A stretch of 50,922 bases of DNA from Ruminococcus sp. (GTDB lineage Bacteria; Bacillota; Clostridia; Oscillospirales; Ruminococcaceae), in the NCBI GenBank assembly GCA_017462565.1, contig JAFTQW010000022.1, positions 1 to 50,922 on the forward strand, in the 5' to 3' direction. The first letter of the stretch is position 1; every line of letters starts with the position of its first letter. The translations under genes were made by a program, and so were the position numbers. The notes under the pieces are model-generated. The model did no database searches. It saw nothing but the letters and a program-made list of their open reading frames with translations, and had not been told where the DNA came from. Below, piece after piece: positions 1 through 50,922 of the stretch.

Positions 1-126
1 CGAAAATTGTCTCTCTCGCTTCTAAATCAAGCAAAATACGGTCGCCTGAGTAAAAGTAAAATGAGGTTCAAAGCTGCTCTTAATCCCGATGTCCTTTTAC
101 GTATTCTTCTTTCTCGTAAAAAGTAA
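1..126 (+). CDS. ISAs1 family transposase, C-terminal fragment
   Basis: An open frame from base 1 encodes 41 residues and ends at TAA 124-126. It carries SLLNQAKYGRLSKSKMRF followed by KAALNPDVLLRIL. This matches the usual C-terminus of ISAs1 (DDE_Tnp_1) transposases: a short hydrophobic helix, a basic stretch with spaced Lys and Ser, and a final LL.IL motif. The catalytic part is off the window. The call is supported independently by the transposase start at the other edge of the window (50830), which belongs to the same family and carries the same terminal repeat. Confidence 0.7.
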   Translation, partial: RKLSLSLLNQAKYGRLSKSKMRFKAALNPDVLLRILLSRKK

Positions 127-142
127 ATGCTGTTGCCGTGGC
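1..142 (+). mobile_element. 3' part of an ISAs1-family insertion sequence
   Basis: The window opens inside an insertion sequence. It holds the last 41 codons of a transposase, followed at 123-142 by a 20-bp end sequence that overlaps the stop codon. The exact reverse complement of these 20 bases lies at 50780-50799, in front of the 5' end of an ISAs1-type transposase, so the 20 bases are the terminal inverted repeat. The element's left part lies outside the window. Confidence 0.8.
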
Positions 143-168
143 GTAGATGAAAAATTTTCTAATAACAC

Positions 169-212
169 TTGACAAATGTGTCTACATATGATATTATATA
201 TTTGTAGACACA
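169..212 (+). promoter_or_regulatory. Promoter with palindromic operator
   Basis: TTGACA (169-174) and TATTAT (192-197) are separated by 17 bp. A perfect 10-bp inverted repeat, TGTGTCTACA (177-186) and TGTAGACACA (203-212), brackets the -10 box with a 16-bp gap. The next gene encodes a ribbon-helix-helix protein, a class that usually binds such repeats, so autorepression is the simplest reading. Confidence 0.75.
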
Positions 213-229
213 CAAAGGAGGTGAAGTGA

Positions 230-406
230 ATGTCTCCAAAAGGCAGACCAACTAATGACCCTAAAAAAACAAGTAGTCATTTCAGGCTTTCTGATGAAGA
301 TGTAAAACTGTTGGCAATATGTTCTAAAGAAACTGGATTAAGCAAAACCGAAATTGTTCGTCAGGGAATTAGAGAAGTATATGCCAAAATAAGTAAAAAA
401 AAGTGA
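230..406 (+). CDS. Ribbon-helix-helix (CopG/Arc-type) regulator
   Basis: A 58-residue basic protein. It starts with MSPKGRPTNDPKK, then a beta-strand SSHFRLSD (about residues 15-22), helix EDVKLLAICSKETG, a turn, and helix SKTEIVRQGIREVYAKI, ending in a Lys-rich tail. This is the ribbon-helix-helix plan of CopG-like DNA-binding proteins. The start is fixed by AAAGGAGGTG about 9 bases upstream. A perfect operator-like inverted repeat overlaps its promoter. A 10-bp stem (404-413 with 433-442) begins at the stop codon but lacks a T-run. Such proteins occur as antitoxins and as regulators of small mobile elements. No clear toxin partner is visible; the gene at 527 is the only neighbour. Confidence 0.75.
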   Translation: MSPKGRPTNDPKKTSSHFRLSDEDVKLLAICSKETGLSKTEIVRQGIREVYAKISKKK

Positions 407-526
407 GTTTGTTGCTCCCAACTAAAGACACAAACAAACTCACCACCGACAGATTTCTCTATCAAATATATTGTACCACAGATAGAGGCTTCTTGTCAAG
501 TAATTTGAAAAGGAGTTTTTATATTT

Positions 527-784
527 ATGAGCAAAAATTTTTTATTAAACGCAATGTTCCAGGCAATTATGGACGGAGATTTAACAGATTCCAAACTTAA
601 TACGTATGAGCTTAATGCAAAGTTCGACAAAATCTTTGACAAATATCTTCCCGATTCCAAAGATGATTACGACACAAGAAATGATGGCGAAATGGATTTC
701 ATTGCTATTGTACACGAATATATGGAAAACGCTTTCAATGTCGGATTTAACACCGCCGTACAGCTTCTTGTGAGAGGCGATTAA
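527..784 (+). CDS. Small acidic protein of unknown function
   Basis: An 85-residue acidic protein with a good AAAAGGAG site about 9 bases before the ATG. It is rich in Asp and Phe, with no signal peptide or membrane segment. The second half (IVHEYMENAFNVGFNTAVQLL) reads as an amphipathic helix. It resembles the short helical proteins (DUF6809-like) often seen in clostridial accessory regions, but that match is from memory and weak. It may be cotranscribed with the upstream regulator, although two short inverted repeats separate them. Just after the stop, 790-803 shares 14 bases with the edge of the MITE-like element at 11626. Confidence 0.55.
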   Translation: MSKNFLLNAMFQAIMDGDLTDSKLNTYELNAKFDKIFDKYLPDSKDDYDTRNDGEMDFIAIVHEYMENAFNVGFNTAVQLLVRGD

Positions 785-820
785 ATTTAAACACGCTCTG
801 AATTTATGAGGTTCAGCTCT

Positions 821-1498
821 CTATTTCATAAGTCGGTAGCCTATTCCCCAAACCGTTTCAATATACTCCTGCTCCGGGTTGCATTCTTTCAGCTTGCGGC
901 GGATCCTGCTTATATGGACGTTCAGCGTGTTATCGTCGGCAGAATTTTCATAATCCCAGACCTTGTCGTATATCATACTTTTAGTACAGGTTCGTGAGGG
1001 ATTCTCCATAAGCATACTTAAAAGAGCAAATTCATGCTTTGAAAATTCAATTTGCTTACCATTGCATACTGCCGTAAAATTTTCGGTATCAAGCTCTATA
1101 TCCTTATAAGCAAGGAGTTTTTTCTCTTCCGGATTATCAGTTCCGGAGCGAAGCCTTACTGCTATTCGTGCAAGAAGCTCTTCATTGTGAAAAGGCTTTG
1201 TAACATAGTCGTCCGCTCCCAGAGCAAACATATCGACCTTTTTTTTAACATCATGAACTGCGCTCATAACTATGATCGGAACGCTGTGTTTTTCTTTAAG
1301 ATCACTGATGATTTCCTCGCCGCTTCTTCCGGGAAGCATCAGATCAAGCAGTATCAGGTCTATTTCATTATTATGAATGAGAAGTCCCTCTGTTCCTGAA
1401 AAAGCGCTGACTGTTCTATATCCGTTTCTGCTGAGAAGAATGGTCAGCATATTATTTATATCATTATCATCTTCTATGATAAGAATAGTGCTATTCAT
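821..1498 (-). CDS. OmpR/PhoB family response regulator
   Basis: Two-component response regulator of 225 residues. The N-terminal receiver domain (about 3-115) has acidic residues D10/D11, phospho-acceptor D52 in LLDLMLPG, S79 and K101 in TKPF. The C-terminal winged helix (about 130-224) ends in HISRIRRKL and ETVWGIGYRLMK, typical of Trans_reg_C. The start was moved 11 codons downstream of the longest frame because AAAAGGGGAG precedes this ATG by about 6 bases. No histidine kinase is adjacent in the window, so it is an orphan here. Its own promoter lies at 1535-1563. Confidence 0.9.
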   Translation of the reverse strand: MNSTILIIEDDNDINNMLTILLSRNGYRTVSAFSGTEGLLIHNNEIDLILLDLMLPGRSGEEIISDLKEKHSVPIIVMSAVHDVKKKVDMFALGADDYVTKPFHNEELLARIAVRLRSGTDNPEEKKLLAYKDIELDTENFTAVCNGKQIEFSKHEFALLSMLMENPSRTCTKSMIYDKVWDYENSADDNTLNVHISRIRRKLKECNPEQEYIETVWGIGYRLMK

Positions 1499-1534
1499 GA
1501 TTACTCCCCTTTTATTTACTGTTTCTGTCATTTT

Positions 1535-1563
1535 ATTATATCCGATAAGACTCTGTTTGTCAA
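1535..1563 (-). promoter_or_regulatory. Sigma-A promoter of the response regulator
   Basis: On the minus strand TTGACA (1563-1558) and TATAAT (1540-1535) are separated by 17 bp, a perfect consensus. It lies about 40 bases upstream of the regulator's start codon. Confidence 0.85.
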
Positions 1564-1917
1564 CAGCAGAGAATAATAACTTGTCATCATAGAAACAGTG
1601 TGCAGATTTTCAGGCTTTGCGCCTGCGAACCGTGAGAGAAAAATCAAGTTCAGCAAATTTACATCCGTTCCGGGCAAGCGATCATCGCTTCCGTACTTGT
1701 CGAAAGCGTGGCATCATTATATGTCGTATGAAGTTCTTCCGGTTAGTCCACTGAATCAGTTTATGCGTCATAACTGTCGAATTTTTCTTTAAAGAAACAC
1801 CAAACAAATTACATCTGACGATTATGCGCACTATCTTTCTACATTTTTCGTCAGAGTATACAAAAATAATGCAGAAATACTAACGTGTTTCAAGGAGTTT
1901 CTATTCAGCTTATACAA
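1564..1917. other. Intergenic region with two inverted repeats
   Basis: No convincing gene is seen. A near-continuous palindrome AAGCGAT-C-ATCGCTT lies at 1676-1690. Arms TCTGACGA (1814-1821) and TCGTCAGA (1848-1855) enclose 26 bases. Neither is followed by a T-run. The stretch could be decayed sequence or hold a small RNA, but I cannot support either. Confidence 0.4.
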
Positions 1918-1952
1918 ACAAAAAAATCCCCTGAATACGAGATTCAGGGGAT
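1918..1952 (-). terminator. Rho-independent terminator of the NifU-like/GGGtGRT operon
   Basis: On the minus strand an 11-bp perfect stem ATCCCCTGAAT/ATTCAGGGGAT with a 5-base loop is followed by a run of T. It lies 18 bases after the stop codon at 1970. Confidence 0.9.
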
Positions 1953-1969
1953 AATTTATTGCATTATTC

Positions 1970-2968
1970 TTACTTCATAGCCTCTTCAACAGCAACTGCA
2001 CAAGCAACTGTAGCGCCAACCATCGGGTTGTTTCCCATACCGATAAGACCCATCATTTCAACGTGAGCCGGTACGGAAGAAGAACCTGCAAACTGAGCGT
2101 CGGAATGCATTCTTCCCATTGTATCAGTCATACCGTAAGAAGCAGGACCTGCTGCCATATTATCAGGGTGAAGAGTACGTCCTGTACCGCCGCCTGAAGC
2201 AACAGAGAAATACTTCTTACCGGCATCTGTACGTTCCTTCTTATAAGTACCTGCAACAGGATGCTGGAATCTTGTCGGGTTAGTGGAGTTACCTGTGATA
2301 GAAACGTCAACATTTTCTTTCCACATGATAGCAACGCCCTCTGTTACATCGTTTGCACCGTAGCAGTTAACCTTGGCACGAAGTCCGTCGGAATAAGCCT
2401 TACGGAAAACTTCCTTAACTTCGCCAGTGTAGTAATCCATTTCTGTTTCAACATATGTAAAGCCGTTGATTCTTGCAATGATCTGAGCGGCATCCTTGCC
2501 AAGACCGTTGAGGATAACACGAAGAGGCTTCTGACGAACCTTATTAGCCTTTTCGGCGATACCGATAGCGCCCTCAGCGGCAGCAAACGATTCGTGACCT
2601 GCAAGGAATGCGAAACATTCTGTTTCTTCCTCAAGAAGCATCTTTCCGAGGTTGCCGTGACCAAGACCTACCTTACGCTGATCGGCAACAGAACCCGGAA
2701 TACAGAAAGCCTGAAGACCTTCGCCGATAGCAGCAGCAGCGTCGGCAGCCTTAGTGCAGCCCTTCTTGATAGCGATAGCGCAGCCTACAGTGTAAGCCCA
2801 CTTAGCGTTCTCGAAGCAGATAGGCTGAATGCTTTCAACGAGCTTATAAATATCAAGACCTTTTTCTTTACATATATCAGCACATTCTTCGATTGTTTTA
2901 ATACCATACTGTTCAAGAACAGCGAGAATCTGCTTTTCTCTTCTCTCATATGATTCAAATAAAGCCAT
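1970..2968 (-). CDS. GGGtGRT family protein
   Basis: A 332-residue protein recognised by the glycine-rich signature SVASGGGTGRTLHP (about residue 255) that names the GGGtGRT family. It is Ala/Gly-rich, has no signal peptide, and carries Cys in IQPICFENAKW, FCIPGS and NCYGAND. The biochemical role of the family is not established as far as I know. It follows the NifU-like gene by 14 bases, with an AAGGAGG-type site before its ATG, so the two form one operon with promoter 3777-3805 and terminator 1918-1952. The constant pairing with an Fe-S scaffold homologue suggests a role in metal-cluster or sulfur chemistry, which is inference. Confidence 0.85.
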   Translation of the reverse strand: MALFESYERREKQILAVLEQYGIKTIEECADICKEKGLDIYKLVESIQPICFENAKWAYTVGCAIAIKKGCTKAADAAAAIGEGLQAFCIPGSVADQRKVGLGHGNLGKMLLEEETECFAFLAGHESFAAAEGAIGIAEKANKVRQKPLRVILNGLGKDAAQIIARINGFTYVETEMDYYTGEVKEVFRKAYSDGLRAKVNCYGANDVTEGVAIMWKENVDVSITGNSTNPTRFQHPVAGTYKKERTDAGKKYFSVASGGGTGRTLHPDNMAAGPASYGMTDTMGRMHSDAQFAGSSSVPAHVEMMGLIGMGNNPMVGATVACAVAVEEAMK

Positions 2969-2982
2969 TTTACAAATCCTCC

Positions 2983-3675
2983 TTATTCTTTTCTCGGGTC
3001 AACGATCTTAACAGCGTCAGCAACTCTTCCGTACTGACCCTTAGCCTTTTCAAAAGCTGTGTTAGCGTCGTCGCCAGCCTTGATGAAGTCCATCATCTTG
3101 CCGAAGTTTACAAACTGATAACCGATTATCTCGTCATCCTCGTTAAGAGCGATGCCCGTAACATAGCCGTCTGTCATTTCAAGATAGCGAGGACCCTTTG
3201 CGAGAGTACCGTACATTGTGCCAACCTGTGAACGAAGTCCCTTACCGAGATCTTCAAGTCCTGCGCCGATAACAAGTCCGCCCTCAGAGAAAGCGCTCTG
3301 TGAACGACCGTAAACGATCTGGAGAAAAAGTTCTCTCATAGCAGTATTGATAGCGTCACAGACGAGGTCTGTATTAAGAGCTTCAAGAATAGTTCTTCCG
3401 GGAAGAATTTCAGAAGCCATAGCAGCGGAATGAGTCATACCTGAACATCCGATAGTTTCAACAAGAGCCTCCTGAATTACACCGTCCTTAACATTGAGTG
3501 TAAGCTTACAAGTACCCTGCTGCGGAGCGCACCAGCCGATACCGTGTGTAAAGCCGGAAATATCCTTGATTTCCTTAGCCTTAACCCACTTTGCCTCTTC
3601 CGGGATCGGAGCAGCGCCATGAGCAACGCCCTGTTTTACAGGACACATTGTTTCAACTTCATGAGAATAGATCAT
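2983..3675 (-). CDS. NifU/IscU-like iron-sulfur scaffold protein
   Basis: A 230-residue protein with the IscU-like fold. The region GWCAPQQGTCKLTLNVKDG (about 47-65) and VETIGCSGMTHSAAMASE (about 73-90) hold the Cys residues typical of Fe-S scaffold proteins, although the arrangement differs from housekeeping IscU/SufU and the protein is longer. Its partner gene at 1970 (GGGtGRT family) is 14 bases downstream. A strong promoter (3777-3805) and GAAAGGAGTAATT before the ATG indicate solid expression. No cysteine desulfurase is nearby, so it is probably not the main SUF system. Family assignment is good; function is inferred. Confidence 0.85.
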   Translation of the reverse strand: MIYSHEVETMCPVKQGVAHGAAPIPEEAKWVKAKEIKDISGFTHGIGWCAPQQGTCKLTLNVKDGVIQEALVETIGCSGMTHSAAMASEILPGRTILEALNTDLVCDAINTAMRELFLQIVYGRSQSAFSEGGLVIGAGLEDLGKGLRSQVGTMYGTLAKGPRYLEMTDGYVTGIALNEDDEIIGYQFVNFGKMMDFIKAGDDANTAFEKAKGQYGRVADAVKIVDPRKE

Positions 3676-3776
3676 ATAATTACTCCTTTCATATTCAGAA
3701 CAAAAAATGAATGTTCTGGCGTATATAGACGTTATACAACATTTTCAGCCAAATGCGTATCTCTTATACACGATTT

Positions 3777-3805
3777 ATTATATCACTCTATATGAATTTT
3801 GTCAA
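3777..3805 (-). promoter_or_regulatory. Promoter of the NifU-like operon
   Basis: Minus strand TTGACA (3805-3800), 17-bp spacer, TATAAT (3782-3777). The leader of about 95 bases contains a small hairpin (AGAACA/TGTTCT) just before the ribosome site. Confidence 0.85.
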
Positions 3806-3837
3806 CTTCTTTTTTCATAACCGGACATAAATCACGC

Positions 3838-3882
3838 AAAAAATCCCCTCACGCTCCGGTATTTTCACCGAAGCATGAGGGG
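3838..3882 (-). terminator. Terminator downstream of the dockerin gene
   Basis: A 15-bp stem (3845-3859 with 3868-3882, two G-T type mismatches) with an 8-base loop. On the minus strand it runs into a T-tract (3838-3844). It lies about 200 bases past the stop of the dockerin gene; the gap holds repeats. Confidence 0.75.
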
Positions 3883-3911
3883 ACATTCTCAATCAATGCC
3901 ACCAACTTAAG

Positions 3912-3966
3912 CGGGGACTCAGTCCCCGTACCCCTGCCAAAGGGTGAATCCACCCTTTGGAAACCC
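3912..3966. repeat. REP-like double palindrome, copy A
   Basis: Two palindromes in tandem: CGGGGACT-C-AGTCCCCG (3912-3928) and CCAAAGGGTG-AATC-CACCCTTTGG (3937-3960). The 38 bases 3929-3966 are the exact reverse complement of 7861-7898, and the GGGGAC palindrome next to them also recurs there in similar form. This is a dispersed intergenic repeat, placed in both cases beside a terminator. Confidence 0.8.
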
Positions 3967-3971
3967 AGTAT

Positions 3972-4008
3972 TAATTATTTCAAATACCGTTGGTATTTGA
4001 AATAATTA
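3972..4008. repeat. Perfect 17-bp stem hairpin
   Basis: Arms 3972-3988 and 3992-4008 are perfect inverted complements with a 3-base loop (GTT). The stem is AT-rich, with no T-run on either side. It directly follows REP copy A. It could stabilise the 3' end of the dockerin mRNA or be an end of a decayed mobile element. Confidence 0.7.
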
Positions 4009-4084
4009 TGGCTATCGCCAAAGATTAAATACTTTTTGACAAAAGTTCAAGGTGCAAAATCTCTTAATTGTTGGCATTGCATTC

Positions 4085-5509
4085 TCAATATCCGTATATA
4101 ATTTTACGCCGCAAAAGACAAAGGTCGAAAGAGTCTGTCTTTTCGTCCGTATTCAAATCTGCACTCAGCCCGTATCCTATTTGTTCTTCGCCGAGCAGCC
4201 AACGCTGTAACGTTACTAAATCGGCAATATCGATATCTCCGTCAGCATTGACGTCGCCGATCAGATTGTCTTTTGTTACTTTTATTGTTACAGTTACATT
4301 AACCGGAGAGAAGTGAGAATGCGGAACGCCGCAAAATTCTAACTGATAAATGCCTGTCGGAGTATCCGGTTTGCATTTCACGTTTATCGTTTGACGCTTA
4401 CCGTATATATCATAATCCATCTCAATATGATCAAAGTTATAAAAATATTGTGTATCGCCCGATACATCTACTTTATATAAACCGCAATATTCAAAGTCCA
4501 AATCAAACTCTTCCCCTGCCTTAACCTCAATCACAGTGGGGCTGATATATAGCTTTGGCGGCGTCACGGCAGTGGTGGTAGTAGTTGTTGTTGTTTTACT
4601 TGTTGTTGTAGTTGTAGTAGTGGTTGTTGTTATATCAGTTGTTGTAGTAGTTGTTGTTTTAAAATACAAATTGTCAACTTCCTCATGCGTCCACTCATAA
4701 TGCTGATCTTTGCAGGCAGAGCAGGTTCCTGAACTGACGCTGCTGCAATTTTTCACACTGCCGTCAGAGTTATATCCGCAGATTCCGCCGTAATAATAAT
4801 GGTAATCGGAACTATGATTCCGTATTACACTGACGTCCGCCATATTTGAACAATAGGATATCTTTCCATAATTATACGCACAGATTCCTCCGCAGTAAGC
4901 AGTGTCCATCGCCGAAAGATTAACAAGGGATTCTTCTTTTTCTATTTCCACTTTACCGCTTACAGTGCAGCCGATGATCTCTCCGTAATTCGTACCGCAA
5001 ATACCTCCGGCATATCCGTCATACATATATACGGTGTCACCCATCTGACCGGAGAACGACGCAGCGCTAATATCCACGTTTTCGAGATTCAAGCGCGCTA
5101 CAGTTCCGTTCAATGTCTGAAACATTGCAACAGTGCCGCCGTTATAAACATCGTCATCTCTCAGGAGCAAATTGCTGATAGTATGATACTGTCCGTCAAA
5201 ATACCCGCTGAAATTCTCGCCGTAACAAGAATAATACCATTCGCTCTCCATATCAATATCAGCGTCAAGGTATACCTTTTTGTTTTTAAAGGAATTACTT
5301 GTCAGGGAGTTTTTAAATTGTATAAAATCTTCCTTTGTTCTAATATGATACTCGCTAAGCGATTCATTGTAAAAATTTGTACTTGTATCTTCCGCATACT
5401 CGCAGACAGCCGAACCGAAATTCTCGGTATTCCGTTCGGCAGCACAAGGAAACGACATTAAAATTGCAGTTGCCGCGGCAATGAAATTTTTAATATAATT
5501 TTTTCTCAT
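4085..5509 (-). CDS. Secreted GLUG-repeat protein with type I dockerin
   Basis: A 474-residue exported protein. A signal peptide (about 1-25, MRKNYIKNFIAAATAILMSF) is followed by a beta-helix-like region (about 50-270) with GLUG-type repeats such as GGICGTNYGEIIGCTVSG and GGICAYNYGKISYCSN. A poly-Thr linker (about 285-315) and a beta-rich module of unknown type (about 318-415) follow. The C-terminal dockerin has two calcium-binding repeats, DVNADGDIDIADLVTLQRWL and DLNTDEKTDSFDLCLLRRKI. Dockerins plug enzymes or adhesins into cohesin scaffoldins, so this is probably a cellulosome-associated surface or binding protein. No catalytic motif is seen. AGGAGG lies 8 bases before the ATG. Monocistronic, with its own promoter and terminator. 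Confidence 0.9.
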   Translation of the reverse strand: MRKNYIKNFIAAATAILMSFPCAAERNTENFGSAVCEYAEDTSTNFYNESLSEYHIRTKEDFIQFKNSLTSNSFKNKKVYLDADIDMESEWYYSCYGENFSGYFDGQYHTISNLLLRDDDVYNGGTVAMFQTLNGTVARLNLENVDISAASFSGQMGDTVYMYDGYAGGICGTNYGEIIGCTVSGKVEIEKEESLVNLSAMDTAYCGGICAYNYGKISYCSNMADVSVIRNHSSDYHYYYGGICGYNSDGSVKNCSSVSSGTCSACKDQHYEWTHEEVDNLYFKTTTTTTTDITTTTTTTTTTSKTTTTTTTTAVTPPKLYISPTVIEVKAGEEFDLDFEYCGLYKVDVSGDTQYFYNFDHIEMDYDIYGKRQTINVKCKPDTPTGIYQLEFCGVPHSHFSPVNVTVTIKVTKDNLIGDVNADGDIDIADLVTLQRWLLGEEQIGYGLSADLNTDEKTDSFDLCLLRRKIIYGY

Positions 5510-5546
5510 TGATATAACCTCCCAAGAAAACCATTATTTTACAATT

Positions 5547-5575
5547 ATTATACCATTTTACGCATTGTCTGTCAA
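5547..5575 (-). promoter_or_regulatory. Promoter of the dockerin gene
   Basis: Minus strand TTGACA (5575-5570), 17-bp spacer, TATAAT (5552-5547). It is divergent from the folT promoter 35 bases away. Confidence 0.85.
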
Positions 5576-5609
5576 TAAAAATTTTAAAATTGTAATTTCA
5601 AATTACCTA

Positions 5610-5638
5610 TTGACATTTCATAGCTTCGGTCGTATAAT
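5610..5638 (+). promoter_or_regulatory. Promoter of the folT-folC operon
   Basis: TTGACA (5610-5615), 17-bp spacer, TATAAT (5633-5638), a perfect consensus. The transcript should start near 5645 and open with a perfect hairpin CGGCAAT-TATT-ATTGCCG (5646-5663), likely a 5'-end stabiliser, before the riboswitch. Confidence 0.9.
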
Positions 5639-5674
5639 ATATTTGCGGCAATTATTATTGCCGACATTAATCAC

Positions 5675-5798
5675 TGAAGAGTAAAAATGCGTTCGCTATG
5701 CCGGGTTTTAATCGGTATTACAGTGCTGATCGGACGGGGAGTTGCCGATCGGACGAAAGGTCGTATGACTTGCGGTTCGCATTTTGCATCCCGCTTCA
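5675..5798 (+). promoter_or_regulatory. THF riboswitch (folT motif, class I)
   Basis: Reads TGAAG (5675-5679), AGTA, AAAATGCG (5684-5691), an inner region with further stems, CGCATTTT (5778-5785), GCATCCCG, CTTCA (5794-5798). P1 (TGAAG/CTTCA) and P2 (AAAATGCG/CGCATTTT) pair perfectly, and the joining strands AGTA and GCATCC are the conserved core of the tetrahydrofolate riboswitch. It lies directly upstream of folT, its classical target. It probably acts at translation, since no terminator follows and the strong ribosome site at about 5851 could be masked. The call rests on remembered consensus, not a model search. Confidence 0.85.
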
Positions 5799-5865
5799 TA
5801 GGACTAAAGAAAATTATTCCGCCTTCTTTTCTTGTCGTATGAGTGAGGAAAAGGAGGTATTTTTT

Positions 5866-6426
5866 ATGATCACAAACAAAAACAACACAGCCGTCGGAAG
5901 TCTGAAGCTTTTCGGAAATGCAAGAGTTATGGTTATTTCAGCTCTTTTCATCGCCATGAGTATCGTCCTCGGTAAACTTCTTGCGTTCAACATCGGAGTC
6001 AATATCCGCATAAGTTTTGAGAATCTTCCATTGCTTATGGCAGGCATTTTCTTCGGACCGTTTGTCGGAGCGGCAGTCGGCGCAGGAGCAGACCTTATCG
6101 GCTGTCTTTTAGTCGGATATGCCGTAAATCCGATAATTACGCTTGGTGCGGCTTCTATAGGATTTTGCGCAGGAGTTGTTTCGATGCTTCCGTTCCAGAA
6201 GAATGCGCTTGCTAAAACGGCATTCTCGATCGGAACAGCTCATGTTGTCGGCTCGATGCTTTTAAAGTCGATCGGACTTTACGTTTACTACCATACTCCG
6301 ATAAATGTTCTTATGCTCAGAATACCGCTTTACATCGGAATCGGAACGCTTGAATTCTATATAATTTACCTGCTTCTGAAAAACAAATCCTTTTCAGAAC
6401 AGCTTGAAAAGGTGTGCAGAAAATGA
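5866..6426 (+). CDS. folT: Folate ECF transporter substrate-binding component FolT
   Basis: A 186-residue membrane protein with about six hydrophobic helices. The stretches VISALFIAMSIVLGKLL, SFENLPLLMAGIFFGPFVGA and GAGADLIGCLLVGYAVNP are typical of ECF S-components of the FolT group. These bind folate and dock onto the shared EcfAAT energising module, which is not in this window. AAGGAGG lies 9 bases before this ATG; the longer in-frame opening from 5698 runs through the riboswitch and is rejected. The THF riboswitch upstream and folC downstream (4-base ATGA overlap) make the folate assignment firm. Confidence 0.92.
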   Translation: MITNKNNTAVGSLKLFGNARVMVISALFIAMSIVLGKLLAFNIGVNIRISFENLPLLMAGIFFGPFVGAAVGAGADLIGCLLVGYAVNPIITLGAASIGFCAGVVSMLPFQKNALAKTAFSIGTAHVVGSMLLKSIGLYVYYHTPINVLMLRIPLYIGIGTLEFYIIYLLLKNKSFSEQLEKVCRK

Positions 6427-7706
6427 CGGAATACGAAAAGGCTCTTGATTATATGAAAAAAACTGCCGAAAGAGGCAGCAAGCTCGGTCTTTCACGAATA
6501 AAAGAGCTTCTCAGCTTAATCGGAAATCCACAGGATAAAATAAAAATTATCCATGTTTCGGGAACGAACGGAAAAGGCTCTTTTTGCGCAATGTTATGCT
6601 CTGTTCTGAAAAATTCAGGCTATAAGACCGGAAGCTTTTCGTCGCCTGCAATTACAAAAGTAAACGACAGCTTCCGAATCAACTGCGATGAAATCTCCGA
6701 CAAAAACTTCGCTTCGCTTATCAACGATATCGCTCCGATATGCGAAAGTATGGACGATAAACCTACTGAATTCGAGGTTCTCACAGCCGCCGCATTTGAA
6801 CTTTTTTCCAGAGAAAAATGCGATATTGCCGTAGTTGAATGCGGAATGGGCGGCGATCTTGATTCGACGAATATAATCGGCTCTCCCCTGCTTTCGGTCA
6901 TAACCAACGTCCGGAAAGACCACTGCGGCTTTCTCGGCAATACTATCGAGGAAATCGCCATGCATAAAGCCGGAATAATAAAACATGGCAGACCTGTTTT
7001 TTTCGGCGGAGACAGCGATAATGTCCCACAAGCGATCATAAGCGCCGCAAAAGAGAAATCCGCTCCGCTTTACACTAAAGACCGGTCGGAAATAAAATGC
7101 AGTCTTACGGAATCTGTTTTCAGTCTTTCTGGAACTTCATTCAATTACAAGGGAATGAAAATAGATCTCCCCCTGCTTGGAACGTATCAGCCCGAAAACG
7201 CCGTAAACGTATTCAACTGCGTCGAAATTCTAAGGGATGAGGGGCTTGAAATACCGTATAACGCTGTAAAAAGCGGTATTGAGAATTCAAAATGGCACGG
7301 CAGATTTGAGGTTTTAAGAAAAAACCCGACAGTCGTTTTCGATGGTTCTCATAATCCCGACGGAATCAAATATGCGGCGGAAAGCATTGAACTTTATTTC
7401 AAAAACAGCAAAATAACTCTTCTTATCGGAGTTATGGCAGATAAGGAATATGAGCTGTACGCCGATATGCTCGGCGGACTAATCGACCGATGCTTCGCTG
7501 TTTCTCCGGATAATCCGCGTTCGCTCGCAAGTGAAATTCTTGCCGAAAGCTTTGCACGAAAGGGAATTGATTCGTCTGCGTTTGATAATCTTGAAAACGG
7601 GGTTAAAGCAGCTTACGATCATGCGAAGAATAAGGATATTCCGCTTATCGCACTCGGCTCGCTTTATATGTACAGAGAGTTTGTTGAAGCTTTGGAAAAA
7701 TGCTAA
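6423..7706 (+). CDS. folC: Folylpolyglutamate/dihydrofolate synthase FolC
   Basis: A 427-residue Mur-ligase-type enzyme that adds glutamate to folates (and possibly to dihydropteroate), trapping imported folate in the cell. Visible motifs: P-loop HVSGTNGKGSF (about 44-54), SSPAITKVNDSFRIN, VVECGMGGDLDSTN, ITNVRKDHCGFLG, the hinge GTYQPENAVN, and FDGSHNPDGI in the C-terminal ligase domain. Length is normal. The ATG at 6423 overlaps the folT stop as ATGA; a GTG at 6414 is an alternative start. Coupling with folT under one THF riboswitch makes an uptake-and-retain module. Confidence 0.93.
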   Translation: MTEYEKALDYMKKTAERGSKLGLSRIKELLSLIGNPQDKIKIIHVSGTNGKGSFCAMLCSVLKNSGYKTGSFSSPAITKVNDSFRINCDEISDKNFASLINDIAPICESMDDKPTEFEVLTAAAFELFSREKCDIAVVECGMGGDLDSTNIIGSPLLSVITNVRKDHCGFLGNTIEEIAMHKAGIIKHGRPVFFGGDSDNVPQAIISAAKEKSAPLYTKDRSEIKCSLTESVFSLSGTSFNYKGMKIDLPLLGTYQPENAVNVFNCVEILRDEGLEIPYNAVKSGIENSKWHGRFEVLRKNPTVVFDGSHNPDGIKYAAESIELYFKNSKITLLIGVMADKEYELYADMLGGLIDRCFAVSPDNPRSLASEILAESFARKGIDSSAFDNLENGVKAAYDHAKNKDIPLIALGSLYMYREFVEALEKC

Positions 7707-7754
7707 GGGAATAAAAATTCCACAGTAATAACATTACTGTTAGGTTTAGCTTAA

Positions 7755-7847
7755 AGGGGACGTTTTCCCCTATTTCCTGTTAAAGATGTATTCTCCCTAT
7801 GAATTTTACTCTAATTATAAAAAATGCCCCTTTATGGGGTATTTTTT
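7755..7847 (+). terminator. Terminator region of folC, with a bidirectional hairpin
   Basis: A first hairpin AGGGGA/TCCCCT (7755-7771) is followed by a stronger AATGCCCC-TTTA-(T)GGGGTATT hairpin (7823-7843). The second runs into T6 on the plus strand and is preceded by A-rich sequence, so it can also end minus-strand transcripts from coaX. Confidence 0.8.
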
Positions 7848-7860
7848 ATAATTTAATTGT

Positions 7861-7916
7861 GGGTTTCCAAAGGGTGGATTCACCCTTTGGCAGGGGTAAG
7901 GGGACAGCGTCCCCTT
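7861..7916. repeat. REP-like double palindrome, copy B
   Basis: 7861-7898 is the exact reverse complement of 3929-3966 and contains CCAAAGGGTG-GATT-CACCCTTTGG. The adjoining palindrome AAGGGGAC-AGC-GTCCCCTT (7898-7916) corresponds to CGGGGACT-C-AGTCCCCG of copy A, but with a different loop and outer pairs. Confidence 0.8.
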
Positions 7917-7963
7917 ATAATGTTAACCAAACAGTAAATGCTGGCACTGTGCAATTATTTTCC

Positions 7964-8734
7964 TTACTTCTTATTCTTTTTATACAGCACGGCAAGTCCT
8001 TTTATAAGAAGATTACCGTCGATGATGATATCGCGTTTGCAGAGAGGAACAACAAGCTCGGAAAGACCTCCGGTAGCAACCGCTGTACATTTTTCGCCAA
8101 GCTCCTCTTCAATGCGGGAAATTATTCCGTCAAGAGCGCAGGCGTTGGAATAAAGTATGCCGCTCTTCATGCAGTCGACGGTATTTGTTCCGATAACAGT
8201 TTTCGGAACTTCAAAGTTTATCTTCGGAAGCTGAGCCGTTCTCGAAATAAGAGCGTCAGCGGCAACCGCCATTCCTGTCATAATAAGTCCGCCTCGGTAT
8301 CCCTTGTTTTTGTCAACCACCGATACAGTCGTTGCAGTTCCCATGTCTATTATAATAAGAGGGAGCTTATATTGTTCTATAGCTCCGACTGCGTCAACGA
8401 CCTGATCGCTTCCAAGCTGAGCCGGATTGTCGATAAGAATGTTAAGTCCTGTTTTGATTCCGGGACCTGCCTGCATAATATCGGTGTGAAAGAGCTTTCT
8501 TACAGCTTCCTTGACCGTACTCGTTACGGAAGGTACAACCGACGACATTATTGCATCGTCTATCGCATCGACGCTGAAGTTGTTCATCTCTAATAAATTT
8601 TTTATAAGCGAAGCATATTCGGCGGCAGTAGCGTTATGATTGGTTGAGATTCTCTCGAAAAGCGCTATCTCGTCATTTTCATTTACACAGCCGAAAACTA
8701 TATTTGTATTTCCTATATCTATTGCTAAAAGCAT
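7964..8734 (-). CDS. coaX: Type III pantothenate kinase
   Basis: A 256-residue enzyme of the ASKHA fold that phosphorylates pantothenate, the first step of CoA synthesis. Motifs: phosphate-binding LLAIDIGNTNIVFG at the start, GPGIKTGLNI, NPAQLGSDQVVDAVGA, IDMGTATTVSVV, YRGGLIMTGM and ATGGLSELV. The start was placed 10 codons inside the longest frame because AGGAGGTTATCTC sits directly before this ATG. It faces away from the operon carrying coaBC, so two steps of the same pathway are divergently encoded. Type III kinases are usually not feedback-inhibited by CoA (family knowledge). Confidence 0.93.
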   Translation of the reverse strand: MLLAIDIGNTNIVFGCVNENDEIALFERISTNHNATAAEYASLIKNLLEMNNFSVDAIDDAIMSSVVPSVTSTVKEAVRKLFHTDIMQAGPGIKTGLNILIDNPAQLGSDQVVDAVGAIEQYKLPLIIIDMGTATTVSVVDKNKGYRGGLIMTGMAVAADALISRTAQLPKINFEVPKTVIGTNTVDCMKSGILYSNACALDGIISRIEEELGEKCTAVATGGLSELVVPLCKRDIIIDGNLLIKGLAVLYKKNKK

Positions 8735-8812
8735 TGAGATAACCTCCTGTTTATGAACTTTCAATCTATTATATCATATTCCGGAATAAAAATCCATACT
8801 TTTCAGAAATAA

Positions 8813-8841
8813 TTGACAAAAAGTGCGATATAGAGTAAAAT
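8813..8841 (+). promoter_or_regulatory. Promoter of the 8864-11507 operon
   Basis: TTGACA (8813-8818), 17-bp spacer, TAAAAT (8836-8841). Ribosome site GAGGTG at about 8851. Confidence 0.8.
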
Positions 8842-8863
8842 ACTAATATAGAGGTGCTGATGA

Positions 8864-9286
8864 ATGGAAGAATTATTTATTTACGGTCTGCTTATGGATT
8901 TAAGTTCTGCGGCAGAACGTCTTTACAATGAGAAACTGGACGAGCTGTTCATGAAAAATCCAGATGATCCATATCTTCTGGAGCTTGAACTTATATGCGG
9001 TAATATCGGGGAAAGCGTTATTTTTATTACAAATCACACAAACTTCACCAAGCTTGACCTGAAAGTCTTTAGAAAACAAATTATTTATATTCTGAGTTCA
9101 ATATATAATACTATAGATATACATGAATTTACTGAATTGTCGTATACATTATGGAATCGGCTGCCAGGATTCATTGCTCATGAAGAGCCGTTTTTAATAC
9201 TCTCTTATGCCGGAGACTCGCTTTCATGGGGAGATTCAGTCTCGGCTGACAAAAATTATAAAAAGATATTTTCATACTATGACTAA
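8864..9286 (+). CDS. Conserved-looking protein of unknown function
   Basis: A 140-residue, acidic, probably cytoplasmic protein with no signal peptide or membrane helix. Predominantly helical: YGLLMDLSSAAERLYNEKLDEL, then DPYLLELELICGNIGES, then VFRKQIIYILSSIYNT. A C-terminal tail is rich in Ser, Asp and Tyr. I do not recognise the family. It is the first gene behind the 8813 promoter and is followed 38 bases later by coaBC with no visible terminator, so it is probably cotranscribed with CoA synthesis. GAGGTG lies 8 bases before the start. Confidence 0.7.
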   Translation: MEELFIYGLLMDLSSAAERLYNEKLDELFMKNPDDPYLLELELICGNIGESVIFITNHTNFTKLDLKVFRKQIIYILSSIYNTIDIHEFTELSYTLWNRLPGFIAHEEPFLILSYAGDSLSWGDSVSADKNYKKIFSYYD

Positions 9287-9324
9287 AAAACGTCAATTTT
9301 ATAGCAAAAAAGGAGAATACTCAT

Positions 9325-10527
9325 ATGCTTAAAGGAAAAACTATTCTGCTTGGAGTATCAGGCTCTATCGCAGTTTATAAAATATGCAACCTCGCAAGAA
9401 TGCTCACGAAGCTCGGTGCGGACGTTCACGTTGCAATGACAGAAAATTCAACAAACTTCGTTCATCCGCTCACATTTGAAACTCTCACTCAGCACAAATG
9501 CCTTATAGATACCTTTGACAGAAATTTCGAGTACAGCGTTGAACACGTTTCAATAGCCAAAAAAGCGGATGTAGTGATGATAGCTCCTGCTTCGGCAAAC
9601 GTTATCGGAAAAATCGCAAACGGTATCGCCGACGATATGCTCACAACCACTGTAACGGCTTGCACCTGCAAAAAAATAATCGCTCCTGCAATGAACCATA
9701 ATATGTTCCATAACCCTATAGTTCAGGATAATATCGAAAAACTGAAAAAATTCGGATATGAGATAATCGAACCCGTTAAAGGTATGCTTGCAAACCGTGA
9801 TATCGGCGACGGAAAGCTTCCGGATGAAGAGACTCTCCTCGAATATATTATCCGTGAAACTGCATTTGAAAAAGATCTTGCCGGAAAAAAAGTCCTCGTA
9901 ACAGCGGGCGCAACAAGAGAAAATATCGATCCGGTCAGATTCATAACAAACCGCTCGACCGGAAAAATGGGATTCGCTATAGCCAAAGCCGCTATGCTCC
10001 GCGGAGCGGACGTAACAGTTGTTGCAGCTCATACCGACGTACAGCCTCCGATGTTTGTCGATGTTATACCCGTTGAAACGGCTCGGGATATGTTCAACGC
10101 CGTTAAGGAGCGTTTTAAGGATTTTGATTTCATAATAAAAGCCGCCGCCGTTGCCGACTATACTCCTTTAACAACTGCCGACAGCAAAATAAAAAAATCC
10201 GAGGGCTATATGAGCATACCTCTCAGAAGAACCGAGGATATTCTAAGATATATCGGACAAAATAAAAGAAACGGTCAGATCGTATGCGGATTTTCAATGG
10301 AAACGGATAACGTTATAGAAAATTCACGGAGAAAGCTTTCTTCCAAAAATGCCGATATGATCTGCGCCAACTCAGTGAAAACGGCTGGCGCAGGATTTGG
10401 AACAGATACCAATATCATCACAATAATTACTGCCGGAAAAGAAGAAGAGCTTGAAATAATGACCAAATTTGATGCGGCAAATCTTATTCTCGATAAGATG
10501 AAGGAAATTGAAAAGGAGAAAATTTAA
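9325..10527 (+). CDS. coaBC: Bifunctional CoaBC (PPC synthetase/decarboxylase)
   Basis: A 400-residue enzyme converting phosphopantothenate plus cysteine to phosphopantetheine. The N-terminal CoaC flavoprotein domain (about 1-180) has the FMN-binding GVSGSIAVYK, active-site H74 in VEHVS and APAMNHNM with N124. The C-terminal CoaB domain (about 185-395) has VTAGATRENIDPVRFITN, STGKMGFAIA and KAAAVADYTP. Oddity: the CoaC flap normally reads LACGD, its Cys being the proton donor (C158 in E. coli Dfp); here it reads MLANRDIGDGKLP, so the Cys position is N157. Otherwise complete. AAAGGAG precedes the ATG. Its stop overlaps the next start (TAATG). Confidence 0.9.
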   Translation: MLKGKTILLGVSGSIAVYKICNLARMLTKLGADVHVAMTENSTNFVHPLTFETLTQHKCLIDTFDRNFEYSVEHVSIAKKADVVMIAPASANVIGKIANGIADDMLTTTVTACTCKKIIAPAMNHNMFHNPIVQDNIEKLKKFGYEIIEPVKGMLANRDIGDGKLPDEETLLEYIIRETAFEKDLAGKKVLVTAGATRENIDPVRFITNRSTGKMGFAIAKAAMLRGADVTVVAAHTDVQPPMFVDVIPVETARDMFNAVKERFKDFDFIIKAAAVADYTPLTTADSKIKKSEGYMSIPLRRTEDILRYIGQNKRNGQIVCGFSMETDNVIENSRRKLSSKNADMICANSVKTAGAGFGTDTNIITIITAGKEEELEIMTKFDAANLILDKMKEIEKEKI

Positions 10528-11507
10528 TGAAAGTTGCTTTTTTCGACGCAAAACCCTATGATATTCCCTCTTTTGAGGAATATGGCAGTAAAAACGATAT
10601 TAAATTCAAATTTTATGAAACCAGACTTAATGAGGATACTGCCGATCTTGCCAAAAACTGTATCGCAGTCTGCGTTTTCGTTAACGATACCGTTAATGCC
10701 GCAGTTATCGACAGGCTCTGTGAACTGGGAGTAAAGCTTATAGCTCTCCGGTGCGCCGGATACAACAATGTGGATATAAAATATGCCAAAGGTAAAATAA
10801 CTATAGTAAGAGTTCCCGCATATTCGCCTTACGCTGTCGCCGAACACGCTATGGCTCTGCTTTTAACGTCGATAAGACGTGTACACAAGGCTTATATCAG
10901 AACACGGGATTTCAATTTCTCTTTAAACGGCCTTACAGGATTCGATCTTCACGGAAAAACCGTCGGCGTGGTAGGAACCGGAAAGATTGGACGTGTTTTC
11001 ATTGATATCTGCCGTGGCTTCGGTATGAATGTTATCGCATACGATAAATTTCCGGCTGATGGATGCGGTATTGATTACGTTCCGCTTAACGAGCTTTTTG
11101 AACGCAGCGATATAATCTCTTTCCACTGTCCGCTTACCGAAGAAACTTTCCACATGATAAACAGCGAAACTGTTGAAAAGCTGAAAAAAGGTGTCGTTAT
11201 CATAAATACCTCCAGAGGAGCATTGATCGACGCTGAAGCTCTGCTCGAAGGCATCAAATCACGCAGAATCGGCGCTGCCTGTCTCGACGTTTATGAAGAA
11301 GAAGGCGACGTTTTCTTTCAGGACTTCTCCGGACATATCATTGACGACGATGTTCTCGCAAGGCTTATTTCCATGCCGAATGTTATTGTAACTTCTCATC
11401 AGGCATTTCTTACGGAAGAAGCTCTCAGCAATATAGCAGAAACTACTGCTGCCAACATTGCTGCTTTCTCTAAAGGTGAAGAAAGCGGAAATGAATTAAA
11501 ATTCTAA
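10527..11507 (+). CDS. ldhA: D-lactate dehydrogenase (D-2-hydroxyacid dehydrogenase)
   Basis: A 326-residue NAD-dependent enzyme reducing pyruvate to D-lactate, a fermentation end step. Very close to the LdhA pattern: RCAGYNNVDIKYAK, RVPAYSPYAVAEHAMAL, TRDFNFSLNGLTGFDL, Rossmann motif GVVGTGKIGRVF, catalytic Arg in NTSRGALID, acidic DVYEEEGDVFF, and catalytic His in TSHQAFLTEEAL. D-LDH rather than phosphoglycerate dehydrogenase is favoured by the DVFF and HQAFLT motifs. It overlaps coaBC by one base (TAATG), so CoA synthesis and lactate formation share an operon here. Confidence 0.9.
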   Translation: MKVAFFDAKPYDIPSFEEYGSKNDIKFKFYETRLNEDTADLAKNCIAVCVFVNDTVNAAVIDRLCELGVKLIALRCAGYNNVDIKYAKGKITIVRVPAYSPYAVAEHAMALLLTSIRRVHKAYIRTRDFNFSLNGLTGFDLHGKTVGVVGTGKIGRVFIDICRGFGMNVIAYDKFPADGCGIDYVPLNELFERSDIISFHCPLTEETFHMINSETVEKLKKGVVIINTSRGALIDAEALLEGIKSRRIGAACLDVYEEEGDVFFQDFSGHIIDDDVLARLISMPNVIVTSHQAFLTEEALSNIAETTAANIAAFSKGEESGNELKF

Positions 11508-11561
11508 GAAAATGACAGATTCTTTGGCAGTTGTCCATAGGAAAAAGTAAAAATATTCATC

Positions 11562-11595
11562 ACGGAGAGTACTCGCTTGCTCTCCGTCTTTATTT
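11562..11595 (+). terminator. Terminator after ldhA
   Basis: Stem ACGGAGAG (11562-11569) with CTCTCCGT (11580-11587), 10-base loop, followed by CTTTATTT. The T-run is weak but the position, 55 bases past the stop, fits. Confidence 0.75.
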
Positions 11596-11625
11596 GCTTA
11601 TCAAACTTTGTTCATATTGATTCAG

Positions 11626-11773
11626 AGCGTGTTCACATAAAGTAAATGTGCGGATTCTCAATCATAATTATGGCGAATATACAGACAAACTGCCGCCCGG
11701 CAAATGTTTTCAATGTAGTAATCGAAAAAAACTAACCGGAAATACGTGTATTACATTTTTATGCGAACACGCT
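11626..11773. mobile_element. MITE-like element of 148 bp
   Basis: Terminal inverted repeats AGCGTGTTC-A-CATAAA (from 11626) and its complement TTTATG-C-GAACACGCT (to 11773) match over 16 bp with one difference, and weaker pairing continues inward. The interior of about 115 bases has no open frame. No clear target duplication is seen. A related 14-bp sequence, AACACGCTCTGAAT, at 790-803 matches the left edge (11620-11633, complement). Confidence 0.6.
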
Positions 11774-11881
11774 TTAACAGCTTTCTTTATACATATTGCA
11801 TAGATTTCAGAAATATGCCCCCCTATTTTAAGGCTTGGAAATTATATTTTTTGTGAAAAGTAACAAAAAAAAAGAAAAGCG

Positions 11882-11910
11882 TTGACATTTTTGTTTAAAA
11901 GTGCTATACT
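11882..11910 (+). promoter_or_regulatory. Promoter of the pilus operon
   Basis: TTGACA (11882-11887), 17-bp spacer, TATACT (11905-11910). The transcript should start near 11917, leaving a leader of about 87 bases with a hairpin. Confidence 0.85.
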
Positions 11911-11947
11911 AAGTTCATGAGATTTAAAGGAACTTCAAAAAAATAAA

Positions 11948-11982
11948 ATGCCAGAAATATACAAATTGTAAATATCTGGCAT
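11948..11982 (+). promoter_or_regulatory. Leader hairpin of the pilus operon
   Basis: ATGCCAGA (11948-11955) pairs with TCTGGCAT (11975-11982). An inner TACAA/TTGTA stem extends it. It ends 21 bases before the first start codon and lacks a T-run, so it is not an intrinsic terminator. It may be a protein-binding or mRNA-stability element. Confidence 0.6.
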
Positions 11983-12003
11983 CAGCAAAGGCAGGCGAAA
12001 TGT

Positions 12004-12207
12004 ATGACGGACAAGGAATTGCATAAGCTGAAAAAATCAGAGCTTCTTGAACTTCTCTTTACCATGCGAAAAGAGATAGATCTTCTTCAGACCGAAAACA
12101 ATGATCTGAAACAAAAGCTCGGTAATGCCGCTGCTGACCGGGAGATTCTTGAAAAAATTTTTCATGCTGTATGTCCCAACGAAAAGGAGGGAATCGATTC
12201 AAAATGA
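12004..12207 (+). CDS. Small coiled-coil protein, first gene of the pilus operon
   Basis: A 67-residue charged protein, almost entirely one heptad-patterned helix: ELHKLKKSELLELLFTMRK (about 5-23), EIDLLQTENNDLKQKLG (24-40). No signal peptide or membrane segment, so it is cytoplasmic. It overlaps the signal peptidase gene as ATGA, which implies translational coupling. Small proteins with the same look (a KLKKSELLELL opening followed by a coiled coil) are, from memory, often found ahead of sortase/pilin genes in Ruminococcaceae; their role is unknown. It could be a scaffold for the secretion or assembly machinery or a regulator. Confidence 0.7.
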   Translation: MTDKELHKLKKSELLELLFTMRKEIDLLQTENNDLKQKLGNAAADREILEKIFHAVCPNEKEGIDSK

Positions 12208-12797
12208 ATACAGCCAATACGGGTAATTCGTTTGAGAATCTGCCCAGCGCAGAACAGCTTGAAGCAGAGCTGAAACAAATTAAATACCGAAAAGACTTCA
12301 GAAGAATACTAAGAAGCACTATATCGTCACTTCTCGTCGTTGCAGCCGTAGCTGTTCTGGTTTCTATGCTTTTTCTTCCCGTTCTCCGGGTTACAGGCTC
12401 AAGCATGACTCCGACTATGAAAAACGACGAACTCATTATCTGTTCTAAGCGAAGCAACTTCAAACAGGGAGACATAGTGGCTTTTTATTATAACAACAAA
12501 ATTCTTCTGAAAAGAGTTATAGGAATTGCCGGCGATTACATAAACATCACTGAAGACGGAACTGTTTATGTCAACGATGTTAAACTGGATGAGCCTTATG
12601 TAAACGAACTTGCTCTCGGAACCTGCGATATAGAAATGCCGTATCAGGTTCCCGATAACAGAATCTTCGTTATGGGCGATCATCGTTCAGTTTCAATAGA
12701 CAGCCGTTCCTCAACCGTAGGATGTATCGCTGACGAATACGTTATAGGAAAAGTTATCTTCCGTATATGGCCTTTTGAAAATATCGGAACAGTCTGA
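12204..12797 (+). CDS. lepB: Signal peptidase I of the pilus locus
   Basis: A 197-residue type I signal peptidase. One N-terminal membrane helix (about 43-62, LLVVAAVAVLVSMLF) precedes the catalytic Ser in TGSSMTPTM and the catalytic Lys in LLKRVIGIAGD; box E is GDHRSVSIDSR. The active site faces outside and removes signal peptides. It starts as ATGA overlapping the coiled-coil gene, with AAGGAGG 13 bases upstream; the longer frame from 12171 is rejected. An N-terminal helix with NLPSAEQLEAELKQIKYRK may be a cytoplasmic coiled coil that contacts the preceding small protein. Dedicated signal peptidases are common in pilus islands, where they help process pilins. Confidence 0.92.
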   Translation: MNTANTGNSFENLPSAEQLEAELKQIKYRKDFRRILRSTISSLLVVAAVAVLVSMLFLPVLRVTGSSMTPTMKNDELIICSKRSNFKQGDIVAFYYNNKILLKRVIGIAGDYINITEDGTVYVNDVKLDEPYVNELALGTCDIEMPYQVPDNRIFVMGDHRSVSIDSRSSTVGCIADEYVIGKVIFRIWPFENIGTV

Positions 12798-12832
12798 ATG
12801 TTCCTTAATTTATTCAAGGAGGGATGATTTCG

Positions 12833-15800
12833 TTGAAAGGATTTCAATCACTAATCCGCAAATACCTGAAAGATCATGAAAAACGAAAAAAGTATCTTGC
12901 TGTAATCATGAGCCTTTCAACTATTGTTACATTTGCCGTGCCAATGAGTCTTATCATGCCGGCTATCAGTATGACGGATAAAAATGATACTAACGGTGAA
13001 AGTCCTCCAATCAGTCTTTTGGCAAATAATGAACAAATCGACGGACAAATGCTGACTAATGCTGCCGGCGAAGACGGAAATATTGTAAACGGTACAGTTT
13101 ACAGTCCAAGCCAAATGTCTTTGAAAACGCTGCTTATCGGCGAAGGCTCAGGAGTTGCCTGGGCTGACGGATGCAATACCGTTGATGAGATCATGAATGC
13201 GGCAATGGATGAATATTTCTTAGGCATCGCTAATGATTTCTGCGCTTTTATCGAGGGCGATTTTACCGCTACCGAAGCCGACGCAGAAGGACGTGTCGCA
13301 ATCGGCGGAGATCTTTCATTTACAAATGATTGGAACTATCAGGTCGGAAGCGGCGACTACGCTACAATGACTCACCTGTCTTCAACAGATAATTACGCTG
13401 AAATAGCTAATTTTGCAAGTGCTATAATCGGCGGAAAAATAGTTCGTATCAATACGCTGTCCACCGGTTATGGTCACGACAGAAACGGTACAGATGATGA
13501 AAAATACGATGACGCTAATGATTCATCACATAAATACCATACGACAAATGCCGGTAACAAATACTCCTACACCGTTTACTATCTTCCTGAAGAAGGACTT
13601 TTCAAACGTTTTATAATAGGCAATATAGATGATTCTCATCATATAACATATGTTGATTCCAACAGCGAGGATCTGCCTTACAGCGCTTCGCACAGTCATG
13701 ATTATCCTGGTGGATGCGGCGAAGATTGCCCGCACAATTACTTGGACAATATAAACGAATTAGCCCAGATGTATCAATACGATGGTACAAAAGATATTAT
13801 TTCAAAAACCTTTGTTCAAATAAGAGAACGTTCTTCAATTCTCTCTCAGAAGAAAGGTATCGCTGCCGACGGTAATCAATGGGGCGACATACACCTGACA
13901 GGTCCCGGAACGGACAGCAAGGCTAAAACAGTTTATTTTGATCTTGGAGATTCGTGGAAAGATTACAGAAATATATATTTTGATGATATTCCCGAAGATG
14001 CAAACATTGTTATAAACTGTGGCGACAGCAACGTTGTTATAGCCGGTGACGGTAATAACTCAAACGTTCATACATTTATAAACGGTACTGAAATATCCAA
14101 TACAGGAAACGTTCACAGCAACAATAATCCGGATTCGCAGAGAATTCTTTATAATTTCTATAATGCTGAAAAGGTTAGTATTAACGGAAACTTCAACGGT
14201 ACGGTTCTTGCTCCGAACGCTGACGTAACCTCAATGGAAGAGAAATCACCCGGACATCTTTCCGGCGCTCTTATTGCAAAATCCTTCAAGGGCGGTCTTG
14301 AATTCGGTTACAGACCTTATCGAGGCGGAGCCGATATTCTTGGAGCTGTTTCCGGTTACACTATTCCGGTTGATAAATTTTCAAGCATAAAAGACGAGGA
14401 AGGAAATTTCGTTTTCCTCCCCGACGCAACTTTTGCACTCATCGATACTAATAATACTCCTGAAAATAAACAGGACGACAACCTCGTAAGTGCATGGAAC
14501 AGCGGCAGCGAAACAAAGTATACTACAATTCCGACAGCCGTGGATTTCTCCGGAGATACTGATTACGCTCCTCTTATGGAGAATGGTAAATATACCATTT
14601 CAAAAACGTATATTTTAGAAGAACAATCTGCTCCTGACGGATACCTTAAAGAAGATAAGCAATATTCTATAAAGGTAGAAGAAACTATCTACAGCGATTA
14701 TCTGCTTCCTAAAGACGGCAGCGGAACATTCCCGCAAAAAGTCGACGTCAAGGTGCAGATGACTGAAAGTCCTGAAAAAGCAGACGGACTGAATGAAACG
14801 CTGATATTCACTATAAAAGACGCTTACGGCGATAAGGGTATTGAACAGCGCAGAATTTATATTCCAAACGATACATCACCTACTGATGTCTTTAATATTG
14901 ATATCAACTCATCTCAGACAAAACAGAACATCACAAAAGCAGGAAAATACTCAAGCTCTGACAGTTTGACCGGCGGAAGCGATGAAACTGATATAATGGG
15001 TGCTCCAAAACAGACTACTTCTGTTACGACTTCTTCTACTACAACTACTACAACTACAACTACGGCGGCAACTATAACAGCAGAATATGTTTATACTACT
15101 GATTCCGAAGAAAGCCTGCTGGACAAAGATATTAATTTAGATTCGGCAATAGAGAACGTTGTTGCTATTAAATTCACAGTAAATCCTAACGGTGATACTG
15201 TTGACAATAATCCGCCTGTTGTTTGTTATGGTTTCGACAATTACTCAAATTATCCTACTTTCAGTTTTAGCAATGATGACGATGAAAAGGAAATTATTAT
15301 TGAGCTTGCCGAACCAACTAAAATAAACAAATTAAAGATCGATCCTCATAAAAGTAATTATCCAAATTTCACTTTAATTGGCGGCATTACGTTTATCTAT
15401 ACCACTGATAACAGCTTTACGGCTACTCCAGCTAATTCAAATTTAATAGTTGGTGATTCAACACCGCTTACAATTGATTCTAAAGCGCTTGGAAATATTA
15501 CATGGGACTATACCAATGCAGATGGATGCACAATTACAGGCGACAAAGAAAACGGATACACTTTGAAAGTAACTAAGTCCGGTGACTTCATTATTAGTGG
15601 TACAGACAACAGTGAAAATGGTTCTGGAAGAGTAACGTCTTTCAGCGTTCATGTTGAGCCATTTAAAATCACACCGAATCAGGCTTCGATCTCAAACGGT
15701 GAAACAGTTACTCTGACAGCGAATAAACCTGCTGAATGGTCAAAAGATAATGAAAATGTAATCATTACTCCAAGTAACGATAAAATTGAATGTACTGTAA

Positions 15801-18800
15801 CCGTAAACGAAGATGCTACTGGTTCTGCCAAAATTACAGCTACGTATAATGCAGAAGATGGTACTGAATATACAGATACAGTCGACATCACCATTCCTGA
15901 ACCTATACTTCTTTACAAAAAAGTAAACAAGGTAGACGAAAACACCGAAATCAGCGGTATTGACCTGAAAAAGGCATCTCAGTTTAAAGACGGAGATAAT
16001 AAATATTATTATTCTCCGGAAAATATTATGGTAATGCCGCTTCCTGAAAATAATCTTGATTTCGTCAATACACCCGGCTTATTATTCAAAAAGGTTGACG
16101 ATTCGGGAGAGGCAGTTACAGGAGCTGAAATTCAGCTTTGGCAAGGCGAAAGTCAGATTACTGATGAAACCATATGGAAATGGGATTCAAATGAACAAAG
16201 CTCTCAGCTGATCGATGTCAGCAAGCTGGACAAAGATATAATATACACCCTTAAAGAAACAAATGAACCGTCTGCACATGAAAAGGCATTGCCTATTCAC
16301 TTTAAGATAATAACTCCGGACGAAGATGATACCAGCGGCAAAATAACCGTTAAATACTGGCAAGCTGAAAATAGTGAGCCGGAGCCTGAAACGGCTGATA
16401 CGCTGACTCTTCCCGATAGTTATACTATTGAAATGGTAGATAATCGAGTTCTTGGAGTTAAGCTCACGCTCAAAAAAGTAGATTCTGAAGACAAATCAAT
16501 AGAGCTTGACGGCGCAGAGTTTTCACTTTATGCTGCTGACGACACGCTTATTTGCTCTGGTCTCGACGGAAACGGAAACATTTTCGACAACGAGAATTTC
16601 AAGAATCTTGACAACAAATATGCTAAAAACGGCTACCTTTTCCCGGGAGTTTATTACCTGACAGAAGATACTATCCCCGATCATCCAGAAAAGGATAAGG
16701 GAGAAACCTACAAGAATCCGGGTAAGATTTACTTTACCGTTAGCAAAGTGGACAATGGTTATGATGTTGACTCAGGACGAACAACTTCTGTAAGCATTGA
16801 TGTTAAAGATGTAAACGGCGGTTGCCAGTATTTCGTATACATCGGCGAAAACAAAGACCAACAGTTGAATAAAAAAGATGGCGTGTCTATCAACAATGTA
16901 AAATCATTCATTGTAAAGGCTGATCCGGAACCTGTTATTTACCTTACCGTTGACGGCGATGATTTAACAGTCAATGGCAGTGAAATAAAACAGGCTGATG
17001 GTTCTTATCAAAAAACTTTTGATAATCCAGTCACCCTTACAAAATTTGAGATTCAAAAACCTGGGTGGGGTCAAATCACTCCAAGTTACGTTGAGATCGT
17101 TACTGCCGACGGTACAAAATACATTTTCGACCAAAATGCTTCGGGCGGCGATTCGGCAATGTCCGATGAAAACCCGATGCTCAACGTTAACGGTTCAACT
17201 CTTGAAATCGGAAACGAAAAAGAAAAAGACGAAAAGGACATCACTGTTACCAAAAAATGGTTGAACGATGAAGGCTTTGAGACATTAAGAGATTCAATAA
17301 CAGTTAAGCTATATCGCTCTGAAACAGAGCTTACCGATCCAAAAATACAGCTTACAGAAGATATGGCATATAAAAAGGACAACAGCGATGTAACCGCAGT
17401 TCTTAACGAATCAAACAACTGGACAGCAACATGGAACGGTCTTGAATCGAAATACCTTAAGGACGAAGTAAAATATCCTTATTACTACTATATTAAGGAA
17501 ACAGAAGTTCCTGCTGGTTACGATGACAGCTATTCCGTTGATCCGGACGGCACTCTTGTTGCTGCAAACACTCTGAAAACAATTTCGCTGAATATTGAGA
17601 AACTATGGGACGATTCGAGTAACTCTGTTACTAAACCGGACAGTCTCACAGTAAAGCTTCAAATGAAAAACGGCGATGATGATGATGATTGGGTGGATGT
17701 ACGTAATATTACTCTTACATCTGATAATGATTGGAAATCAGCGGCTGAAAATCTTCCCGCAGAAAGAACATACCGCATTAAAGAACTCAATGTTCCGAAT
17801 GGCTGGAAGATCAAAACGGACAGCAATGAAAGTTCGACTAACGGCGAAACTCTCGCTATCACAAACGAGCCTAAGCTGAGCAGTCTCATCATTAAAAAAC
17901 TTTGGGACGATACAGATCCTGCAAAACGTCCCGATTCGATAAAGGTCGCTCTTTATAGGTCGACAAATCAATCTTCAACAAATACACCCGGTTTAACGCC
18001 GTCTCCAACAGGAGCTTTGTGGCCGGAACAAACTGCGGACGAGGTCAAAGAGGATTATGCAAGACTTCTTCAATATTCGCTCTTCTTCTATGACGGAGTT
18101 ATGTGCGGCGAGGATGTTGACGAAACCAGCAATTATTACTGGCGTGGAGATTGTCATACAGAAGATGAAATTTCCGGCGGTTTCCACGATGCAGGCGACC
18201 ATGTAATGTTTGGTCTGCCGGCAGGATTCTCAGCTTCAAATCTTGGCTGGAGCTTATATGAATTCAGAAGCGATTACGACGAGCTTGGTCAGACAGCGCA
18301 CACAAAGTTAATTACTGACCATTATGCAGATTTCTTTAGCCAGTGTATCCGTGATAATAACGGTACAACAGAAGTTCTTGTTCAGAAAGGTCACGGAAAT
18401 ACCGACCACGCTTATTGGGGAATTCCGGAACTTCAGGATTCCCGTGAAAGTGAAATGTATTGGAGAAGCAATACCGGAGCTGATATAGCTGCTGAATATG
18501 CTGCTTCACTTGCATTAAGCTATCTGAATTTCCACACTACAGACGAGGCAAAATACAGCGCATACCTTGAAAAAGCTAAAGAGCTTTACGCATTCTCTGA
18601 AAAAGTCAATACTCCATTAAATGAATGGGGCGTAAACAAAGATGAAACTCAGCAGGGCGCACAATATCCCGGATTTTATGCTTCAGACAGCGCTCAGGAC
18701 GATCAGGCTTGGGCAGCAGCTTGGCTTGCAATTGCTTGTAATGAAGCGGGAGATACAACCGGGTATGACAATTACAAATCAAAGGCATCTAATAAACTAA

Positions 18801-21800
18801 ATGGACTTGGCAATGGCTGGGGCGGATACCACTGGAATAACGTTGCTCTCGGTGCAAAATGTGCTAATGCAGCATATCTTGGCGGAAGCTGGGGCGATGT
18901 AACAAATTTCGTGAATAGCGAATGCACAGGTTCCGGTTATAAAGACACAAATGCATGGGGACAATCCAGATATAACTGCGGTTATCAGACAATCGCTCTT
19001 GCAGCAGCTAATCATTCAGAATCGGGAGTTAATACAAATAACGTTAAATCATGGTGTAAATCACAGATGAACTACATTCTCGGCGATTCCAACACCAACG
19101 GAACAGTTCTTGTATCTAACTTCTCTGCAAATTCTACTCAGAAACCTCATTTCAGAGCAGGAGTAGGAAAGCGATGCGACATGACTGTAAAAGACGATAC
19201 CACTATTATAGATGGATATGATAATGATGTTTTCCGTTTGATAGGCGGTATGGTAGGAGGTCCTCAGTATACAGGCGGTTCGTATGAAGACCGTCGTTCT
19301 GATTACCAGAAAAACGAAGTAGCCAGCGATTACAATGCAAACCTTGTCGGCGCAGCAGCCGGACTTTACCACTTCTACAAAACTGGTTACACATACGAAA
19401 TCCCAGGCGTTAAAAATACCTATAATGGCAAGCCTAATCCGAATGCAGTTCAGCCGCAGCTTCTTAGCTTTAATGAAGAGCTTCCTCAGCTGTTCATGGC
19501 TAAGGTTAAGGAGGTTATGGCGGCGGGAGATAATATAATTATTTTAGATTCATCAAATAACACTGATCTTTTTAATCAAATAAAAGGAAATGGTGCAGAT
19601 GTATCAAGTCTGTGTTCAGGAAAAAATATCACTAAAATTGAGATTTCATTAAGTCAACAAAATGGCAGTCTTACATTGAATGGCAGTACATTTCTTAATG
19701 GTTCTACTACAATAGCCACCGGCGGTTCATGGAATGAAAATACTTTTGTTTTATTACCGCAAGATATTAATGGAGAAAGCAAATTTACTCCGCTATGGGG
19801 GCAAGCAAATATTTCAAGTGATAACATAACCAACATAAAATTTGATGGATGGGGAGCTACAGTTAACTATGTTAAGCTTTATTTTGACGCAGGTAATTCA
19901 TTTACTGTAACTCCATCAAAAACAACTCTTCTTGTAGGAGATAGCATTGACCTCTCTGCTTCTGATAACAGTGGAGATATTAGCTGGAGTTCCGACAATA
20001 CAAATGTTGCAACGGTTGAAGCAAATGGTAAAGTTACAGCAGTTGGCATTGGAAAAGCAACAATAACCGGAACAGACTCTGAAGAAAAAGAAGGTTCTTG
20101 CGAAATTACAGTTGAAAACTTTACAATTTCATCTGATAAGCAATCTGTTAACGAGGGCGATCAATTTACAATTACTGCAAATGCATCTGTTGATAGCTGG
20201 ATTTATGATTCAAGTAAAATTGAAAGTATCAATTCAAACGGAAACAATACTTATACTGTTAAAGTAAAGGAAAATGTATCCGGTGACGTTAAAATTTCAG
20301 CTAAACACGATTCACTTACATCAAATGAAATAACGATTACTGTTAATGCAATTCAACTTAATATTACAGAAGATTCTGTAGATATTCCTATCGGCGAATC
20401 TGTAACGCTTCATGCAAACGCTAAAGCAGAATGGTCTGCTTCTGATACTGCAAAGGTTAAGCTTACTCCAAGCGAGGACGGCACAAGCTGCGCAGTTGAA
20501 GCATTAAGCGGAACAAACAGTTCTGTTACGATAACTGCAAGCCGAAACGGAAGTAGTGATACTGCTACGGTTAATATCAAGCCGAAAAATCAGTGGTATA
20601 AGTTAGACGGATTTAGTTGTAGCGGAGATGCAGGATTTACTCAGGAATATGAAGGCAATTGGGAAAATGTTGTTAAGATTGAATTTATTGACAAAAATGG
20701 TAACAGTTTAGCAACAAATGGAAATGTATGCGACAGTAGCTTTGGAGGTAGTTTTAGTTATAATACAAGTGGCGGCGATTTCAATCAGGATTGGATTGAA
20801 AATGATAACTTTAGAAATAAGCTCAAAGAAATGTCAAGCACTACGCTTGCTGATCCGGTAACTGTTACAAAAATCAGTTTTAGATCAATAAAGACATGGT
20901 ATAATGAGTTTAATATCAAAGAAATCAGATTGCATTATGCTAATGTACAGACATACACAATAACTGCCGACAAAACCGAACTTCTCCCAGGAGAAACAGC
21001 AATACTCACAGTAACAGACTCAGACGGAAACGCTGTCACCGACATTGAGGCAAATGAATGGACAATTCCTGAAAACCGTGGTACGATTACCAAAAATGAT
21101 GACGGCACTTTCACCTACACAGCGAATGGAAAATTCGGTGACGCAGCCCTCACCCTGACGCACAACAATATCAAGGGTAAAATTACACTCACAACAAAAA
21201 CAATCACAGCAAACTCGCCTATCAGACTTCGTCCTGACGGTACTGCTAACATCACATTAACAGGCGCTGACGATGCAAATATCACCTATAACGTTGCAGA
21301 TTCAAGTATTGCAGAAATCGACGGAAGCGGTAATGTAAAAGCAATCGCTGCCGGAGAAACAACATTCACTGTCGTTTGCAACGGCGTCGAAACAGACTGC
21401 ACAGGGCAGATAATAGTCGTTGGTGACTTAAACATAACCGGTGACAACGTTATGAATATCGGCGATGAAATCCAGCTTACAGTAAGCGGAAACGTCGGAA
21501 ATGTAACATGGTCGTCAAGCGATACGGATGTTGCCGACGTCGATCAAACCGGTAAAGTAACATCTAAGAAATACGGTTCGGTTACAATTACGGCAACCGA
21601 TTCCGACGGTACTACTACAGCAACCCATACAATCAACGTTCAGGCAATAGGAAAACGACCTGATCTCCCGGAAAATGCTGAACTTGTCGATATCTATGAT
21701 ATTACTTCCGAAAATAACTGGTCATTGGAAGTTGATAAGCTTCCGCTTACAGACGAAAACGGCAAACCTTATTACTACTATATTGCTGAATGTGACAATT

Positions 21801-22057
21801 CCGGTACAACGGTAACTGAAATCAGAGGCAAAGGAGTAAAGTATTTGCCAAGCGAATATGACAACGGAAAACAACTAACAGAATCCGGCGAGTTTACTCA
21901 GCTTTCGGTAAAGAATACTAAAGGCGAAGAAACTCAAGGCGAAATGCCCTCTGCCGGCGGGGAGGGAACTAAAATCTACTATGTAACGGGATTTATTTTA
22001 AGTTCAACCGCCGCTTGCTATCTTATCAGACGACGCAGAAAACGTGTCGCAAAATAA
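12833..22057 (+). CDS. Giant sortase-anchored pilus adhesin with GH9 cellulase nested in a Cna_B domain
   Basis: About 3,074 residues. TTG 12833 is preferred over ATG 12824 because AAGGAGGG abuts the latter. Order (residues from the TTG): export/membrane segment 20-45; choice-of-anchor A domain ~106-500; SpaA-like domain ~505-677; Thr linker ~730-747; Ig-like (Big_2-type) and unknown beta-modules ~750-1020; two SpaA-like domains ~1080-1362; beta-module; two Cna_B domains ~1466-1680; first half of a third Cna_B (LIIKKLWDDTDPAKRPDSI); GH9 ~1726-2188; beta-modules and about six Ig-like domains to ~2940; second half of that Cna_B (SENNWSLEVDKLP...PYYYYIAE); sorting signal MPSAGG (~3038), membrane helix, RRRRKR tail. 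GH9 residues present: D1786/D1789 in HDAGDH, H2106 in KPHFR, E2162 in NEVASDYN. Predicted to hydrolyse cellulose or beta-glucan at the cell surface as the pilus tip or accessory subunit. Confidence 0.9.
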   Translation: MKGFQSLIRKYLKDHEKRKKYLAVIMSLSTIVTFAVPMSLIMPAISMTDKNDTNGESPPISLLANNEQIDGQMLTNAAGEDGNIVNGTVYSPSQMSLKTLLIGEGSGVAWADGCNTVDEIMNAAMDEYFLGIANDFCAFIEGDFTATEADAEGRVAIGGDLSFTNDWNYQVGSGDYATMTHLSSTDNYAEIANFASAIIGGKIVRINTLSTGYGHDRNGTDDEKYDDANDSSHKYHTTNAGNKYSYTVYYLPEEGLFKRFIIGNIDDSHHITYVDSNSEDLPYSASHSHDYPGGCGEDCPHNYLDNINELAQMYQYDGTKDIISKTFVQIRERSSILSQKKGIAADGNQWGDIHLTGPGTDSKAKTVYFDLGDSWKDYRNIYFDDIPEDANIVINCGDSNVVIAGDGNNSNVHTFINGTEISNTGNVHSNNNPDSQRILYNFYNAEKVSINGNFNGTVLAPNADVTSMEEKSPGHLSGALIAKSFKGGLEFGYRPYRGGADILGAVSGYTIPVDKFSSIKDEEGNFVFLPDATFALIDTNNTPENKQDDNLVSAWNSGSETKYTTIPTAVDFSGDTDYAPLMENGKYTISKTYILEEQSAPDGYLKEDKQYSIKVEETIYSDYLLPKDGSGTFPQKVDVKVQMTESPEKADGLNETLIFTIKDAYGDKGIEQRRIYIPNDTSPTDVFNIDINSSQTKQNITKAGKYSSSDSLTGGSDETDIMGAPKQTTSVTTSSTTTTTTTTTAATITAEYVYTTDSEESLLDKDINLDSAIENVVAIKFTVNPNGDTVDNNPPVVCYGFDNYSNYPTFSFSNDDDEKEIIIELAEPTKINKLKIDPHKSNYPNFTLIGGITFIYTTDNSFTATPANSNLIVGDSTPLTIDSKALGNITWDYTNADGCTITGDKENGYTLKVTKSGDFIISGTDNSENGSGRVTSFSVHVEPFKITPNQASISNGETVTLTANKPAEWSKDNENVIITPSNDKIECTVTVNEDATGSAKITATYNAEDGTEYTDTVDITIPEPILLYKKVNKVDENTEISGIDLKKASQFKDGDNKYYYSPENIMVMPLPENNLDFVNTPGLLFKKVDDSGEAVTGAEIQLWQGESQITDETIWKWDSNEQSSQLIDVSKLDKDIIYTLKETNEPSAHEKALPIHFKIITPDEDDTSGKITVKYWQAENSEPEPETADTLTLPDSYTIEMVDNRVLGVKLTLKKVDSEDKSIELDGAEFSLYAADDTLICSGLDGNGNIFDNENFKNLDNKYAKNGYLFPGVYYLTEDTIPDHPEKDKGETYKNPGKIYFTVSKVDNGYDVDSGRTTSVSIDVKDVNGGCQYFVYIGENKDQQLNKKDGVSINNVKSFIVKADPEPVIYLTVDGDDLTVNGSEIKQADGSYQKTFDNPVTLTKFEIQKPGWGQITPSYVEIVTADGTKYIFDQNASGGDSAMSDENPMLNVNGSTLEIGNEKEKDEKDITVTKKWLNDEGFETLRDSITVKLYRSETELTDPKIQLTEDMAYKKDNSDVTAVLNESNNWTATWNGLESKYLKDEVKYPYYYYIKETEVPAGYDDSYSVDPDGTLVAANTLKTISLNIEKLWDDSSNSVTKPDSLTVKLQMKNGDDDDDWVDVRNITLTSDNDWKSAAENLPAERTYRIKELNVPNGWKIKTDSNESSTNGETLAITNEPKLSSLIIKKLWDDTDPAKRPDSIKVALYRSTNQSSTNTPGLTPSPTGALWPEQTADEVKEDYARLLQYSLFFYDGVMCGEDVDETSNYYWRGDCHTEDEISGGFHDAGDHVMFGLPAGFSASNLGWSLYEFRSDYDELGQTAHTKLITDHYADFFSQCIRDNNGTTEVLVQKGHGNTDHAYWGIPELQDSRESEMYWRSNTGADIAAEYAASLALSYLNFHTTDEAKYSAYLEKAKELYAFSEKVNTPLNEWGVNKDETQQGAQYPGFYASDSAQDDQAWAAAWLAIACNEAGDTTGYDNYKSKASNKLNGLGNGWGGYHWNNVALGAKCANAAYLGGSWGDVTNFVNSECTGSGYKDTNAWGQSRYNCGYQTIALAAANHSESGVNTNNVKSWCKSQMNYILGDSNTNGTVLVSNFSANSTQKPHFRAGVGKRCDMTVKDDTTIIDGYDNDVFRLIGGMVGGPQYTGGSYEDRRSDYQKNEVASDYNANLVGAAAGLYHFYKTGYTYEIPGVKNTYNGKPNPNAVQPQLLSFNEELPQLFMAKVKEVMAAGDNIIILDSSNNTDLFNQIKGNGADVSSLCSGKNITKIEISLSQQNGSLTLNGSTFLNGSTTIATGGSWNENTFVLLPQDINGESKFTPLWGQANISSDNITNIKFDGWGATVNYVKLYFDAGNSFTVTPSKTTLLVGDSIDLSASDNSGDISWSSDNTNVATVEANGKVTAVGIGKATITGTDSEEKEGSCEITVENFTISSDKQSVNEGDQFTITANASVDSWIYDSSKIESINSNGNNTYTVKVKENVSGDVKISAKHDSLTSNEITITVNAIQLNITEDSVDIPIGESVTLHANAKAEWSASDTAKVKLTPSEDGTSCAVEALSGTNSSVTITASRNGSSDTATVNIKPKNQWYKLDGFSCSGDAGFTQEYEGNWENVVKIEFIDKNGNSLATNGNVCDSSFGGSFSYNTSGGDFNQDWIENDNFRNKLKEMSSTTLADPVTVTKISFRSIKTWYNEFNIKEIRLHYANVQTYTITADKTELLPGETAILTVTDSDGNAVTDIEANEWTIPENRGTITKNDDGTFTYTANGKFGDAALTLTHNNIKGKITLTTKTITANSPIRLRPDGTANITLTGADDANITYNVADSSIAEIDGSGNVKAIAAGETTFTVVCNGVETDCTGQIIVVGDLNITGDNVMNIGDEIQLTVSGNVGNVTWSSSDTDVADVDQTGKVTSKKYGSVTITATDSDGTTTATHTINVQAIGKRPDLPENAELVDIYDITSENNWSLEVDKLPLTDENGKPYYYYIAECDNSGTTVTEIRGKGVKYLPSEYDNGKQLTESGEFTQLSVKNTKGEETQGEMPSAGGEGTKIYYVTGFILSSTAACYLIRRRRKRVAK

Positions 22058-22069
22058 TCAAACGTCAGC

Positions 22070-22105
22070 GGAAACTGCATCGCTTACGGAAAATATGCAG
22101 TTTCC
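22070..22105 (+). other. Intergenic stem-loop before the backbone pilin
   Basis: GGAAACTGCAT (22070-22080) pairs perfectly with ATGCAGTTTCC (22095-22105). No T-run follows. It is probably an mRNA processing or stabilising element that lets the pilin message accumulate apart from the giant gene; that role is inference. Confidence 0.65.
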
Positions 22106-22152
22106 GCATCCACCTAAGACTTATTTAAATTTTAATTTTAAGGAGAATAATT

Positions 22153-23718
22153 ATGAAAAACTTTAAGAAATTTACAGCAGCTATCGCAGCTACATTAATG
22201 GCAGCTTCACTCTCAATCCCTATGGCTACTTCTTTCACAGCTTCGGCTGCTTCAATCACAATTAACGGCATTTCAACAGAACAGGCTCATACATTTGAAG
22301 TTTATCAGGTATTAACAGGTACGTTAGACGAAGCAAAAAAACTCAACGATATGAAATGGGGTTCTGGTGTAACTTCATTTAATGGAGCTAATGTTACAAC
22401 AGGAAAAGAATTATCAAAGTCAGAATTTGAAGCAATCAGTGCTGTTACTGATGCAAGAACCCTTATTACAGGTGATGCGCCATTACTGGTATTGTCTGAA
22501 ACTAAAGCCTGTGAGGATGTTACTTCAGCCAATGGTACAGTGACAATCAACGACTTAGATGACGGCTACTATATCGTTAAGGATACTACAAATCTCGAAA
22601 ATGCAGATGACGCAAACTCCGCTTGGATCGTTCAGGTTGCCGATAATGCTACGGTAGACATAAAAAATGCAAAGCCTACAGTTGATAAGCAAATTGCTGA
22701 CAATAATGACGGTGAAGTAGAAACAGGAGATAATAACGGCTGGGGCGAAACAGCTGACCATGCTATCAACGAATCATTCCAATTCAAGCTGACTGCAACT
22801 ATTCCCGCTGATGCAGATCTCGCTGCATACGAAACTTATAAGCTTACATTCAATGATACAATGTCTGCTGGCGTAACTTTTGACAGCATTGAAAGCGTAA
22901 AGGTTGGTGATACTACACTTACAACCGCTCAGTATGCTGAAACAGCTACAGCGGCAGCTAATAAAGCCGGTCTTAGCTGGACGCTTTCAATTGAGGATGT
23001 TAAGGCAATCGCTGGAGCGTCTTTCGGTACTGCTCCGGTAACTGTTGAAGTTATATATAATGCACATCTGAACGAGAACGCTATCGTATCTAAAGAAAGC
23101 GTAGATTCTATTTCTGATATTAATAAAAATACAGTTTCCTTAAGCTATTCTAATAACCCTGATTCAACAGGAACAGGCACAACCGACGGTAAAACAACGG
23201 AAGATACTGTTTGGGCATTTACATATGAAGTGGACAACACAAAGTATGCTAACTCAAAGGCAGCTGAAAACATACTTGCCGGTGCAGAATTCAATCTTAA
23301 AAATGCTGAAGGAACTCCTATAACATTCAAACTTGTTGACGGATTCTACATTCCAGATGCAAGCGGTTCTGCAACGCTTACATCTGCTGAAGGTACAGGT
23401 CAGTTCAACATTAAGGGTCTTGATGCTGGAACATACACATTAACAGAAACAAAAACACCAGATGATTATAATAAATGTGACAACATAACTGTTGTAATCA
23501 AAGCAACTCACGAGGAAAATGCTGATGAAGCTTCCGCTAAGCTTAGTCTTGAGGGTTCAAGCAACATGGTCAATGACGTTATCAATAAATCCGGTTCAAC
23601 ACTTCCTTCAACCGGTGGTATCGGTACAACACTGTTCTACCTCGGCGGTGGCTGCATGGTAGCAGTAGCAGGAATCTTCCTTATCACAAAGAAGAGAATG
23701 AGCAAAAACGCAGAATAA
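22153..23718 (+). CDS. Major (backbone) pilin, isopeptide-forming fimbrial protein
   Basis: A 521-residue secreted pilin. Signal peptide (about 1-34, ending SFTASA), an N-terminal domain, a central isopeptide-forming D2-type domain (about 180-330, starting KPTVDKQIADN, which holds the probable pilin-motif Lys), a C-terminal SpaA/Cna_B domain (about 350-480, with GAEFNLKNAEG and AGTYTLTETKTPDDY, the E-box), then the sorting signal LPSTGG, a hydrophobic helix and a basic tail KKRMSKNAE. Class C sortase would cleave LPSTG and join it to the pilin Lys of the next subunit. AAGGAG lies 8 bases before the ATG. It is flanked by stem-loops on both sides, as expected for the most abundant product of the operon. 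Confidence 0.92.
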   Translation: MKNFKKFTAAIAATLMAASLSIPMATSFTASAASITINGISTEQAHTFEVYQVLTGTLDEAKKLNDMKWGSGVTSFNGANVTTGKELSKSEFEAISAVTDARTLITGDAPLLVLSETKACEDVTSANGTVTINDLDDGYYIVKDTTNLENADDANSAWIVQVADNATVDIKNAKPTVDKQIADNNDGEVETGDNNGWGETADHAINESFQFKLTATIPADADLAAYETYKLTFNDTMSAGVTFDSIESVKVGDTTLTTAQYAETATAAANKAGLSWTLSIEDVKAIAGASFGTAPVTVEVIYNAHLNENAIVSKESVDSISDINKNTVSLSYSNNPDSTGTGTTDGKTTEDTVWAFTYEVDNTKYANSKAAENILAGAEFNLKNAEGTPITFKLVDGFYIPDASGSATLTSAEGTGQFNIKGLDAGTYTLTETKTPDDYNKCDNITVVIKATHEENADEASAKLSLEGSSNMVNDVINKSGSTLPSTGGIGTTLFYLGGGCMVAVAGIFLITKKRMSKNAE

Positions 23719-23761
23719 TCAATAACTATTCAAATCATAAACAAATTAATTTAACCTTATT

Positions 23762-23789
23762 CCTGTCGGCGGAGCAATCTGCCGACAGG
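23762..23789 (+). other. Intergenic stem-loop after the backbone pilin
   Basis: CCTGTCGGC (23762-23770) pairs with GCCGACAGG (23781-23789), 10-base loop. It lies between the pilin stop and the ribosome site of the sortase. With no T-run it may act as a partial terminator or as a 3' barrier protecting the pilin mRNA. Confidence 0.65.
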
Positions 23790-23805
23790 CATCAGGGAGG
23801 GCTTC

Positions 23806-24690
23806 ATGAGAAAAAAATCAGGCAAAATTTCAACGATTATTTTAATCATAATACTACTCGTGGGGCTCTCCGTGATGCTATATCCGATCATAAGCAACTG
23901 GTGGAATGAAAGAGTTCAAAGTCAGGTAATTTCAAACTACAACCAAACCGTTGCACATATGGACAGCGATGAAACCGAAAGGCTTTTAGCCGAGGCTCAC
24001 GATTATAACGAACAGCTCGCCGGAATATATGCTCCTTTTATAAACTACGAACAGATTTCGGGCTATGAGGATATACTTAATGTCTCCGGCACAGGTATTA
24101 TGGGATATATAACGATTCCCGTTATCCATGCTGAATTTCCGATCTATCACGGAACAAGCGAAGAGGTTCTCAACGTTGCGGCAGGGCATCTTCAGGGTTC
24201 GTCTATTCCCGTAGGCGGAAAAAATACCCACGCTGTTATTTCGGCTCACAGAGGTCTCCCCTCTGCCAAGCTTTTCACCGACCTTGATAAAATGGTTGTC
24301 GGCGATACTTTCACTATAACTATTCTTGACGAGGTTCTGACATACGAGGTTGAGGAAATTCTTATCGTCAAGCCGGAAGAAGTTGATAAACTTGCAATTA
24401 TTCCGAATGAAGATTATGTAACGCTCATGACCTGCACTCCTTATGGAGTAAACACACATCGTCTGCTTCTGCGTTCACATAGAATAGAAACAGTCAACGA
24501 TGAATCAGCTGTGAAAATTAAAGTGAATCCCGATGCGACGCAGGTTGACCCGATGCTTGTCGTCCCGATTATATTTACGGTATTTGTTGTCATATTAATT
24601 TTCTTCTGGATTTTCGGAAGCAAAAAGAGAAAAAACAAAAAACCGGATTACAAGTCTATTAAAATATACAACGAAAAGGATGGTGACTGA
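23806..24690 (+). CDS. srtC: Class C (pilin-polymerising) sortase
   Basis: A 294-residue membrane-bound transpeptidase. N-terminal helix (about 9-30), catalytic His in VISAHRGLPSAKLF, catalytic Cys in TLMTCTPYGVNTHRLL, and Arg in LLLRSHRIE. A second membrane helix at about 246-268 and a basic tail are typical of class C. The TLMTCTPYGVNTHRL signature marks pilus sortases, which cross-link LPXTG pilins. GGGAGGG precedes the ATG. It sits between the two pilin genes. A lid motif like DPF/DPW is not obvious in the region ahead of the core; INYEQISGYEDI lies there instead. Confidence 0.93.
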   Translation: MRKKSGKISTIILIIILLVGLSVMLYPIISNWWNERVQSQVISNYNQTVAHMDSDETERLLAEAHDYNEQLAGIYAPFINYEQISGYEDILNVSGTGIMGYITIPVIHAEFPIYHGTSEEVLNVAAGHLQGSSIPVGGKNTHAVISAHRGLPSAKLFTDLDKMVVGDTFTITILDEVLTYEVEEILIVKPEEVDKLAIIPNEDYVTLMTCTPYGVNTHRLLLRSHRIETVNDESAVKIKVNPDATQVDPMLVVPIIFTVFVVILIFFWIFGSKKRKNKKPDYKSIKIYNEKDGD

Positions 24691-24691
24691 T

Positions 24692-25660
24692 GTGCAAACA
24701 AAAAAATTACACCGTATAGGTGCAATAATACTTAGTATTCTTTGCGCCGCACTTACCATGATAAGCACGATAAGCTTTAATGTTTCAGCCGCAGAGGAAG
24801 GCTCGCTGACTCTTATATGCCGTTCAGAGGATGTAACGCTTACAGGAATGCAGTGGAAGATTTATTATGCCGGCTACCGTGACGGAAACGATTTTGTTCT
24901 CGGAGGAGATTTTGCCGATTATCCCGTAAAGCTGGACGATTTATCGGCAGAAGCAATTACGGCGGCAGCAGAAACACTGGAAAATTATGCCGTTATAGAC
25001 AAAATTGCTCCGATAGCCGAAGGAGAAACTGATTCTAACGGCGAAATACAATTTAAAAATCTCCGCACAGGAATGTATCTTGTAAGCGGCAAAGAACTGT
25101 ATGTTGATAAAACAATTTATATTCCGTCCGCAATTCTGATAGAGGTCAGCGACGGAAACGTTGATCTTGACGCATATCCTAAATTTTATCTTGACGTATC
25201 CGGTTCAGAATTTGAACGTTATACTGTTAAAAAAATATGGGAAAATGATGAAAATGCTTTAAGCGACAGAACGGCTTCAATTACAGTAGAAATTTACTGC
25301 GATGAAACGCTTAATGAAACAGTTACGCTGAACGGCGAAAACAACTGGACATATGAGTGGACTGCTCAAAAAGGACATAGCTGGAGAGTTATAGAAACAA
25401 ACGTCCCTGATAAATACACAGTATCATACCGCTCAAATGAAACTCAGTTTGCAGTCATAAACTCTCATCAGACTGAAACAACTGTAACTACTACATCAAC
25501 TACAATAACTAACGTAACAACAACGACGACTAAATCCGAACCTAAGCTGCCTCAAACCGGACAGCTCTGGTGGCCGGTACCGATACTTGCTCTCGGCGGA
25601 ATGATTTTTGTCGGAATCGGATGCCGTTTGCTTGCAAGAAACAAAAAGGAAGATGATTAA
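24692..25660 (+). CDS. Minor (accessory or base) pilin with Cna_B domain
   Basis: About 322 residues. Signal peptide (IGAIILSILCAALTMIS...SFNVSA), an N-terminal SpaA-like domain (about 30-170, with TDSNGEIQFKNLRTGMYLV), a Cna_B domain (about 178-260, YTVKKIWENDENALSDRTAS), a Thr-rich stretch (about 266-290), sorting signal LPQTG, a hydrophobic helix and tail RNKKEDD. GTG 24692 is preferred over ATG 24680 because AAAAGGA sits directly against the latter; both overlap or abut the sortase stop. The Thr-rich neck before LPQTG suits a subunit embedded in the cell wall, so a base pilin is likely. It overlaps the next gene by TAATG. Confidence 0.85.
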   Translation: MQTKKLHRIGAIILSILCAALTMISTISFNVSAAEEGSLTLICRSEDVTLTGMQWKIYYAGYRDGNDFVLGGDFADYPVKLDDLSAEAITAAAETLENYAVIDKIAPIAEGETDSNGEIQFKNLRTGMYLVSGKELYVDKTIYIPSAILIEVSDGNVDLDAYPKFYLDVSGSEFERYTVKKIWENDENALSDRTASITVEIYCDETLNETVTLNGENNWTYEWTAQKGHSWRVIETNVPDKYTVSYRSNETQFAVINSHQTETTVTTTSTTITNVTTTTTKSEPKLPQTGQLWWPVPILALGGMIFVGIGCRLLARNKKEDD

Positions 25661-26334
25661 TGAAGAAAAAACACGGAATGTGTTGTATAATTATTGGGAC
25701 AATGCTGCTTATTGCGGCATTGTCTCTTGTTATCTGCAATTATAGAACCAGCAAAATTGCGGAAGAAAATTCCGGAAGAATACTTTCGCTTATAAAAGAA
25801 AAAATTCCGGAGCAAACAGAATTGGAATCAATGATTATTACCACCTCTAACGACCTCTTTCACGAATACGAAACACAATTCACAACCGAAACAACAACCG
25901 AAGAAGCGGTCGTTGAAATCGAAAACACTGCATATATCGGATATGTTTCGATTCCGTCTCTTGGAATAGAGCTTCCGGTTATGAGCGAATGGAGCTATGA
26001 TAACCTTAAAATATCGCCGTGCCGCTATAAGGGAACTGCCGCTGGAGGAGATATTATCATTGCGGCTCATAATTACAATTCCCACTTTGGACGTTTAAAC
26101 GAACTCAGCGGAGGCGAGGAAATTGTTTTCACAGCTGCCGACGGAAAAATTTATAATTACGAGGTTATTCAGACAGAAAGTATTTCCGGAAAAGACGTTG
26201 AAGCAATGGAGTTCGGTTCGTCTGAAAACTGGGATCTTACTCTCTTCACCTGCACTCTCAGCGGTCAGAGTCGTGTTACAATAAGAGCAATTCTCCAAGA
26301 TAAAAGGACGTTTCGTAAAGACGGGTACTCATAA
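25660..26334 (+). CDS. Second sortase (probable housekeeping-type, wall-anchoring)
   Basis: A 224-residue sortase with one N-terminal membrane helix (about 8-26) and a sortase fold from about residue 85. Catalytic His is in IIIAAHNYNSHFGRL, Cys in LTLFTCTLSGQSRVTIRA, with the Arg in the same strand. It lacks the C-terminal membrane helix of class C and looks more like class D or an unassigned class. A Thr/Glu-rich neck (FTTETTTEEAVVEIE) links membrane and core. Placed last in the pilus operon, it probably attaches the finished pilus or the MPSAG giant protein to the cell wall; which signal it prefers cannot be seen. Confidence 0.88.
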   Translation: MKKKHGMCCIIIGTMLLIAALSLVICNYRTSKIAEENSGRILSLIKEKIPEQTELESMIITTSNDLFHEYETQFTTETTTEEAVVEIENTAYIGYVSIPSLGIELPVMSEWSYDNLKISPCRYKGTAAGGDIIIAAHNYNSHFGRLNELSGGEEIVFTAADGKIYNYEVIQTESISGKDVEAMEFGSSENWDLTLFTCTLSGQSRVTIRAILQDKRTFRKDGYS

Positions 26335-26343
26335 AGAAGTTTT

Positions 26344-26388
26344 CGCCATAGCACTTATGATTTTCAGTCAAAAGTGCTATGGCGTTTC
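26344..26388 (+). terminator. Terminator of the pilus operon
   Basis: A 13-bp perfect stem (CGCCATAGCACTT with AAGTGCTATGGCG), 15-base loop, then TTTCT. It starts 10 bases past the last sortase stop. Confidence 0.85.
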
Positions 26389-26390
26389 TA

Positions 26391-26419
26391 TTGACAAAAT
26401 AAAAACGCAGTGATATAAT
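26391..26419 (+). promoter_or_regulatory. Promoter of the DUF3267 gene
   Basis: TTGACA (26391-26396), 17-bp spacer, TATAAT (26414-26419), directly after the pilus terminator. Confidence 0.9.
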
Positions 26420-26459
26420 AATTACTAAAGTAAATCGGAAGTTTACGAGGTGAAACAAA

Positions 26460-27053
26460 TTGATAAAATACGTGAAAAATATTGATGATATAAACCAATA
26501 TCAGTGTGGAGAACTCCCTGCAAATGCACAAAAGCTTGATACACCGGCTACAATGAATGAGATAATGAAAAAATCGATTCCTATTGCAGTAATATTGTGC
26601 ATCATTATGTTCTTGACTATGTTTATTAAAACATTTACAAGTAAAGCATCGGTCGTTTTTCCCCCGGCAGTGTTATGTGGGGCTTTGATTGGCTTTTTGC
26701 TGCTGATCGTTCATGAATGGTTACATGCTATAACTTATCCAAGTTCAGCAGAGGTATGCATTGGTAAATTAAAGGGTAAAATGATTTGGGTTGCATTAGC
26801 ATCTTTTCCGCTAAAAAGAAGTCGATTTATAATTATGTGTCTATTGCCATTTTTACTTGGATTTGTACCTTGGGTGCTATTTATATTATCAGCGCCACAA
26901 AACACAGTGTTCAATGGATTGATGTTTGGAATGGCATGTATAGGAATGGTATCTCCATATCCTGATGTATATAATGTTATTATAGTACTAAAACAAGCAA
27001 AGATTACTGATAAAATTATGTTTTGGAGTGATGACATATATCGTATTTCTTAA
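26460..27053 (+). CDS. DUF3267 membrane protein (putative zinc metalloprotease)
   Basis: A 197-residue integral membrane protein with about four helices and the motif HEWLHA (about 81-86) inside the second one. That is an HExxH-type zinc site, as in the DUF3267 family, which has been compared to intramembrane site-2-like peptidases. Activity is unproven. It starts at TTG, supported by GAGGTG 8 bases upstream. It is a single gene with its own consensus promoter and terminator, not part of the pilus operon. The lower GC and plain codon use differ from the neighbouring operons. Confidence 0.8.
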   Translation: MIKYVKNIDDINQYQCGELPANAQKLDTPATMNEIMKKSIPIAVILCIIMFLTMFIKTFTSKASVVFPPAVLCGALIGFLLLIVHEWLHAITYPSSAEVCIGKLKGKMIWVALASFPLKRSRFIIMCLLPFLLGFVPWVLFILSAPQNTVFNGLMFGMACIGMVSPYPDVYNVIIVLKQAKITDKIMFWSDDIYRIS

Positions 27054-27106
27054 TATAAAAATATCAAGTAAATTCTGATTTATGCGAATAATTGAATATT
27101 TACAAC

Positions 27107-27144
27107 AAGCCCCGAAGCAGTTACAAATAGTTGCTTCGGGGCTT
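27107..27144. terminator. Bidirectional terminator between DUF3267 gene and ABC operon
   Basis: A 13-bp stem (AAGCCCCGAAGCA with TGCTTCGGGGCTT) and 12-base loop between convergent genes. T-rich sequence follows on the plus strand; the minus side is weaker. Confidence 0.8.
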
Positions 27145-27186
27145 AAACTTCTTTATGAGTATCGCTTTAACTGAAACGTCCTTTTT

Positions 27187-28281
27187 TTACAAATAATTAT
27201 GTTGTTTCGCATATTCAAAAAGAATTTTATTTTCATTATTCAGCGTCCCGAAGCCTTTCAGACTGCATATCACCTTTTTACAGGAATCCATAACCGCTTT
27301 CGCTCTTTCGGTAAGCGACCTATCCATAGGTTCAAATGCCGGAGCGGATATAACCTCCGATGCCAATGATTTTGCAATAAGATAGTCAATATCGTTTTCG
27401 TAAATTATTCCGGCTGCAAACGGAATATTCTCACGCTGAAGCTTTCGGAACACCGAACATCCCGTGCCTCCGCCTGCAATCACGAAAACCTGCGGCGTTC
27501 CCTCACACCGCATAAGCTCCGCTGAACCGCAGTAAGCATTGTAGCTTTCTCTGGGTATCTCATAAAGATCGGAAATATAATCACTCTCAAAAATTTCATC
27601 CGGAACGCCGCATCGGTCAACACGATTATTCTTGATGCATATAACAAAATCTGAAATTTTCTGAGCCATATCAAGCTCGTGAAGAGACATTATAACGGCA
27701 ATGCTTTTCTCTCTGACAAGCTTTTTCAGAATATTAAGAAGCTCCATCTTATGTCGAAGATCAAGGAACGACGTCGGCTCGTCAAGAATGAGAAGCTCCG
27801 GCTCCTGACAGATTGCTCTTGCAAGCATTACCCTCTGTCGCTGACCGTCGCTGACGCAGTTAAAATAACTTTTCCCTATTTCAGTAACCGAAGTTATCCG
27901 CATTGCCTCTTCAACCCTCTCATGATCGGCATCAGACAAAATTCCCATTTGTCCTGTATATGGATAACGTCCGGATTCGACGATATCCCTGCAAGTCATA
28001 AGTTCAGGATCAATACGCTCCGTCATGAGAACGGAGATTTTTTTTGCAAGAATTTTCCCTTTAATTTCACTGATATCGTTTCCGTCAATATAAACAGCTC
28101 CCGAAATTGAGTCAAGCTGTTTTGCGGCAGTTTTCAGAATCGTAGACTTCCCTGCCCCGTTCGGACCTATGAGAGTGAGTATTTTGCCACGATCAACAGA
28201 AATATTTATCCCACCGATCAAAACTTTTCCACGATATCCAACAGCAAGATCTTCCGTATAAAAAACAGGTTTTTCAATCAT
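27187..28281 (-). CDS. btuD: ABC transporter ATPase (cobalamin/siderophore type) with extra C-terminal domain
   Basis: A 364-residue ATPase of the FecE/BtuD group. Walker A GPNGAGKST (about 37-45), signature VSDGQRQR, Walker B LLILDEPTSFLD, switch His in SLHELD. The ATPase core ends near residue 255. A further ~105 residues starting QVFVIAGGGTGCSVFRKL look like a small Rossmann-type alpha/beta domain (glycine-rich loop GGGTG) not found in standard BtuD. It may be regulatory or nucleotide-binding. Last gene of the B12-riboswitch operon, 3 bases after the permease stop. Powers import of a corrinoid together with the permease and binding protein. The gene symbol is by function. Confidence 0.87.
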   Translation of the reverse strand: MIEKPVFYTEDLAVGYRGKVLIGGINISVDRGKILTLIGPNGAGKSTILKTAAKQLDSISGAVYIDGNDISEIKGKILAKKISVLMTERIDPELMTCRDIVESGRYPYTGQMGILSDADHERVEEAMRITSVTEIGKSYFNCVSDGQRQRVMLARAICQEPELLILDEPTSFLDLRHKMELLNILKKLVREKSIAVIMSLHELDMAQKISDFVICIKNNRVDRCGVPDEIFESDYISDLYEIPRESYNAYCGSAELMRCEGTPQVFVIAGGGTGCSVFRKLQRENIPFAAGIIYENDIDYLIAKSLASEVISAPAFEPMDRSLTERAKAVMDSCKKVICSLKGFGTLNNENKILFEYAKQHNYL

Positions 28282-28284
28282 ATT

Positions 28285-29310
28285 TTACACTCCTGAAGCT
28301 TTCTTTTTTCCTCTGCTCAGCATTATCCATATAACGATCGGAGCTCCGAAAACTGCTGTAACCGAGCTGATACTAAGCTCTGTCGGAGCAAAAATAGTTC
28401 TTGCTATCAAATCGCAGAACAGACAGAAAGCTCCTCCGGCAAGAAAAGAAGCAGGAATTATTATAATTGGTTTAGCCGTTTTAAAAAGTCCTTTAACAAG
28501 GTGAGGAACAGCAATCCCAACGAATGAAATCGGACCTGCAAAAGCTGTAACGCTCGCTGAAAGAATGCTCGAAAGAAGAATCAGCAGTATGCGAAAAAGA
28601 CGAATATTCACTCCAACGCTTTTGGCATAGCTCTCTCCGAGCTGATATGCTCCGATTTGCTTTGACATCATGAACGTTACGATAAAAGCGGCAAAAACGG
28701 TCACTCCCATAACCTTAACGTCGCCGGAAGATATTCCGGAAAAGCTTCCCATCGACCAGTTATGAAGATTTACAATATTTGAATCATCAGCAAAAGTCAC
28801 TGCAAAATCGGTTATCGCGGAACAAATGTAACCTATCATTACGCCGCTGACAATAAGAAGCGAACTTTTTCCGGCTTTTCCCGAAACAAGAAGAATGAAT
28901 GCCATTGAGAGCATCGAACCGGCAAACGCAGCAATAATCATGGCTGATGAGCTTAAAACAATTCCCTTTTCAAGGAAAAAAATCATGATAAGCGCAACTG
29001 TAAGCTTTGCTCCCGATGAAATGCCAAGAACAAAAGGACCTGCGATCGGATTGGAAAAAAATGTTTGCAGCAGAAATCCTGAAACGGACAAAGCTCCGCC
29101 GAGAATAACCGCAGCAGCCATTCTTGGAAGCCTTATTCCCTTGATTATATTCACTGCCGAAATATTTTCACTCTTCCCTAAAAGCACGTCTGTTATCTCT
29201 GCGGATGTAAATTTAACGCTTCCGAAATATAGATTCAACGCTGCAAGCAGAATCAGAACCGCTCCGAGAAAAACAAATCCGAAAACAGGATTTCTTTCGG
29301 CTTTTTTCAT
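28285..29310 (-). CDS. btuC: FecCD/BtuC family ABC permease
   Basis: A 341-residue membrane protein with about nine or ten helices. The motifs LPRMAAAVILGGALSVSGFL and GPISFVGIAVPHLVK are hallmark FecCD/BtuC sequences; the latter is near the coupling helix that touches the ATPase. Forms a homodimeric channel for corrinoids or siderophores. It lies between the binding protein (3-base gap) and the ATPase. The riboswitch upstream favours a corrinoid as cargo over iron chelates. Confidence 0.92.
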   Translation of the reverse strand: MKKAERNPVFGFVFLGAVLILLAALNLYFGSVKFTSAEITDVLLGKSENISAVNIIKGIRLPRMAAAVILGGALSVSGFLLQTFFSNPIAGPFVLGISSGAKLTVALIMIFFLEKGIVLSSSAMIIAAFAGSMLSMAFILLVSGKAGKSSLLIVSGVMIGYICSAITDFAVTFADDSNIVNLHNWSMGSFSGISSGDVKVMGVTVFAAFIVTFMMSKQIGAYQLGESYAKSVGVNIRLFRILLILLSSILSASVTAFAGPISFVGIAVPHLVKGLFKTAKPIIIIPASFLAGGAFCLFCDLIARTIFAPTELSISSVTAVFGAPIVIWIMLSRGKKKASGV

Positions 29311-29313
29311 AGC

Positions 29314-30468
29314 TTAATCAGCCTCCTGCGGCAGTCTATAGAGGAAAGCAAGATTATCTTCGCTCGCTTCTCCGCTGAAAATCTTATTAAAATCAGCAAT
29401 CATCTCTGCCGCTCCCGTAATCTGCTGATACATATTTTTATTCGTACACCAGACATTTCCGTTCTGAACCGCTTTAAAATCCGCCATAAGAGGATTTTTG
29501 GCAATAAGCTGACTCATTTGCGTAAGACTTCCGTCAACCGTACCATTATAAATAAGGAAATCTGCGTCCTTGGCAATATCATAAAAGGATTCAAACTGCA
29601 TATTCATGGTCGAAAGAGCATTTTCATCTTTACCAGTATTTTCCGTTGTAAAAACATAATCTCCTCCGGCAAGCTCGATCATTTTTGAAACGTAATCACC
29701 CGGTTTGCGTATATTAACGTATCCATTCGAGCCAATGTAAAAAAATGCCGCAGTTTTTCCCGTTTCACCATGCTGAAGAACATCGTCGAGAATCTGTGTT
29801 TTTTCATTGAAAAAAGATTCGGCTTCGTCCTCTTTTCCGAGGAGCAGACCGTAAAGCTTTATCCATTCAAGTCTGCCGAGGGGATGCGCTTCGTAGCTTG
29901 AACGCTCGATAAGCACCGGAATCCCAAACGATTCAAGCTGTTCCTTTATTTCAGGACTGTGATAGATCATCGTAGATTCAATTGCAATATCACAACTTTC
30001 ATCAAGAATCAACTCATAATCCGGCGCAGAATATTTTCCGGCGTAAAGAATATCTCCGCTCTGCATGGCTGACTTAACATTGTCTATCACCCAATCCTTT
30101 TCCGGAGTAGCCGTTGCAAAAATATTTTCAAGTGAATCAAGCGAATCAAACAGATCCATTGCCGATGAAGCAGCAAGATATATCTTTTCAGACGGCTGAT
30201 GTATAACCGTAATATCCTCGGGGAGATTTTCGGGAACGCTTCTCTCTTCCGGAACAAGAAGATAGCTCTCGCCATCGGCAATTTCGATAAGCGAGAGTCC
30301 GTTTTCATAGTAATCCACCGTAAATTGAGTAGCATATTCAAGTTCCATACTGCCTGTCTTCTTCATATCGGAGAAAAACTGACCGCTGTCCGTTTTTTTC
30401 GTACCAAGAGAACAGCCCGACAGCAGCATAATTCCCAGAAAAGCGGCGGAAATAAATTTAGTTCTCAT
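29314..30468 (-). CDS. btuF: ABC transporter substrate-binding lipoprotein (BtuF-like)
   Basis: About 384 residues, starting at the ATG that opens MRTKFISAAFLGIMLLSGCS, a lipoprotein signal with lipobox LSGC. This start overlaps the end of the upstream gene by 11 bases; the longest frame begins 16 codons earlier and lacks a good signal. The mature part is a Peripla_BP_2 type cluster III binding protein with a long helix linking two lobes (GRLEWIKLYGLLLGKEDEAESFF). Captures the corrinoid on the outside of the membrane and hands it to BtuC. Somewhat longer than E. coli BtuF because of N-terminal extra sequence. Confidence 0.88.
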   Translation of the reverse strand: MRTKFISAAFLGIMLLSGCSLGTKKTDSGQFFSDMKKTGSMELEYATQFTVDYYENGLSLIEIADGESYLLVPEERSVPENLPEDITVIHQPSEKIYLAASSAMDLFDSLDSLENIFATATPEKDWVIDNVKSAMQSGDILYAGKYSAPDYELILDESCDIAIESTMIYHSPEIKEQLESFGIPVLIERSSYEAHPLGRLEWIKLYGLLLGKEDEAESFFNEKTQILDDVLQHGETGKTAAFFYIGSNGYVNIRKPGDYVSKMIELAGGDYVFTTENTGKDENALSTMNMQFESFYDIAKDADFLIYNGTVDGSLTQMSQLIAKNPLMADFKAVQNGNVWCTNKNMYQQITGAAEMIADFNKIFSGEASEDNLAFLYRLPQEAD

Positions 30469-31351
30469 CGCTCTTGATAGTTGATGAATCGAAGAAGAGC
30501 GTATACTCAATCTCATGAGGAGTACTCATTGCCGTTGTATCAGCGGTAACAGGCATTTTGTAATCAAATCCAATCACCGGAATAGTGAATGCTGCATTTT
30601 CGCCATCGCCGCTGAATTCAAATTTATTGCCGTCAACGATCATATAATCATAATTCGGACTGTTCCAGATTATTACTGCCGAAGCACTGCCGTTCTCGAC
30701 AATCATTTCTGCCGGAGACTGAACAGTCGCTTTTCCGGAACCGCCCTCAAGAGTAACGTCGATCATATATGTTCCATCAGCAAGTCCAAGACTTTCAACG
30801 CTGGTTATTTCGCCGTCCTTGAATGCGTCTGCCGGGAGCGAAGAAGCGTTGAAAAGCAAGGTTCTGTCATACCACTGTTCCTTTTTCTTGCTGAAAGCAG
30901 AGCATTCTATTCCCTTATCAAGAGCTTCAACCGGAACTGTGAATGTATGCTCGCCGTTTTCGTTCTCGACAAAAGGAATGTATTTGCTTTCATCAGTAGC
31001 ATCCTCACCTTTTCCCATAAAAACATAAAGATAGCCCTGTCCGCTCATTGTCATAACGGCAGTCATTTCGCCGTTTTCAACCGTGAGACTGCATGAAGTT
31101 ATCTTGAACATTGATGAACTTGAATCCACCTTAATATCGTAAGTGCCGTCCTTTATCTGAGAACCTGTTACAGGCATCATGTCTTCAGGGATAACAAGCT
31201 CATCGGGAACTGTTTCATTCTCTCCGGCAACAGCTACAGTGCTTTCCGCTGTAGCCGCTGTTGCTGTCGATTCGCTGCTTTCGCCGCTTTTTCCGCATCC
31301 TACAGTTAATAAAAGCGCAAGAATAAGCGCAGCTGACGTTAATTTTTTCAT
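30458..31351 (-). CDS. Lipoprotein with two repeated beta-domains, B12-uptake operon
   Basis: A 297-residue lipoprotein (MKKLTSAALILALLLTVGCG, lipobox TVGC) with a Ser/Thr/Ala/Glu linker (about 22-55). Two related domains follow: DGTYDIKVDSSSSMFKI...MTMSGQGYLYVFMG (about 68-180) and DGTYMIDVTLEGGSGKA...IIWNSPNYDYMIV (about 192-290). Both share the order DGTY, VENG, a Tyr-rich strand and F-(T)-(V/I)-P. The pattern is reminiscent of NEAT-type heme/tetrapyrrole-binding sandwiches (a Tyr-rich strand), but I cannot confirm the family. Given the operon, an extracellular tetrapyrrole- or corrinoid-binding role is likely. AGAGAGG precedes the ATG. Confidence 0.75.
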   Translation of the reverse strand: MKKLTSAALILALLLTVGCGKSGESSESTATAATAESTVAVAGENETVPDELVIPEDMMPVTGSQIKDGTYDIKVDSSSSMFKITSCSLTVENGEMTAVMTMSGQGYLYVFMGKGEDATDESKYIPFVENENGEHTFTVPVEALDKGIECSAFSKKKEQWYDRTLLFNASSLPADAFKDGEITSVESLGLADGTYMIDVTLEGGSGKATVQSPAEMIVENGSASAVIIWNSPNYDYMIVDGNKFEFSGDGENAAFTIPVIGFDYKMPVTADTTAMSTPHEIEYTLFFDSSTIKSDEN

Positions 31352-31396
31352 AATTTTATACCTCTCTGATTTTTATTGTATATACGGTTTTGTCGT

Positions 31397-31415
31397 GGGG
31401 GACAAATCGTCCCCC
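31397..31415 (-). other. Intergenic hairpin between cbiK and the two-domain lipoprotein gene
   Basis: GGGGGAC-AAATC-GTCCCCC. It has no T-run on the minus strand, so it is probably a message-stability or partial attenuation site. It resembles the GGGGAC palindromes of the REP-like repeats at 3912 and 7898. Confidence 0.55.
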
Positions 31416-31425
31416 GCTGAAAAAC

Positions 31426-32424
31426 TTATTTTATCTTTGCTACAGCATCATTTGCATGATCTGTATATATTTCCCTGATTGCCTCGTTTTCACCAAGTCC
31501 ACGAAGAAGACAAACAACCTCAAAACCTTCGTTTTCAAAAACAGTCTTCCATGAATCCTCTTCATCTCCAGCCATATCGTTATTGGCATGATCTCCTGCA
31601 ACAACCATAAGAGGCTCAAGAACGACTCTCTTATAGCCTCCGGTTTTCACTACGGCGAGAATGTCATCTAAGCTTGGGGACGCTTCAACTGTTCCGATAA
31701 AGTAATTCTTATAACCGTCGGCAGTGAGCATATCCTGCATTTTTGAGTAAACCTGATTTGAAGCTGCTTCCGTTCCGTGGCCCATGAAACAAATCGCAGT
31801 CTCACCGTCATCATATTCGGAAGTCCAGTCTGTTATGGCTTTTTCCACTCTTTTAAAGTCATCATCGCTGGTGAGAAGCGGCTCGCCGAAAACGACTTTA
31901 TCGAAAGCGTCGGAATAATTTCCAACCTTTTCAATCAATTCGTCATACTCAAAACCATTCATAAGATGAGTTGGCTGAACAACAAGATTTTTTACCCCAT
32001 TGTCAACAGCTCTCTGTAAAGCTGCGTCAACATCATCAATGAGAATCCCGTCTCTTCTCTGAATGTGGTCAATGACGATATTTGCCGTAAAACCTCTTCT
32101 TACTGAAAAATCAGGAACTGCTTTTTCGATAGCGTCCTCAATAGCGCCGATAGTAAGACGTCGGCTGTCGTTATAGCTTGTACCAAAGCTTAGAACAAGA
32201 AGCTCGTTTTCACCGATATTATCCTGATTGCGGACATTATCGAGCGAAGCGTCTCCGGTCTCGTAATTTTCATCGTCATCCTCTTCTGCGGAATTATCAA
32301 CCGTTGTAGTTTCGGATGGCTTCCCGTTTGAAGAACTTTCAGAAGTTTTGCTTCCGCAGGCTGTCATCATTGAAGCTGTTGCGGCAATAGCGATAAGCAT
32401 TGCAGTAATTTTTTTAATTTTCAT
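31426..32424 (-). CDS. cbiK: Extracytoplasmic (lipoprotein) cobaltochelatase CbiK
   Basis: A 332-residue protein. The N-terminus KKITAMLIAIAATASMMTACG is a lipoprotein signal with lipobox MTAC, followed by a Ser/Asp/Glu-rich linker (to about 75). The rest is a CbiK-type sirohydrochlorin cobaltochelatase: LLVLSFGTSYNDSRR, catalytic His in CFMGHGTEAASN, and second His in MVVAGDHANNDMAGDEEDSW. Chelatases of B12 synthesis are normally cytoplasmic; a surface location recalls the periplasmic CbiK of Desulfovibrio, suggested to act in metal or tetrapyrrole handling. First gene after the B12 riboswitch, with GGAGGA 6 bases before the ATG; the longer frame (7 extra codons) is rejected. Confidence 0.88.
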   Translation of the reverse strand: MKIKKITAMLIAIAATASMMTACGSKTSESSSNGKPSETTTVDNSAEEDDDENYETGDASLDNVRNQDNIGENELLVLSFGTSYNDSRRLTIGAIEDAIEKAVPDFSVRRGFTANIVIDHIQRRDGILIDDVDAALQRAVDNGVKNLVVQPTHLMNGFEYDELIEKVGNYSDAFDKVVFGEPLLTSDDDFKRVEKAITDWTSEYDDGETAICFMGHGTEAASNQVYSKMQDMLTADGYKNYFIGTVEASPSLDDILAVVKTGGYKRVVLEPLMVVAGDHANNDMAGDEEDSWKTVFENEGFEVVCLLRGLGENEAIREIYTDHANDAVAKIK

Positions 32425-32470
32425 AAATTTTCCTCCGATTAACATTTTTCGGAGGCATTGAAATCGGCAA

Positions 32471-32502
32471 TAAAAATACCCTTAATCGACTGAAAAAGGG
32501 TA
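32471..32502 (-). terminator. Riboswitch expression-platform terminator
   Basis: On the minus strand TACCCTT and AAGGGTA enclose 12 bases and are followed by TTTTTA, 47 bases before the cbiK start. Its place between the aptamer and the first gene fits B12-induced premature termination. Confidence 0.75.
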
Positions 32503-32589
32503 CAAGAAACAAACCCCGTCCAAAGCGGCGTTTGAAAAATGTACGACCAATACCTCGTGATCTGGAACGTAAAACACGTTCCTGTACTG

Positions 32590-32765
32590 ATAAACGGCAG
32601 GTTTCCTGACTTGGGTATCTTCACGCAATTGCAGCCTTCCCGACAAAATCAGTGACATAATAGCAATACGCTCCTCCTACACAGTGACGAGATCGTACAG
32701 GATTCCAACCTGTTTCCCTTTTACCTCCAGGCAATGCCTTAACATTCCGGAGCACCGCTTACCTA
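32590..32765 (-). promoter_or_regulatory. Cobalamin riboswitch
   Basis: Minus strand shows the conserved core in order: GGGAAACAGGTTGGAATCC, a TCGTCACTGTGTAGGAGG segment (the GCCACTG-type core), GGGAAGGCTGCAATTGCGTG, and the B12 box ending AAGTCAGGAAACCTGCC (32596-32640 region). This is the cobalamin aptamer layout. Downstream sequence holds further hairpins (ACAGGAACGT/ACGTTCC) and the terminator at 32471-32502. Should repress the cbiK/btu uptake operon when adenosylcobalamin is plentiful. Edges are approximate. Confidence 0.92.
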
Positions 32766-32776
32766 TTCAATTGTTT

Positions 32777-32938
32777 AGAACCTGTCTTCACAAGATAATG
32801 TGCACATCTTTTCGGCAAATTTTTCCGCTTACTTCGTCAAAAATCCTTGCCATACGTCAGTATGCCTGCGAATTTTCTCCTTGTAATCGACAAAATTTGC
32901 CCGAAAATCTGCACGCATATCTTATGAAGACAGGTTCT
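32777..32938. mobile_element. Foldback MITE-like element of 162 bp
   Basis: Ends AGAACCTGTCTTCA-C-AAGATA and, on the other strand, AGAACCTGTCTTCA-T-AAGATA match 20 of 21 positions. Similarity continues inward (TGCACATCTTTTCGGCAAATTTT against TGCAGATTTTCGGGCAAATTTT in segments), so nearly the whole element folds back. It contains no gene. A TA-type target duplication is possible but not certain. It lies between the promoter (32978-33006) and the cobalamin riboswitch, inside the 5' leader. Confidence 0.78.
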
Positions 32939-32977
32939 TAAATTTTTGATTACGGTATGTATACAAACCTTAATTAA

Positions 32978-33006
32978 ATTATATCATAAAGCGATACCAT
33001 TTTCAA
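32978..33006 (-). promoter_or_regulatory. Promoter of the cbiK-btu operon
   Basis: Minus strand TTGAAA (33006-33001), 17-bp spacer, TATAAT (32983-32978). Transcription would pass through the 162-bp foldback element before reaching the riboswitch. Confidence 0.8.
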
Positions 33007-33080
33007 TATGCATCCGCACAAATTGTCGGTTTGCACTGTTTTTTTGATACAAGATGCCTTATTAAGGTAATTTTGCCAAA

Positions 33081-33719
33081 TCAAACAGCTCTGCCGTCTG
33101 CCATATAAAGAAGAGCATTGCATATTGCCGCCGCAACTCCGCTTCCGCCCTTTCTTCCCTCTGCAACAATATAAGGCACATTGGTCTGCATAATAAGTTC
33201 TTTTGAACGAACCACATTTACAAATCCAACCGGAGCTCCGATAACCGCAGCAGGAGTAAAATCTCCCTTTTGAATATGCTCGAAAAGCCTTACCAAAGCC
33301 GTCGGAGCATTTCCGACAACATAAATTACCTTTTTTCCCATAGACGCAGCCTTATCGACCGAAGCAGAAGCTCTTGTTGTCTGCTCCGATTTTGCCGCCG
33401 AAGCAACGTCGCTGTCTGACATAAAACAGTAAGCTTCACATCCAAGTTTTCTCAAAGCAGGCTTATTAATTCCCGATAAAGCCATATTTGTATCAGTAAC
33501 AAAAGCAACGCCTTCCCGTATCAATTCAAGAATTTTGTCAATTACGTTTTCAGAAAATTTAAGGTTATCGAAATATTCAAAATCCGCAGTTGTATGAATT
33601 ACACGCATGACTACCGGCTTTATTTTATCGTCGATTTCTCTTCCGGAAAGCTCCTGTTCAATTATTTCAAAACTGCGTTTTTCAATATCTTCCGGCAAAA
33701 CAAATTCAATTCCGTTCAT
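33081..33719 (-). CDS. cbiC: Cobalt-precorrin-8 methylmutase
   Basis: A 212-residue enzyme moving the C11 methyl to C12 to give cobyrinate. Motifs: VVMRVIHTTADFEYFDNL with the catalytic His (about 43), VTDTNMALSGINKPAL, VVGNAPTALVRLFE and PVGFVNVVRSKE. Typical length. The start at 33719 shares a base with the CobA stop (TGATG), so translation is coupled; the longest frame starts 12 codons earlier inside cobA. Last gene of the biosynthetic operon. No strong terminator follows, only a weak CCTTA/TAAGG hairpin, and the promoter of the uptake operon begins 75 bases on. Confidence 0.93.
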   Translation of the reverse strand: MNGIEFVLPEDIEKRSFEIIEQELSGREIDDKIKPVVMRVIHTTADFEYFDNLKFSENVIDKILELIREGVAFVTDTNMALSGINKPALRKLGCEAYCFMSDSDVASAAKSEQTTRASASVDKAASMGKKVIYVVGNAPTALVRLFEHIQKGDFTPAAVIGAPVGFVNVVRSKELIMQTNVPYIVAEGRKGGSGVAAAICNALLYMADGRAV

Positions 33720-34240
33720 CAGTATTCGATCCCCTTTCTTGCTTCTATTCCGCACGAATATGGATGTTTGACCGCTTTTATTTCACTTATGTAATCTGCC
33801 GCCTGCAAAAATTTCTCATGCGGATCCCTACCTGTCAGAACAAGCTCTGTTTCGGGATTTTTTTTAAGGACTATCCTGTCGGCAAGTTCAATATCGACCA
33901 GTCCGTATTTGTAAGCTGCATTGAATTCGTCAATTATCAGAACATCAATTTCACCATTATTCATCAGCTTTTCCGCTTCGCTCAACAGCCAATCGTGACA
34001 GTTAGTAAGCTCCAGCTTTTCACTGCTGCTCATTGAAAAAGTAAACCCATAATCTTTATCGCAGCGACTTACAGTTATGTTCGGAATCAAGGCAAGCGTA
34101 TTCAGTTCAGATGTTTCGCCGCCTTTTAATAGCTGGACAATATGAACTCTCATCCCTGCTCCTGCCGCACGAAGGGCAAGTCCAATTGCGGCGGAGGTTT
34201 TTCCCTTGCCGTTTCCGCAGTAAATATGTATAAGACCCAT
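33719..34240 (-). CDS. cobA: Corrinoid adenosyltransferase (CobA/CobO type)
   Basis: A 173-residue ATP:co(I)rrinoid adenosyltransferase that attaches the 5'-deoxyadenosyl ligand. P-loop IYCGNGKGKTSAAIG (about 6-20), VQLLKGGETSEL, IDVLIIDEFNAAYKYGL with Walker B, and LVLTGRDPHEKFLQAAD. It follows cbiP with no gap (stop at 34241, ATG next). Named CobA in the Salmonella sense, not the uroporphyrinogen methyltransferase. Confidence 0.93.
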   Translation of the reverse strand: MGLIHIYCGNGKGKTSAAIGLALRAAGAGMRVHIVQLLKGGETSELNTLALIPNITVSRCDKDYGFTFSMSSSEKLELTNCHDWLLSEAEKLMNNGEIDVLIIDEFNAAYKYGLVDIELADRIVLKKNPETELVLTGRDPHEKFLQAADYISEIKAVKHPYSCGIEARKGIEY

Positions 34241-35728
34241 TTAAACGCCCTCCCTAAGAATTCTGAAAAGAAGCTCCGTATCAATATTTTCACGGACTTC
34301 ATTGGCAAGAATATCGTATTGACTCTCCTTGTAAGCCTTTCTGTCAATTGACACTCCGCCGTATTCAAGTCCTCTTTTACGAAATAATGCTTTAACGATA
34401 TTTCCGGTGATCTCTTTTTTATCAAAAAATCCGTGTACGTAGCTTCCGGCAATATTTTTATGATAAGAACCGTCTTTACGTCCGTCTGAGAGACAGGCAA
34501 GCGGATTTCCTTTGACCAAAGTGTCTCCCATATGAATCTCATATCCCTCAAAAGAAGCTCCGCAAATGCAGAAAAAGAATCCGTCTGCACTAAGTATTTT
34601 CCCGTTAATTCGTGTTCTTGTTTTAGTTTTTCTAAAAATAGTTTCGGTATCAAGAAGTCCCATTCCGGAAATTTCTCCGCCGCCCTCTGTATTTTCAGGA
34701 TCGGAAATTTTTCTGCCAAGAATCTGATAACCGCCGCAGATTCCAAAAATCGGGATATCGTGAGAAGCACATTTTTTCACAGCAGCTTCAAGTCCGCTGG
34801 TTCTAAGCCATTTCATATCGGCAAGAGTACTCTTAGTTCCGGGAATTATAATCATATCCGGTTTGCTAAGCTCTTCAATCTTAGAAACGTAGCGCACTGA
34901 AACATCGCTGTATTGGGAAAAAACGTCAAAATCGGTAAAATTCGATATTCTCGGAAGTCTTATAACGGCAATATCTATCAATCCGGAGTTTTTTTTCAAA
35001 AGCTTATCTGAAAGACTATCCTCATCGTCGATATCGCAGTTCACATACGGAATAACTCCGACAACAGGCTTCTTGCCACGCTCTTCAAGAATTTTCACTC
35101 CACTCTCAAAAAGCGATTTATCCCCTCTGAACTTGTTGACCACGACTCCTTTTACCATATCCAACTCGTCCTTTTCAAGCAGCGAAAGAGTTCCAAGAAG
35201 CTGAGCAAAAATTCCCCCACGGTCTATATCGCCGACAAGAATAACCGGAGCATTCACCAGCTTTGCCATGCCCATATTCACGATATCGTCAGTTTTCAAA
35301 TTCAGTTCAACAGGACTTCCTGCTCCCTCGATCACGATTACATCGTACATTTTCTCAAGCACGTTATAAGCTCGCAGTATCTCCGGAACAAGCTCCTTTT
35401 TCCTGCGAAAATAATCGGATGCACTCATATTTCCGATCACTTCCCCATTGACAATAACCTGCGAACCGATATTCGTTGTAGGCTTTAAAAGAATCGGATT
35501 CATAAGTACCGACGGTTCTGTTCCAGCAGCTTCTGCCTGCATTGCCTGCGCACGTCCAATTTCAAGTCCGTCTCTCGTAATGAACGAATTCAGCGCCATA
35601 TTCTGTGATTTAAAAGGAGCGGTTTTATATCCCTCCCGAGCAAAAATACGGCATAGAGCCGCTGAAACAAGGCTTTTTCCTGCGCCTGACATCGTTCCCT
35701 GAATCATTATCGCTTTAGCCAATTTCAA
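34241..35728 (-). CDS. cbiP: Cobyric acid synthase
   Basis: A 495-residue glutamine-dependent amidase that amidates side chains b, d, e and g. The N-terminal synthetase domain has IMIQGTMSGAGKSLVSAALC, FKSQNMALNSFITRDG, EIGRAQAMQAEAAG and VIEGAGSPVELNL. The C-terminal class I glutaminase domain has the nucleophile Cys in FGICGGYQILG and the catalytic His in GSYVHGFFD. Length is normal. It overlaps cobD by 14 bases at its start. Confidence 0.94.
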   Translation of the reverse strand: MKLAKAIMIQGTMSGAGKSLVSAALCRIFAREGYKTAPFKSQNMALNSFITRDGLEIGRAQAMQAEAAGTEPSVLMNPILLKPTTNIGSQVIVNGEVIGNMSASDYFRRKKELVPEILRAYNVLEKMYDVIVIEGAGSPVELNLKTDDIVNMGMAKLVNAPVILVGDIDRGGIFAQLLGTLSLLEKDELDMVKGVVVNKFRGDKSLFESGVKILEERGKKPVVGVIPYVNCDIDDEDSLSDKLLKKNSGLIDIAVIRLPRISNFTDFDVFSQYSDVSVRYVSKIEELSKPDMIIIPGTKSTLADMKWLRTSGLEAAVKKCASHDIPIFGICGGYQILGRKISDPENTEGGGEISGMGLLDTETIFRKTKTRTRINGKILSADGFFFCICGASFEGYEIHMGDTLVKGNPLACLSDGRKDGSYHKNIAGSYVHGFFDKKEITGNIVKALFRKRGLEYGGVSIDRKAYKESQYDILANEVRENIDTELLFRILREGV

Positions 35729-36752
35729 GAACCTCCTCTATTGCACTTATAAGAATCTCGTTCTCCTCTTGCGTTCTAACGGCAATTCTGAAAAATCCCG
35801 CCTCAATTCCTGCAAAATTATCGCATCTTCGAACTGCTATCCTCTTCTTTTCAAGAAGCAGATTGTCAAGCGGCAAACTGCATCGGAACAATATAAAATT
35901 TGCCGCAGATTCATAAACCTTAAATCCGAAACCACGTAATTTTTCGCTGAGAAACGCTCTCTCTTCAGCAATAAGACGAACTGTTTCTGAAACATATTCA
36001 CGCTCTTTTATTGCAGTTGCTCCTGCAAGCTGTGCCGGCACCGAAACGCTCCAGCATTGACCGAAGCTGCGGATCTTCTCCGCAATTTTTAAATCCGGAC
36101 AGATAACGTATCCAAGCCTCAGTCCTGCCATAGCATAAATTTTGGTGAAAGCTTTAAGTAACAAAACATTCTTCAAGTTATGTTCAAGGCTGAATTTTGC
36201 CTTTTCTTCGGCAAAATCCATAAAGCATTCATCAAGAATAAGCAAGCATCCGGTTTCATTACATTTTTTGATTATATTCTCCATAAGTTCCGGAGCAACC
36301 ATTTTTCCGGTTGGATTATTGGGATTGCAGAGGAACATCATATCGTTTCCGTCAATTTTTTCAATGATATCCTCTCTGACCTCAAACTCATCCTCTTCCC
36401 TTAGCTGATGATAATTTATTAAACATCCGGCAGTACGAAGAGCCTTTTCGTATTCCGAGAAAGTCGGTACGGCAATAAGCGCATTTTCCGGACGCAAAGC
36501 CTGAACAATACGGTAAATCAGGTCAGCCGCACCGTTTCCACAGACGATTCTATCCTCTTCAACCTCTTCATAAAGAGCTATTTCCCTAACGAGTTCGGAA
36601 CAATATGGATCGGGATAATGCTCGAAATCATTGATTTTTCGGGCAAGGATTCTCTTAACGCTCTCCGGCATACCAAGAGGATTGATATTTGCGGAAAAAT
36701 CGTAATCGACCTTTTGAGAATAAATATTGCCTCCATGAGAAAGATTCATCAT
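35715..36752 (-). CDS. cobD: L-threonine-O-3-phosphate decarboxylase (CobD)
   Basis: A 345-residue PLP enzyme of the aspartate aminotransferase fold. In this operon it should make (R)-1-aminopropan-2-ol phosphate, the linker of the nucleotide loop. Motifs: DFSANINPLGMP, CGNGAADLIYRI, FLCNPNNPTGK, and LLLDE-type ILDECFMDF. The PLP Lys is K204 in AFTKIYAMAGLRLGY. Histidinol-phosphate aminotransferase is the close alternative by sequence, but operon context (between cbiB and cbiP) decides. It overlaps the end of cbiB by 4 bases. Confidence 0.9.
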   Translation of the reverse strand: MMNLSHGGNIYSQKVDYDFSANINPLGMPESVKRILARKINDFEHYPDPYCSELVREIALYEEVEEDRIVCGNGAADLIYRIVQALRPENALIAVPTFSEYEKALRTAGCLINYHQLREEDEFEVREDIIEKIDGNDMMFLCNPNNPTGKMVAPELMENIIKKCNETGCLLILDECFMDFAEEKAKFSLEHNLKNVLLLKAFTKIYAMAGLRLGYVICPDLKIAEKIRSFGQCWSVSVPAQLAGATAIKEREYVSETVRLIAEERAFLSEKLRGFGFKVYESAANFILFRCSLPLDNLLLEKKRIAVRRCDNFAGIEAGFFRIAVRTQEENEILISAIEEVLEIG

Positions 36753-37720
36753 AAAATCACTCCAAATATTATTGCTCTTACAACTGCCGAAACAATCAGC
36801 ATCAATATCGCAGTGCAGTACATAAGACTATTGGCACGGCGTATATCTTCGTTTTCAATCGGACGGATATCGTCCCCGATCGTCTTTTTTTTGCAAAGCT
36901 TTCCGAAATAATAGGCGTCTCCGGCGAGCATTACATCCAGTGCTCCGGCGCAAACCGATTCTGTCTGAGCAGAATTAGGACTTGCATGATTAAAGCGGTC
37001 ACGCCTCCAGATTTTATATGCTCCTCTGCCATTGAACCGTAAAATATGAGCCGACAAAATCATAAGAACAGCTGTTAAGCGTGAGGGAATAAAATTCAGA
37101 ATATCGTCAAGACGTGCAGCAAAACGTCCGAAATTCAGGTATTTTTCATTTTTATAGCCGATCATTGAGTCCATTGTGTTAGCCGCCTTATAAAAAAAAC
37201 CGCCAATTGCTCCGAAAAAAGTCATATAGAAAATCGGAGCAGTAACTCCGTCAGATGTGTTTTCCGCAACAGTTTCGACAGCCGCCTTTATAATTCCGTT
37301 CTCGTCAAGGCAGTCTGTATCTCTTCCCACGATCATTGAAACTGAATAGCGAGCCTTTTCAGTATCCTTTGCGGATATAGCATGAAAAACTTTCATGCTC
37401 TCATTTTTAAGACATTTTGCTGCAATCAGATAATAGCATAAAACTGACTCAACGGCTATTCCAAGCCATTTATTGATATTATAGCTTATAAGCAGCATCG
37501 CAAGCGGAACAAGCGTTGAAGCCGCAAGAACTATAATCGCAAGAATTGTTCCACAAAGACGTTCATAACCTGAATCGAGCTTCCTGAGCTTTTTTTCAAG
37601 CTTAGTTATCATTGTTCCTATCAGACGAATCGGATGCGGCAGGCTATATGGATCGCCCAGAAAAAAATCAATAGTAAATCCCAGAATCAGCGGAAGAACC
37701 GGCAAAAAACAATCCAACAT
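36749..37720 (-). CDS. cbiB: Adenosylcobinamide-phosphate synthase
   Basis: About 323 residues, membrane protein joining the aminopropanol (phosphate) arm to adenosylcobyric acid. Motifs: DFFLGDPYSLPHPIRLIG near the start, AVETVAENTSDGVTAPIFY (about 165) and NTMDSMIGYKNEKY. About four to five hydrophobic helices. Start: ATG 37720 is favoured since AGGAGG lies 11 bases upstream; ATG 37729 is only 2 bases from it and overlaps the preceding stop. Adjacent cobD supplies the linker. Confidence 0.93.
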   Translation of the reverse strand: MLDCFLPVLPLILGFTIDFFLGDPYSLPHPIRLIGTMITKLEKKLRKLDSGYERLCGTILAIIVLAASTLVPLAMLLISYNINKWLGIAVESVLCYYLIAAKCLKNESMKVFHAISAKDTEKARYSVSMIVGRDTDCLDENGIIKAAVETVAENTSDGVTAPIFYMTFFGAIGGFFYKAANTMDSMIGYKNEKYLNFGRFAARLDDILNFIPSRLTAVLMILSAHILRFNGRGAYKIWRRDRFNHASPNSAQTESVCAGALDVMLAGDAYYFGKLCKKKTIGDDIRPIENEDIRRANSLMYCTAILMLIVSAVVRAIIFGVIL

Positions 37721-37722
37721 AA

Positions 37723-38286
37723 TTAACATATCCTCCTGATAGTTTTAAGCACTTTACCGTCAAGCTCCGCAATAAATCCGCAGCCGTTTCCAACCTGAAA
37801 ATCGTAAAATCCACCCTTCGGAACAGAAAATTTTTCAAGAATTGACATGATTGTTCCTCCGTGAACCACAAATGCAATGCTCTCCGAAGCACAATTATTG
37901 AAAACTGCCTCTTCAAAAGCGTCAGCACAGCGTTTCTTAAAAGCTTCGTGCGATTCGCCGTTCGGGAAAGGAAGAGTTCCTCCACTGTCTATCCAACGCT
38001 GGTAGGCTTCGTTTCCATTAAGCTCGGAGTAATTTTTTCCCTCAAAATCACCGAAATCACACTCACGTAGATTCTCGTATACAAACATTTTTTTTTCAGG
38101 ATAAATAATTTCAGCCGTTTCTGTACAGCGTTTCAGCGGACTGGAAATAACTATTTCCGTTTTGGGATACTCCCTTGCCGCAAGTTCTGAAATTCCCTCC
38201 GCACAGAGCGATTCATCAGTTTTGCCTATATACCGCTTCTGAACGTTTCCGATTGTCTTTCCGTGGCGTATCAGAACAATTCTCAT
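37723..38286 (-). CDS. cobC: Alpha-ribazole phosphatase (histidine phosphatase family)
   Basis: A 187-residue phosphoglycerate-mutase-like phosphatase. The phosphohistidine motif LIRHGKTIGN (H8) opens the protein; the second His lies in FVVHGGTIMS; Arg in SSPLKRCTETA and Glu in RECDFGDFEGK complete the site. In this setting it should remove the phosphate from alpha-ribazole phosphate or adenosylcobalamin phosphate. The fold is shared with many phosphatases, so the function rests on operon position between cobU/cobS and cbiB. Confidence 0.88.
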   Translation of the reverse strand: MRIVLIRHGKTIGNVQKRYIGKTDESLCAEGISELAAREYPKTEIVISSPLKRCTETAEIIYPEKKMFVYENLRECDFGDFEGKNYSELNGNEAYQRWIDSGGTLPFPNGESHEAFKKRCADAFEEAVFNNCASESIAFVVHGGTIMSILEKFSVPKGGFYDFQVGNGCGFIAELDGKVLKTIRRIC

Positions 38287-38287
38287 A

Positions 38288-38668
38288 TTATTTAATCCTC
38301 ATACCAATTCCGCAAATGATTCTTTCAACGCATTCCGCCTGTCTGGCAAGAAAGCATCCGACGATTCCGACCTGTTCACGCCAGATTCGCTCTGATTTTT
38401 CAAGAGGAATGATTCCTCCGCCTATATCGTTCATAATTATTATAATATTGGGATTTTCGCCGACAAGTTTTTGTGTCGATTCCAAAGGATTCTCTCCCGA
38501 ATCCAGAAGCCGTTTTATAAGAATGTGGAAATTTTTCACGCATCTGTAATCGGAAATGCTGTTTATTTCAACCGATTCGCCATCAGCAATATCCCCGATA
38601 TCAAGATTATACTTTTCTGCGGCATACCTGTTTTTTCCCTGATATGCTCCCCCTGTTATAAGAATCAT
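38288..38668 (-). CDS. Short CobU-like protein (divergent adenosylcobinamide kinase homologue)
   Basis: A 126-residue protein. It opens with ILITGGAYQGKNRYAAEKY, a P-loop whose usual Ser/Thr after GK is Asn. The C-terminal half NDIGGGIIPLEKSERIWREQVG...LARQAECVERIICGIGMRIK is a very good match to the end of CobU. The middle block of CobU with the guanylylated His (HR..R...W.T.E) is missing, which explains the short length (CobU is about 175-180). A full-length CobU is encoded at 39428. It may be a partner subunit, a specialised kinase, or a decaying duplicate. Confidence 0.75.
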   Translation of the reverse strand: MILITGGAYQGKNRYAAEKYNLDIGDIADGESVEINSISDYRCVKNFHILIKRLLDSGENPLESTQKLVGENPNIIIIMNDIGGGIIPLEKSERIWREQVGIVGCFLARQAECVERIICGIGMRIK

Positions 38669-38672
38669 TTTG

Positions 38673-39440
38673 TCACCTCACTATTATATTCGCAATTACA
38701 GCAAAAGCAATTATCAAAAGCTCGCATATCTGAAGAAAATATCCGGCGATATCTCCCGTAGTTCCGCTGAATTTCCTGTAAGAGAAGATACGATAGTACA
38801 CGAATGCAACTGTTCCTCCACAGACCGCAGAAATGCCGCATATTGGTTCGATAAGAATCATAGCCAGAGAAGTCAGGACTAATATTGCGATCTCAACGAC
38901 TATAGTGATCTTTTTATGTGCCGGCTCTGTAAAACTTTGCAGTGTACCGCTTTTTTTTGCTGCTTTGAACGTAACAGCTCCAAGACCGCTCCACGCTCTC
39001 GACTGAACATAGCCTATACTGCAAATGCTCATCACAGAAATGCTGTTTATCTGTGAAAAAAGCCCGGTTTGAAGCAGAATATATACAGAAAGATTTATTG
39101 CGGCAAACGCTCCGATATGAGAATCGCTCATAATTTCGAGCATTCTCTCTCGTGAACCGCAGCAAGCTTTAGCGTCGCAGACATCGCAGAAACCATCGAG
39201 ATGAATTCCTCCCGTTACGGTAATCGGAATCGCAGTCAGAATCGCCGAAAAAAGGAATGCGTTAACTCCAAATTCACGGCAGAAAAAGTACCAGAGCAAG
39301 GATATTCCGCCTATTACAGCTCCTATCAGCGGAAAAAAGCAAAGGGAATATCTACGATTTTCCTCTTTCCATTCAACCTGTGGAACAGGAATCCGTGAGT
39401 ACATTAAAAAAGCCGAAAAAAGCGATTTTATAATATGCAT
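38673..39440 (-). CDS. cobS: Adenosylcobinamide-GDP ribazoletransferase (cobalamin synthase)
   Basis: A 255-residue integral membrane enzyme joining alpha-ribazole (phosphate) to adenosylcobinamide-GDP, the last assembly step. Motifs: FLMYSRIPVP at the start, FPLIGAVIGGI, and the metal-binding signature GGIHLDGFCDVCDA (about 77-90). About six membrane helices. It overlaps cobU by 13 bases. A cytoplasmic Lys-rich loop interrupts the helices near 170, as usual. Confidence 0.94.
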   Translation of the reverse strand: MHIIKSLFSAFLMYSRIPVPQVEWKEENRRYSLCFFPLIGAVIGGISLLWYFFCREFGVNAFLFSAILTAIPITVTGGIHLDGFCDVCDAKACCGSRERMLEIMSDSHIGAFAAINLSVYILLQTGLFSQINSISVMSICSIGYVQSRAWSGLGAVTFKAAKKSGTLQSFTEPAHKKITIVVEIAILVLTSLAMILIEPICGISAVCGGTVAFVYYRIFSYRKFSGTTGDIAGYFLQICELLIIAFAVIANIIVR

Positions 39441-39955
39441 CCGGAAATTTCTCCTTTCAGAAACATGGGGATTCCGTAAACGGTCTCAATAACAACGCCT
39501 GCCATTTCTGACAATTTGAGGTTTATTTTTCCCATATTTTCGATATATTTCATCGTTGAATCAGGATATTCAATTCCGTCCTCGCCCACCTGATTTGTAA
39601 CGATAACAAAAATTTCAGCCCGTTTCATAAGCTTTTCCACACCGCTTATTATCTTATCGACAGGATTTTTTTCATTCGCCGAAAACATCTCGTTTGCACA
39701 CAAATTACAAGCACATTCAAGCAGAACCGCACACTTTTCCGGCAAAACGATTTCATCAATATCCGTGTACTTTTCAATAGTTTCAAAATTTCTGCTTTTC
39801 CGCATTTTCCTATGACGTTCTATAGCGGCATAAGCTTCTTCGCCGAAAGGCTGCATTGTCGCAATATAAAAACGTGGAACGTCGTAATTTTCAATTATTT
39901 TTTCGGCAATAAGTGATTTGCCGTTTTTGCTTCCGCCTGTTATAAGAACCAGCAT
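39428..39955 (-). CDS. cobU: Adenosylcobinamide kinase/guanylyltransferase CobU
   Basis: A 175-residue bifunctional enzyme making adenosylcobinamide-GDP. P-loop LITGGSKNGKSLIAEKI with intact GKS, the guanylylated His in AIERHRKMRKSRNFETIEKY, a CAVLLECACNLCANEMF stretch where the family usually has DCLTLWLSN, and VTNQVGEDGIEYP, a changed form of the usual NEVG.GIVP motif. So the catalytic half is intact while the late motif is divergent, the opposite of the short CobU-like gene at 38288. The two may share the work. Its start overlaps the cobT stop by one base. Confidence 0.88.
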   Translation of the reverse strand: MLVLITGGSKNGKSLIAEKIIENYDVPRFYIATMQPFGEEAYAAIERHRKMRKSRNFETIEKYTDIDEIVLPEKCAVLLECACNLCANEMFSANEKNPVDKIISGVEKLMKRAEIFVIVTNQVGEDGIEYPDSTMKYIENMGKINLKLSEMAGVVIETVYGIPMFLKGEISGCIL

Positions 39956-41001
39956 TACTGCTCAACATACCTTTCCATTGGCAATTCCTCAAATCTGTGC
40001 GCCGAGTTATAAACCGCAATTGCACCGTCTAAAAGCGGAAGAAGCATGATTCCTCCCGTTCCCTCGCCAAGACGCATTTTCGCCGTTATCAACGGTTCAA
40101 GTCCAATAAAATCAAGAATTTTCCGTGCTGCCGGCTCTCCGGAAGCGTGTGAGCAAAGCATGAAATCTCGTGACTGCGGAGCGATTTTATATGCAATTGC
40201 AGCAGCGGCAGCAGAAATAAATCCGTCTATGATTATTGGAATACGATAAATCGCTCCTCCGAGAAAAAGACCTGTCATAGCGGCAATATCAAATCCTCCA
40301 AGACCTGCGAGCAATTCAATCGGATGTGATTTATCGGGATGATTCACAGCAATAGCCCTTTCGATCGCAGAAATTTTACGGCTCAACCCCTCTTTATCAA
40401 GACCTGCTCCGCATCCTGTCACTTCATGAACCGGAAGTTCAAGCAGAACAGCCGCAATCGCCGACGAAGTTGTTGTATTGCCGATACCCATTTCACCGGT
40501 GACGATTATCTGATAACCGTTTTTTTTGCACTCACCGACCGTATCAATGCCAACAGAAATCGCATTCCGTGCCTGCAAAACAGTCATAGCCGAACTTTCG
40601 GCAATATTTTTCGTACCATAAGCAATTTTTCTGTTAATAAGTCCCTCTGCAGTCACGTCGGTACACATTCCAACGTCTATCGGGATCACATCGGCATTGT
40701 AACAGTCGGCAAGACAATTTATATTTGAAGTTCCCTCTGCCATTGCTTTAGCAACGATTGCCGTAACGCTGCTGTCGGTCTGGGTAACGCCCTCGCAAAC
40801 GACTCCATTATCGGCACACATCGCCGCAACACATCGTTTACGAATGGAAAAATTCTCGCTGCCTGTAATTCCGGCAATTTTCACAACAGCGTCTTCCAGC
40901 AAACCCAGACTGTGAAGCGGTTTCGCAACACTGTTCCATTTTTCAGAGGCTCTTTTCATAGCTTCAGCGTCAAGAGCGGTTATGTTACTGATCCTGTTCA
41001 T
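39955..41001 (-). CDS. cobT: Nicotinate-nucleotide:dimethylbenzimidazole phosphoribosyltransferase
   Basis: A 348-residue enzyme activating the lower-ligand base to its alpha-ribotide. Motifs: AAMCADNGVVCEGVTQTDSSVT, GEMGIGNTTTSSAIAAVL, LAGLGGFDIAAMTGLFLGGA and the catalytic Glu in RLGEGTGGIMLLP. Length is standard. Base specificity (DMB or another benzimidazole, or adenine) cannot be read from the sequence. No bluB or bza genes for base synthesis are in the window. Confidence 0.94.
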   Translation of the reverse strand: MNRISNITALDAEAMKRASEKWNSVAKPLHSLGLLEDAVVKIAGITGSENFSIRKRCVAAMCADNGVVCEGVTQTDSSVTAIVAKAMAEGTSNINCLADCYNADVIPIDVGMCTDVTAEGLINRKIAYGTKNIAESSAMTVLQARNAISVGIDTVGECKKNGYQIIVTGEMGIGNTTTSSAIAAVLLELPVHEVTGCGAGLDKEGLSRKISAIERAIAVNHPDKSHPIELLAGLGGFDIAAMTGLFLGGAIYRIPIIIDGFISAAAAAIAYKIAPQSRDFMLCSHASGEPAARKILDFIGLEPLITAKMRLGEGTGGIMLLPLLDGAIAVYNSAHRFEELPMERYVEQ

Positions 41002-41025
41002 TTTTCTTGATACTCCAAATCCTTA

Positions 41026-41304
41026 TTATTTTAGAATATATATGATATTGGGCATATTTCCGGTCAATCTGTTATATATAAACATAATACACATAATAAT
41101 TGATATCGTAATAAAAAAATATACCCCTTCTTTTTCTTTTTGTATGCACCAATCGGAACTTCTTTTGATATTAAGATATTTTGTTTTTTCTCTTTGGGCA
41201 TTTCGTTTTCTTACATAAATAGTATATTTAATTAATAAAAATATTGAGATTATTAAAATTATAAATGCTACAAATACATCAGTAAAAGCGAATATATTCC
41301 CCAT
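41026..41304 (-). CDS. Small two-helix membrane protein inside the cobalamin operon
   Basis: A 92-residue protein with two hydrophobic segments, TDVFVAFIILIISIFLLIKY (about 8-27) and YFFITISIIMCIMFIYN (about 62-78), joined by a basic loop with KRNAQREKTKY. AGGAG lies 7 bases before the ATG, and the gene overlaps the cbiA end by 26 bases, so it is likely translated. It is more AT-rich than its neighbours. I do not recognise a family and know of no such gene in standard cob operons. A membrane anchor for CbiA/CobT, or an unrelated gene trapped in the operon, are both possible. Confidence 0.6.
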   Translation of the reverse strand: MGNIFAFTDVFVAFIILIISIFLLIKYTIYVRKRNAQREKTKYLNIKRSSDWCIQKEKEGVYFFITISIIMCIMFIYNRLTGNMPNIIYILK

Positions 41305-42649
41305 TATTATGCTCCTGTTTCAACGACAAGCATTTTTTTACAAAGTTTACTGCAATTTCCGGATTGCTGTAAAAATGAAGATGAGGAAATCCTGCATACA
41401 GCGAATCGCTTGCATGAACAGCTTTATAACTTGCTCCGGAGCTTATTTTAACAGCATTGAAGCCCGTTCCACAGCTTGAACTGTCCCAATAATGAAACTC
41501 ATGAGCGAGAATCTCGTCACCGGAACTGCAAATCAGATTGTCATTTTCGGCTGTGAGCGAAATATATCCGAAACGACAGAGCTTCTCTGTCGGAAAAATC
41601 TCTCCGTCAATTGCACCAACCATATTATAACGCATTTTGTTCTTATTTACAAGTGTTTTATGAAGATACATAAAGCCTCCGCACTCAGCAATAGTCGGCA
41701 GCTTATTATTGATCTTGCTTAAAATATCGTTCAGCATTGATTTATTTGAGGAAAGTTTGTCGGCATACAGCTCCGGATATCCGCCGCCGAGAATCAGTCC
41801 GCATATGTCGTCCGGAAGAACCGAATCGGAAAGCGGTGAAAATCTTACGATTTCACATCCAAGCTCCTCAAGGAGCGTAAAATTGTCCTCATAATAAAAA
41901 CAAAACGCCTCATCACAGGCAACACCAATTCTGATCGGAATTTCAGTGATTTTCTTTACTTCAGGAGCATAACAGCTAAGTTCCGGAGCTGATTCCGATA
42001 TCCGTATAATTTCGTCAATAAGGAGCGTTTTTTCAGCAGTTTCAGCAAGCTTGTGCATTTTTTGTTTAAGGTCGGAAATTTCTCCGGCAGTTACAAGTCC
42101 AAGATTTCGGCTTTCTATTGCGCACTCTTTTTTGTACGGCAGAAAACCGAAAAATCCAGTATTCAGTGATCGGCAAAGTTCTCTCGCCTTATCTTCAAGG
42201 CTCGCCGGAAGCCGATTGAAAATAAATCCGGCAATATTATTCGGTCGGCGGAATTCGAGAAAACCTTTCATAACTGCCCCGATTGAAAGACTCATCCCCT
42301 TACAGTCGATCACGATTATAACCGGAGTTTCCGTATCAAGCGAAAGACAATGAGACGACGCCTTTTCGCCTACTCCGTCGTAAAAACCCATAACACCCTC
42401 AATGACAGAAATATCCAGAGCATTCTTTTTAAGAAGATATCGCAGCGTGTTTGAATCGCAGAAACAGCCGTCAAGATTCCTTGATTTTGTTCCTATTATC
42501 TTGCTGTGAAACATCGGATCAATATAATCCGGACCGCTTTTAAATGAGGAAACCTTATGTCCCCTTTCGACAAGAGCCTGCAAAACAGCGCAAGTTACCG
42601 TAGTTTTTCCGCATCCGCTGTTTGTTCCTGCAATCATTATCCTTTTCAT
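41279..42649 (-). CDS. cbiA: Cobyrinate a,c-diamide synthase
   Basis: A 456-residue glutamine-dependent amidase acting on side chains a and c. The N-terminal domain has MIAGTNSGCGKTTVTCAVLQ (P-loop), FKSGPDYIDPMFH and VIEGVMGFYDGVG. The glutaminase domain has GLILGGGYPELYA, nucleophile Cys in AECGGFMYLH and catalytic His in AHEFHYWD. It overlaps cbiET by 4 bases at its start and the small membrane protein at its end. Confidence 0.94.
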   Translation of the reverse strand: MKRIMIAGTNSGCGKTTVTCAVLQALVERGHKVSSFKSGPDYIDPMFHSKIIGTKSRNLDGCFCDSNTLRYLLKKNALDISVIEGVMGFYDGVGEKASSHCLSLDTETPVIIVIDCKGMSLSIGAVMKGFLEFRRPNNIAGFIFNRLPASLEDKARELCRSLNTGFFGFLPYKKECAIESRNLGLVTAGEISDLKQKMHKLAETAEKTLLIDEIIRISESAPELSCYAPEVKKITEIPIRIGVACDEAFCFYYEDNFTLLEELGCEIVRFSPLSDSVLPDDICGLILGGGYPELYADKLSSNKSMLNDILSKINNKLPTIAECGGFMYLHKTLVNKNKMRYNMVGAIDGEIFPTEKLCRFGYISLTAENDNLICSSGDEILAHEFHYWDSSSCGTGFNAVKISSGASYKAVHASDSLYAGFPHLHFYSNPEIAVNFVKKCLSLKQEHNNGEYIRFY

Positions 42650-43842
42650 TTAAAATTCCTCCGAATTATAAAAATCGGATTTTCAGCCGCAAGCATCGTA
42701 TGTCTGCCAACCTTTCTCGTTCTCGTAACAGCAAGCTGAATTATCTCAGTTTCCACACCAATACGGTCGAAAATTTCAATGCACTGATTCAATGTTTCAA
42801 GTGATACAGCTGTTGCAACAATTTTTGCCAAAGGATTTTTTTCAATAACCTTCATGATAATTTGCTCCAGCGAACCGCCTGAGCCTCCTATGAAAACGCA
42901 GTCTGGCACAGGAAGTGTTTCTATCACCGATTCAGCATTTCCTGAAATTATCTCAATATTGTCACAGCCAAATTTAATTCTATTTTCAGAGGTAAGACTA
43001 ACTGCCTCCTCATTTTTTTCAACCGCATAAACCCTACCGTCCGGGCAGCGGAAAGCCATTTCAATTGCGACTGAACCCGTCCCACAGCCGATATCCCAGC
43101 AGATACTGTCAGAATCTATCTTCAATTTTGCAACGCAGACGCTTCTCACCTCAGATTTTGTCATTGGAACGCTTCCACGGATAAATTCGGAATCAGGAAT
43201 GCACGAACGCAGATTTTTCTCGTGATTTTCATTACAGACAATAACCGCACAAAGCTTATCGGTTTCAATTTCAGTCAATTCTTTAGCCATTCCTGTAGTG
43301 ATACGTTCATTGCTCCCGCCAAAATTTTCGCCGATATGAACCGTCGAATCACCGAGCCTATACTCACAAAGGCGCTTGCAGATATACTTTGGTGTAATCT
43401 CACCGCCGAGAAGAAAAAAAGTCACCGGATTTGAACAAACGTGACGGACTATATTACCTCCAACACCGTGCAGAGTGACAAATTTCATATTCTGCCAAGC
43501 AATTTTAAGTTTAGAAGCAAAGTAAACGGGCGTAGAAATTCCGCAGATAACTTTCGTTTCAAAATCATCTATAAGAGGCAAAAGGCGCTCCGCTCCGCTG
43601 TAAAATCCGCAGTCGCCTGACATCAGAACGGTAATTTTTTCATATTCGCATTCCTTAATAAACTCTGCAATTTCCTTGCTTTTATAGGAACAGAAAACAG
43701 GCTTCCCAAGTTTTAAAAAGCAATCAAGCATCCTTTGAGCGCCGATAAGAATCTGAGCATTTTCAATAGCTTGTAAAGCTTTTTTGGTAAGGGTTTCCGT
43801 TCCGTCCATACCAATTCCTATTATATTGATACGTTTACTCAT
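42646..43842 (-). CDS. cbiET: Fused precorrin-6B/cobalt-precorrin-7 methyltransferase-decarboxylase CbiET
   Basis: A 398-residue fusion. The N-terminal CbiE (about 1-200) is a tetrapyrrole methylase with INIIGIGMDGTETLT, VLMSGDCGFYSGAERL and FFLLGGEITPKYI; it methylates C5. The C-terminal CbiT (about 210-395) is a class I SAM methyltransferase with ICWDIGCGTGSVAIEMA, VYAVEKNEEAV and PDCVFIGGSGG; it methylates C15 and decarboxylates the C12 acetate. Such fusions (CobL-like) are common. It overlaps cbiJ by 8 bases. Confidence 0.94.
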   Translation of the reverse strand: MSKRINIIGIGMDGTETLTKKALQAIENAQILIGAQRMLDCFLKLGKPVFCSYKSKEIAEFIKECEYEKITVLMSGDCGFYSGAERLLPLIDDFETKVICGISTPVYFASKLKIAWQNMKFVTLHGVGGNIVRHVCSNPVTFFLLGGEITPKYICKRLCEYRLGDSTVHIGENFGGSNERITTGMAKELTEIETDKLCAVIVCNENHEKNLRSCIPDSEFIRGSVPMTKSEVRSVCVAKLKIDSDSICWDIGCGTGSVAIEMAFRCPDGRVYAVEKNEEAVSLTSENRIKFGCDNIEIISGNAESVIETLPVPDCVFIGGSGGSLEQIIMKVIEKNPLAKIVATAVSLETLNQCIEIFDRIGVETEIIQLAVTRTRKVGRHTMLAAENPIFIIRRNFK

Positions 43843-44584
43843 TAAAAATATCCTCCAGAATTTCCAGCATTTTATCCAACGTAATCCCCTTTTCCACAGG
43901 ACGTTTTATAATCAGCGGTACAGCTCCGCAAAGTTTTGCCGCCATAAGTTTTTCGCAGAATCCTCCAGCTTCTCCGCTTTCCTTTGTAACCACAAAATCC
44001 GCAGAAAAATTAATGATATGCTGAGAATTTTTTTCCAGTGAAAACGGACCTTTCTCAGCAATTATTTTCCGGAATCCCATTTCTCTGCATTGTTCGACAA
44101 TCGACGGGACATCAAGAACCCTCACAATACATCGCTCAGAGTAATTATCCACCTCGCAAAATCTGGAAATTTCCTTGCTTCCTGTAGTTATAAGAACGTT
44201 TCCCGCATTCTGATTCAGATAACTGATTATCCCCGAAATATCATCAAAGCAAATTGCGTTGCCTAAATCTCGGCTATTGTTACGAATTATCCTGATTTTT
44301 TTGACTCCGCATTCAGAACAAGCTGCGGAAATATTTTTGCTCACTTCAACCGCATAAGGGTGAGTTGCGTCGATAACAATTGAAATTTCTTTTTCACGAA
44401 AAATTCTCATCATCTGCTCACTGTCAAGCCGATTTTCAAGAACTTCAAGATACTCAGATTTAGGCAAAAGCTTCGCTCCATAATCCGTAGCAACGCTGAC
44501 AAATGCCTTTATACGGTGATTTACGCACCATTCAGCTATAACTCTTCCCTCTGTTGTACCTCCAAAAATGAAAATCTCACACAT
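43835..44584 (-). CDS. cbiJ: Cobalt-precorrin-6A reductase
   Basis: A 249-residue NAD(P)H-dependent reductase of the macrocycle. Motifs: EIFIFGGTTEGRVIAEW at the N-terminus, VIDATHPYAVEVSKNI (about 80), VLITTGSKEISRFC and VVTKESGEAGGFCEKL. The start is the ATG of MCEIF, with AAGGGG upstream; 11 further codons of open frame precede it inside cbiH. Overlaps of 8 bases with both neighbours point to a single coupled operon. Confidence 0.93.
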   Translation of the reverse strand: MCEIFIFGGTTEGRVIAEWCVNHRIKAFVSVATDYGAKLLPKSEYLEVLENRLDSEQMMRIFREKEISIVIDATHPYAVEVSKNISAACSECGVKKIRIIRNNSRDLGNAICFDDISGIISYLNQNAGNVLITTGSKEISRFCEVDNYSERCIVRVLDVPSIVEQCREMGFRKIIAEKGPFSLEKNSQHIINFSADFVVTKESGEAGGFCEKLMAAKLCGAVPLIIKRPVEKGITLDKMLEILEDIFNE

Positions 44585-45311
44585 TTTTATAACCCCTTGG
44601 AGTAACCATTTTTCCATTCAACTCTTTTGTTTCACTGTTGCCGATAAAAACGGTTGTAAACATATCAATTTCGTTGCAGGAAGATAGCTCGCCAAGGCTT
44701 AAAACACGACTTTTCTGACCGTCCCTTCCTATATTCCGGACGTATCCGCAAACAGTCTCTGCCGGTTTAAAACGAAGAATCACATCGCAGGCTTTAGCAA
44801 TATAGTCCGAACGCTTCTTTGATGAAGGATTATATAAAATTATTACAAAATCACCTGCCGACGCACATTCAAGACGTTTTTCAATTTTATCCCATGGAGT
44901 AAGTAAGTCTGAAAGGCTTATTACAGCAAAATCATGTCCTAAAGGCGCACCAAGAACTGCTCCTCCGCTAAGAGCAGCCGTAACTCCGGCAACTACTTCA
45001 ATTTCCACATCAGGATAACTGCAAGATAATTCTAAAGCAAGTCCAGCCATGCCGTAAACTCCGCTGTCTCCACTGCAAATCAGCGAGACGTTCTCTCCCT
45101 CTGCGGCTTTTTCAAGAGCAAAAATCACTCTTTCACGTTCTTGCCGCATAGAAGTTGTGTAGAAATTTTTTTCGGGAAAATGCATTTTCATAAGTTCAGC
45201 ATAAACCGTATAACCGACGATCAGATCGCTTTCTTCAATAGCGTTTCGAGCTTCAATAGTCATTCCATCTCCGCTTCCTGAACCAAAACCAACGATATAC
45301 AAATGCTTCAT
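44577..45311 (-). CDS. cbiH: Precorrin-3B/cobalt-precorrin-3 C17-methyltransferase
   Basis: A 244-residue tetrapyrrole methylase carrying out C17 methylation with ring contraction. Motifs: YIVGFGSGSGDGMTIEA, DLIVGYTVYAEL, VSLICSGDSGVYGMAGLALE, and GAPLGHDFAVISLSDLLTPW, with the SAM-binding fold of the family. No C-terminal Fe-S extension. It overlaps cbiG by ATGA. Confidence 0.93.
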   Translation of the reverse strand: MKHLYIVGFGSGSGDGMTIEARNAIEESDLIVGYTVYAELMKMHFPEKNFYTTSMRQERERVIFALEKAAEGENVSLICSGDSGVYGMAGLALELSCSYPDVEIEVVAGVTAALSGGAVLGAPLGHDFAVISLSDLLTPWDKIEKRLECASAGDFVIILYNPSSKKRSDYIAKACDVILRFKPAETVCGYVRNIGRDGQKSRVLSLGELSSCNEIDMFTTVFIGNSETKELNGKMVTPRGYKNV

Positions 45312-46339
45312 AGAATCCTCCTTTCAAAATCAATTACCAATTCTTCCTCTGCCGCAGCAAAGGTCATCCCATTTTCAGCTATTTTCCGCACAATTAACTT
45401 TCCCCCGCCGCAAACTGCACTTCGTTCGCATATATTATCGGCTCCGGTCGTTTTCATTACAAATTCTGAGGACGAAAATTCCCCTTGAGCTTTCATTAAC
45501 TCCTCAGATGAGAAAAATTCCGCTGGCACAAAATATTCAGAGTAAAATTCAGAAATAGCTTTCTCATTCTGCTTAATATTAATTGAGCAGATTTTTTTCA
45601 ACCTGAATATTTCAATATCATTGTCAGCAAGATTGTTCAAAATGAAGTTCTCCAACATCTCCGGCGGAGTATTTTTTTTACATCCAACTCCGATAATTAT
45701 ATTTTTCGGTACGAGATGAAGAGTTTTTTTAAACGGATTTTTCGTCATATTCCTACTTATACATATTCCTATATCAGAGTTATCATTAAAATATTCTTCA
45801 GAAAAATTAATGTAATCGTATTCGCAATAAAATCCTATTTTCTTTGAATTTACAATAAGCGACGCTATTTCCTTAGCCAAATCAGGCTCGCATATGTACA
45901 AATTATTTGCAGAGGCAAAGCTGTCCGGCGAAAATTTTCCTCCAACATCTGTTGCGGTTGTAATAACTGGAAGCGCTCCTATCAACTGAGCAATTTTTTC
46001 AGTAAGAGCATTTGCGCCGCCAATGTGTCCGGAAAGGAGCGAAACGGCAAATTTCCCTTGTTCATCAATTACCACAACTGCCGGATCGGAAAATTTTGAA
46101 ACAATATGCGGTGCAATCATCCTGACTGCTATCCCACAGGCACAAACAAAAATAATTGCGTCAAATTGGTCAAAATTACTTGCAATTACAGATTTAAGTT
46201 CACTAAATGCAACAGCAGCAGAATCGGTATATTTTTCATATGTAAAACGTGTGAGAGTGTGGCTATTAGAGAGTTTTTCTGCTATTTTCAGAGAAATTTT
46301 CCTTCCATTTTCAGTTAATGAGACTATTGCAATCTTCAT
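45308..46339 (-). CDS. cbiG: Cobalt-precorrin-5A hydrolase
   Basis: A 343-residue enzyme opening the delta-lactone and releasing acetaldehyde, a step specific to the anaerobic path. The N-terminal domain has FVCACGIAVRMIAPHI, the central block VSLLSGHIGGANALTEKIA and VITTATDVGGKFSPDSFA; the C-terminal domain (about 215-340) has IIIGVGCKKNTPPEM. All three expected blocks are present. It overlaps cbiF by 4 bases. Confidence 0.93.
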   Translation of the reverse strand: MKIAIVSLTENGRKISLKIAEKLSNSHTLTRFTYEKYTDSAAVAFSELKSVIASNFDQFDAIIFVCACGIAVRMIAPHIVSKFSDPAVVVIDEQGKFAVSLLSGHIGGANALTEKIAQLIGALPVITTATDVGGKFSPDSFASANNLYICEPDLAKEIASLIVNSKKIGFYCEYDYINFSEEYFNDNSDIGICISRNMTKNPFKKTLHLVPKNIIIGVGCKKNTPPEMLENFILNNLADNDIEIFRLKKICSINIKQNEKAISEFYSEYFVPAEFFSSEELMKAQGEFSSSEFVMKTTGADNICERSAVCGGGKLIVRKIAENGMTFAAAEEELVIDFERRIL

Positions 46340-47091
46340 GACTGCGCCTTTCGGAACTCTGTTTCAAAATTTTTATCATACAATTTTGATAGTGAATAAT
46401 CATTGCCGAGAAAATTTCCCACACATATAAGCGCAGTTTTAGTTATATTATTTTTATCAGCCGTTTTCGCCAGTGTTCCAACAGTACAACGGCACACCTT
46501 TTCGTCCTTCCATGTAGCTTTATAGACAATTGCCGCAGGAGTTTCACTGCTGTAGCCTCCATGAATCAACGCTTCGGAAAGCTTTTCAAGCATACCTGTA
46601 CTTAGGAAAATTACCATTGTAGCTCCGTGCGCAGCAAGCAGTTCAATACTTTCCTTTTCAGGAACAGGAGTACGTCCCGCCATTCGTGTGATGATTACAG
46701 TCTGGGAGACATCAGGAAGAGTATACTCAGCCTTCAGCGAAGCTGCTGCGCCGCAAAAGGAGCTTACTCCGGGACAGACTTCATATGAAATTTTCAGACT
46801 GTCAAGCCTGTCCATTTGTTCACGAATTGCACCATATATCGAAGGATCTCCTGTATGAAGCCGAACGGCTTTCTTCCCCTCGTTTTCAGCTTTTTCAATC
46901 ACCGCAATTACCTCGTCAAGATTCATGTATGCACTGTTATATATTTTGCAATCTTTTTTTGCATAGCCAAGAAGCTCCGGATTTACCAATGAACCGGCAT
47001 AAATAATCACATCGGCTTCCTCCAGAAGTTTTTTTCCTCTTAGAGTAATCAAATCCGCCGCACCACTTCCAGCACCAACAAAATTAACCAT
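46336..47091 (-). CDS. cbiF: Cobalt-precorrin-4 C11-methyltransferase
   Basis: A 251-residue tetrapyrrole methylase. Motifs: VNFVGAGSGAADLITLRGKK, VIIYAGSLVNPELL, VRLHTGDPSIYGAIREQM and VCPGVSSFCGAAASL. The VRLHTGDPS.YGA form is typical of the C11 (CbiF/CobM) group rather than C20 (CbiL). It overlaps cbiD by 8 bases. Confidence 0.94.
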   Translation of the reverse strand: MVNFVGAGSGAADLITLRGKKLLEEADVIIYAGSLVNPELLGYAKKDCKIYNSAYMNLDEVIAVIEKAENEGKKAVRLHTGDPSIYGAIREQMDRLDSLKISYEVCPGVSSFCGAAASLKAEYTLPDVSQTVIITRMAGRTPVPEKESIELLAAHGATMVIFLSTGMLEKLSEALIHGGYSSETPAAIVYKATWKDEKVCRCTVGTLAKTADKNNITKTALICVGNFLGNDYSLSKLYDKNFETEFRKAQS

Positions 47092-48223
47092 AATATTCCT
47101 CCATTATCAACTTGATTAGTTCGTCGGCGGCAGGAGTTTTCCACGCTTCCATATGTTTCTCCGAAAACATAACTGCACCGATTTTCGCCTCATTTTTCAC
47201 CTTAGCATTAAGATAATACTGTGCCCTTTGCATAAGAATTTCGATTGTTCTGTCCTTAACGCCATTTTCTTCAAGAATACTCAATGCAGCATCGACTGTT
47301 GCGCATTCTGGAATTTTTTTTAATTTGGTTGATTCAACTCCAGCAAGGACTCCACAAGTTACAATAACATCCATACGACCGTCCGCCTGAGCTGAATGCG
47401 TATTCATAATGCCTGCCCCAAGTTTAACAAGCTTCCCAATATGTCCTATAATAAGAATATTTTCAAAATCAAATTCAAGAGCAATATCAATTGCATCGCC
47501 AATATAATTAGAACATTTTACACTTTTTTCTAATGCAAATGGCATTTGACTTGCAAGAAAACTCTCACTATAATTACCTATGGTTAATAAAAGAGTTTTT
47601 AACTGTTCCTTACTGCGCATTTTTATCTCAAGCCGAATCGTGTCTATCAATGCAGCGCTGCTCATTGGTTCGACGATTCCTGTTGTACCAATAATGGAAA
47701 TCCCACCTTCAATTCCCATTCGTGGATTGTAGGTTTTCAAGGCAATTTCCTTACCTTTTGGAACACAAATCGTAATTTTCATACCGCCGTGATAGTCAAA
47801 TTTTTCAAATACTTCCTCAACAGCAGACGAAATCATCTTCCTTGGGACACTATTAATTGCCCACTCACCGACAGGCTGATCAAGTCCGGCTTTTGTAACC
47901 TTACCAATCCCCTCGCCGCCTTCAATTATTATTCCATGAGGAATTTTTTCTGCCCTTGCGTATACAAGAATACCATTTGTAATATCAGGATCATCTCCGC
48001 TATCCTTTTGTACTGCGCAGGAAACAGAAGCTTCATCTATACGGATATCGTTTATTTTCAATTTAAGATTGATTTCCTTTGGAGTACAAATTTGTACACT
48101 CTCTATGATCTCGCCTGTTATTAGCATTCTTACAGATGCTTTAGCCGCTCCGGCTGCACATGAACCGGTCGTATATCCACATCTAAGTCTTTTTTTTCCA
48201 TGAAAAACATAATTTTCAGTCAT
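47084..48223 (-). CDS. cbiD: Cobalt-precorrin-5B C1-methyltransferase
   Basis: A 379-residue methyltransferase of the anaerobic path. Motifs: RLRCGYTTGSCAAGAAKAS (about 13-31), VQKDSGDDPDITNG, GEGIGKVTKAGLDQPVGE, GGISIIGTTGIVEPMSSAAL and ILIIGHIGKLVKLGAGIMNTHS. It is the first biosynthetic gene in this window. Its ribosome site TAAAGGAAAT overlaps the stop codon of the serine recombinase gene 15 bases upstream, and no promoter or riboswitch lies between, so transcription must come through or from within the mobile genes. Confidence 0.94.
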   Translation of the reverse strand: MTENYVFHGKKRLRCGYTTGSCAAGAAKASVRMLITGEIIESVQICTPKEINLKLKINDIRIDEASVSCAVQKDSGDDPDITNGILVYARAEKIPHGIIIEGGEGIGKVTKAGLDQPVGEWAINSVPRKMISSAVEEVFEKFDYHGGMKITICVPKGKEIALKTYNPRMGIEGGISIIGTTGIVEPMSSAALIDTIRLEIKMRSKEQLKTLLLTIGNYSESFLASQMPFALEKSVKCSNYIGDAIDIALEFDFENILIIGHIGKLVKLGAGIMNTHSAQADGRMDVIVTCGVLAGVESTKLKKIPECATVDAALSILEENGVKDRTIEILMQRAQYYLNAKVKNEAKIGAVMFSEKHMEAWKTPAADELIKLIMEEYYG

Positions 48224-48237
48224 AAATTTAATTTCCT

Positions 48238-49800
48238 TTAAAACAAAAACCGCCCGAGCTGTACTTGCCCGAAGCGGAATAAATCAAAACACATAATAAA
48301 CACTGGTGGGGCAACCCTTTCTAAAAACAAACCCTCTTCTGTCTTATTAGCATTTTCTTCTATTTCAGACAACAATAAATCATTAATTGTTACTGGGTTA
48401 TCTCCGGAATTAAATATCAAAGTAATTTTATCATCATATAAGTATATTTTATTAATAAATATATTTATCAGAGTTCTTCTATATTTGATATCGTCAGCAT
48501 TTCCTTTTTTCAGAGATTTTAAAAAGAATTTGATAGCTGGCACTGTTAATATCGGTGTTAGTTCTTCTTCTAAAGCAATTTGTTTTTCTATTTCAGCGTG
48601 TTCTTTTTCTAAAATTGGAATTCGTTCATATAAAGATTTTCTTACTGTATCAATATCACATTCCATGATAGCATCTACTGCGTTTCTATGTTTTCTTTCA
48701 TTTTCAGCCAAACTCTTTTTCAAGTACTTTAAATTAGTAGTATCTTTTTCAGATTCACAGATTGCAACGATTTCTTTTGCTATTTTATCTATATTTTTAT
48801 CAGTTAATATTTTTCTACACTCTGAAACAACTAAATCCTCAATATACTCCTTGCTAACTCTTTTCTTTTTACACTGTTTCCTTTTTGTTCCATTACATAT
48901 ATAATATCTATATACCTTTCCTTGTTTGCCAGTCCCAGAAAATCCAGTCATCATTTCTTTGCAAATACCGCAAAACAATTTAGTCATAAGCAGATATTCA
49001 ACCTTAGCTCTTGCTCTTGCAGGAGCTTTTTTGTTTTTATTCATAATTTCAGCCACTTTATTAAATAGTTCGTCTGAAACGATACGAGGAATACCATTTG
49101 CTGTTTCTGTTCCTTTATATGTGTATATTCCGATATATCTCTTATTTTTTAGAATAGAATGTAATGAGTTTTTATTAAACGGAACACCTCTTGATGTTTT
49201 TACCCCTTGCGCATTCAATTGATTCGTTATTTCTGTTACGGTTTTACCATTGGCATAACTTTCAAATATGAATTGGACGATAGGGGCGGTATTTGGGTCA
49301 ATCTGAAAGCTCTTATCTTCCCCGACTTTATATCCAAGAGCAATATTTCCACCCGTAGACAAACATTTCGCGGCATTTAAATTCATACCTCTTTTAACAC
49401 TTTGAGAAAGTTCTGCGGAATAATATTCAGCCATTCCTTCCAAAACGCTCTCTACTAATATTCCGCTTGCATCTTCGCTTATATTTTCTCTTGCTGAAAT
49501 TACTTTGACACCATTCTTTTTTAATTTTGCTTTATATGTAGCGCTGTCATATCTGTTTCGAGTGAATCTGTCCAGTTGGTAAACAACTATATACTGAAAG
49601 TTTTTTCTGGAACTGTCTGAAATCATTTTTAAAAATTCCGGTCGTTTATCAGTTGTACCTGAAATTGCTCTGTCTATATATTTTTTAATGACATTATAAC
49701 CGTTTCTCTCACAAAATTCGTAGCATTCTTTTAACTGTCCCTCAATACTTGTTTCATTCTGATTATGAGAAGAATATCGGCAATAAATAACTGCATTCAT
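48238..49800 (-). CDS. Large serine recombinase
   Basis: A 520-residue site-specific recombinase. Resolvase domain (about 1-150) with AVIYCRYSSHNQNETSIEGQ (nucleophile Ser10/11) and YQLDRFTRNRYDSATYK. A recombinase domain (about 160-270) has GGNIALGYKVGEDKSF and LKNKRYIGIYTYKG. A zinc ribbon starts LFCGICKEMMTG (about 295-335), and a coiled coil lies at about 350-420. It integrates or excises mobile DNA at short att sites. The end (PPVFIMCFDLFRFGQVQLG) looks like read-through of unrelated sequence. No other integrative-element genes are here except the transposase upstream. It has its own promoter at 49845-49873. Confidence 0.9.
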   Translation of the reverse strand: MNAVIYCRYSSHNQNETSIEGQLKECYEFCERNGYNVIKKYIDRAISGTTDKRPEFLKMISDSSRKNFQYIVVYQLDRFTRNRYDSATYKAKLKKNGVKVISARENISEDASGILVESVLEGMAEYYSAELSQSVKRGMNLNAAKCLSTGGNIALGYKVGEDKSFQIDPNTAPIVQFIFESYANGKTVTEITNQLNAQGVKTSRGVPFNKNSLHSILKNKRYIGIYTYKGTETANGIPRIVSDELFNKVAEIMNKNKKAPARARAKVEYLLMTKLFCGICKEMMTGFSGTGKQGKVYRYYICNGTKRKQCKKKRVSKEYIEDLVVSECRKILTDKNIDKIAKEIVAICESEKDTTNLKYLKKSLAENERKHRNAVDAIMECDIDTVRKSLYERIPILEKEHAEIEKQIALEEELTPILTVPAIKFFLKSLKKGNADDIKYRRTLINIFINKIYLYDDKITLIFNSGDNPVTINDLLLSEIEENANKTEEGLFLERVAPPVFIMCFDLFRFGQVQLGRFLF

Positions 49801-49844
49801 TTCTTGACATCCTTTCTAATGGATTAGGGTTTATGTTATTTATA

Positions 49845-49873
49845 ATTATAAGATGTTTTCGTAAAGAAGTCAA
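49845..49873 (-). promoter_or_regulatory. Promoter of the serine recombinase
   Basis: Minus strand TTGACT (49873-49868), 17-bp spacer, TATAAT (49850-49845), 45 bases before the start codon. It may now also drive the cobalamin operon by read-through. Confidence 0.8.
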
Positions 49874-49893
49874 CTATCATTTGGTTATTGAAA

Positions 49894-50727
49894 TTAATAC
49901 ATCATACCCTTTAATATCTCACAAAATATAAATTTTGCATTTTTATTTCTGCGATTGAATTTATAGCAACACTCTTCCAGACACAAATCATAATTTAAGT
50001 ATGAACAAGAGCTTTGCCGACCACCGAGCAGTCGACGATTTAAAATTTCATATACAACATCTTCAATAAGTGGTAGCATTTTGCTGCCGCTTTTTCTTTT
50101 TATTAAGGTAAGATAATATTTCTCTGGAACTTTCGCATATATGTTTATTCCATTAGTTCTTATTGTGCTCCCAATTGCAATATTTTTTTTAATAAATGAA
50201 AAGTAATCTGTTTGTGAGTGAAGTTCCATGCATATTTGACCATATTCATTTTCTCTATTCTCAACTGCAATATAAGTATGATAAGGGAAACCGTCTGCAT
50301 CAGATTTGATAAAAACATCATCTACAATAACAGTACCTTTCAGTTTTGGCTTTTCACATCTGCTGATTGCTGTTCTTAATTTATTGAGAACGGACAAAGC
50401 TGTGTGATAACTGCCGAGGTCAATCATATTCTGCATTTCAAGCGCATTTGCACAGCCTGTTTCATTTGCGATATACCAAGCTGATTTTAACCATTTTGAA
50501 ATGGGTAAATGTGATCTCTGTAAAAGCGTTCCTGAAATAACTGTAGACTGATATCCGCATTTCTTACACTTATATTTCATGTCCCCCACTTTCCAGTGTT
50601 CATTGTGCGAGCATCTCAGACATTTCCAGCCTTTTTCCCACCTTAGATTGTATAAATAATCAATGCACTTCTGTTCATTATCGAAAATATGTTCAAATTC
50701 CTCAAAGTAGTTTTTATTTGTTTCCAT
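49894..50727 (-). CDS. IS1595/ISXO2-type transposase, possibly inactive
   Basis: A 277-residue protein. N-terminal zinc ribbon (about 36-60) with CLRCSHNEHWKVG and YKCKKCGYQ, the region SGTLLQRSHLPISKW typical of ISXO2-like transposases, then the DDE domain: first Asp in TVIVDDVFIKSD, later RRLLGGRQSS and LCLEECCYKFNRRN (usual form FCFRFNRR). The usual TDG motif around the second Asp reads RTNGINIY, so N192 replaces Asp (codon AAT). Clear terminal repeats were not found. The -10 box lies so close to the ATG that the message would be almost leaderless. Confidence 0.82.
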   Translation of the reverse strand: METNKNYFEEFEHIFDNEQKCIDYLYNLRWEKGWKCLRCSHNEHWKVGDMKYKCKKCGYQSTVISGTLLQRSHLPISKWLKSAWYIANETGCANALEMQNMIDLGSYHTALSVLNKLRTAISRCEKPKLKGTVIVDDVFIKSDADGFPYHTYIAVENRENEYGQICMELHSQTDYFSFIKKNIAIGSTIRTNGINIYAKVPEKYYLTLIKRKSGSKMLPLIEDVVYEILNRRLLGGRQSSCSYLNYDLCLEECCYKFNRRNKNAKFIFCEILKGMMY

Positions 50728-50733
50728 GTCTTT

Positions 50734-50762
50734 ATTATATCATACTGTTTTAAGTTCGTCAA
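50734..50762 (-). promoter_or_regulatory. Promoter of the IS1595-type transposase
   Basis: Minus strand TTGACG (50762-50757), 17-bp spacer, TATAAT (50739-50734). Only 6 bases separate the -10 box from the ATG at 50727. Confidence 0.75.
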
Positions 50763-50779
50763 GTGCATAGTAAGGTAGT

Positions 50780-50922
50780 GCCACGGCAACAGCATTTACA
50801 TTTTATCAGAAAAGTGGTAAAATAGAAGAATGAAGATAGAAAGATTAACAGAACGGCTTTCCGAACTCACAGATCCGAGGAGGACGAGATACGGAAATAT
50901 CCGACATAAGCTTGAAGATATC
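50780..50922 (+). mobile_element. 5' part of an ISAs1-family insertion sequence
   Basis: Starts with the 20-bp terminal repeat (50780-50799), the exact inverse of the one at 123-142, followed by the transposase start. The rest is off the window. Same orientation as the copy at the left edge. Confidence 0.8.
50830..50922 (+). CDS. ISAs1 family transposase, N-terminal fragment
   Basis: 31 codons from ATG 50830 to the window end. The segment RLTERLSELTDPRRTRYGN and then IRHKLEDI is the typical N-terminal DDE_Tnp_1-associated pattern of ISAs1 transposases (DPR, then a HKL.DIL helix). The ribosome site is weak. It continues beyond the window. Confidence 0.75.
   Translation, partial: MKIERLTERLSELTDPRRTRYGNIRHKLEDI

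Follow-up and report, generated by a model that had tools for sequence, protein, structure and literature searches.

By its sequence, the last domain before the sorting signal of a giant surface protein of a gut Ruminococcus is a Cna_B domain that is interrupted after its second strand by a GH9 cellulase, Ig-like repeats and unnamed modules. We consider it probable that this protein is an adhesive, and probably tip-located, pilus subunit that displays the cellulase from an isopeptide-locked, load-bearing Cna_B domain, whose two separated halves would close into one. The gene lies in a window of 50,922 nucleotides, positions 1 to 50,922 of contig JAFTQW010000022.1. Ahead of the Cna_B domains, the protein carries a hydrophobic leader, the adhesive domain, and SpaA-type domains with further modules; the insert runs from GH9 through X1, Ig/Big_2 repeats and X2 to more Big_2, and is followed by the rest of the Cna_B domain and the sorting signal. 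The features of the adhesin are:

12824..22057, + strand: giant pilus adhesin with nested GH9, one ORF of 3077 aa
13220..14326, + strand: N-terminal adhesive domain, choice-of-anchor A / ice-binding-like, residues ~133-501 (TIGR04215 111.5 bits, cut-off 29; PF20597 129.3 bits)
17237..17578, + strand: intact Cna_B domain 1, residues 1472-1585 (Cna_B HMM; best Pfam Cna_B stretch 1473-1577)
17585..17875, + strand: intact Cna_B domain 2, residues 1588-1684 (Cna_B HMM)
17879..17965, + strand: first half of the split Cna_B, residues 1686-1714, with the expected isopeptide Lys1692 (HMM/Pfam, alignments)
18056..19363, + strand: nested GH9 catalytic domain, residues 1745-2180, with D1789, D1792, H2109 and E2165 (Pfam; PDB relatives 2yik and 1ia6)
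19436..19894, + strand: module X1 within the insert, residues 2205-2357, no Pfam name (relatives in L092 and L106; mostly strands in the model)
19898..20092, + strand: Big_2 repeat, residues 2359-2423, top scorer of four Big_2 stretches in the adhesin
20591..20947, + strand: module X2 within the insert, residues 2590-2708, no Pfam name (relatives in L094, L105, L103 and L102; mostly strands in the model)
21653..21922, + strand: second half of the split Cna_B, residues ~2944-3033, with Glu2989 and Asn3031 (HMM/Pfam, alignments)
21944..22054, + strand: sorting signal MPSAGG (residue 3041), hydrophobic stretch and basic tail (sequence and position)

A first-pass annotation of this DNA had described a sortase-anchored pilus protein in which one Cna_B domain encloses a GH9; it placed Ig-like and unknown beta-modules in the insert and a signal peptidase, pilins, two sortases and a sorting signal around it. 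Each of these elements is present, the insert holding Big_2 stretches, X1 and X2 besides GH9, and the nesting itself is supported by the complementary and joinable halves, by a triad kept across the insert, and by homologues with and without GH9. The catalytic residues of what it had called a complete GH9 (D1786/D1789, H2106 and E2162) are there too, with numbers that were 3 too low because counting began at 12833, while the ORF begins at 12824. Neither Pfam Gram_pos_anchor nor NCBIfam LPXTG_anchor is listed as a match for the adhesin protein, and the sorting-signal call therefore rests on its sequence and on its orthologues. The unnamed modules, compared as profiles with solved structures, gave only matches that we take as chance (X1, 4 matches, best E 0.1; X2, 1 match, best E 0.25). 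In a fold search with a model of residues 2205-2709 (md0a49dc91252), the Ig/Big_2 repeats (model 153-385) took up the whole result.

The split Cna_B domain and its expected isopeptide triad

Searches with GH9 and Cna_B profiles, which the first-pass annotation had proposed as a check, found both domains, the Cna_B in two complementary pieces. A Cna_B HMM trained on 11 intact domains recovered two intact domains and a third one as residues 1688-1718 (profile 3-35) and 2931-2995 (profile 17-84). Against Pfam Cna_B, half 1 alone reached 19.5 bits (profile 3-29) and half 2 alone 26.7 bits (profile 29-75); once joined, they scored 46.3 bits over profile positions 3-75 (cut-off 22.3), i.e., as a one-domain match, and a control that joined half 1 to a neighbouring Big_2 stretch scored 20.4 bits. 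Two orthologues gave similar sums, with halves of 18.9 and 19.3 bits and a joined score of 37.6 bits in L097, and halves of 23.1 and 26.1 bits and a joined score of 51.4 bits in L099. In an hhalign comparison, a profile of 18 joined split domains matched that of 8 intact Cna_B domains over the full length (99.4%, score 120.6, 99 columns), whereas the control join aligned over half 1 only (96.1%, score 54.8, 28 columns). The gap between halves is 1,235 residues in the source adhesin and 94 to 1,311 in the others. The L098 row was kept in this set, although its joining was cut at an upstream Trp, which adds some 60 residues to its half 2 and makes its gap (841) an underestimate.

The only invariant columns in the 8 intact Cna_B domains of the family are Lys, Trp, Glu and Asn. 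The expected triad is split by the insert, with Lys1692 before it and Glu2989 and Asn3031 after it. All 17 rows of alignment A1 keep the Lys, and all 14 rows that reach the Glu column keep that residue; L098 was left out of this alignment, and of the tree described below, because its GH9 is permuted. Of 21 adhesins inspected, 3 end too early, and the 18 that have a sorting signal all keep the Asn. According to PMC12617251, CnaB bonds join the adjacent first and last strands, and the CnaB domains of Spy0128 are inextensible under pulling. With a first-to-last strand bond of this kind, the whole stretch from Lys1692 to Asn3031, GH9 included, would form a covalent loop off the load path. We hypothesize that the two halves close into one Cna_B domain in which a Lys1692-Asn3031 isopeptide, helped by Glu2989, ties the first strand to the last. 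Under tension, the isopeptide would pass the pull from the first strand directly to the last one, and this in turn to the anchor, so that GH9 would hang in a loop that bears little load.

The first-pass annotation had also named what would speak against it, namely homologues in which the halves are separate complete domains; no such case occurred among the 18 adhesins, the source being one of them, for which both halves were available. We judge that reading unlikely since the pieces are complementary and score as one domain.

An AlphaFold2 model of the orthologue L097 (mean pLDDT 80.0, pTM 0.67) places strands at 8-17 and 28-36 in half 1 and six more between 591 and 689 in half 2 (model numbers), and its fold search was filled by GH9 structures. 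A phmmer search with the joined L099 halves gave no match to solved structures at E 0.01. The profile of 8 intact Cna_B domains reached 7 solved chains: the collagen adhesin 1d2p and 1d2o, three vWFA-domain proteins, a pilus assembly protein and SpaC.

Pilus operon and anchoring

The adhesin gene is the second of six genes, all on the + strand, in the order signal peptidase, adhesin, backbone pilin, class C sortase, minor pilin and second sortase. Its neighbours are:

12171..12797, + strand: signal peptidase I (S26), first operon gene (TIGR02227 126.1 bits, cut-off 47; Pfam Peptidase_S26)
22153..23718, + strand: backbone pilin with LPSTGG (TIGR04226 71.3 bits, cut-off 30; PF16569 66.5 bits)
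23806..24690, + strand: class C (pilus) sortase (NF033745 277.9 bits, cut-off 160)
24680..25660, + strand: minor pilin with one intact Cna_B and LPQTG (PF05738 38.0 bits; sequence)
25660..26334, + strand: second sortase (TIGR01076 51 bits, cut-off 39.35)

The backbone pilin scores 77.3 against the full-length SpaH/EbpB model NF033902, below its cut-off of 95. The same gene order is found in 7 of the 15 other genomes of the genus with a nested GH9 (L092, L093, L094, L095, L097, L105 and L106), where operon genes were judged by their length and end sequences and class C sortases by profile. The remaining loci are cut by contig ends (L100 to L102), rearranged (L039), show part of the order (L098, L104) or show all but the upstream side (L103). 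A class C sortase scored above cut-off in all 17 genomes searched. It is reasonable to assume that this enzyme would couple the adhesin to the backbone pilin, and that the product would be an adhesive subunit, probably at the tip, of a sortase-assembled pilus.

The same nested protein could instead be a singly wall-anchored adhesin-cellulase that takes no part in a pilus, a reading that we regard as unlikely but that fares better than the other alternatives. Its sorting signal would also permit wall anchoring, and G357, G358 and G362 have their adhesin gene away from the pilus operon, which makes a stand-alone wall display possible there. Against it stand the six-gene order, shared between the source and those 7 relatives, and the class C sortase in every genome searched. 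Two of the unlinked cases also speak against it: in L123 (G358:C4) and L124 (G357:C5), the signal peptidase is followed directly by the backbone pilin, i.e., the operon has an empty adhesin slot and the GH9 adhesin is found elsewhere. In G362, the pilus contig ends inside the pilin. The GH9 adhesin of G357 (L096, G357:C12) is itself read as two overlapping ORFs of 574 and 2184 aa, a frameshift or a sequencing error. Assembly into a pilus remains our preferred reading.

The nested GH9 and its recurrence

A test for the GH9 fold was positive. The Pfam Glyco_hydro_9 model (PF00759) matches residues 1745-2177 with 244 bits (cut-off 27.7) over profile positions 1-443 of 444. D1789, D1792 and E2165 are the catalytic residues; the Asp pair occurs in 17 of 17 rows of alignment A1 and the Glu in 15 of the 16 rows that have the column. 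As judged from a sequence comparison with L092 (dN/dS 0.15), the nested GH9 is under purifying selection. The dockerin search gave 66 matches in the genome and none within 12824-22057, and Pfam lists none in the adhesin protein; a separate dockerin-bearing ORF is located at 4085-5509 on the - strand, with its dockerin at 4100-4258.

Two relatives have an unusual nested GH9. In L095 (G315:C103), the catalytic Glu is lost (NGIG for NEVA) together with the conserved His, and the domain is kept; it may possibly serve for binding only, and thus activity may not be the sole role of nested GH9s. In L098 (G338:C29, ORF 4197-11606, + strand), the domain at residues 1440-1911 looks circularly permuted. 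Positions 19-436 of the source GH9 query match 1440-1832 and positions 1-37 match 1875-1911, which would place the first GH9 helix at the C-terminal end and HDAGDH almost directly after the Cna_B half.

A further possibility is that nested GH9s are mainly cellulose-gripping modules with little or no hydrolysis. The retained domain of L095 would fit this, as would the long branches of several nested GH9s in the tree, and we consider it distinctly improbable as a general account. In our preferred reading, the adhesive N terminus and the other modules would grip plant fibre, and GH9, as part of the same molecule, would cut glucan near the point of contact. A cellulolytic pilus is thus a prediction that we draw from the anatomy of the protein.

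At least 16 of 100 sampled genomes of the genus have a long ORF in which GH9 immediately follows the first half of a Cna_B domain: the source (G000), G324, G335, G382, G315, G357, G377, G338, G358, G307, G378, G336, G313, G379, G359 and G260. Both Cna_B halves were seen in 14 of them, and in G307 and G260 the contig ends before half 2. Nested GH9s are also present in JAMPIL010000002.1, an R. flavefaciens MAG that we take to be the same contig as L092, and in JAQXHC010000047.1, a record that ends before half 2. Outside the genus, with up to 4 candidates scored per genome, the matches listed for 297 genomes of the family include GH9 ORFs longer than ~1,050 aa only in the source and in G260, which is of the same genus; among those listed for 391 genomes of the class, with the same number of candidates, a long-ORF GH9 appears only in the source genome.

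A quick tree of 49 GH9 rows without bootstraps (17 nested GH9s, 6 of the 10 non-nested ones in the source genome, and 26 more) separates the 17 nested GH9s from the 32 others by a branch with SH-aLRT 98, a grouping consistent with one insertion. The row nearest to the nested clade is L087, a GH9 of the same genus (support 80). The nested GH9 of L098 is absent from this tree, as are L005, L007 and two more GH9s of the source genome.

The first-pass annotation had suggested looking for homologues with and without the insert, and beside the genomes above there is one orthologue without GH9. L113 (G362) encodes an adhesin like that of L099, has no GH9 match at the site and keeps both Cna_B halves, 94 residues apart. 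Its residues 1416-1706 match 1768-2034 of L099 and its residues 1685-1921 match 2480-2714, so that the L099 GH9 (2047-2469) is missing from L113. The two proteins also differ outside the site, with 225 residues in L113 against 565 in L099 between two aligned blocks. In two other genera (L043 in G250 and L044 in G103), inserts without a Pfam name occupy the same Cna_B loop, with gaps of 500 and 170 residues. A second Cna_B of L043 (G250:C161) also seems interrupted at residues ~787-1017, where profile positions 2-91 match 787-882 and positions 54-107 match 965-1017.

These cases bear on the reading in which no single Cna_B domain forms, half 2 being a small domain of its own and half 1 what is left of a truncated one. 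Half 1 is indeed short, and in five rows (L093, L098, L102, L103 and L106) half 1 alone scored only -1.7 to 3.5 bits with the Cna_B HMM, below 4 bits, so that it was recognised from the alignments. However, the Pfam pieces meet at profile position 29 with additive scores, the Lys of half 1 and the Glu and Asn of half 2 are invariant, and those two genera hold different inserts at the same loop; we therefore find a remnant very hard to credit and keep to one closed Cna_B domain. That a pilin gene and a GH9 gene were fused by accident, through misassembly or recombination, as a 66-contig draft source genome and mostly draft relatives might suggest, is rejected because at least 16 of the 100 genomes sampled from the genus share the junction, and the clustering of the nested GH9s, a C-terminal half in frame with the sorting signal and purifying selection agree with this.

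Known systems and related adhesins

The insert of Spy0125-type pilus adhesins is a thioester domain, and RrgA is paired with a vWFA domain, with GBS104 as a further example. According to PMC12617251, CnaA and CnaB folds alike can accept inserted domains; as a rule these are isopeptide or adhesion domains, and a figure legend names CnaB, vWFA and thioester domains. Like our protein, Spy0125-type adhesins have a complete domain set into a loop of a CnaB isopeptide domain (PMC12617251), but theirs is adhesive, whereas the Ruminococcus insert holds GH9 and extra modules, measures 1,235 residues and lies in the domain that immediately precedes the sorting signal. RrgA-type tip pilins likewise nest a functional head in an isopeptide-type domain of an adhesive pilin; there, a CnaA-like host domain carries a large insert (PMC12617251), while here the host is CnaB and the insert a GH9 cellulase. 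By its sequence, the protein thus has a domain inserted in a Cna-type loop, as such adhesins do, and the insert consists of GH9, Big_2 and unnamed modules in place of vWFA or thioester domains.

Cellulosomal Ruminococcus GH9s have the GH9 catalytic domain in common with the nested one, but they bear a dockerin, whereas the nested GH9 has none in its ORF and is fused into a sortase-anchored protein. The 32 other GH9s from which the nested ones group apart were taken regardless of their dockerin content. The scaffoldin ScaE holds ScaB and CttA by cohesin-dockerin binding. In R. flavefaciens, sortase-anchored ScaE also ties fibre degradation to the wall, but it anchors ScaB and CttA, whereas the nested GH9 is part of the anchored chain itself (PMC4081043). 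Carbohydrases with a sortase-type motif, LPXTA, are found in Bacillus cellulosilyticus (PMC3617157).

The first-pass annotation had called GH9 as a domain insertion in such a fold new. As far as our search of open-licence papers goes, this holds for an enzyme as the insert and not for insertion into isopeptide folds as such, which is already described in PMC12617251. The words hydrolase, cellulase, catalytic domain and Ruminococcus do not occur in its main text, and our literature search of open-licence papers, by title and opening of the abstract, found no report of a Cna_B domain that carries a GH9, or any other enzyme, as an insert. The principle is known for adhesive inserts; a catalytic insert that recurs across a genus is the new part, of which we found no report.

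If our reading is correct, cellulolytic ruminococci would possess a second means of keeping enzymes at the plant fibre, covalently in a pilus as opposed to docked on a scaffold, and attachment and hydrolysis would be combined in one polymer. A catalytic domain could then sit in a load-bearing pilus without being stretched, and the split isopeptide domain would be a natural case of a large enzyme carried by a force-resistant domain off the load path, which could be useful for protein engineering and is testable by single-molecule pulling. The arrangement is found in related species too, and suggests hair-like fibres that both grip and cut plant fibre. More tentatively, and with slightly less than even confidence, we propose that the last Cna_B domain offers a cargo socket in the loop that follows its second strand, filled by GH9 in Ruminococcus and by other modules in two other genera; the isopeptide would shunt force past the cargo, and the result would be a covalent cellulolytic pilus beside the cellulosome.

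X1 (19436-19894) is 29% identical to its L092 relative and the adjoining GH9 86%, which suggests fast change or a module exchange inside the insert. Cna_B domain 1 (17237-17578) has a dS of 0.12 against L092, compared with 0.29-1.33 for six other segments, and a recent recombination is possible. The source genome holds a second adhesin of the choice-of-anchor A type (L052, G000:C18, 30206-31426), ended by the contig end, and related genes without a clear Cna_B domain made up 12 of the 13 stretches examined.
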